Shown one piece after another: positions 1 to 33,390 of a stretch of 33,390 nucleotides of DNA; position 1 is the stretch's first letter, and each line of letters starts with the position of its first letter. The DNA is from Armatimonadota bacterium (GTDB taxonomy: Bacteria; Armatimonadota; UBA5829; JAUSEB01). The stretch covers positions 1-33,390 of the forward strand of contig JAUSGG010000110.1 of assembly GCA_030649165.1 (NCBI GenBank). The letters are read 5' to 3'. The notes beneath the pieces are model-generated. The model had not been told where the DNA came from. It searched no databases and saw only the letters and a program-made list of their open reading frames with translations. The position numbers and the translations under genes were made by a program.

Positions 1-46
1 AGCTTCGGGTCCCAACCCGGAAATCCCGAAACGGGGCGCTTTCTTG

Positions 47-137
47 GGAGCGGAGCGCCAGCGGAGTCGAGAAATCTGCTTTTGCTGTGGTAAGTTCCGG
101 AAAAAGCAGATTCCTCGTCGTTCCTCCTCGGAATGAC
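47..137. repeat. Dispersed repeat B, copy 1
   Basis: This copy shares a core with 7695-7774: AGCGGAGTCGAGAAATCTGC on the left arm and AAGCAGATTCCTCG followed by CGGAATGAC on the right arm. AATCTGCTT and AAGCAGATT can pair, so the element can fold into a hairpin with a variable middle. No coding capacity is visible. Confidence 0.65.
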
Positions 138-254
138 GTCCTCTGGGGCTTCTTTTGGTATACGTTCGGAATGACATTCCCGTAGAACTGAGATCTTACA
201 CAGTTCAGAAATGGGTGTATTACATTAGCGTGACAATTGAGGAATGCAGAGCGC

Positions 255-320
255 TTTCACCCTCACCCCATTCGCTTCGCTCAGGGCAGGCTCTAACCCT
301 CTCCCTCAAGGGAGAGGGGA
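255..320. repeat. Palindromic repeat A, copy 1
   Basis: The segment begins with TTTCACCCTCACCCCA and ends in a ten-base-pair hairpin, CCCTCTCCCT (297-306) with AGGGAGAGGG (309-318). The insert TTCGCTTCGCTCAGGGCAGG separates the two parts. Its orientation matches the copy at 23137-23172 and is opposite to the copies at 5434, 27901 and 32803. Confidence 0.65.
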
Positions 321-436
321 TTGCGCTCGTCGTCCCCCGACAGTGAGGAGCGAAGAGAGTCGTACTCACCAAGCCTGAACTCTTACCAAAGGCCGGCCGA
401 CATCTGGTGGGAGTTCAGGTTTACGGGAAGAATATA

Positions 437-509
437 CTTCGGGACTCATTTTTCGTCCCGAAGCGTGTGGCATGTGTGCGTACTTCGGGACGAAATGCGT
501 GTCCCGAAG
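437..509. repeat. Inverted doublet of identical REP-like hairpins
   Basis: Two nine-base-pair hairpins share the same stem, CTTCGGGAC/GTCCCGAAG, at 437-445/455-463 and at 483-491/501-509. Each has a nine-base loop. The first loop read on the minus strand (GAAAAATGA) resembles the second loop read on the plus strand (GAAATGCGT), so the two units are inverted copies of one another. This is the arrangement of paired bacterial REP elements. No T-run follows either hairpin. Confidence 0.6.
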
Positions 510-553
510 CATAGGTAACATGGCCTCGACGTGCCACAAACCTCCGCTTCAAA

Positions 554-582
554 CCTCCCCCTAACCCCTAAGAGGAGGGGGG
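554..582. repeat. Palindromic repeat A, copy 2 (short)
   Basis: CCTCCCCCTAACCCCTAAG is followed by AGGAGGGGGG, which can pair back to the left arm. It is the first half of the composite repeat seen in full at 5434-5510, 27901-28003 and 32803-32880. It sits just beyond the stop codon of the minus-strand DUF1854 gene. Confidence 0.6.
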
Positions 583-592
583 ACGGGCGGCG

Positions 593-1138
593 CTAAACTA
601 CGCTCTCGATCCAGGCGGCGTCTTCGGGGGCTATCTCGTCCATAATGACCTCGAAGCGGTTGCCGTCGGTGTCGGTGATGAAATAACGCCCGGGTCCATT
701 CTCGGAAAGGGCTTCGTGGAGGTTCTTTGTGATGACCGACCGGACGCCGCGGTCGGTCTCTACCTGCCACGTCATGCCGCCGTATCGCTGCTTAGTGCTG
801 AGTATCTTCCGGACGCGGGGCACGAAGTATCTCCGCTCCAAGAGCTCGTAAAGAATGGCCTGCGTTCCGGCGTCGAACTCCTTGAGGTCTTTCACGATGC
901 CTATCTCATCTTCCCCATCGCGAAGCGAGATATAGTTGTCCGGATGCGACAGCGGGTAGGTCCGAAAGGCGTAGACCTGGATGTAGCTGATCTCGTTCGG
1001 CAGCGTCAGGCGAATGACGCCGCCCTGCTCGAATATCTCGAAATCGCCCGGACTGAGGTAATGAACGTTTGCTGCCTCGTCCGCCGCCTTGTTGCGCTCC
1101 GCCGCAGATTCGTCCGAGGTGAGTCTCTCTTCCGTCAT
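593..1138 (-). CDS. DUF1854 family protein, partner of ABC exporter
   Basis: This 181-residue soluble protein has no signal peptide or membrane segment. The segments EIFEQGGVIRLTLPNEISYI, the central SLRDGEDEIGIVKDLKEF and RYFVPRVRKI, and the C-terminal RYFITDTDGNRFEV are typical of DUF1854. That family is usually found next to, or fused with, an ABC exporter in clusters linked to cyanophycin metabolism. Its own role is unknown. The ATG overlaps the TGA of the upstream ABC gene by four bases (ATGA), so the two are probably translationally coupled and the proteins are likely partners. No cyanophycin synthetase or cyanophycinase lies in the window, so the cyanophycin link rests only on family knowledge. 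Confidence 0.85.
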   Translation of the reverse strand: MTEERLTSDESAAERNKAADEAANVHYLSPGDFEIFEQGGVIRLTLPNEISYIQVYAFRTYPLSHPDNYISLRDGEDEIGIVKDLKEFDAGTQAILYELLERRYFVPRVRKILSTKQRYGGMTWQVETDRGVRSVITKNLHEALSENGPGRYFITDTDGNRFEVIMDEIAPEDAAWIESVV

Positions 1139-3366
1139 CCGTCCACCGCCTTGACTTTCGACAGCTCCATCTGCATTTCGACAAGCTTGAAATAGGGTCC
1201 TTTCGTGTCCATAAGCTCATCATGCGTTCCCGATTCGCTGATCTTGCCGTGCTCCAGAACGACCAGACGGTCGGCGTTCTTCAGGGTCGAGAGCCTGTGA
1301 GCGATGGCCAGCGTGGTGCGGTTCTTGACGAGCCTAGCCAAAGCCTCCTGGATTTGCTTCTCTGTTATGGTATCGACGGAGCTTGTCGCTTCGTCGAGGA
1401 TCAGTATTTTCGGGTCGTGCAGAATGGCCCTGGCGATGGCGACTCTCTGCCGCTCGCCGGCGGAAAGCCCCTGTCCTCTCTCACCGACGCGGGTTTCGTA
1501 GCCATCGGGGAAATTCACAACGAAATCGTGAGCGTTCGCCGCCTTGGCAGCGCGGATTATCTCCTCGATGGTCGCTTCGGGCTTGGAATAGGCGATGTTC
1601 TCGGTGATCGTGCCTACAAACAGGTAAGGCTCCTGCGGGACCACCCCGATCTGCTGCCTCAGGTCGCTGAGCCTGATATCCTTGATATTGACCCCGTCTA
1701 TGAGCAGTTCGCCTTCCTGGGCAGTGTAGAACCGGCAGACCAGGTTGATCATGGTGGATTTGCCGGCGCCGGAATGGCCGACCAGACCGATCATCTCGCC
1801 CTGCGCGACGTCAAGGTTGATCTCGTGCAGGACGTGATTGTACCGGTCATAGCCGAAGCTGATGTCCCTGAATTCGAGGCGCCCCTTTATATCCGGCATC
1901 GTCACGGCCTTCCGCACATCGGGCTCCTCGGGAAGCGTATCCAGGATTTCGAAGACTCGTTCCGCGGCGGCAAATACCCTTCCGAGCCAGTCGCTCATAC
2001 GGACCACTATCTGCATCGGATAAACCGTCATCGCCGCGAAACCCAGCATCTGCATCAACTTGCCCAGCGTCATCTGGTGATCGAGCACCTGCATGCCGCC
2101 GAACCACCAGACAAGAAATGCGCCTGATCCCATTATGAAGGAATATGTGGGTATGAGCGTAGCCCACGTGGCTTCCGCTTCGGCGGCCGCAACCATTAGG
2201 CCGCGGCTTGTCCGCGCCAGGCGAGCCGCTTCTTGCCTCTCCTGGGCAAAGGCTTTGACGGTGCGCACGCCGGACAGAGAGTCGTTGAGCACCGCGCTGA
2301 ATCTGCTGCGGCGATGCCACAGTCTGCCGTAAACCCGCCTGAGTCCTCCCACTACTTTGAATGTGAAAAGTGTTATGATCGGCGCGGGAATGAGGGCCAC
2401 CAGGCCAAGCTTCCAGTTCAGATAAAGCATCATTGCCAAACCGCCGGCCAACTGAATGCTCTGGCTGATGAACAGGTAGATGTCGTCCGTGAGAAACCGC
2501 TGCAGCTCGGCGGTGTCCTGGCTGATCCTGGCCATTACGGCGCCGGTCTGCCTCTTATCAAAATAGGAAAGCGACAGCTTCTCTATGTGCTCGCACAGAT
2601 CCATCCTTATGGCGTGGGTGATCTTCGCGCCCATCCACGCTCCGATGCGCCCCTGGATGATAGAAAGACACGACGACACGGCCGACGCGCCCGCGAGGCC
2701 AAGCACAAGTAGTGTCAGCATTCGCGAAGCCCCAGGAGGCGGAGTTCCCTGGCCAACTCGCAGGACTCCGTCAACCAGCGGCCCAATCAGGTAGGGCGGC
2801 GTCAGTCCGAGTATCACAGCCAGAAGAAGAAGCGTGAGAACAATCGCTCCTGTGACGCGGTGCGGCCTGGTGTAAGCGAGGAGGCGGACAATAACCTGCC
2901 GCTTTTTCACGCAGTTCGGGCAAACGTTGGAGCCCTGCTCCAGCGGGAAATCGCACTTGGGACAGCGTCTTGGCAGCGCTTCGGGGTCGGGTTTCGGCTC
3001 TTCGCCCTTCGCCAGCGCCTCCAACTGCTTTGCGGCAGCGGCTAGTTTGCGCGCGTGGGCGTTGGAGTATCTTGCCAGGCAGACGCGATGACCGTCTACC
3101 TCGGCGGTCAGAAAGCCGTTTCCCACCTGACCTTCGCTGTTGATGTCCTTCAGCGACGACAACGGGTAATCGTACAGAACACTTACCTCGCCGTCGCGAC
3201 CGCCGAGACCCAGCACGCGCTGCCCGGTGACGAGCAGCCAGGACTCCGTCAGTTTCCCTTCGCTGTCAAGATCGAAGCTTACAGCAATCCTGGCGTCGCC
3301 GTCGCCATCCGACAGACGGCGCAGCTCGTCCTGTATGTCCTGTGGGATTTCTTCTTTAACCAGCAC
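1135..3366 (-). CDS. ABC exporter, fused membrane and ATPase domains, with zinc ribbon
   Basis: This 743-residue half-transporter would act as a homodimer in the inner membrane. Residues 1-120 form a soluble domain that I do not recognise. Residues 135-152 are a zinc ribbon (CPKC and CPNC). A six-helix exporter domain spans about 165-470 and the ATPase about 497-735. Walker A is GHSGAGKS (530-537), the Q-loop VPQEP (576-580), the signature LSAGE (634-638, a variant of LSGGQ), Walker B ILILDEA (654-660) and the H-loop His690, so the ATPase looks intact. The start is GTG, chosen because AAAGGTG lies seven bases upstream. The gene overlaps the DUF1854 gene by four bases. Exporters paired with DUF1854 are annotated as cyanophycin-associated; the substrate is unknown. 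Confidence 0.9.
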   Translation of the reverse strand: MLVKEEIPQDIQDELRRLSDGDGDARIAVSFDLDSEGKLTESWLLVTGQRVLGLGGRDGEVSVLYDYPLSSLKDINSEGQVGNGFLTAEVDGHRVCLARYSNAHARKLAAAAKQLEALAKGEEPKPDPEALPRRCPKCDFPLEQGSNVCPNCVKKRQVIVRLLAYTRPHRVTGAIVLTLLLLAVILGLTPPYLIGPLVDGVLRVGQGTPPPGASRMLTLLVLGLAGASAVSSCLSIIQGRIGAWMGAKITHAIRMDLCEHIEKLSLSYFDKRQTGAVMARISQDTAELQRFLTDDIYLFISQSIQLAGGLAMMLYLNWKLGLVALIPAPIITLFTFKVVGGLRRVYGRLWHRRSRFSAVLNDSLSGVRTVKAFAQERQEAARLARTSRGLMVAAAEAEATWATLIPTYSFIMGSGAFLVWWFGGMQVLDHQMTLGKLMQMLGFAAMTVYPMQIVVRMSDWLGRVFAAAERVFEILDTLPEEPDVRKAVTMPDIKGRLEFRDISFGYDRYNHVLHEINLDVAQGEMIGLVGHSGAGKSTMINLVCRFYTAQEGELLIDGVNIKDIRLSDLRQQIGVVPQEPYLFVGTITENIAYSKPEATIEEIIRAAKAANAHDFVVNFPDGYETRVGERGQGLSAGERQRVAIARAILHDPKILILDEATSSVDTITEKQIQEALARLVKNRTTLAIAHRLSTLKNADRLVVLEHGKISESGTHDELMDTKGPYFKLVEMQMELSKVKAVDG

Positions 3367-3720
3367 AGAGCCTCACCTTTCGCTTTCACACTACGGGGCA
3401 TCCCCGGCCCATGACCATGACTACCCAAATACGGGGGAAGTTCATATAGGCGGGCGTTGCGGACACACAAGACATGGTTCCGCGGCGGGCGTCCTGCATC
3501 CTGCCCTTATCCGAGAAGTGAACGTGCGCCGCTGAGGCTATATCATGTCTGGAAGCTCTCACCCTCACCCCAACCCGATTTAGAGATTAGAAGTTAGAAG
3601 TTGGAAGTTGGATGCCCGTTTCGACTCCTTCGACTCTCTACTCCATCACACAGGAATCCGCGGCGCGCCGGTAGAAGCGTAATACTGACTTGATTGATCC
3701 TTGAGCAGGAGACGAGAACA
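3367..3720. other. Intergenic region between divergent ABC and MFS genes
   Basis: These 354 bases separate the minus-strand ABC gene from the plus-strand transporter gene and should hold both promoters. I could not identify a convincing -35/-10 pair for either. The stretch carries a truncated piece of repeat A (CTCTCACCCTCACCCCAACC, about 3557-3576) and a tandem heptamer at 3587-3612. No gene is supported. Confidence 0.5.
3587..3612. repeat. Tandem heptamer repeat
   Basis: TTAGAAG occurs twice, followed by TTGGAAG and a partial TTGGA, giving about 3.7 units of seven bases. It directly follows the truncated repeat A segment and lies about 110 bases upstream of the transporter gene. No function is evident. 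Confidence 0.6.
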
Positions 3721-5019
3721 ATGAGCATACGCTGGCGATTGAGCCTGATGATGTTTTTGCAGTACGCGATCTGGGGCGCGTGGGCGCCTGTGTTGGGCGC
3801 ATATCTGGAAGGCGCTCTCAATGTGCGGGGAGTGCCGGTAGGCGTGATCTTCAGTCTGCTGCCGCTTGCGACCATCGTCTCACCGTTCATCTTTGGGCAG
3901 GTGGCCGACCGCTGGTTTGCGACCGAGCGCGTCATGGCCGTGCTGCACGTACTGGCGGGAATCTCCATGCTGTGGATGTCGATGCAAACGAGTTTCTCCG
4001 GAATGGTCTGGCTGATGGCGGCATTCTCTCTTTTCTACGCGCCGACGCTGGCCTTGTCCAACTCGATATGCTTCAGCCACATGAAGAACTCTGAAAAGGA
4101 GTTCGGCGGCATCCGCGTCTGGGGGACGATCGGATGGATAACGGCGGGATGGGTACTCGCGTCGGTCCGTGGCGGATTCGGCCAGTTGCCTACCGCGGGA
4201 GCGTGGAACGCGCTGTCGGCCGTTATGGGAACAGTGGACGTCGTTCTAAAACCCTTTGCGGCAGGAGTGCATGCCGTGATGACCTGGACGGGCGGCAAAG
4301 CGGACCTTCTTACGCTTTCGGGACTGGCCGCCGTTATCCTTGGGTTGTTCAGCCTGGCCCTTCCTCACACTCCGCCTAAGAAGGAGGCCGCAAAACCTCT
4401 TGCGTTCCTCGAAGCCCTGAAGCTGTTCAAAGACAGGAACTTTGCGGTGTTCATGATCATCTCGTTTGTAGTGGGGACCGAGCTGGAGTTCTACTATATA
4501 CTCACGTCCCCATTCCTTCTGCATCTTGGGGTCCAGGGCTCGATTTTGCCGTGGGTGATGACCATCGCGCAGTTCGCCGAGATCGTCGTTATGGCTGTCT
4601 TGCTGCCGATGCTTCTGCCCCGTCTGGGCGCGCGCAAAATGCTGGCGATTGGGGCCATAGCGTGGCCCATCCGTTATGCCGTTTTTGCCCTCTTGCCGAT
4701 CAAAGGGCTGGTTATCGCCTCACTGGCGCTGCACGGCTTCTGCTACGTGTTCTTCTTTGTGGTCGGGTTCATCTACGTGGACACTGTCGCCCCAAAAGAC
4801 ATAAGGGCTTCGGCCCAAAGCCTTATGGCCCTCGTGGTACTCGGATTGGGAAGGTATCTCGGCAGTCTCTTTGCCGGGAAGGTCGAGGGGCTCTTCACGG
4901 TTGCGAATATGACGAATTGGCAAAACGTATTTCTGGTCCCATGCTTCCTGACCGTGGTGTGCGCGCTCGCGTTCCTGCTGGCGTTCAGAGAGCCGAAGAG
5001 ACGGGGCGCGGAGGTCTAG
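3721..5019 (+). CDS. Nucleoside:H+ symporter-like MFS transporter
   Basis: This 432-residue polytopic protein has about twelve hydrophobic helices. The start LSLMMFLQYAIWGAWAPVLG and the later GGIRVWGTIGWITAGWVLA are typical of the NupG/XapB nucleoside:proton symporter family of the major facilitator superfamily. It would import nucleosides across the inner membrane. A loop of about 45 residues after helix 5 (around LPTAGAWNALSAV to TGGKAD) is longer than in E. coli NupG. The ATG at 3721 is preferred over an in-frame TTG at 3694 because AGGAGA lies eight bases before it. The gene stands alone on the plus strand and converges with the GGDEF gene. The exact substrate cannot be read from sequence. 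Confidence 0.85.
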   Translation: MSIRWRLSLMMFLQYAIWGAWAPVLGAYLEGALNVRGVPVGVIFSLLPLATIVSPFIFGQVADRWFATERVMAVLHVLAGISMLWMSMQTSFSGMVWLMAAFSLFYAPTLALSNSICFSHMKNSEKEFGGIRVWGTIGWITAGWVLASVRGGFGQLPTAGAWNALSAVMGTVDVVLKPFAAGVHAVMTWTGGKADLLTLSGLAAVILGLFSLALPHTPPKKEAAKPLAFLEALKLFKDRNFAVFMIISFVVGTELEFYYILTSPFLLHLGVQGSILPWVMTIAQFAEIVVMAVLLPMLLPRLGARKMLAIGAIAWPIRYAVFALLPIKGLVIASLALHGFCYVFFFVVGFIYVDTVAPKDIRASAQSLMALVVLGLGRYLGSLFAGKVEGLFTVANMTNWQNVFLVPCFLTVVCALAFLLAFREPKRRGAEV

Positions 5020-5033
5020 CTCAGCGGGTTCGG

Positions 5034-5060
5034 TGTTTCGGGATTTCCAATCCCGAAACA
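5034..5060. repeat. Perfect ten-base-pair hairpin after MFS gene
   Basis: TGTTTCGGGA (5034-5043) and TCCCGAAACA (5051-5060) are perfect inverted repeats around a seven-base loop, starting 14 bases after the transporter stop codon. There is no T-run. The element shares AATCCCGAAAC with bases 24-34 at the left edge of the window, which points to a dispersed palindrome rather than a true terminator, though it could stabilise the mRNA 3' end. Confidence 0.6.
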
Positions 5061-5433
5061 GTGCGCGCGACGTGTTATGGATTTCCGCAAATCGAGGCTA
5101 TGTCTGCACGCCCGTGGGTTCGGGAATTGAAGTCGGATTGCCGAGCAGACATCCTACTGACGGGCGAAGCAAGCCGCGGAAGAAGTGGGACCACTGCAGG
5201 TTTCGCCTGCAATTGCAGCAGACACCATGTCCCTTCTGATTTATCGATCCACACCAGAAGCATTTAATCATTCTCAGGCGCCCCTTCCGGCTGCTGAAGA
5301 TGTCGCGCCCGTTGTAGCGACGAGCGCGAGACTACCATACAAAAGCGCTGCAAGAATCGTGCCATTCCGGCATATTGCGGGATGGATGTGGAATCTCCGG
5401 CTAGCGGGCGTTCGATAAAGTGGAAACACAGTC

Positions 5434-5510
5434 TCAACCTCCCCCTAACCCCCTCCTAACAGGAGGGGGAACTCCCTCTCCTTTTAGGAGAGGGTTGGGG
5501 TGAGGTCTTC
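5434..5510. repeat. Composite palindromic repeat A, copy 4
   Basis: Two palindromes lie in tandem: CCTCC...CTCCTAACAGGAGGGGG and then CCCTCTCCTTTTAGGAGAGGG, followed by TTGGGGTGAGGTC. The same order and orientation recur at 27901-28003 and 32803-32880. Confidence 0.75.
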
Positions 5511-5623
5511 ATGATCGGCTTATCCGATGCCGGCTAGTCCCGCGAATCCACGCACGAGTTCTGTTTCGGGCGTCATTGCAAATAACGCCCGATCGACGGT
5601 TTACCCGAAAGCAGACCAAAAGC

Positions 5624-5660
5624 AAACCGCCGGGCAGAATCACTGTCCCGGCGGTTTTTT
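5624..5660 (+). terminator. Intrinsic terminator
   Basis: AAACCGCCGGG (5624-5634) pairs perfectly with CCCGGCGGTTT (5647-5657) around a 12-base loop, and six T residues end the structure at 5660. It is a textbook terminator on the plus strand. On the minus strand it lies 23 bases beyond the GGDEF/HD-GYP stop and is followed by TTTGCTTTT, so it may work in both directions. The plus-strand gene it would serve ends about 600 bases upstream. Confidence 0.75.
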
Positions 5661-5682
5661 GCGTCAGTCCAGTCAATGGGCA

Positions 5683-7557
5683 TCAGGCGGCCAGTTGGTT
5701 GGGATCTTCCGCCTTAAGAATCGTTACGAATGCTTTGACGACTTCCGGGTCGAACTGTTTACCGGTACAGCGCTCCAGTTCCGCCATCGCGGCCTCCGGC
5801 GTGAGTTTCGCCCTGTGGGGTCTGTCAGCGGTCATCGAGCAATACGCGTCAACCACCGCAATAACCCTGGCCACCAGAGGGATTTCTTCACCTGCCAGTC
5901 CGAATGGATATCCACTGCCGTCGTAATTCTCGTGGTGGTGCAGTATGCCGGGCAACATCGACTTCATCCCCGGAGACTTCTCTACTATGGCGTGGCCGAG
6001 CGTTGGGTGACTGGAGACGATTTCGCGGTCTTCCGGCGTCAGCGGCTCCGGTTTTACGAGGATCCCATCAGGGAGCGCTAGCTGTCCGATGTCTCTCAGC
6101 AAGCTCGCGAGACGAACGCTATCGCACTCTTCCGTGGGCATCCCCAACGCCTCCGCCAACTTGGCTGCGTGAGAAGCGACCGCCTTTCCGTGACCAGTCA
6201 TGAAGTGATGCTTGGCGTCGATCGCGCTTGCCAGGGCTTCGACGGTGCGGATGTCGGTGGCGCGCAGTAGCACGTGCACTCTGTAGGGATCTCCCGCGGG
6301 GTTGTCGCGCAACTGCTGCTCGAACCGGCACGTCTTGTTTCGACCGGTGGATTTCGCCCGATACAGCGCCATGTCGGCGGCCATGATCAGACCTTCGCGT
6401 TCGATGCTGTGCAGCGGATACTGGCCAACGCCAACGCTTATCGTCAGCGGAACGGTCTCCTGATCTTTGCCATAGAAGCAGTGCCGCTGAACCGCCAATC
6501 GGAGCCTCTCGCCGGCAGCGAACGCGTCTTCCACGTCGGTCTCGGGCAGAATGACCGAGAACTCCTCGCCGCCATACCGAGCGACTACGTCCATGTCTCT
6601 CACTTCGGCCTTCATGATCTTGGCCAACTCCCGAAGAGCCTTGTCCCCGCTCGGATGGCCGTGCCAGTCGTTGAAGTTCTTGAAATGGTCGATGTCGATC
6701 ATCAATATCGACAAGACGTGCTTATACCTTGCGGCCCTGCTGAGTTCGGCAGTCAGACGCTCCTGGAAATACCTGTGGTTGTAGAGGTCGGTTAGACTGT
6801 CCGTATTCGCGCGCTGAATCAGTTTCTCCTGACTTTCGCGCAGCGCGCTCATCATGCAGTTGAAAGCATGCGACAGCTCTCCCACCTCGTCGCCCGAATC
6901 CTCCGAAACCGTGCGGCTAAGGTCGCCATGCGCAACAGCCCTTGCGGTTTCTATGAGTTTCCTGAGCTGTCGGCTGATGCTGCGCGCTAAGAGTAGAGCG
7001 CCGACTATGCCGACCAGAAACGCAACGGCGAACACGACCAGAATATTCGTCTGCATCTCTTCGATGGCGCTGTTGACGCGGTTCAGAGAAAAGCCGACCG
7101 ATACCAGCCCTGATCTTCCGCTTGCCATACGAATGGGAAGAGTCGTTCGATAGACGTTGTTGACGACGTCCTCATAACCGGTCACGAAACCGGCTATTCT
7201 TCTGGCTTTCTGGACCAGGGGCGCGCGGGCGGGGTGATGCTCGGAACGTTGAGACCGCGCGAGCAGCGGCTTGCCCGTCTCGTCACTGACGACGATGTAC
7301 TCGATGTCGAGGGCGGTGTCGTTCAGATCATCGAGGATTCGTTGGCCGACCGAGGCGCCGTTGTGCGAAACAACGGGTTCGGACGCGACCGCGACAGCGC
7401 GGGCAAGAGCCTCGAAAGCCTGACGCTGCTGTTCTAAAAGGGCCGCCTTCTGCTGGCCCATCGCGTAGTGACCTACTCCGAGCAACACGGCGAATAGCAG
7501 ACCGATAGTCATGACACAGAGCTTGGCTTCCAAGCTCGTCCTGTGTTTCTTATGCAT
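5683..7557 (-). CDS. Membrane GGDEF + HD-GYP cyclic-di-GMP protein
   Basis: This 624-residue inner-membrane signalling protein has helix 1 at about 13-33, a periplasmic sensor domain (35-170), helix 2 at about 171-192, HAMP (190-245), GGDEF (about 252-412) and HD-GYP (about 440-612). The GGDEF active site is GGEEF (329-333). An inhibitory I-site RDMD (320-323) lies exactly five residues before it, so cyclic-di-GMP synthesis with product inhibition is expected. The HD-GYP domain keeps HHENYDGSGYP (541-551), but the HD histidine is Arg488 (RDIGQ instead of HDIGK), which removes a metal ligand. The ATG at 7557 is chosen over a TTG at 7575 because GGAG lies ten bases upstream. The protein may be a synthase with an impaired or sensory phosphodiesterase domain. 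Confidence 0.92.
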   Translation of the reverse strand: MHKKHRTSLEAKLCVMTIGLLFAVLLGVGHYAMGQQKAALLEQQRQAFEALARAVAVASEPVVSHNGASVGQRILDDLNDTALDIEYIVVSDETGKPLLARSQRSEHHPARAPLVQKARRIAGFVTGYEDVVNNVYRTTLPIRMASGRSGLVSVGFSLNRVNSAIEEMQTNILVVFAVAFLVGIVGALLLARSISRQLRKLIETARAVAHGDLSRTVSEDSGDEVGELSHAFNCMMSALRESQEKLIQRANTDSLTDLYNHRYFQERLTAELSRAARYKHVLSILMIDIDHFKNFNDWHGHPSGDKALRELAKIMKAEVRDMDVVARYGGEEFSVILPETDVEDAFAAGERLRLAVQRHCFYGKDQETVPLTISVGVGQYPLHSIEREGLIMAADMALYRAKSTGRNKTCRFEQQLRDNPAGDPYRVHVLLRATDIRTVEALASAIDAKHHFMTGHGKAVASHAAKLAEALGMPTEECDSVRLASLLRDIGQLALPDGILVKPEPLTPEDREIVSSHPTLGHAIVEKSPGMKSMLPGILHHHENYDGSGYPFGLAGEEIPLVARVIAVVDAYCSMTADRPHRAKLTPEAAMAELERCTGKQFDPEVVKAFVTILKAEDPNQLAA

Positions 7558-7573
7558 ATTAGATGTACTCCAC

Positions 7574-7632
7574 AAAAACGCCAGTTTATAACAGCGCTAA
7601 ATATCGCTATCGCCATATATATCGGCGTTTTT
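7574..7632. promoter_or_regulatory. Inverted repeat upstream of GGDEF gene
   Basis: AAAAACGCC (7574-7582) and GGCGTTTTT (7624-7632) are perfect nine-base inverted repeats flanking 41 AT-rich bases, immediately upstream of the GGDEF start. The region could carry the promoter and an operator, or fold as a leader hairpin. No confident -35/-10 pair was found. Confidence 0.35.
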
Positions 7633-7694
7633 CGGAGCGTGGATTAGGGGGCAAGAGTTCAGGAGTAGGAAGTACAGCCGGTGAATGTCATCTC

Positions 7695-7774
7695 CAGCGG
7701 AGCGCTAGCGGAGTCGAGAAATCTGCTTCCGTAAAGTGGTCGGAAAAAGCAGATTCCTCGTTCCTCGGAATGAC
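7695..7774. repeat. Dispersed repeat B, copy 2
   Basis: It shares with 47-137 the blocks GGAGTCGAGAAATCTGCTT and GGAAAAAGCAGATTCCTCG, followed by CGGAATGAC. AAATCTGCTT and AAGCAGATT are inverted. It lies between the end of the six-gene membrane operon and the start of the GGDEF gene. Confidence 0.65.
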
Positions 7775-7839
7775 GCTGCCCGGCAGGTACTCACCATTCC
7801 CGAACTGTTACTTGGTGAGACGGGGTATTGTGTGGACGG

Positions 7840-8307
7840 TCAGACGTGGGGTCCGCGGCCGAACAGTCCGAGGAACCAGTCGAAGACGAGGAAGTTGATA
7901 CGCCCGACCAGCAGCGACATGCGGGCGCCGACAGTGGCGCCGAACATTGCTCCGAAAGCAAACATCAGGAACCACCTGCCGAGGCCGGCGGCGATTCTGA
8001 TGCTGCCGCGCCTGTGATCTATGGAGAAGAAGAAGTACGACATACCGGTGAGGAGGACGATCATGAAGATGAGGTTGTTAACAACCTTCCAACCGTCGTA
8101 CAGGATCACCGGCAGGAGCAAGACCTGAATCGCGAGCGCGCCCCAAGTGGCGATTACAAACGCGTAGGCGGCTTTCAGATTGGCCTCGTGCCACTGACGG
8201 AATCGCTCAGGATCGACGCCGGGGTAATCCGCAGCGGTGCGACGTCTAAGCTTGGGAATTCTTATGAGAGTAATAATACCCGCTATCAGCAGGGCTATCT
8301 GGATCAT
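7840..8307 (-). CDS. Small four-helix membrane protein, last in DUF6754-type operon
   Basis: I do not recognise this 155-residue protein. It has about four hydrophobic helices (about 1-17, 47-72, 76-96 and 105-130) and a polar loop PKLRRRTAADYPGVDPERF after the first. The ATG follows the stop of the preceding gene by 28 bases, the widest gap in the operon, and the ribosome binding site is weak. Its position makes it the last member of a six-gene set of membrane proteins that is probably co-expressed as one complex. It has no catalytic motif and may be a structural or scaffolding subunit. Confidence 0.75.
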   Translation of the reverse strand: MIQIALLIAGIITLIRIPKLRRRTAADYPGVDPERFRQWHEANLKAAYAFVIATWGALAIQVLLLPVILYDGWKVVNNLIFMIVLLTGMSYFFFSIDHRRGSIRIAAGLGRWFLMFAFGAMFGATVGARMSLLVGRINFLVFDWFLGLFGRGPHV

Positions 8308-8335
8308 TGTTGTACCACAAGGCAGGTTGCGCCTC

Positions 8336-8878
8336 CTACCTGATGCCGGCCTCCCTCTTCAAACGAGCAGCCTTGCTGCCCAGAACAGCCGCCCAAACAA
8401 GCGGCAGAAGGAAGACGAGGAAACTGACCGCATAAACCACCGTCATTGCGGTTACGTCGGGTCTTGCGCTGCTCGGCGGCCCGCCTAGCGGTTTGAAGGA
8501 CGCGGCGATCTGGGGGACGTATTGTGTCGCGAACGCCTTGAACGTGAGGCCCGCCGTGAAGCCCATGAACGCGCCGAAGATTATCCGGCTGATCCAAGCA
8601 TACTTGCGGCTGTAGACGAAATAAAACATCATCCCAGCGAGGAACGCGAAAACCCAGTACCACTGACCCTCGGCGGTCATTCGTTTCCACCAGAGCGGAT
8701 GGAGGACCTGAGAGACCGTCATGAAGATTCCCTGCCCGGTCGCCAAGCCTATGAAGATGTGCTCGAACAACCGATAGAACGCGTTCTCCTTGTAGAGTAT
8801 GGAGAAAATCGCCAGCGTGGAAAGGGCGCCCAGCCAGACGATGATCTGAAGGCTGTATCGTTGCAGGAAGGCATCCAT
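8336..8878 (-). CDS. Five-helix membrane protein of DUF6754-type operon
   Basis: I do not recognise this 180-residue protein. Five hydrophobic stretches are visible: IIVWLGALSTLAIFSILY, HIFIGLATGQGIFMTVSQVL, a segment around WVFAFLAGMMFYF, RIIFGAFMGFTAGLTFKAF, and a C-terminal one around SFLVFLLPLVWAAVLG. A charged tail KAARLKREAGIR follows the last. The start lies two bases after the stop of the upstream gene, so translation is probably coupled. It is likely an integral subunit of the complex made by this operon. No enzyme motif is visible. Confidence 0.78.
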   Translation of the reverse strand: MDAFLQRYSLQIIVWLGALSTLAIFSILYKENAFYRLFEHIFIGLATGQGIFMTVSQVLHPLWWKRMTAEGQWYWVFAFLAGMMFYFVYSRKYAWISRIIFGAFMGFTAGLTFKAFATQYVPQIAASFKPLGGPPSSARPDVTAMTVVYAVSFLVFLLPLVWAAVLGSKAARLKREAGIR

Positions 8879-8880
8879 CG

Positions 8881-9723
8881 TCAGTCTCCACCTCCGTCCT
8901 CGGGCCTGCGCCGTCTGGACGCAACCAGGCCTACATTTCCGAGTATGATGAGGACTATTATGAGTATGAACGATCCCGACAGCGCCCCCGAACCCTTCTG
9001 GCCAAATCCCACATAGTTCAGCATCTGCTCGTACTGGCCCGCCCCCGGCAACCCCGGAAGCATACCCTTTATCTGTCCGGCGTCCAGAGGGTTATACGCC
9101 TCAGGCACCATAACCAGCGTGGGGGCAAAGACTATCGGGGTTTTGTACACCCCCTGGATCTGAGAAATCCATGCGTCAAGAGTGCCCGAAGGAGTGATGT
9201 CCGCGACGAGGCCGACATCGTGGATGGTCTTCACGCCGCGCATCATCGGCAGTTTTCTGACGTCTTCTCCGCGATAGTCCTTTTTTATGGTGGCCGGGAT
9301 ATCCTTTGCGAGGGCGGGGAGTATCTGGTAGAGATAGGCCGGGCGATAGCCCCAGTCGCACCAATCGACCCCGTAGGTCTTGCCCATTTCAGCGGACACC
9401 TTTTCGGCAATATCCTTGGCGAGCGTGGCCCCCTGCTGGTCCCACGGTAGAATGGCGAACCTGATGCCTCTCTTGAACAGATGTCGCATTATGGCTTCCG
9501 TCTGCGGTCCGTTCTCAGCCATTGTGCTGGAACTCCAGACGATCGAGACTATTGCGATCTTGTCGTGCGGAATCGCTTCGACCGCATCGTAAACGCCCTT
9601 TACAGCGTGTGTTGTCGACAGTGGCTGCTTTACAGGCCACTTGAGCATTACGACGATGGTGAGGCACAGCAACCCGTACATTATGCGCCTGTCTATATTA
9701 AGAAGAGCCCGCAGGATGATCAT
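8881..9723 (-). CDS. Membrane-anchored protein with extracytoplasmic alpha/beta domain
   Basis: This 280-residue protein has an N-terminal helix (about 14-28, MYGLLCLTIVVML) and a C-terminal helix (about 252-270, FILIIVLIILGNVGLVAS) followed by basic residues RRRRP. Between them is a domain of about 220 residues that alternates strands and helices (KIAIVSIVWSSSTMAENGPQ, GIRFAILPWDQQGATLAKDI, TPIVFAPTLVMVPEAY). The topology suggests a domain outside the membrane held at both ends. The ATG overlaps the upstream TGA by four bases. The family is unknown to me. Members of DUF6754 operons often have such a partner, but I cannot name its role. Confidence 0.78.
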   Translation of the reverse strand: MIILRALLNIDRRIMYGLLCLTIVVMLKWPVKQPLSTTHAVKGVYDAVEAIPHDKIAIVSIVWSSSTMAENGPQTEAIMRHLFKRGIRFAILPWDQQGATLAKDIAEKVSAEMGKTYGVDWCDWGYRPAYLYQILPALAKDIPATIKKDYRGEDVRKLPMMRGVKTIHDVGLVADITPSGTLDAWISQIQGVYKTPIVFAPTLVMVPEAYNPLDAGQIKGMLPGLPGAGQYEQMLNYVGFGQKGSGALSGSFILIIVLIILGNVGLVASRRRRPEDGGGD

Positions 9724-10556
9724 TGCTTATCGAAGAAGCTCCCTTTTTCGAGACTGAGCCAAATGCGAAGAGCCATAGCCAGACCGCCGACGGCGATGCC
9801 GAAGGCAATCGCTCTTTGCGCAGCCGCATTCGGTCCGGTAAGTATCCACTGAGTGATTCGCTCTAACCGGAGATTGGACAGCGCCCCTGTCTCCGGGAGC
9901 CAATGCGTGAGATAAATGCCGATTGGAACCATTCCCAGCATCACGAGGAAAGCGGCGAGCATCATCAGGGTGGCTTCTCCCGATCTGATGCGGAATGCGC
10001 GATACGACGCCGAGACGATATAGAAGGCCACCAGGGAGAACATAGTCGCGCCAAGCGGGGCGAGCATGCCGTTGAAAAGGATTTGATATACGGCAGTCCA
10101 GGATTGGCTGCCTTTTTGGCCGGATTGCTCCTGAAGATACGGAATCAGGCCTGCCGCCATTATCGCGACCATGGCGATGAAGAACGCCAGGCTGTTATGC
10201 CAACCGGGGCGGACAGCGCGGATCGCCTTGGCGTGAATTGCCACAAGGTTGACGACGCCGAGCAGCAGCGTGAAGGATCCTACGACCATGATAACGTCGC
10301 CCAACGGCTGCACGGCTGGACTGAGGAAGTTCTCGACGCCGAAAATCGTGCCGCTCCAGAAAAACTCTGCTATGTAGAAGAGACCGGCCAGGAAGGTCAC
10401 CGCCATAACGATGAGCTTCCTGTACCTGCCCGGCGTGGCCCGCAACAGAAGGAAGATTGCCACCCCGAGCGCGAGTCCTCCCGCGATCAGCAGCCAGAGG
10501 GCCAGACCGTGGCGGGGAGAAGCGAGCCATTTACCGAGGTAAAGGATGAAATCCAT
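9720..10556 (-). CDS. Polytopic membrane protein, about seven helices
   Basis: I do not recognise this 278-residue protein. Hydrophobic helices are near 18-38, 48-67, 85-107, 122-142, 162-185, 195-220 and 246-268. It has no transporter signature or conserved charged pair that I can name. The start lies five bases after the stop of the DUF6754-like gene, and its end overlaps the next gene by four bases, so it is firmly inside the operon. It is probably the main membrane-embedded subunit of the complex. Transport or anchoring are both possible. Confidence 0.78.
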   Translation of the reverse strand: MDFILYLGKWLASPRHGLALWLLIAGGLALGVAIFLLLRATPGRYRKLIVMAVTFLAGLFYIAEFFWSGTIFGVENFLSPAVQPLGDVIMVVGSFTLLLGVVNLVAIHAKAIRAVRPGWHNSLAFFIAMVAIMAAGLIPYLQEQSGQKGSQSWTAVYQILFNGMLAPLGATMFSLVAFYIVSASYRAFRIRSGEATLMMLAAFLVMLGMVPIGIYLTHWLPETGALSNLRLERITQWILTGPNAAAQRAIAFGIAVGGLAMALRIWLSLEKGSFFDKQ

Positions 10557-10561
10557 AACGT

Positions 10562-11344
10562 CTATAACCCCAGGAGTCCCTTCAGGACACCGGATTGCAC
10601 GCCGAATACGGTCGCAATAGCCGTTCCGGCAATCACGAGCGCAATGATAATGCCTTTGGCAACGTCCTGTCCGACAAGGCTGCCCAACAGCGTCGGCTCG
10701 CGTGACAGATATGCGCTTGCCGCGAAGAACTCGTCGCCTATGATGGTATAGTCACACGCCGCCAGAAAGAATGGTATCTGCGTCGTGGAAGGCGTTCCGG
10801 CGACCTGTATGGCTCCGACCTGGTGCCCGGTTTCCGCGAGAATGAGCGATTCCGCGAAGAAACTGCCGAAATAGCACGCCGACGCCACTTTCTCCCGGTT
10901 GAGAATGCCGACAACGCCCGACGCAAAGGCGAACTGGTTATCGGAAAGGTAGCGAACGTCCTCGGGATCGTAGTGGTCAGCGGCGTCTTCGGCGGTGTAA
11001 GCCTCTCGCGATACTTCCTCAGCCAACGTGAAAACTATGGAATCGGCGGAGGGCACTATGACCCTGGAGCCGTACCTTGCAGCAATCCGCGTGACGTGGC
11101 TCAGAATCGCAAGCGCTTGCAGGGAAACTATGTCCAGACTGCCGATGCCGGGAACAAACAACACCGGTCGGCCCATTTCCGTTGCGCGGCCCACGGCCTC
11201 ATCCAAAGCGGACAGACCCGGAATTCTCCGTATGAAGAGACTCCGGCCTCGACCGGACAGCCATCTGTTGTAGAATATGCCGATAAGCACTGAGAGGCTC
11301 AGCGCAAAGGTCAATATCGTGATTTGCCAGGTTGGATGCTCCAC
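10562..11344 (-). CDS. DUF6754-like membrane protein
   Basis: This 260-residue protein has an N-terminal helix (about 8-26), a soluble domain (about 40-225) and a C-terminal helix (about 230-250). The segments GRPVLFVPGIGSLDIVSLQA, VGILNREKVASACYFGSFF and GHQVGAIQVAGTPSTTQIPF fit my memory of the DUF6754 family, whose function is not known. GRPVLFVPGIGSLD looks like a strand-loop-helix of a Rossmann-like fold, but there is no clear nucleotide-binding motif. The start is GTG, six bases after the previous stop. The soluble domain and the short first gene share a VLF(V/L)...(S/P)LxxVxxQAL pattern, which hints that the two interact or are related. Confidence 0.75.
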   Translation of the reverse strand: MEHPTWQITILTFALSLSVLIGIFYNRWLSGRGRSLFIRRIPGLSALDEAVGRATEMGRPVLFVPGIGSLDIVSLQALAILSHVTRIAARYGSRVIVPSADSIVFTLAEEVSREAYTAEDAADHYDPEDVRYLSDNQFAFASGVVGILNREKVASACYFGSFFAESLILAETGHQVGAIQVAGTPSTTQIPFFLAACDYTIIGDEFFAASAYLSREPTLLGSLVGQDVAKGIIIALVIAGTAIATVFGVQSGVLKGLLGL

Positions 11345-11350
11345 CGATAA

Positions 11351-11674
11351 CTACTCTGCCTTGTTTTCCGGCTGGACGGACGCCGGTTTATCCCGCTCGG
11401 CGACCAGTTCCTCGATTCGCCGAATCAGCCTTTCAATACTGTCTCTCGATCGCAACAGCCCGCTGTACCGGCTTACCTTGTCTATCCCGAACAACGAGCC
11501 CAGCAGCGGAGCGCTCACGACCAACGCCTGACTTGCCACAAAAGAAAGCGGCTTGTGAGTCTCCAGAAACAACACAGCCGGAGTCTCCAGTCGCCTCCGC
11601 ACAATATCCGCGGCTATAGACTCAATAATACTATCGATCTCTTCCGGCGGAAGCTCCTGCTCGAAATCAATCAT
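11351..11674 (-). CDS. Small soluble protein, first gene of DUF6754-type operon
   Basis: This protein has 107 residues from the ATG at 11674. An in-frame ATG at 11752 would add 26 residues rich in Cys and Arg that look non-coding, and neither start has a strong ribosome binding site. The body has an acidic N-terminal helix (EELPPEEIDSI-like), a hydrophobic core VLFLETHKPLSFVASQALVV and a charged C-terminal helix SIERLIRRIEELVAERDKPA. The core pattern recalls part of the neighbouring DUF6754-like protein. The gene is separated from that gene by six bases. No function can be assigned. A promoter lies about 170 bases upstream (11849-11877). Confidence 0.65.
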   Translation of the reverse strand: MIDFEQELPPEEIDSIIESIAADIVRRRLETPAVLFLETHKPLSFVASQALVVSAPLLGSLFGIDKVSRYSGLLRSRDSIERLIRRIEELVAERDKPASVQPENKAE

Positions 11675-11848
11675 CGTCGGAAGTCCGAAATCTCTTGAGA
11701 ATCCGCGGCACCGATTGGCGATTCCCGGCAAAGCGCAAAAGCAATTGCGCATCGGCGGGTTCGAATTCAGGGGCGATGGCTCTCGGGATTATTATCATTC
11801 AACGCTAAGGAATAATGTAGTAACTTCGACTCGGCTCAAGGTTAAGTC

Positions 11849-11877
11849 ATCATATCGAAACGCTAACGCAGTGTCAA
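11849..11877 (-). promoter_or_regulatory. Sigma70 promoter of six-gene membrane operon
   Basis: Read on the minus strand, TTGACA (11877-11872), a 17-base spacer and TATGAT (11854-11849) form a near-consensus promoter. Transcription would start around 11842, about 170 bases before the first gene of the DUF6754-type operon. Confidence 0.7.
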
Positions 11878-11884
11878 GCGGCGG

Positions 11885-11913
11885 TTGACATGCCGCGGTT
11901 TGTGGGTTACCAT
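11885..11913 (+). promoter_or_regulatory. Sigma70 promoter of zinc-ribbon gene
   Basis: TTGACA (11885-11890), a 17-base spacer and TACCAT (11908-11913) form a good promoter about 60 bases before the plus-strand gene at 11976. Its -35 box is seven bases from the -35 box of the opposing promoter, and together they make the inverted repeat TGTCAA-N7-TTGACA. Confidence 0.6.
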
Positions 11914-11975
11914 GCTGTGGATTCACCACGAGAGATTCGCTGCCTCACGAAAGGCTGAAAAGAGGGGACGGGGTA

Positions 11976-12356
11976 ATGCGACGGCTGTTCTCGTACGTTA
12001 AGCCGGAATTCTCTACTGTTCGGCAATTGGAAGACAAGGGCTACGGCCTGTTCAAGCTGGCCGGCATTATCGGCTGCGTAAGCTTGGTTGTTACCATCGT
12101 TCTGACTTGGCTCGTGTGGCTGAGCATCCCCGGAATGGTCCTGGCCGCGGTCATGTTCTTCATCGGCATGATCTGGATTACCTGGCTCGGCAAAGAGGCG
12201 TCCAGGGTCGTGTTTTGTCCCTATTGCGCCACCAAAATGGATGTGTTCGTCTCCCGCACGTTGATCGACTGTGACGTCTGCGCGCGACCGATAAAGATCA
12301 CCTCCGGCGGCGAGCCCATCGCCTTGGAGGAGCAGGTCGTTCACAAACAGTATTGA
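11976..12356 (+). CDS. Small membrane protein with zinc ribbon
   Basis: This 126-residue protein has two adjacent membrane helices (about 27-49 and 52-72) and a cytoplasmic-type zinc ribbon formed by CPYC (81-84) and CDVC (99-102). The family is unknown to me. GAGGGG lies eight bases before the ATG. It is transcribed away from the six-gene membrane operon from a promoter whose -35 box abuts that operon's promoter, so the two are likely co-regulated and may act together. It converges with the dehydrogenase gene, whose stop is 26 bases away. No catalytic residues are visible. The ribbon may serve protein contact or metal sensing. Confidence 0.75.
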   Translation: MRRLFSYVKPEFSTVRQLEDKGYGLFKLAGIIGCVSLVVTIVLTWLVWLSIPGMVLAAVMFFIGMIWITWLGKEASRVVFCPYCATKMDVFVSRTLIDCDVCARPIKITSGGEPIALEEQVVHKQY

Positions 12357-12382
12357 TGATCGTTGATTGTCAGTCGTTTCAG

Positions 12383-13384
12383 TTACGTCATCCGGTCGTA
12401 CCATTCCAGCTTCACCTCGTGCAACAGCGGCTCCCCTGCAAAGAACCTCTTGAGGTCCCCTATTGCCGCATCGCCGACCTCGAATATAGGCTCGTCCGTC
12501 GCGCCCGCCCGATGACCGGTCAGGATAACGTTAGGCAGAGACCGCAGTTCGTGGTCGTCGCGGAGAGGCTCAGGATCGGTCACGTCGAGGAACGCCAGGA
12601 ACCGGCGTTTCCGCAGCTCCGCCGTCAGAGCATCATGATCGACGACGCTGCCCCGCGCCGTGTTAATGAAAACGGCTGAATCCTGAATAAGATTGAGCAG
12701 TTCATCGCCGATCATCCCGCGCGTCTCGTCCGTTGCGCCGGCGTGGATCGAGATCACGCGAGACTCGCGGAATATCTGTTCGAGGTCTACCGGTAGAACA
12801 CCGTATTGCGCCATTACCTCGCCCGAAACGTACGGGTCAAAAGCCAGAAGCCGGACGCCGAACGGGGTCAACAGCCTTGCCAAATTCCGAGCTATCCAGC
12901 CGAAGCCCACCAGACCAACGGTCTTGCCGTACAGGCCGGCCCGTTGAAATCCTCCTTCGCTGAATATCCGCCTGACCGGGGGCTCAGTAAGCTCCAGCAC
13001 GTTGTGCAGTCCCATCAACGCAAACGCCAGGCACATTTCGGCGACCCGCGGGGCCATCGCTTCGCTCGCATTGGTCACCACAACACCCCTTTCGAGCGCC
13101 TCCCTCGGCGCCCAGCGCACCCCACCAGCCGCGTGGCTCAGTATCTTCACTCGCCGCGAAGCAAGAAACCCCTTGGCGGGAAAGGGATGGATACCCCAGG
13201 ATGTGAGCACGCCATCGACGTCCCGAAAGAGGGCCTCGGCGTCTGTTTCTGAGAGGTGTTCCCACGATTCCGCGCGGGTAACATCGGCAAAGGCGTGGAG
13301 AACTTGCTCAGCCTCCGGGCTGATAACTCTCGCGTAGACGTGTTGGGGTATCAGAATCACGATCTCTGGTCTCGAATCAGTCAT
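12383..13384 (-). CDS. D-isomer-specific 2-hydroxyacid dehydrogenase
   Basis: This 333-residue cytosolic NAD(P)-dependent oxidoreductase is of normal length for the D-2-hydroxyacid dehydrogenase family (phosphoglycerate, glyoxylate or hydroxypyruvate reductase type). The nucleotide-binding loop is GLVGFGWIA (157-165), with Ala in place of the usual third Gly. The catalytic set is present: Arg244 in NTARG, Glu272 in DVTDPEP and His291 in TGHRAG. It interconverts a 2-oxo acid and a D-2-hydroxy acid; the substrate cannot be told from the sequence. The ATG has GAGG five bases upstream. The gene follows the lipoprotein gene by 91 bases on the same strand and may be read from the same message. Confidence 0.88.
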   Translation of the reverse strand: MTDSRPEIVILIPQHVYARVISPEAEQVLHAFADVTRAESWEHLSETDAEALFRDVDGVLTSWGIHPFPAKGFLASRRVKILSHAAGGVRWAPREALERGVVVTNASEAMAPRVAEMCLAFALMGLHNVLELTEPPVRRIFSEGGFQRAGLYGKTVGLVGFGWIARNLARLLTPFGVRLLAFDPYVSGEVMAQYGVLPVDLEQIFRESRVISIHAGATDETRGMIGDELLNLIQDSAVFINTARGSVVDHDALTAELRKRRFLAFLDVTDPEPLRDDHELRSLPNVILTGHRAGATDEPIFEVGDAAIGDLKRFFAGEPLLHEVKLEWYDRMT

Positions 13385-13475
13385 GGTAGCCTCAAGAGCG
13401 GGAGGATGCGAATTCCTCTCCCTATCTTGGGAACACTGCAGCCTTTCTTCGTTCTTGGGAGGACGCAGCGCCCCC

Positions 13476-14495
13476 TCAGTAATACGCTATCGTCCGGTAA
13501 TCTACCTCATAAGGCTGCATCTTCGACTTGCCGTTTATCGTCACCTGTCGGTACGTCATCCGCCTGGTCCAGTTGCCTGTGGCGTCGAATGTATACTCCT
13601 TCGTTTCCTTCAACCTGGCGCTCCCGTCGCGGTTCCATTTGATGCTCCCATCGTTCCAATCCGTGTGCACGAGCACGTTGCCTTTGGCATCGTTGGCCCA
13701 GGTTCGTTTGGACATGAGGCTGCCGTCCGGCTTGCGCGAGACGAACTCGATCCTGTTCCAGTGGGCGTCGAAGCGGCATATGTCTCTCTCTTTCAGCTTG
13801 CCATTCGCGTCGCGAAACACAGCCTCATAGCCGTTGCCTTGGGCCAGAGGCTTAGACACAGACTCGGACACCAATTTGCCGTCGGCGCCATACGTACTCG
13901 TGCGTTCAGCGCCGCGCGCCTCGTATCTGGTGGCCTGTCTCTGATAAACCGACCCATCCGACAGATAAGTAGTCATTCCGGTCCTTCGCCCATCGCCGTC
14001 GTATCGATATAGGTACCTGCATTGCAGAGAACCATTCGGCCAGTAACACCTCGTTTCGACAGAGTTCCCCCGATCGTCAGATCTGTGCACAGTCTTCTCG
14101 TTCAACTTGCCGTCGCGACCATAGCTGCGCTGCACGTTAATCTTTCCCGCCGCGTCCCATTCATTCACGACTCTTGAGTAACGGCCGTCCATATCGTGGG
14201 AAGGGGAATTGCGCACAATCATCTCCGCGAACTTGCCGTTAGGGCGGTAGCGCGTCGTCGACATCTGTTTCCAGCCCACCTCAATCGCCCTGCCCGCCTT
14301 AACCTGAAGGATGACTTTCGTGCATCGTTCCTCGCGGACCGGTCCGAGGCAGTTCACCCTCTCCCTGTCCGACGCGCCGGGGCGACTCATCTTCTCCATC
14401 ATTGTCAGAGGGCGGATTGCCTTCTTCCCGCCCTTGTGGCCGCATCCCGCGATCAGCAGAACCCCAACGCACACCCAAACGCACAGCTTCTTCAC
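13476..14495 (-). CDS. YD-repeat-like lipoprotein at end of cassette array
   Basis: This 339-residue lipoprotein has the lipobox LLIAGC, with Cys18 as the acylated residue. After a linker of about 80 residues, the body is built from about eight imperfect repeats of roughly 20-25 residues, such as RSYGRDGKLNEKT, YRYDGDGRRTGMTTYLSDGS and YTFDATGNWTRRMTY. These resemble YD (RHS-type) or MORN-variant repeats, which form extended beta structures. The start is GTG with GGAGG seven bases upstream. The gene begins only 17 bases after the last FG-GAP gene stops, so it is almost certainly co-transcribed with the cassette array. It may anchor or dock the secreted pair proteins at the cell surface, but that is inference. 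Confidence 0.82.
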   Translation of the reverse strand: MKKLCVWVCVGVLLIAGCGHKGGKKAIRPLTMMEKMSRPGASDRERVNCLGPVREERCTKVILQVKAGRAIEVGWKQMSTTRYRPNGKFAEMIVRNSPSHDMDGRYSRVVNEWDAAGKINVQRSYGRDGKLNEKTVHRSDDRGNSVETRCYWPNGSLQCRYLYRYDGDGRRTGMTTYLSDGSVYQRQATRYEARGAERTSTYGADGKLVSESVSKPLAQGNGYEAVFRDANGKLKERDICRFDAHWNRIEFVSRKPDGSLMSKRTWANDAKGNVLVHTDWNDGSIKWNRDGSARLKETKEYTFDATGNWTRRMTYRQVTINGKSKMQPYEVDYRTIAYY

Positions 14496-14512
14496 GTCTC
14501 CACCTCCGAGGC

Positions 14513-16906
14513 TTACCGCTTCTCCACCTTCCCTACCGTCACTACCGGAAACGTCTTGTTAACGAAGTCGTTGATGTAGTCGCGTTCGAAGTAGCGAATC
14601 CCGCTGCCGCCGTGGCCCTGGCCGGTGATGATGTCCAGATCGGCGTCGCCGTTGAAGTCCTTGGCGTCCGCGCCGGAGACAAGCATACCGGTGGTCGGCT
14701 GCACCAGGACAACGCCGGTTGGGTCCGCGAACTCAGGCTTCTCGGCGCTTCCCATGTTCTTGAAGAACCGGACCTGGTGTTCGAACTCGCTGATGATCAG
14801 ATCCTTCTTGCCGTCGCCGTCCCAATCCACGAATGAGCCCGCGCCGGGGCGCTGCCAGTAGGGTGTGCCGCCCTTGTCATTGGGACCGAAGGCAATCCGC
14901 TGGCCGGGCGCGAGTTCGGGATTTGCGTCCGTGCCGACATTCTTGAAAAAGACGAAGTAGTCGCTGTTGCCGATGAAGTCTTTCCTGCCGTCGTTGTCCC
15001 AGTCGCACACGAGTATGCCGCCGCCGATGCCTCCGAACGACTCGCCTTTCAGTTCCAATGGAACGCCCCGAGTGAGTCTCGGATTCTTATCGGTCCCCGC
15101 ATTAAGGTACAGCAGCAGTCCGGCGTTGCTGTCCAATGCAAGCAGATCCTTCTTGCCGTCATTGTCCCAGTCGGTCACCTCCGGCTTGACGTAGCCAAGG
15201 TAGCTGACGTCGTGGAAACCGCGGAGGACCACGTCTCGGCCTCGCACCGCCTCCAAGACAGTCCCAGGGGCAGTTGTCGTGCTCGCAACCTTCAGCTTCT
15301 CGCCCGATGCGAAGACGGGGAACAGGTTGCTGGTCGTGTTGCGGAAGTACCAGACGAAGCCGTCGGTGTCGCCGACGATAAGGTCAAGCTTTCCGTCGCT
15401 GTCCCAGTCAACAGCGCGCGGGCGGTTCTGGCGGACGGCATCGCAGGGCTGGAAACGCATGGTGTAGGGCGCGCCTTCGCCGGCCGGGACCGGCTTGAAC
15501 TTCGGTCGCTTCTTCGTGCCGACATTCTTGTACAGGCAGCCGTAGAAACGCGGCTGATTGTCGAACTGGGTCCTCTCCCAATAGCGCCCGGCGACGATGT
15601 CGAGCAGGCCATCGGCGTCGAAGTCAGCGACCTTCACGCCGGAGTGGGCATCGAGAAACGCGAAGTTGATCAACATGCGGCCTATCGTGAACACCGGGTT
15701 GGTCCTGGAGCCGACGTTCTCGTACCAATAGATGTGCCCGTGCTGCGAGCCCGTGAAGAGGTCGAGGTCGCCGTCGGCGTCGATATCCGCGCAGTCGAAT
15801 CGACCGGTAGAAACCATCAGATCGACGCCGTTCGCCTTGACGCGGACGCCGTCGGCGAACTTCATGTTGCCGATGTCCTTCTCAGGCCCGACGTTCTTGT
15901 GGAAGAAGAGCAGGCCATCTTTGGTGAGAAGCACGTCGCACTTGCCGTCGCCGTCCAGATCGATGAACGTCACTCCGGCGAACGACCCCTCCTGCCCTAT
16001 CGGCTTGCCGGTCTCGGTCACCAGCGCGCCGCGGTCGGTAAACGTCAGCGCCCCCCCGGGTTTGGTCGTATTCTCGTATCTCCACGTGTTGCCGTGATAC
16101 ACGTCCCTGCTGTAGCCGACCGCGAAGCTGGGGAAGAAGTCCATATCGCCGTCGCCGTCCCAGTCGAGGAACTTGACGGTCACCCAACCGCGGCCCTGCT
16201 TGTCCTGAGGGAGCGACCACGGCTTGCCGTCGTTGGTGAGCTTGCCGCGCTCTATGTAAAGGTTACGTCCCGATCCTTCGGTAGCAGAGCGCAGCGGCGC
16301 TGCCGAAGCGCCACGGGGGCTCACGTTCTCGTAGCAGTAAACGTAGGTCTCGACGCCGCCTTTGAAGAGGTCGAGGTCGCCGTCGCCGTCGAAATCGACG
16401 AAATCGTCAAAGTGGTTGCAGCCGATCTCGCGGGGTTTGTATTCCTCTCGGAACCAGTCGCCGTCGCCGACGATGCCGGGGTAGCGGTTGGGCTTGCCGA
16501 GGCCCGATTGCAGGGTGTCAAAATAGACGGCGTACTGTGTATGCTTGTCGTCGGGCATCACGAAGCTGAGTGTCACCTGATCGATGGGGAAGTACTTCTG
16601 GACCCGCCACGGCAGGAGATATTGCTCGTAACCCGTGCGGGAAGCGTCGAAGACTGCCGGCTTGCCGGAGGAGTCATAAGCGATAACCTCGATCGTGTCC
16701 GCGTCGAACGTTCCGGCGGCTCCCGTGTCTTTCAGCGCGGCCTGTAAGTCGATGTCGACGCTCGCCGGAGAGTTCTTGCGTTCGGCCCCCTTGGGATCGA
16801 CAGTCAGCAACACGCGATAGTGGTTCGGTGAGTCCCAGGAAGGCGCCTGCGCCCAAACGGGCAATATCGCAGCGATACACAGAATCAGGATCAGTATGGT
16901 CCTCAT
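14513..16906 (-). CDS. P4-B: secreted FG-GAP/VCBS protein, short form
   Basis: This 797-residue secreted protein has a signal peptide (MRTILILILCIAAILPVWAQ, about 1-21). An N-terminal beta-rich domain (about 25-165) includes YRVLLTV, NSPASVDIDL and YLLPWRVQKYF. FG-GAP/VCBS repeats run from about 166 to 775 with ten calcium-type loops such as DFDGDGDLD (171-179) and DWDGDGKKD. It ends at GQGHGGSGIRYFERDY plus a short tail and lacks the OB-like C-terminal cassette of its three paralogues. Residues of about 197-215 are an insertion, encoded by a palindromic repeat, that the paralogues do not have. The ATG overlaps the P4-A stop by four bases. FG-GAP propellers usually bind ligands or proteins; the ligand here is unknown. 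Confidence 0.9.
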   Translation of the reverse strand: MRTILILILCIAAILPVWAQAPSWDSPNHYRVLLTVDPKGAERKNSPASVDIDLQAALKDTGAAGTFDADTIEVIAYDSSGKPAVFDASRTGYEQYLLPWRVQKYFPIDQVTLSFVMPDDKHTQYAVYFDTLQSGLGKPNRYPGIVGDGDWFREEYKPREIGCNHFDDFVDFDGDGDLDLFKGGVETYVYCYENVSPRGASAAPLRSATEGSGRNLYIERGKLTNDGKPWSLPQDKQGRGWVTVKFLDWDGDGDMDFFPSFAVGYSRDVYHGNTWRYENTTKPGGALTFTDRGALVTETGKPIGQEGSFAGVTFIDLDGDGKCDVLLTKDGLLFFHKNVGPEKDIGNMKFADGVRVKANGVDLMVSTGRFDCADIDADGDLDLFTGSQHGHIYWYENVGSRTNPVFTIGRMLINFAFLDAHSGVKVADFDADGLLDIVAGRYWERTQFDNQPRFYGCLYKNVGTKKRPKFKPVPAGEGAPYTMRFQPCDAVRQNRPRAVDWDSDGKLDLIVGDTDGFVWYFRNTTSNLFPVFASGEKLKVASTTTAPGTVLEAVRGRDVVLRGFHDVSYLGYVKPEVTDWDNDGKKDLLALDSNAGLLLYLNAGTDKNPRLTRGVPLELKGESFGGIGGGILVCDWDNDGRKDFIGNSDYFVFFKNVGTDANPELAPGQRIAFGPNDKGGTPYWQRPGAGSFVDWDGDGKKDLIISEFEHQVRFFKNMGSAEKPEFADPTGVVLVQPTTGMLVSGADAKDFNGDADLDIITGQGHGGSGIRYFERDYINDFVNKTFPVVTVGKVEKR
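16276..16308. repeat. Palindrome inside P4-B coding sequence
   Basis: CTTCGGTAGC (16276-16285) and GCTGCCGAAG (16299-16308) form a ten-base inverted repeat with one wobble pair. It sits in the part of P4-B that has no counterpart in the other three FG-GAP proteins (about 16262-16316). Translated on the minus strand it gives an Ala/Ser/Gly-rich loop (RGASAAPLRSATEGSGRN). Confidence 0.55.
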
Positions 16907-16921
16907 GGGTTCACCACCTCC
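16903..16921 (-). promoter_or_regulatory. Coupled ribosome binding site and ATGA overlap, P4
   Basis: GGAGGT (16921-16916) lies nine bases before the ATG of P4-B and is made of the Glu-Val codons near the end of P4-A. The stop of A and start of B share ATGA (16906-16903). This implies that B is translated by coupling with A. Confidence 0.85.
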
Positions 16922-18036
16922 GTGTAATTGGCGAAACGCTTGACCTCGTTCGGCCCATCCGATGCCTGCGAAGTAACGGTGTTCTCCTTGGAAAAGAACA
17001 CCTGGCAGGAGCCATCAGGCAGGACAATGATGCTGTCCACGAATATCTCTTCGTTGCCGGTGACGGGCGCTGGCGGGTGGAGAGTGACCTCGCCGATGAG
17101 CTTTGACCATTTCCCAACTCCGTCGTCGCTTACAGCCCGGCATACATGGTAGTAGGGCGGTTCCTTGCTCTTGCCCTGGTACCACATTTCATACTTCCCG
17201 TTCCGCTTGACGACGACAGGGTTCCGCGCGCCCGTCGTGTCAAACCAGCGCGGTGGAATCGCGCTCAAACCCGAGAAAAGCCAGAACTGCCCAACCGCGA
17301 CGCCCTTTTTGGTCCATTTGAGGCCGTCAGGCGACGTTGCGTTGAGTATCTGCCAGACCTTGCCGTCGAAGCCCTCGTACCACATTCGGTACGTCGAGCC
17401 TTCTTTGATGACGAACGGCTGGCCGGCGCCTTTGCAGTCGGGTTCGCCCGGAGCGCCGGCGCCTACCGTGGCTCTCGATCCGGCGAATCCCGAGAATTTG
17501 TTCCAGCGCCTCCCGTCCGGCGAAGTCGCGTAGCCAATGCGGAAGTTGATCTTGTTCGCCCGTCCGTCCGTGGAGCCTGGGGCCAACTCGGTTTCGCCGC
17601 CCCAGCCGGTGTACCACATCTTGTAGAGCGGACCGTCTTTGATGACACAGGGGCCGATCGCGTAGACGGAGTCGAAGACGGCTGCCGCGTCGTCGGGGTT
17701 CAGAATCTCGCCCTGCATCAGCTTTCGGGCGTAGAGCACGGGCTGCCGGCTGTTGTCGACGGGCGACCAGGAGACGGCGTCCTTCGAGACCCTCATCCCG
17801 GTTATCCGCTGGCCCCACATGCTCTCGTTCGTCTCCGCGCGCGTGGAGGCGGAGTAGAACATCTTGTAGTCCTTCGCCGCCTCGTCGTAGAACACAAACG
17901 GGTAGTAGTGATTTCCACTGTCCCACTCGCCGGATTGATACGTAACGCTCGCAGCCTTGTCCCCGGGCGGGGCGGCAGTCGCGCTTGACCACCACGCAAG
18001 GACGAGACAAGTCAACAGCCACCATAGGATTCTCAT
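16903..18036 (-). CDS. P4-A: secreted five-bladed propeller, short form
   Basis: This 377-residue protein has a signal peptide (MRILWWLLTCLVLAWWSSATA), and the propeller begins directly after it. Five repeated strand motifs are visible: YPFVFYDEAAKDYKMFYSAS, GPCVIKDGPLYKMWYTGWGG, GQPFVIKEGSTYRMWYEGFD, RNPVVVKRNGKYEMWYQG and VDSIIVLPDGSCQVFFSKEN. The pattern resembles the GH43/GH32/GH130-type five-bladed glycosidase fold. I could not confirm a catalytic acid pair, so it may be a binding protein. It lacks the N-terminal jelly roll of the other three A proteins. The ATG at 18036 is chosen because AAGGAGA lies just before it; an upstream TTG would place that site inside the gene. It ends in YTEVVNP. 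Confidence 0.88.
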   Translation of the reverse strand: MRILWWLLTCLVLAWWSSATAAPPGDKAASVTYQSGEWDSGNHYYPFVFYDEAAKDYKMFYSASTRAETNESMWGQRITGMRVSKDAVSWSPVDNSRQPVLYARKLMQGEILNPDDAAAVFDSVYAIGPCVIKDGPLYKMWYTGWGGETELAPGSTDGRANKINFRIGYATSPDGRRWNKFSGFAGSRATVGAGAPGEPDCKGAGQPFVIKEGSTYRMWYEGFDGKVWQILNATSPDGLKWTKKGVAVGQFWLFSGLSAIPPRWFDTTGARNPVVVKRNGKYEMWYQGKSKEPPYYHVCRAVSDDGVGKWSKLIGEVTLHPPAPVTGNEEIFVDSIIVLPDGSCQVFFSKENTVTSQASDGPNEVKRFANYTEVVNP

Positions 18037-18110
18037 ATTCGCGTCTCCTTGCAAGTTTAGTTACGAATGGAGGGAAATCCGTTCCACTCGCTCGGGCGCA
18101 TACAGTAGCA

Positions 18111-18145
18111 GGAGACGCAGCCCCGCGGCGCGGGGCAACGTCTCC
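18111..18145. promoter_or_regulatory. Strong hairpin between cassettes P3 and P4
   Basis: GGAGACG (18111-18117) pairs with CGTCTCC (18139-18145), and inside it GCCCCGC (18120-18126) pairs with GCGGGGC (18130-18136) around a three-base loop, with a two-by-two internal loop. That makes 14 base pairs, nearly all GC. There is no T-run. It may protect or process the message between P3-B and P4-A, act as an attenuator, or be a dispersed palindrome. Confidence 0.6.
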
Positions 18146-18179
18146 CACTACTTCGATTCCAAGGGCATCCCAGCCGGGT

Positions 18180-21100
18180 CTACAGTTTGATCACGTCACC
18201 CATACCCGGCCGTGTTAGAACCTTCGATTGCCGCAATCCGTTGACCAGTTCCATAGAAGAGATTCCTCTAACCGACAGGAAATATCCTTCCGCAACGCTC
18301 GTATCGTTCACATCGACCTTCACGCCGTCGGCGAGCCGGTACGAGCCGTCCGTGTGCCTGTAAGAGCTCTGGACTCCACCTCCATCGTCTATGAACATAT
18401 ACCGTGCGCCGTAATAATCGCCGGTAGAGGATAAGTTCAGGCTGCACTTGCCGGAAACACGGATAAGAAGACCGATATTGTTCAGGCCCGAGCCCCCCTC
18501 AACCCCATACTGTCCCGCGCCTGTGGACGGAGAACCGAGGTCGCCCCCTCCGACAGTCCTGGAGCTGACCATGAGCTCGTTCACGGAGCCGGAACCGTTT
18601 GCGGTTATCGTACTCGCCAGGAGGTATCTCTCGCCGTCGGAGTTCGCGTACATGTTACCGACCACGTCAACCATTTGCCCGATGGTAACTCCGTGGTTCG
18701 TCTTCTGGACCCTCATCCCGCTGCTTCTGTCAGTCTGCTCCACATAGAAGTAGCCTGTATAGGCAGCGGTGACCACTCCCCGCGGGACTGTGATTGAGCC
18801 GCCTCCGCCGAAGGTCTTCGCCGCGGCAATGTCGTAGCCCTGGGTCGAGGCGCCTATGGTGACGATCGGATACGCGCCGCCGTTGACGTAGTCATTGATC
18901 TGGTCGCGCTCGTAAAACCTGAGCCCGCTTCCCCCGTGGCCCTGGCCGGTCACGATGTCCAAATCACCGTCGCCGTTCCAATCGACGGCGTCGGCGCCGG
19001 ACATCATCTGAACGGTCCAGGGCGCGACGATGTAGACGCCGCTCTGCGACGATTCGAACTTCGGGTTCGATGTCGTGCCGGTGTTCCTATAGAACCGGGC
19101 GTTATGTTCGAATTCGCACCCGACGAAATCCTTCTTGCCGTCGCCGTCCCAATCCACGAATGATCCCAGATTTGGCCTGGTATAGTCTATGATTGTTGAA
19201 CTTCCGCCCGGATTCTTGGACGTCAGCCAAGACGGGAATCCAAGAGTCGGCAGGCCGAATGCGTCAGGACCGTTGTTCTTGTAAAGTAGAAAGCCCCTGT
19301 CGCTGCCGGGGTCGGCGTTTATGTGCGGCCAATCGTAGTATACGCTATCATAGGCGCTGGGATCGACACGTCCTACCATGCCGAAAACCAGGTCGAGGTC
19401 ACCGTCATTGTCCCAATCAGATACGAGAACGCTTGACCGCGGAGTGCCGTCGATCTCGTAACCGTTGGCCGTCACCCTGAATCCCGGAGCAAGCACGGGA
19501 TTGGCGTCCGTATTGGTGTTGAGGAACGCATAAAGCCATCCTCTGCCGTCGGCGACCAGGAGGTCCTTCTTCTGATCTCCGTTCCAGTCGCAGACCTCGA
19601 CCCTGGCGTATCCCGCGGCGCGGCATTCCTTTTCCTCGCCGTACATCCGTATGTACTCGCCCCCGGCCTCAATCCTCTGGCCCGGCTCGAATATCGGAAA
19701 CAGTTGGCTGGTGGCGTTACGGAAGTACCAGACGAAGCCGTCGGTGTCGCCGACGATCAAGTCTTTCCTGCCGTCGTTGTTCCAGTCGACCGCCCTCAGA
19801 CCGTTCTGGCGGATTGCGTCGCAAATCTGGAACCGTTCGGTATACGGCGAGCCGGTGTAGGCGTCTCTGGCCTCGAACCTGGGCGCTGTCGGAGTTCCGA
19901 TATTCTTGAAGAGCCGCCCGTAGCTTCTAGGGTCCTGGCCCCACTGCGAACGCTCCCAGTACCGTCCCGCGACAAAATCAAGCAGCCCGTCGCCGTCCCA
20001 ATCGGCGACCTTCAGATTCGTCCTCGCGTCCATAAACTCGAAGTGGGCCAGCACGCGCCCTTCGCGAAACGCAGGATTGTTCCGCGGCCCTACGTTTTTG
20101 AAGAAGAATACGCGACCTTCCTCCGTTCCCACGAGAATGTCGGGGAGCTGATCGCCATCGATATCCGTGTAATCGCAGCAGGCGGACAGCATCTGGATAT
20201 CGGCGCCGTTCGCCTGCGCGTATTGCTTGAACCTCAACTGTGGATTGGCATTTGTGCCGATGTTCTCGTGAATCTCTATCAGCGCGTCCTGGCCCGCGAT
20301 GAGGTCGCGGTCGCCGTCTCCATCCCAGTCCGCGAACGTAACGAGGCAGGTCCCGCTGTGCCCCACGCCGACGGAGTTAGAGCCGTAAAGAGTCATCACC
20401 TGACCGACAAGACTGAACGTAAGCTGACCGCCGGGGATCGTAGTATTCCGGTACCAGATAAGCTGACTCGCATAGTCGCCGGTGGGGGCATGGACGAAGA
20501 GATCCTGGTCGCCATCCATATCCCAGTCGCAGAACCTGATCGATCCCCAAGCCCTGTTGTTGCCGTCGTAGTACAAGACCAGCGGTTGGCCGCCCGTGGT
20601 GAGCTTGCCCCTGTCCTCGAACCGATTGCCGCCCACATTCTCGTAGCAATAGATATAAGGCTCCGTGCCGCTCTTGAAGAGATCGAGGTCGCCGTCGCCG
20701 TCGAAATCGCAGAAGGTGTCGTACGCGCAGGCGTTTATCTCGCGCCGCTTATAGCCTTCGGTGAACCAGTCGCCGTCACCGACCAATCCGGGATAGCGGT
20801 CCGGCTTGCCTAGTCTTGACTCTTTCGTGTCGAAGTATATGGCGTATTGCGTAGTGGCGTGATTCGGCATTACGAAACAGAGTTTGATTCGGTTCACGCC
20901 GTAGTATCTCTCGATGCGCCACGGCAGCAGGTATCGTTCGTAGCCGGGGCGGGAGGCGTCAAAGGTTTTCGGCTGGCTCAGGCTGTCGTAGCCGACCACC
21001 TCTATCGTGCTCGGATCGAAGGTCCCGGTTCCACCCTGCGCTTGCATGGCCTGGACCAGGTCGATCTCCACCGAAGCCGGCGAGTGGTTGCCGTTTACGC

Positions 21101-21257
21101 CGCCCGAAAACGAAGTGTGTCTCGGATCGACCGTCAGAAGTGTGCGGAAGCGCTCCGGAGAAACCCACGGCAAGACGGCTCCAGCCGGAGACACGACCAG
21201 CAGAACGGACGTCATAAGTAACAACACGGCAGGCGTTAACTGCAAGGCCCTTTTCAT
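18180..21257 (-). CDS. P3-B: secreted FG-GAP/VCBS protein with OB-like tail
   Basis: This 1025-residue protein starts at the ATG that overlaps the P3-A stop by four bases. The signal peptide is MKRALQLTPAVLLLMTSVLL followed by a hydrophobic stretch ending in PAGA. A beta-rich domain covers about 32-170, and FG-GAP repeats cover about 175-780. There are ten loops of the DxDxDGxxD type, including DFDGDGDLD, DWDMDGDQD and the variants DIDGDQLPD and DWNGDQKKD. The last repeat ends with GQGHGGSGLRFYERDQ. Residues of about 810-1020 form two OB-like units: the first contains FYVEQTDRSSGMRV and GQMVDVVG, the second GLLIRVSGKCSLNL, GVKVDVND and RGISSMELVNG. The protein is probably exported and calcium-stabilised. 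It is a paralogue of the other three B proteins. Confidence 0.9.
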   Translation of the reverse strand: MKRALQLTPAVLLLMTSVLLVVSPAGAVLPWVSPERFRTLLTVDPRHTSFSGGVNGNHSPASVEIDLVQAMQAQGGTGTFDPSTIEVVGYDSLSQPKTFDASRPGYERYLLPWRIERYYGVNRIKLCFVMPNHATTQYAIYFDTKESRLGKPDRYPGLVGDGDWFTEGYKRREINACAYDTFCDFDGDGDLDLFKSGTEPYIYCYENVGGNRFEDRGKLTTGGQPLVLYYDGNNRAWGSIRFCDWDMDGDQDLFVHAPTGDYASQLIWYRNTTIPGGQLTFSLVGQVMTLYGSNSVGVGHSGTCLVTFADWDGDGDRDLIAGQDALIEIHENIGTNANPQLRFKQYAQANGADIQMLSACCDYTDIDGDQLPDILVGTEEGRVFFFKNVGPRNNPAFREGRVLAHFEFMDARTNLKVADWDGDGLLDFVAGRYWERSQWGQDPRSYGRLFKNIGTPTAPRFEARDAYTGSPYTERFQICDAIRQNGLRAVDWNNDGRKDLIVGDTDGFVWYFRNATSQLFPIFEPGQRIEAGGEYIRMYGEEKECRAAGYARVEVCDWNGDQKKDLLVADGRGWLYAFLNTNTDANPVLAPGFRVTANGYEIDGTPRSSVLVSDWDNDGDLDLVFGMVGRVDPSAYDSVYYDWPHINADPGSDRGFLLYKNNGPDAFGLPTLGFPSWLTSKNPGGSSTIIDYTRPNLGSFVDWDGDGKKDFVGCEFEHNARFYRNTGTTSNPKFESSQSGVYIVAPWTVQMMSGADAVDWNGDGDLDIVTGQGHGGSGLRFYERDQINDYVNGGAYPIVTIGASTQGYDIAAAKTFGGGGSITVPRGVVTAAYTGYFYVEQTDRSSGMRVQKTNHGVTIGQMVDVVGNMYANSDGERYLLASTITANGSGSVNELMVSSRTVGGGDLGSPSTGAGQYGVEGGSGLNNIGLLIRVSGKCSLNLSSTGDYYGARYMFIDDGGGVQSSYRHTDGSYRLADGVKVDVNDTSVAEGYFLSVRGISSMELVNGLRQSKVLTRPGMGDVIKL

Positions 21258-21272
21258 GGGTTTACGACCTCC
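21254..21272 (-). promoter_or_regulatory. Coupled ribosome binding site and ATGA overlap, P3
   Basis: GGAGGT (21272-21267) within the EVVNP codons of P3-A lies nine bases before the ATG of P3-B. Stop and start share ATGA (21257-21254). This site decides the B start: a longer upstream reading of the same frame has no comparable signal and no signal peptide. Confidence 0.85.
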
Positions 21273-23002
21273 GTGTAGATGTGGTAAGCCCGTTCCCGGA
21301 AAGTCCCGTACGTCCGCGGCCAGACCTGGGTGGCCTGTTTCGCGTAGAACACCTGGCATGAGCCGTCCGTAACGAGAATACTGTCAACGTGGATCATCGC
21401 CGAAGAGGCGCTGATGTCCCAGTTCGGCTCGCCGAGCCACCCTCGCTTCGGCGGGGCCACCGGGTTTAGCGTCACCTCTCCGGTGACCTTGGCCCAGCTC
21501 AGCATATTGGAACTTGTCGCGCGAAGTATGCGATAGTTCGGATTCGACGACGTCTGGCCCTGGTACCACAGTTCGTAGCCGCCGTTCCTGGAAATGACGA
21601 CGGGATTTCTGCATCCGTATTGGTCTCTGGCTCCACTGCCGCCCAGGTTGACGGCTATCCCCTGGCGGGTCCAGTTGACGCCGTCGGCGCTGGTGGCGGC
21701 GAATATCCTCCAGGCGGTTCCGTCGAAGCCCTCGTGCCACATGCGATACGTCGAGCCGTCTTTGATCACATAAGGCTGCCCGACGCCCTTCGTGTCCTGT
21801 TGACCGGGCGGCCCGGTCCCCAGAACCGAACCCGCGCCGGCCGAGCCGGAGTACTTGGTCCACGTAATCCCGTCGCCGGACGTAGCGTAACCGATGCGGA
21901 AGTTGACTTTGGTGGAAGTCGCGCCTGAGTAGTCGGTGTCGCCGTTCCAACCCGTGTACCACGTCTTGTACGTCGAGCCGTCTTTGATGACACACGCGCC
22001 AAAGGCGAAACCCGAGTCGAACTCCGCCGAGGTCGCATCCGTATTGAGGGCCTCACCTTCCATGAACTTGTGCGGATAGAGCACGGCCTCGTACTCGTCT
22101 GGGAACTTCCACGTAACGGTATCCGTGGACGTAACCATGCCGGTCATCCACTGGTCCCACGCGCTGTCGTTCCACTGACAAGTCCCGGTCCCGGTATAGT
22201 ACATCCTGTAACTATTCGCGGTTTCGCGCAGGACAAAGGGGAAGCAGACGTTTTGCTGCTGGTACCCGGGGAAGAACCTTGGAGCCAATATGCACGAACC
22301 TACGCCCGGAGGGAGCGCGGTCTGGAGGTTCCCAGTCAGGTTGTCGACGTAGAGTTCGCTCTTCGTGAACAAGTCGCAGGTATATGCCCACTCGCCGACC
22401 GTGATCCGGCCTATGGAAGATCCCGAGTTATACAGTATCCCGTTTGTCAGTCTCTGCTGACCGTCGACCCACGCGTCAAATCGCCCGGAAGCCAGGTTGA
22501 TACCAAGAGTGACGTGGTACCACTGCCGGTTGGCGACGCTGTCGGCGATTACGTACTGAGTCCCCGGATCGGGGCCGATGAGGACCTTGAGCTGTTTGTT
22601 CGCGTAGTAGACCCTGGTGAGTTCCTCGCCGGTGGAGTTGAAGATCATCACGTAGCCGATGTGGTCACCGACCGGCGCGCCGCCTTCGGTATCCATAGCG
22701 GCGTCCATCTCAACGTAGTGATAACCGGGGCCGGAGGAGACGGTCCGGCTGACGCCGCCGGATACGCCCGACCAGTGGCAGTCCATTTCGACGGACTTTC
22801 CCGACTTGACGAAGGTCGTCTCCACCTGCACGGGCAGGCTGTCGCCGGTCCACGTTCCCTGCCCGGCCAGACTCCCGGCGGTGTAGCCGTCGAAACTCTC
22901 CGACAACCAGGGCGTCGCGTACGCCAGGCCGGAGACTATCGCCAACGTGACGATGACGGCGGTTACGGTGAAGAGCCTTCTCAGCACATTCCCTCTGGAC
23001 AT
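21254..23002 (-). CDS. P3-A: secreted jelly-roll + five-bladed propeller protein
   Basis: This protein has 582 residues from the ATG at 23002. The frame stays open further upstream, but that part reads through repeat sequence and has no signal peptide start. The signal peptide is MSRGNVLRRLFTVTAVIVTL followed by a stretch ending in GLAYA. A LamG/concanavalin-like jelly roll (about 30-215) opens with ESFDGYTAGSLAGQGTWTGD. The propeller (about 235-575) has the five motifs seen in its paralogues, such as GACVIKDGSTYKTWYTGWNG and GQPYVIKDGSTYRMWHEGFD. Its jelly roll is the most divergent of the three, lacking the KIYIRRSDAVEITR segment found in P1-A and P2-A. It ends in YTEVVNP and is coupled to P3-B. 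A glycan-binding or glycosidase role is inferred from fold only. Confidence 0.88.
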   Translation of the reverse strand: MSRGNVLRRLFTVTAVIVTLAIVSGLAYATPWLSESFDGYTAGSLAGQGTWTGDSLPVQVETTFVKSGKSVEMDCHWSGVSGGVSRTVSSGPGYHYVEMDAAMDTEGGAPVGDHIGYVMIFNSTGEELTRVYYANKQLKVLIGPDPGTQYVIADSVANRQWYHVTLGINLASGRFDAWVDGQQRLTNGILYNSGSSIGRITVGEWAYTCDLFTKSELYVDNLTGNLQTALPPGVGSCILAPRFFPGYQQQNVCFPFVLRETANSYRMYYTGTGTCQWNDSAWDQWMTGMVTSTDTVTWKFPDEYEAVLYPHKFMEGEALNTDATSAEFDSGFAFGACVIKDGSTYKTWYTGWNGDTDYSGATSTKVNFRIGYATSGDGITWTKYSGSAGAGSVLGTGPPGQQDTKGVGQPYVIKDGSTYRMWHEGFDGTAWRIFAATSADGVNWTRQGIAVNLGGSGARDQYGCRNPVVISRNGGYELWYQGQTSSNPNYRILRATSSNMLSWAKVTGEVTLNPVAPPKRGWLGEPNWDISASSAMIHVDSILVTDGSCQVFYAKQATQVWPRTYGTFRERAYHIYTEVVNP

Positions 23003-23136
23003 TATCTTGTTGACCTTCCCGGCTGTTCCGCACGGGGGGCATTTACATATTTGGCGGCTTGACGCCGCTTTAGCAGTTGGCGACTGCCGGCGCGAACTCC
23101 AAGGCCCTACAGTGGTCTTCCGCACAATCCGGGCCA

Positions 23137-23172
23137 AACCCCACCCCAACCCTCCCCTGAATGGAGAGGGAG
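23137..23172. repeat. Palindromic repeat A, copy 5
   Basis: ACCCCACCCCAACCCTCCCC is followed by TGAATGGAGAGGGAGCT. It has the opposite orientation to the copies at 27901 and 32803. It occupies the spacer between the stop of P2-B and the start of P3-A (23003-23176), where no other feature is visible. Confidence 0.65.
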
Positions 23173-23176
23173 CTGA

Positions 23177-26100
23177 CTATACTTTTATAACGTCTCCCAT
23201 ACCGGGCCGGGGCAGCGCCCGACGTTGGTAGAAACCGTTCACTAGTTCTATTGACGAGATGCCGCGAGCGATGAGATATGAGCCTTCCGTCACGCTGGGA
23301 TCGTTGACCTCGACCTTGACGCCGCGAACCTGCTTATAGGAGCCGTCCCTGTCCCTGTAATAGCTGGTAACTCCGCCGCCGTCGTCCAGAAACAGGTATC
23401 TGTTGTTGTAATAATCCCCGATGGAGGATAGATTGAGGCTGCATCTGCCGGGGACCCTCACAAGAAGACCTACGTTGTTTACTCCGACTCCTCCTTCCAC
23501 CCCCCTCTGGCCCGAGCCGGTTGACGGAGAACCAAAGTCACCTCCGCCAAGCGTCGGGGAGTTCAGAAGAAGCTCGGAAACCGTTCCCGAACCGTTCGAA
23601 ACGACCGAGCCGGCAAGGATATACCTTTCGCCGTCCGGGTTGACGGACGCGGTTCCCGTCACATCCACCATTTGCCCAATGGAAAGGCCGTGATTCGCCT
23701 TCCAGACCCTTATCCCGCTGCGTTTGTCGCTTGACTCGATGTAGAAGTAGTCCGTGAAGACCGCGGTCACAATCCCCTGAGGAATGAGGACCGACTCGGT
23801 CTCCTGAACGGTCTTGGCTTCCGATATCTGATACGCGCGTTCCGTGGCGCCTATCGTGACGATGGGAAACAACCCCGTGCCCGTATCCTCGATGTAGTTT
23901 CTATCGTAGAACCTGAGTCCGCTTCCGCCGTGGCCCTGCCCGGTGAGGATGTCGAGGTCGTCGTCTCCGTTCCAGTCCTTCACTTCCGCTCCGGAGACCA
24001 ACTGATCGTTGCCGGGGCAATCAACGACAATGGTCCCAACGTTGTCGGCGAACTGGGGGCTGGAACCCGGCGTACCCAGCCCGACGTTCTTGTAGAAACG
24101 TATCCTGTTTTCATATTCGCCCAGGATCAGGTCCTTCTTGCCGTCCTTATCCCAATCGACAAAAGACCCCATATTCGGCCTGGGATAGCCCAGATTCGTC
24201 ATAACCGTTTCGGGAAGAGCGAACGACGGGTTGGCGTCAGTCCCGACGTTGCGGTAGAAAAAGACGCCGGTGTCCTCCCCGCCGACGAGGTCTTTCTTCC
24301 CGTCGCTGTCCCAGTCACAGATGAGCGGAGTAGCTCGGTAGGAATGCTGGATCGTCTGCCCGCCCGCGGACATCGGGACCCCTGGACTGAGAATCGGATT
24401 CGTGCGCGAGCCGCTGTTGATGTAGAGGGTGTAACGACCATAGAGGTCGCCGACGATCAGATCGAGGTCGGAGTCGTTGTCCCAGTCCACGACGTCGCTT
24501 CGGGCATATCCCGCCCAACGAATGTCATACGGGGCCCGTATCGGCTGGCCATTCACTGCCAGTCTTTGGCCGGCGGCGGAAACCGGGAACAAGTCGCTTG
24601 TCGTGTTGCGGAAGAACCAGGTGTAGCCGTCGGAGTCGCTTGCGATCAGGTCCTTTTTCCCGTCGCCGTCCCAGTCGGTCGCTCGCACGCCGTTCTGGCG
24701 CACGGCGTCGCAAATCTGAAACTGCTCAGTATAAGGCGAGCCACTTTGAGCGTCTCTTGGCGCGAATCTCGGAGCGGTCGCCGTGCCGACGTTCTTGTAA
24801 AGCCGGCCAAAAAACCGTGGCTGTTCGTCCCAATTCGTGCGCTCCCAGAAGCGCCCGCACACCATGTCCGGCAGTCCGTCGCCGTCGAAGTCGGCGATCT
24901 TGACGCCGGAGTGCGAGTCCATGAACTCGTAGAACGCGATAATCCGACCGGTGGCGAGGACCGGGTTTGTCCGCGTCCCGACGTTCCTGAACCAATAGAC
25001 CGAGCCATCGCCGGTTCCGGCAAAAGCGTCCAGATCGCCGTCGCTGTCGATGTCGGCGAAGTCGAAACGGGCCGTGCCCAGCCGGATAGTGACGCCGTTC
25101 GCTTTGACGTTGACTCCCTCAGTCAACTGGATATCCGACAAGCTGCTGCTCGTCCCGACGTTCTTGTGAAACTCCAGAAGGCCGCTCCGCGCTATCATCA
25201 CATCCTTCTTGCCGTCGCCGTCCCAATCCACGATAGTCGGGGCCGAGAAGAAGTTGCTGCCAAGGGAAGCGCCCGATTGCGTGGTCAACTGGCCCCGGAC
25301 CTGGAAAGTCAACTGGCCGCCCGGCGTCGTAACGTTCTCGTACTTTTGTATCGTGTATTGCTGGGGACCATCCGAGTAACTGGCGAAGAGGTCCTGGTCG
25401 CCATCCCCGTCCCAATCGTTGAACTCGACAACCACCCAGGCGCGCCCCTGTCCGCCGGTCAAGTCCCACGGCTGCCCGCCGGACGTGAGTTTGCCTCTGT
25501 CCACAAATCTGCCGCCCCCTGCGTTTTCGTAACAGTATATGAACGGCTCCGTGCCGCCCTTGAACAAGTCCGGATCGCCGTCGCCATCGAAGTCAACGAA
25601 GGTGTCGAAGTGGCAGGCGTTGATCTCGCGCCGCTTGTATCCCTCGGTGAAACGGTCGCCGTCGCCGACTATTCCGCCGTACCTCTGAGGTTTGCCACGG
25701 CCGGACTCCTTTGTATCGAAATAGACGGCGTATTGCGTATAGTTCTGGTTCGGAATCACGAAACTGAGAGTGATGTAACCGACTCCGTAGTACCGCTGCG
25801 CGCGCCAGGGGAGAAGATACCGCTCGTATCCCGCCCGCGACGCGTCGAACTCCTTCGGCTGGCCGGCCCCGTCGTAAGCAACGACCTCTATCGTGCTCTC
25901 ATCGAAGGACCCGCTTGCGCCGGCGTCCGTAAGCAATTGGGGGAAATCCACGTTCACCTGAGCGGGAGAGTTCACTCTGGTTACGCCGCGGTTATTCACG
26001 GTCAGCAGAACGCGATAACGGTTCGGGGAAGTCCAACTCGGAACCGCTTGCGCCAAGCCGGGCAGCAGGACGCAAGCCGCCAGGAACGTAAGCCCCACGC

Positions 26101-26197
26101 AGTTTGCTTTACGCCCCAAGCTTGCTTTAGCCTGCTTCAACAGACAGCGTGAGGTTTTAACCTCACGTGTCCGGGGAAGGGAAGAGGTCGTCCTCAT
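23177..26197 (-). CDS. P2-B: secreted FG-GAP/VCBS protein with OB-like tail
   Basis: This 1006-residue protein starts at the ATG that overlaps the P2-A stop. Its N terminus is odd: about 30 charged residues (such as SRCLLKQAKASLGRKANC) come before the hydrophobic signal core VGLTFLAACVLLPGLAQA, whereas the paralogues have about 3-10. That extra part contains a palindrome. A beta-rich domain follows (about 55-185), then FG-GAP repeats with ten DxDxDGxxD-type loops (about 190-775), closing with GQGHGGSGLRFYDRNY, then the two OB-like units (about 800-1005; FYIESSDKRSGIRV, GQMVDVTG, GLLVRVPGRCSLNL, RGISSIELVNG). Whether the long n-region still allows export is uncertain. Its function presumably matches that of the other B proteins. 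Confidence 0.9.
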   Translation of the reverse strand: MRTTSSLPRTREVKTSRCLLKQAKASLGRKANCVGLTFLAACVLLPGLAQAVPSWTSPNRYRVLLTVNNRGVTRVNSPAQVNVDFPQLLTDAGASGSFDESTIEVVAYDGAGQPKEFDASRAGYERYLLPWRAQRYYGVGYITLSFVIPNQNYTQYAVYFDTKESGRGKPQRYGGIVGDGDRFTEGYKRREINACHFDTFVDFDGDGDPDLFKGGTEPFIYCYENAGGGRFVDRGKLTSGGQPWDLTGGQGRAWVVVEFNDWDGDGDQDLFASYSDGPQQYTIQKYENVTTPGGQLTFQVRGQLTTQSGASLGSNFFSAPTIVDWDGDGKKDVMIARSGLLEFHKNVGTSSSLSDIQLTEGVNVKANGVTIRLGTARFDFADIDSDGDLDAFAGTGDGSVYWFRNVGTRTNPVLATGRIIAFYEFMDSHSGVKIADFDGDGLPDMVCGRFWERTNWDEQPRFFGRLYKNVGTATAPRFAPRDAQSGSPYTEQFQICDAVRQNGVRATDWDGDGKKDLIASDSDGYTWFFRNTTSDLFPVSAAGQRLAVNGQPIRAPYDIRWAGYARSDVVDWDNDSDLDLIVGDLYGRYTLYINSGSRTNPILSPGVPMSAGGQTIQHSYRATPLICDWDSDGKKDLVGGEDTGVFFYRNVGTDANPSFALPETVMTNLGYPRPNMGSFVDWDKDGKKDLILGEYENRIRFYKNVGLGTPGSSPQFADNVGTIVVDCPGNDQLVSGAEVKDWNGDDDLDILTGQGHGGSGLRFYDRNYIEDTGTGLFPIVTIGATERAYQISEAKTVQETESVLIPQGIVTAVFTDYFYIESSDKRSGIRVWKANHGLSIGQMVDVTGTASVNPDGERYILAGSVVSNGSGTVSELLLNSPTLGGGDFGSPSTGSGQRGVEGGVGVNNVGLLVRVPGRCSLNLSSIGDYYNNRYLFLDDGGGVTSYYRDRDGSYKQVRGVKVEVNDPSVTEGSYLIARGISSIELVNGFYQRRALPRPGMGDVIKV
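26149..26166. repeat. Palindrome inside P2-B signal-peptide region
   Basis: GTGAGGTT and AACCTCAC flank a two-base centre (TT), giving an eight-base-pair inverted repeat inside codons of about 11-16 of P2-B. It lies in the stretch (about 26100-26180) that has no counterpart in the paralogous signal peptides, which suggests an inserted repeat read in frame. Confidence 0.55.
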
Positions 26198-26212
26198 GGG
26201 TTCACTACCTCC
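26194..26212 (-). promoter_or_regulatory. Coupled ribosome binding site and ATGA overlap, P2
   Basis: GGAGGT (26212-26207) lies nine bases before the ATG of P2-B and is formed by the Glu-Val codons of MEVVNP in P2-A. The shared ATGA is at 26197-26194. The upstream codon differs (ATG for Met instead of ACG for Thr), but the GGAGGT is unchanged. Confidence 0.85.
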
Positions 26213-27897
26213 ATGTAGACGAGGTATTTCAAATCATTGATGATCTCCTGGTTGGCCTCCCATGAGCTTGTGTTCTGTTTAGCAAAGTAGACCCGGCAGG
26301 CGTCTCCCGACTCGACCAGGATGCTGTCAACGTATATATCTTCGGCCCCGTCGAGAAGGTCGGGTGGCCCGAATTCGATCTCGCCTGGTATCTTGGTCCA
26401 GGCGCTTCCATCGGGACTGGTCGCTCTCATCACGTGGTAGTTCGGCGCGGCCGCGCTCTTGCCCTGATACCACAGTTCGTACTGACCCTTTCTCGCGATC
26501 ACCACCGGATGCCGCGCCCCCAGCGCGTCGAGAGTCCCACTACCGCCGGGGTTAAGAGCCACGCCGCCGCGGGTCCAGTTGATTCCGTCCGGACTGGTCG
26601 CGTAGAAAACCCTCCATACGCTGCCGTCGAAACCCTCATACCACATCCTGTACGTCGAGCCTTCCCTCAACACGTGAGGCTCCCCTACTCCCTTTGAATC
26701 CTGAGTTCCCGGCTGGCCCAGTCCTAAGACCGCGCCTGCGCCCGCCATCCCCGCGTATTTGGCCCACGACATGCCGTCAGCCGAAGTGGCGTACCCTATC
26801 CGAAAATCGATCTTGTTCTCGATTCCATCCGACACAGGCTCGGTGTCGCCGTTCCAACCGGTGTACCACATCTTGCAGGTCGAGCCATCTCGAATGACGC
26901 AAGGGCCGGCAGCCCAAATGGAGTCGAACCTCGCCGACATGTCGTCCGGGTTGAGCAGGTCTCCCTCCAGAAACTTCGTGGAGTACAGCACGGCGTCGTC
27001 CCGGCTGTTGACCCGTCCCCAGCCCTGCGCGTTGCTCGATGTCGCGAGGCCGATGTGCCACAGGCCCCAGGCGCTGTCGTTCGCCCAGGCCCCGGCCGTG
27101 CCCGTGTAGTACATTTTGTAATTGCCGGTCCCACTGTCGTACATCACAAATGGGTTCGCTACCTGGTTGCGCTCCCAACCCGTGTACGGTCCCAGCACGT
27201 TAGAGGCGCTAATAACCGGAGTAGAGCAGACGAGGTTGTCCATATAGGTCTCGCTCTTGGTAAAGTTGTTGCCGTTGTCCCACTGGCCAAACGATATCTG
27301 GCCTATAGAGGTGGCGGAGTTGACGAGCGTCCCGCCCGTGAGGACCTGGTTTCCGTTTACCACGACATCCATCTTGTTTGTGGTAAGGTTTATGACCAGC
27401 CTGATGTGTATCCACGCGCGGTTGGGGACGGGCGTGAGGACAACGGGCTGGCTGTCTACAAGTCGCACCTTGATCTGATTGTCCGCCAGGTAGACGCGCG
27501 TGATCTCCACGGCATCGGATCTTCGGATATAGACCTTGCCGAGATTTGCGCCCTCATAGCCCGTTGAGCCGCGCGTGATGTCCATTGCCACATCCATATC
27601 GACGTAGTTGGTTCCGCCGCCGGACGTGACCGCGACCATATCTTCGCCCGACCCCCAGGCGCGATAGTTCGCCTTGATCGCCTTCCCTGAAACGGCAAAT
27701 CCCTGCTGGACCCACACTTTGCCAACCATACCGGTCCACCCGTTCTGTCCGGCAAGGTCGCCGTCCGTGTACGAGTTGAAGTCGCACGAATACCACGGCG
27801 CTACGGCGCACAGCGCGCCTCCGCGGGCGGCGGTGAAGAACAGCAGAGCCAGGAGAGTTGACCTTACCCTTGTTAACATCGATCGACAATCCCCCAT
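26194..27897 (-). CDS. P2-A: secreted jelly-roll + five-bladed propeller protein
   Basis: This protein has 567 residues from the ATG at 27897. An in-frame ATG at 27879 (MLTRVRSTLLALLFFTAARG) would give a more usual signal peptide, and the evidence does not decide between them. The jelly roll (about 30-215) has CDFNSYTDGDLAGQNGWTG, LGKIYIRRSDAVEITRVYLA and KMDVVVNGNQVLTGG. The propeller (about 235-560) shows five motifs including NPFVMYDSGTGNYKMYYTG, GPCVIRDGSTCKMWYTGWNG and GEPHVLREGSTYRMWYEGFD. It ends in YMEVVNP and is coupled to P2-B. It is closest to P1-A, sharing the KIYIRRSDAVEITR and PV(V/I)LTPVPN segments. The composite repeat A ends only a few bases before its start. Confidence 0.88.
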   Translation of the reverse strand: MGDCRSMLTRVRSTLLALLFFTAARGGALCAVAPWYSCDFNSYTDGDLAGQNGWTGMVGKVWVQQGFAVSGKAIKANYRAWGSGEDMVAVTSGGGTNYVDMDVAMDITRGSTGYEGANLGKVYIRRSDAVEITRVYLADNQIKVRLVDSQPVVLTPVPNRAWIHIRLVINLTTNKMDVVVNGNQVLTGGTLVNSATSIGQISFGQWDNGNNFTKSETYMDNLVCSTPVISASNVLGPYTGWERNQVANPFVMYDSGTGNYKMYYTGTAGAWANDSAWGLWHIGLATSSNAQGWGRVNSRDDAVLYSTKFLEGDLLNPDDMSARFDSIWAAGPCVIRDGSTCKMWYTGWNGDTEPVSDGIENKIDFRIGYATSADGMSWAKYAGMAGAGAVLGLGQPGTQDSKGVGEPHVLREGSTYRMWYEGFDGSVWRVFYATSPDGINWTRGGVALNPGGSGTLDALGARHPVVIARKGQYELWYQGKSAAAPNYHVMRATSPDGSAWTKIPGEIEFGPPDLLDGAEDIYVDSILVESGDACRVYFAKQNTSSWEANQEIINDLKYLVYMEVVNP

Positions 27898-27900
27898 GAC

Positions 27901-28003
27901 CGCCCCCTAACCCCCTTCTGAGAGGAGGGGGGGGAGTCTAACCCCCTCGTAAGAGGAGGGGGGAGTCCCTCTCGTTTTGGGAGAGGGCTGGGGTGAGGTC
28001 TTT
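27901..28003. repeat. Composite palindromic repeat A, copy 6 (expanded)
   Basis: This is the longest copy: CCCCCTAACCCCCTTCTGAG with AGGAGGGGGGGG, a second CTAACCCCCTCGTAAGAGG unit, and then CCCTCTCGTTTTGGGAGAGGG and CTGGGGTGAGGTC. It fills most of the 135-base spacer between the P1-B stop and the P2-A start and has the same orientation as the copies at 5434 and 32803. Confidence 0.75.
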
Positions 28004-28032
28004 CTTGGTAATTGGACTTCATCCGATCCCTG

Positions 28033-31000
28033 CTACACCTTCTGCACATCCCCCATACCGGGCCGGGCGAGAATGCGGCCCTGGCGGATACCGTTCACCA
28101 ATTCTATAGACGAGATACCTCGCACGCTGAGGTAGGACCCTTCAGCGATGCTCGGATCGTTAACGTCAACCTTCACGCCGTCGGCCAGCCGGTACGAACC
28201 GTCCGCATGCCTGTAGACGCTATTGGCTCCACCGCCGTCGTCTACAAACAGGTACCTCTTGTTGTAGTAGTCGCCGGTAGAGGACAGGTTGAGGCTGCAC
28301 TTGCCGATAAGCCCGACAAGCAGGCCGATGTTGTTTACGCCGACTCCGCCCTCGACCCCGTACTGGCCCGAACCGCTGGAGGGCGAGCCGAAATCCGCCC
28401 CACCAAGAGCCCTGGAGTTGAGCATAAGTTCCGAAACCGCGCCCGAACCGTTTGCCGTTACTGAGCCGGCGGCGATGTATGTCTCACCGTCCGGAACGAT
28501 GGACACGGTTCCTGTCACATCCACCATCTGGCCTATTGCAAGGCCGTGGTTGGCCTTTTGGACCCTTATGCCGCTGCTCCTGTCGGTCTGCTCGACGTAG
28601 AAGTAGTCGGTGAAGACGGCGGTCACGACTCCCTGTGGGACCGCAATGGAGCCGGTTCCGCCGGCGGTTTTCGCCGCCGCGATATCGTAACCGCGAGACG
28701 AAGCCCCGAGCGTAACGATCGGGTACAGGCCGCTCCCCATATCTTTGACATAGTCTCTTTCGTAGAACCTCAGCCCGCTGCCGCCGTGCCCCTGACCGGT
28801 CAGAATATCTATATCCTCATCCGAATTCCAGTCCAGAGCATCCGCGCCGGAAACAAGCATCTGGCACGGTCCCGTAACCAGAACTGAACCAGTCGTACTG
28901 CCGAACTCCGGCGGCCCGTTTACCGCCGCCGTGTTGCGATGCCACCGCACGTCGCTCTCGAATTCGCTCGCGATGAAGTCTTTCTTCCCGTCGCCGTCCC
29001 AGTCGATGAACTCGCCCAGATTGGGCCTGACGTTGTAGGTGATCCTGGTAAGGCCGGCGGCTACCCAGCTCGGATACGCCAGGCTGGGGTTGGCGTCAGC
29101 GCCGACGTTACGGTAGAAGAGGAATCCCGAATCGCCCGCGGACTCGCCCGCGGTGGAAGGCCAGTCGTAGTAATCGCTGGTCCCTTCCCCCGTCATGCCG
29201 AAGATGACGTCCTTTTTGCCGTCGTTGTCCCAATCGCATACGAGCACGGTGCAGCGGCCGGAGCCGTCTATTGGTTTGTTGTTGGCGAATACCCTGGTCC
29301 CGGCCCCCAGCAGCGGACCGGAGGCCGATCCGACGTTCAGATAAAGCGTCAGCCATCCCCGCCCGTCCGCGACCAGCAGGTCTTTCCGGCCGTCGTTATT
29401 CCAGTCGGCAACGTCCGCTCTCGCATAGCCGCCCCAGTTGTCCTCGGCGTAGACCCGGACAGCCTTGTCATCCGCCATAAGCTTTTCGCCCGGAGCGAAC
29501 ACCGGGAAAAGACTGTTTGTGGTGTTGCGGAAGAACCATACGAATCCGTCGGTGTCGCTTGCGATAAGGTCGAGCTTGCCGTCTTCGTTCCAGTCGGCGG
29601 CACGGACCCCGTTCTGTCGCACGGCGTCGCAGATTTGGAACTGTTCGATATACGGCGCGCCCTGATCGGCGTCTCGCGCCTCGAACCTGGGAGAGGTCGC
29701 CGTTCCGACGTTCTTATACATACGTCCGAACACGCGGTCCTGCTCGCCGAAATGGGTTCGCTCCCAGAACCGTCCCGGAACCAGATCGAGAAGACCATCC
29801 CCGTCGAAGTCCGCGACCTTGACCCACGAGTGGGCGTCCATGAACTCGTAGAAAGCGATAAGGCGTCCGGTCGTCAGAATGGGCGCGGTTCGTGTTCCTA
29901 CATTCTTGAACCAGAAGATGTGACCGTCCTGCGTTCCCATGAACAGATCGAGATCGCCGTCGCTGTCGATGTCGGCGCAATCGGCCCGACCCGCGAAGAT
30001 GTTGATCTCGGTCCCGTTGGCGCGAACGTACACTCCATCGTTCAGCGTGATGGCGCGGATGCTGTTCGTCGGGCTGACGTTCTTGTAGAAAACCAATTGG
30101 TCGTCTTTTGCGACCAGGAAGTCCTTCTTGCCGTCGCCGTCCCAATCCACGACGGTCGGCGCGGCGAACCACGAGCTTCCCAGGGGCTTGAGGGTCTTGG
30201 TGAGAAGATAACCGACCTTGCTGAAGGTTATGTACCCTCCCGGCGCGGTGACGTTCTCATAGATGACGATCTGGAATTCGTCCGGCCCATCGGTGAAGCT
30301 GGCGAACAGGTCCTGGTCGCCGTCGCTGTCCCAGTCGTTGAACTCCACCGTGAGCCATGCCCGGCCGCCGTCTCCTGTAAGCGACCACGGCTGGCCGCCG
30401 GAAGTCATCTTCCCCCTGTCAACGAACTCTCCGCTTCCCACGTTTTCGTAGCAGTAGATGTAGGACTCCACGCCTCCCTTGAACAGATCGAGGTCGCCAT
30501 CGTTGTCGAAATCGGCAAAGGAGTCGAATTTGCAGGCGTTGATCTCACGCCTTCCGTACTCCTGCCGGAAAAGGTCTCCGTCGCCGACCAGACCGGCGTA
30601 ACGCCACGGCTTCCCCGTGCCGGACTCCTTCGTATCGAAGTAAACGGCATACTGGGTGTAAGTCTGATCGGGGAGAACGAAACTCAGGGTGACTCGGCTT
30701 AAGCCGTAGTATCGCTGAATGCGCCACGGCAGGAGGTACTGCTCGTACCCCGTTCTGGATCCATCATACACCGCTGGCTGGCCGGAGGCGTTGTAAGCCG
30801 TCACCTCAATCGTGTTTTCATCGAAGGAGCCGGGCGCGCCCATTTGGTCGAGCAGTTGCGGGAAGTCGATCTCCACCGACGCCGGCGAATTCCGGCGGTA
30901 GGAGATGCGGGGATTGACCGTCAATAAGACCCTGTAGTGGTCGGGCGAGGTCCACGCGGCCGCGGCGGAGGCCGGAGCCGCCGTCCGGAGACCGGATACC

Positions 31001-31059
31001 CACGTCAAGAGGAATATAAGGACGAAAAGCTTCATGCCTCGGCTCTTGAACGCGCTCAT
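28033..31059 (-). CDS. P1-B: secreted FG-GAP/VCBS protein with OB-like tail
   Basis: This 1008-residue protein starts at the ATG that overlaps the P1-A stop. The signal peptide covers about 1-34. The beta-rich domain is at about 38-175 (YRVLLTV, NSPASVEIDF, YLLPWRIQRYYG). Ten calcium-type loops start at about residues 183, 242, 305, 363, 417, 489, 552, 609, 686 and 743; the last, DWNSDEDID, is degenerate. GQGHGGSGLRFYERDY (about 755-770) closes the repeat region. OB-like unit 1 (about 800-880) has FYVEQTDRSSGIRV and GQMVDVTG. Unit 2 (about 905-1005) has GLLVGLIGKCSLNL, GVKVDVND and RGISSIELVNG. There is no anchor or sorting signal, so it is probably released or held by a partner. Confidence 0.9.
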   Translation of the reverse strand: MSAFKSRGMKLFVLIFLLTWVSGLRTAAPASAAAAWTSPDHYRVLLTVNPRISYRRNSPASVEIDFPQLLDQMGAPGSFDENTIEVTAYNASGQPAVYDGSRTGYEQYLLPWRIQRYYGLSRVTLSFVLPDQTYTQYAVYFDTKESGTGKPWRYAGLVGDGDLFRQEYGRREINACKFDSFADFDNDGDLDLFKGGVESYIYCYENVGSGEFVDRGKMTSGGQPWSLTGDGGRAWLTVEFNDWDSDGDQDLFASFTDGPDEFQIVIYENVTAPGGYITFSKVGYLLTKTLKPLGSSWFAAPTVVDWDGDGKKDFLVAKDDQLVFYKNVSPTNSIRAITLNDGVYVRANGTEINIFAGRADCADIDSDGDLDLFMGTQDGHIFWFKNVGTRTAPILTTGRLIAFYEFMDAHSWVKVADFDGDGLLDLVPGRFWERTHFGEQDRVFGRMYKNVGTATSPRFEARDADQGAPYIEQFQICDAVRQNGVRAADWNEDGKLDLIASDTDGFVWFFRNTTNSLFPVFAPGEKLMADDKAVRVYAEDNWGGYARADVADWNNDGRKDLLVADGRGWLTLYLNVGSASGPLLGAGTRVFANNKPIDGSGRCTVLVCDWDNDGKKDVIFGMTGEGTSDYYDWPSTAGESAGDSGFLFYRNVGADANPSLAYPSWVAAGLTRITYNVRPNLGEFIDWDGDGKKDFIASEFESDVRWHRNTAAVNGPPEFGSTTGSVLVTGPCQMLVSGADALDWNSDEDIDILTGQGHGGSGLRFYERDYVKDMGSGLYPIVTLGASSRGYDIAAAKTAGGTGSIAVPQGVVTAVFTDYFYVEQTDRSSGIRVQKANHGLAIGQMVDVTGTVSIVPDGETYIAAGSVTANGSGAVSELMLNSRALGGADFGSPSSGSGQYGVEGGVGVNNIGLLVGLIGKCSLNLSSTGDYYNKRYLFVDDGGGANSVYRHADGSYRLADGVKVDVNDPSIAEGSYLSVRGISSIELVNGIRQGRILARPGMGDVQKV

Positions 31060-31074
31060 GGGACTACGACCTCC
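31056..31074 (-). promoter_or_regulatory. Coupled ribosome binding site and ATGA overlap, P1
   Basis: GGAGGT (31074-31069) lies nine bases before the ATG of P1-B, inside the EVVVP codons of P1-A. The stop and start share ATGA (31059-31056). It fixes the B start against a longer frame that extends back to about 31227 with no signal peptide. Confidence 0.85.
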
Positions 31075-32774
31075 GTGTAGATGTGAAGCCGTTTCAGCTT
31101 GACTGTCCCGCACGTCTTGACTACCGTGCCCGTTATCTCCTTGGTGTAGAACAACTGACAGGAGTTGTCGGCCTGCACGATGATGCTGTCCACGTATACC
31201 TCCGCGGCGGGATCGGAGGCAGTCCACACGGCTTCATCCGCGGGAGGAGCAACCGGGTGCAGGACTATTTCCGTAGGACTCTTCAGCCAAACGGTCCCAT
31301 CGGAACTCGTGGCGCGCAGCACGTGGTAGTTCGGAGACGAGGAACCGCGACCTTGATACCAAAGCTCATACAGGCCGTTTCTCTGAATCACCACGGGGTT
31401 TCTTACCCCCTGATCGTCCGGAGAACCTGCCGTGCCCGATCCCAGCGCCACGCCCTGCTTGGTCCAGCTTATACCATCGGAACTCGTGGCGTAGAAAATC
31501 CTCCACTTCGTTCCGTCAAAGCCCTCGTACCACATGCGATACGTTGAGCCTTCCTTCAGAACATAAGGCTGGCCGACGCCCTTGGAGTCCAACTGGCCGG
31601 GCGAGCCTATGTCGAGCACGGGCGAAGGATTCCCGGAAATCTCGTGTTTTGCCCAACTCTGCCCGTCGGTGGAGGTCGCGTATCCTATGCGATAGTCGAT
31701 CTTGTTCTCTACCCCGCCTCCGATGTGCTCCGTATCGCCGTTCCAGCCGGTGTACCACATCTTGTGGACTGGGCCGTCCTTGATGACACACGCGCCAATT
31801 GCGAACATGGAGTCGAATATAGCTGACTGCTCGTCCGGATCGAGCAGGTCGCCTTCGTAGAACTTGCGGGCGTACAGGACCGGCTCGAAGTCGGTGTCGT
31901 TGCGCGTCCAGTTGAGACTGTCAATGGACGTGGCGAGGCCGGTCATCCACTGGTCCGAAACGCTCTCGTTCATCTGGCAAGTGCCTGAGCCGGAGTAGTA
32001 CATTTTGAACGCGCCGGCGTCGTAGAAAACGAACGGCGAGCAGACGTTGTACCGCTCCCAGCCCGGAGCCTTTGTGCCCGACAGTATGAGGGCGGAAGTC
32101 CCCGGCAGCAGCGCGCCCGAACACTGGAGGTTGTCGACGTATGTCTCGGCCACAGAGAACTGACTGCCGCAGTCCCACTGGCCGACGGAGATCATGCTGA
32201 TAGATGTGGCGCCGTTCACGACGGCTTCGTTTGCCAATACTTGAGCGCCGTTGACCCAAACGTCCATCCTGCCTGTAGTAAGGTTGATGCCCAGCCGCAC
32301 GCGCTGCCACGTAAGATTGGGAACGGGAGTCAGAATAACGGGTTGCCTGTCGGCAAGCCTGACTTTAAGCTGATTGTCGGCCAGGTAGATGCGGGTGATC
32401 TCAACTGCGTCTGATCTTCTGATGTATATCTTGCCGAGGTTGGCGCCTTCGTAGCCGTCGGCGCCCCGGGTTATATTCATCGCGACGTCTACGTCAATGG
32501 TGTGGTAACCGCCGCCGGAGTTGACGCTTCGCGTGGCCTCGCCGGAGCCGTACGACTTATAGTTCGAGCGCACGGCCTTGCCGGACTGGGCAAACGTGTT
32601 CTCGACTCTGACGGCGCCCGGGTTTCCGGTCCATCCACCTTGGCCGTCGAGGTTTCCAAGCTGGTAGGAGTCGAAATTCTCGGAGAGCCACACAGCGGCC
32701 ACCGCGGGGGCGGGGCAAAACGCGGCCAGACAGACAGCGACGAGCCCGCCGACCACAAAACGCTTCTTTCTCAT
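31056..32774 (-). CDS. P1-A: secreted jelly-roll + five-bladed propeller protein
   Basis: This protein has 572 residues from the ATG at 32774, which has GAGGAAAGGAG just upstream; an upstream TTG in frame would put that site inside the gene. The signal peptide is at about 1-26. The LamG-like jelly roll (27-220) starts SENFDSYQLGNLDGQGGWTG. The propeller (about 240-565) has strand motifs near 246 (SPFVFYDAGAFKMYYSG), 327 (GACVIKDGPVHKMWYTGWNG), 400 (GQPYVLKEGSTYRMWYEGFD), 458 (RNPVVIQRNGLYELWYQG) and 526 (VYVDSIIVQADNSCQLFYTK). The fold resembles the GH43/GH130-type propellers; catalytic residues could not be assigned. It is the first gene of the array and ends in YTEVVVP. Confidence 0.88.
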   Translation of the reverse strand: MRKKRFVVGGLVAVCLAAFCPAPAVAAVWLSENFDSYQLGNLDGQGGWTGNPGAVRVENTFAQSGKAVRSNYKSYGSGEATRSVNSGGGYHTIDVDVAMNITRGADGYEGANLGKIYIRRSDAVEITRIYLADNQLKVRLADRQPVILTPVPNLTWQRVRLGINLTTGRMDVWVNGAQVLANEAVVNGATSISMISVGQWDCGSQFSVAETYVDNLQCSGALLPGTSALILSGTKAPGWERYNVCSPFVFYDAGAFKMYYSGSGTCQMNESVSDQWMTGLATSIDSLNWTRNDTDFEPVLYARKFYEGDLLDPDEQSAIFDSMFAIGACVIKDGPVHKMWYTGWNGDTEHIGGGVENKIDYRIGYATSTDGQSWAKHEISGNPSPVLDIGSPGQLDSKGVGQPYVLKEGSTYRMWYEGFDGTKWRIFYATSSDGISWTKQGVALGSGTAGSPDDQGVRNPVVIQRNGLYELWYQGRGSSSPNYHVLRATSSDGTVWLKSPTEIVLHPVAPPADEAVWTASDPAAEVYVDSIIVQADNSCQLFYTKEITGTVVKTCGTVKLKRLHIYTEVVVP

Positions 32775-32802
32775 GTTCTCCTTTCCTCGCGGCAACGGCG
32801 CC

Positions 32803-32880
32803 GGAACCTCCCTCTAACCACCTCCTAAGAGGAGGGGGACTGGCTCCATCTCCTTGTAGGAGAGGGCTGGGGTGAGGTTT
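32803..32880. repeat. Composite palindromic repeat A, copy 7
   Basis: CCTCCTAAGAGGAGGGGG is followed by CATCTCCTTGTAGGAGAGGG and CTGGGGTGAGGTTTT. The order and orientation match 5434-5510 and 27901-28003. It lies in the presumed 5' untranslated leader of P1-A, between the possible promoter and the ribosome binding site. Confidence 0.75.
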
Positions 32881-32912
32881 TCCGTCCGGTCCCTGTCAGG
32901 CCGTTCATCTCA

Positions 32913-32941
32913 ATAATACCAGCACGGCAGGCACATTTCAC
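32913..32941 (-). promoter_or_regulatory. Possible promoter of the cassette array
   Basis: On the minus strand, GTGAAA (32941-32936), a 17-base spacer and TATTAT (32918-32913), preceded by an extended -10 TGG, make a plausible sigma70 promoter. It would start the message about 130 bases before P1-A. The -35 box is weak. Confidence 0.35.
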
Positions 32942-33255
32942 TCCGTACATTTGCCGGTATCGGCGCATAGGGCCTTTATGTCCACTGGGCTCTGGATCTG
33001 CTGCGTCAGAGTTGGCCCGTCGCGATGCCGCGTCGGGCTTCCCAACCTTTGAAGCCTTTGTTACGGGGTTAATAAGGCCACGCCCGCGCCGCGAGCCCTG
33101 GTACGAGCCTATGCGCGCGAGGACATGCCTCATCCTTAACAGGAGTTCCCATCCACGGCTTACTTCGGAGGGATGCCGACGAAACGGGACTGTAGATAGC
33201 AACCACTTTCAGTATACGCTAATGCCGCAATATATGCAACCCGTAAGAGCAGGGC

Positions 33256-33390
33256 TTACGCATTAAAACGAACCGGTCGCCATAACCTCGCTCTCAGCCC
33301 AGTGGTGTCGAGCGTGGCTATTCTCGTGACCTCGGCCGGCACATCGATGCGGGCGTCTGCCCTGGTGGAAGAGAGGCGCACCGCTGTAAC
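33256..33390 (-). CDS. Possible 3' end of a gene running off the window
   Basis: The minus strand is open in one frame from the window edge for 44 codons to a TAA at 33258-33256. The translation contains ARIDVPAEVTRIATLDTTGL and ends in RPVRFNA. The alternation of hydrophobic and polar residues and the normal codon use look like a C-terminal beta-sandwich, but I do not recognise the family. The start lies outside the window. It would be upstream of the cassette array on the same strand. This call rests on appearance only. Confidence 0.35.
   Translation of the reverse strand, partial: VTAVRLSSTRADARIDVPAEVTRIATLDTTGLRARLWRPVRFNA

Follow-up and report, generated by a model that had tools for sequence, protein, structure and literature searches.

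GlmL, of the MutL/GlmL family (PF13941), is thought to be an ATP-dependent assembly or reactivation chaperone for glutamate mutase. ASKHA proteins related to MutL and GlmL serve enzymes, as diol dehydratase reactivases and hydroxyacyl-CoA dehydratase activators, and PilM and GspL are cytosolic proteins of the actin-fold family that have inner-membrane partners in the type IV pilus and in type II secretion. DUF6754 (PF20539) is a family without an assigned function. No mention of DUF6754, PF20539 or PF13941 was found in the open-access papers that were searched, and nothing was found there on methylaspartate mutase or conserved signature proteins in combination with Armatimonad. Here we describe a conserved membrane operon with a DUF6754 gene from an Armatimonadota genome, and two unlinked genes, one for a MutL-family protein and one for a barrel-sandwich protein, that are present and lost together with it.

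The window, the whole stretch of 33,390 nucleotides that was analysed, is contig C80 of a 5.48-Mb genome (G000) that is 99% complete. Six minus-strand open reading frames fill positions 7840 to 11674, with intergenic gaps of 6, 5, -4, 2 and 28 bases in the list of open reading frames, exactly the place, strand and spacing given in a preliminary description of this DNA. The six genes in order of transcription, the insertion that divides the last two, and the two partner genes are as follows.

11351..11674, minus strand: g1, 107 residues, with a conserved LFLExxKPLSF-like motif in the alignment
10562..11344, minus strand: g2, 260 residues, DUF6754 (PF20539), a transmembrane helix, a Rossmann-like domain and a transmembrane helix
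9720..10556, minus strand: g3, 278 residues, polytopic, with about 7 transmembrane helices by hydropathy (about 6 in distant relatives)
8881..9723, minus strand: g4, 280 residues, a transmembrane helix, a Rossmann-like domain and a transmembrane helix (2 helices by hydropathy)
8336..8878, minus strand: g5, 180 residues, of which 1-131 are the N-terminal half of the fifth gene, fused to the tail of a gene called X here
7840..8307, minus strand: g6, 155 residues, the head of X (residues 1-65) and the C-terminal half of the fifth gene (residues 73-144)
8113..8485 (approximate), minus strand: insertion splitting the fifth gene, made up of X tail, stop, 28-bp gap and X head
G000:C61:81524-83308: MutL-family gene (PF13941), unlinked, full-length, single copy in the window's genome
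G000:C145:14890-16008: barrel gene, unlinked, full-length, single copy in the window's genome

The g2 protein covers positions 12-249 of the 257 in PF20539 with 319.4 bits against a cut-off of 27 (E 1.7e-95), so that the gene formerly called DUF6754-like is a full-length member of the family. PF20539 was found in 129 of 151 genomes sampled across Armatimonadota (about 85%) and in 0 of 14 control genomes. The neighbourhood of g2 was compared over 121 loci. Besides the window, these comprise 40 from genomes of Armatimonadota and 80 from a named collection, and some genomes are represented twice. Alongside g2, g3 was present in 116 of these loci, g4 in 115, g5 in 111 and g1 in 91, and the gene order g2-g3-g4-g5 was retained in more than 100, across phyla. 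Among the 80 named loci, record titles point to Latescibacterota, Coatesbacteria, Edwardsbacteria, Eisenbacteria, Fermentibacteria/Aegiribacteria, Zixiibacteriota, WOR-3/Stahlbacteria, Neomarinimicrobiota, Cloacimonadota and Planctomycetota; most are metagenome-assembled genomes, and single phylum assignments may be wrong. The operon thus ranges over about ten bacterial phyla, and in several genomes (L095, L096, L097, L099, L107 and L114) the whole block is duplicated in tandem. This conservation is far from chance. In the neighbourhood comparison that the preliminary description had proposed, the operon behaves as one conserved envelope unit, and a stable complex, as suggested there, is a candidate reading of it.

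Beyond g2, no Pfam, NCBIfam or PADLOC family was found above cut-off for g1, g3, g4, g5 or g6, and no consistent family emerged when all sequences of the g3 and g4 families were scanned. The g1 protein is probably cytosolic; it had no Pfam or PDB relative, and its gene also lies inside the extended operon of other phyla. A conserved motif, YRAFRxRSxEATL, stands out in the g3 alignment. Hydropathy gave the 7 transmembrane helices expected earlier for g3, whereas g5 and g6 came out with 4 and 5 in place of the 5 and 4 previously counted; a profile comparison of g3 with g5 showed no homology.

Both g2 and g4 carry a domain between N- and C-terminal helices that are transmembrane by hydropathy. 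AlphaFold2, given alignments of proteins from the window and related loci, modelled each domain as a single Rossmann-like alpha/beta domain with confidence (pLDDT 93.4 for g2; pLDDT 95.2 and pTM 0.90 for g4). Rossmann-like folds are common and say little on function. There are 23 invariant columns among 77 sequences in the g2 alignment, and g2 relatives in other phyla, such as that of locus L045, carry an extra N-terminal fn3 domain. From the flanking charges, the g2 domain is predicted to be cytoplasmic, and the g4 domain to be extracytoplasmic, with the N terminus and the Arg-rich C terminus both inside. In L044 and L045, g2 begins with a signal-peptide-like stretch and an fn3 domain, which likewise places its N terminus outside, in agreement with the charges. 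The best fold-search matches were Sir2 for g2 (Z 12.4, rmsd 3.4 over 143 residues) and MT0777 for g4 (Z 10.1, rmsd 3.5 over 139 residues), and Foldseek returned no match to either at E <0.001. Since these matches are generic Rossmann-like ones only, neither protein was taken for a known enzyme and no enzyme family is claimed. In profile searches of the PDB, the g2 search returned only the fn3 domain, and g1, g3, g4, the MutL-family protein and the barrel protein gave nothing convincing. Homology between g2 and g4 was considered and is not claimed, as their profile comparison gave E 0.0028 but a probability of 11%.

In Fermentibacteria, Eisenbacteria, Marinimicrobia, a Planctomycetota metagenome-assembled genome and some Armatimonadota, genes for a MutL-family protein and a barrel protein stand beside g1-g5. 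The MutL-family protein of this extended operon has about 600 residues (PF13941 E 4e-126 in L045), and the barrel protein has about 370, with a biotin/lipoyl-like and RnfC-like barrel-sandwich region. The unlinked MutL-family protein of the window's genome matched PF13941 over positions 1-450 of 450 with 439.5 bits, above the cut-off, and is therefore a full-length member of that family; it extends about 115 residues at its C terminus past the model. The ASKHA nucleotide motifs DCGSTTTK, DxGGATTD and GSGG are conserved in 10 MutL sequences, and these family motifs suggest that the protein is an ATPase. About 80 columns are invariant among 12 barrel sequences from several phyla, and the barrel protein passes the Biotin_lipoyl cut-off by 3 bits and falls below that of Biotin_lipoyl_2. 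The preliminary description had seen only membrane-linked proteins without a catalytic signature, a picture that has to be revised, since the system also includes a soluble barrel-sandwich protein and a MutL-family protein whose nucleotide-binding motifs are invariant.

The strongest evidence that these three unlinked loci are one functional system is their shared presence and absence. In the sample of 151 genomes, the MutL-family and barrel genes were each present in 135, and 14 genomes were without DUF6754, MutL and barrel alike. DUF6754 was missing from eight genomes that had both MutL and barrel, and most of these eight are incomplete or highly fragmented; among genomes with DUF6754, two were without MutL and two without barrel, G121 being counted in both. 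Fisher tests, for which the 2x2 counts were read by hand from tables, gave p 1.7e-12 for each pairing of DUF6754 with a partner and 1.4e-18 for MutL against barrel, the genomes being phylogenetically non-independent; for genomes at least 90% complete the values were 2.3e-9 and 2.6e-10, uncorrected for relatedness. The shared absences are spread over families f9, f11, f13, f17, f22 and f26, most of which have members with the system, and g4 is also absent from the genomes at least 90% complete that lack the rest. DUF6754, MutL and barrel have thus undergone several concerted losses, and some of the mismatches are probably due to gaps in the assemblies. That the operon, the MutL-family protein and the barrel protein belong to one system is well supported. 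As the system is near-universal in the phylum, loss events are few.

The genes around the operon differ by lineage and hint at the envelope. In Fermentibacteria they include a TonB-dependent receptor (PF00593) and, read by eye, ExbB-, ExbD- and TonB-like genes, and in Marinimicrobia CdsA (PF01148) and, again by eye, a diacylglycerol-kinase-like gene. A bactofilin gene (PF04519) adjoins the operon in two loci, and a gene for a GGDEF/HD protein adjoins it in the window. Since these neighbours differ between phyla, they fix no pathway. Upstream of the operon in 50 loci lies g0, a small membrane protein with a bPH_6-like region that was considered as a component; a convincing relative was not found in the window's genome, so g0 is optional at most. 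All 36 genomes examined for Omp85 (PF01103) have it, including 13 without the system, and the system is therefore not needed for the outer membrane. A mobile origin was also set aside, no DUF6754 match being found in plasmids, phages or IMG/VR viral contigs. The operon DNA had no match in E. coli genomes, and the eight proteins tested against known anti-phage defence matched no PADLOC family at E 0.01.

With about even confidence, we read the system as an ATPase-linked inner-membrane machine, in which the unlinked MutL-family and barrel proteins act on a g1-g5 core to move, load or assemble a substrate. The membrane core would consist of g1, g2, g3, g4 and g5 (here g5 and g6), with MutL and barrel as soluble partners. 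The MutL-like ASKHA protein would bind and hydrolyse ATP in the cytosol and in this way drive or gate the core. Through the barrel protein, and possibly also g1, it would act on the Rossmann-like domain that g2 is predicted to have in the cytoplasm, from which polytopic g3 and g5 may relay the change over the inner membrane to the extracytoplasmic domain of g4. In such a putative physical complex, g2 and g4 would contact a substrate or partner, one on each side of the membrane, and any substrate might thereby be moved, loaded or assembled, in whichever direction the machine may work. More tentatively, this may be an undescribed class of envelope machine, widespread among Armatimonadota and FCB-like phyla, whose MutL-family ASKHA ATPase and barrel adaptor would drive an inner-membrane complex of five subunits that binds substrate through domains on either side of the membrane.

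The main rival to this ATPase-linked machine is a membrane-bound complex for enzyme catalysis or cofactor handling, without transport, in which the MutL-like protein would be a GlmL-like activase, an ATP-dependent assembly or reactivation chaperone, and the domains of g2 and g4 would be catalytic or cofactor-binding. MutL/GlmL and related ASKHA proteins do serve enzymes, binding of nucleotides or cofactors is frequent among Rossmann-like domains, and g2 has many invariant polar residues; yet a cofactor-binding or enzyme family was recognised in none of the five proteins, membrane protein makes up most of what is conserved, and soluble domains are predicted on both sides, so that we regard a complex of this kind as rather unlikely. 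The two-sided placement of the soluble domains would also fit an envelope sensor or scaffold, with g4 sensing outside and g2 with MutL and barrel responding inside, which would tie the state of the envelope to cell-shape or surface machinery. Outside fn3 modules in other phyla, the bactofilin beside the operon in two loci and the adjoining GGDEF/HD gene in the window are in keeping with such a role, which appears unlikely all the same given neighbours that vary between phyla and a unit that holds no kinase, response regulator or known signalling domain. It is very improbable that the operon is an ordinary co-transcribed housekeeping cluster whose products form no complex: although tight packing by itself is common in bacteria, and g1 and the upstream g0 do not always adjoin g2, the order of g2 to g5 is kept in most loci, whole blocks are duplicated in tandem, and the unlinked MutL and barrel genes are lost together with the operon.

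A further alternative concerns the 3' end of the operon, which might be dying or mis-assembled, the split between g5 and g6 then being a pseudogene or an assembly chimera. In its favour, g5 and g6 both match one open reading frame in all the relatives that were examined, among them the sister genus, where the fifth gene of G151, the sole other sampled genome from the window's family, is a single intact frame of 217 residues. The operon accordingly has five ancestral genes and not the six first described, the last one being split into g5 and g6. Residues 4-131 of g5 are 67% identical to residues 6-133 of the G151 gene, and residues 73-144 of g6 are 69% identical to its residues 142-213. The inserted X is a circularly permuted copy of an unrelated membrane gene of 117 residues, an intact copy of which lies elsewhere in the window's genome (G000:C17:4120-4473); the X tail of g5 is 64% identical to this copy over 47 codons, and residues 1-65 of g6 are 68% identical to its residues 1-65. 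At 64-68% identity the insert differs too much from that copy for a plain mis-join of it during assembly. Against decay, both halves are open and in frame with the parts of X, and no second copy of the fifth gene was found in the window's genome. The pN/pS values against G151 were 0.26-0.28 for the native halves of g5 and g6 and 0.28-0.29 for intact g3 and g4, although synonymous sites have reached saturation and some of the divergence is older than the split; read within these limits, they show purifying selection on the halves like that on g3 and g4. A dying or mis-assembled end is thus improbable, and g5 and g6 are likely, as far as sequence comparison can tell, to be a natural fission still in use. 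The intact fifth protein has at least four to five transmembrane helices by hydropathy, and the split is a natural experiment that indicates a place where a break in it may be tolerated.

The gene set to be considered together comprises g1-g5, MutL, barrel and optionally g0. About 85% of sampled Armatimonadota species, and members of about ten other phyla, keep this unit, and it points to a core envelope process that is absent from model bacteria. The MutL/GlmL family is annotated as a glutamate-mutase chaperone, and part of it is now placed in a different, membrane-associated context.

Profile, PDB and defence-library searches tied the operon to no known complex, and in none did several of its proteins fall together in a known complex or transporter family, g2 being the sole member of a Pfam family; the earlier statement that the operon matches no known machine stands. 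By profile search, g1-g6, MutL and barrel include no ABC ATPase, and no PilM/GspL, PilN/GspM or other pilus or secretion family. The likeness to a type IV pilus or type II secretion platform with PilM or GspL is one of manner of working only, the ASKHA protein here being of the MutL family. Residues 70-116 of the barrel protein weakly resemble the N-terminal barrel-sandwich hybrid of RnfC and NqrA (PF13375, E 6e-5; PF05896, E 0.06), at 23.4 bits against a cut-off of 25.6 for PF13375 and 15.2 against 245.95 for rnfC (TIGR01945), below the cut-offs for Rnf/Nqr. The MutL-like protein also lies below the cut-offs for GlmL (NF040745, 241.7 against 475) and for the GlmL subfamily (TIGR01319, 185.9 against 204.05). 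A further difference from GlmL is that the MutL-like gene sits with a membrane operon in several phyla, and as judged from these comparisons the system belongs to no kind described so far.

Window positions 8113-8485, within the fifth gene of the DUF6754 operon, hold a circularly permuted copy of X, a small membrane gene unrelated to the operon that encodes 117 aa with three transmembrane segments and is intact at G000:C17:4120-4473 (locus L161) of the window's own genome. Both halves of gene five are open and in frame, and this splitting by insertion of a small gene is a rare-looking gene fission.

The other genes considered in the window were as follows:
5683-7575, same strand as the operon and after it, protein with sCache, HAMP, GGDEF and HD domains
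14513-16906, large FG-GAP-repeat protein
18180-21359, large FG-GAP-repeat protein
23177-26197, large FG-GAP-repeat protein
28033-31227, fourth ORF of similar size to these three
Between 14513 and 31227, these four large ORFs form a tandem family interleaved with other secreted-looking proteins.

At 50 loci, including L072 (3672-4160) and L033 (5686-6126), a further gene, g0, lies directly 5' of g1 and encodes a small protein with two transmembrane segments and a weak bPH_6-like region; the genome of the window yielded no convincing relative. Some neighbours are specific to a lineage: TonB-dependent receptor and ExbB/ExbD/TonB-like genes were observed 3' of g5 in Fermentibacteria (L113, L118, L142), and CdsA with a diacylglycerol-kinase-like gene 5' of MutL, a MutL/GlmL-family ASKHA protein, in Marinimicrobia (L127, L141, L151). 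The operon also occurs in records titled Bacillota and Actinomycetota (L082 and L084), of which at least the title of L084 is probably wrong.

The DUF6754 gene alone is tandemly duplicated in L033 and L039, and the entire g2-g5 block in L095, L096, L097, L099, L107 and L114. The DUF6754 ORFs of L147, labelled Cloacimonadota, each span approximately 1000 residues (353-3388 and 5781-8714), a size that suggests a very large extra N-terminal region.
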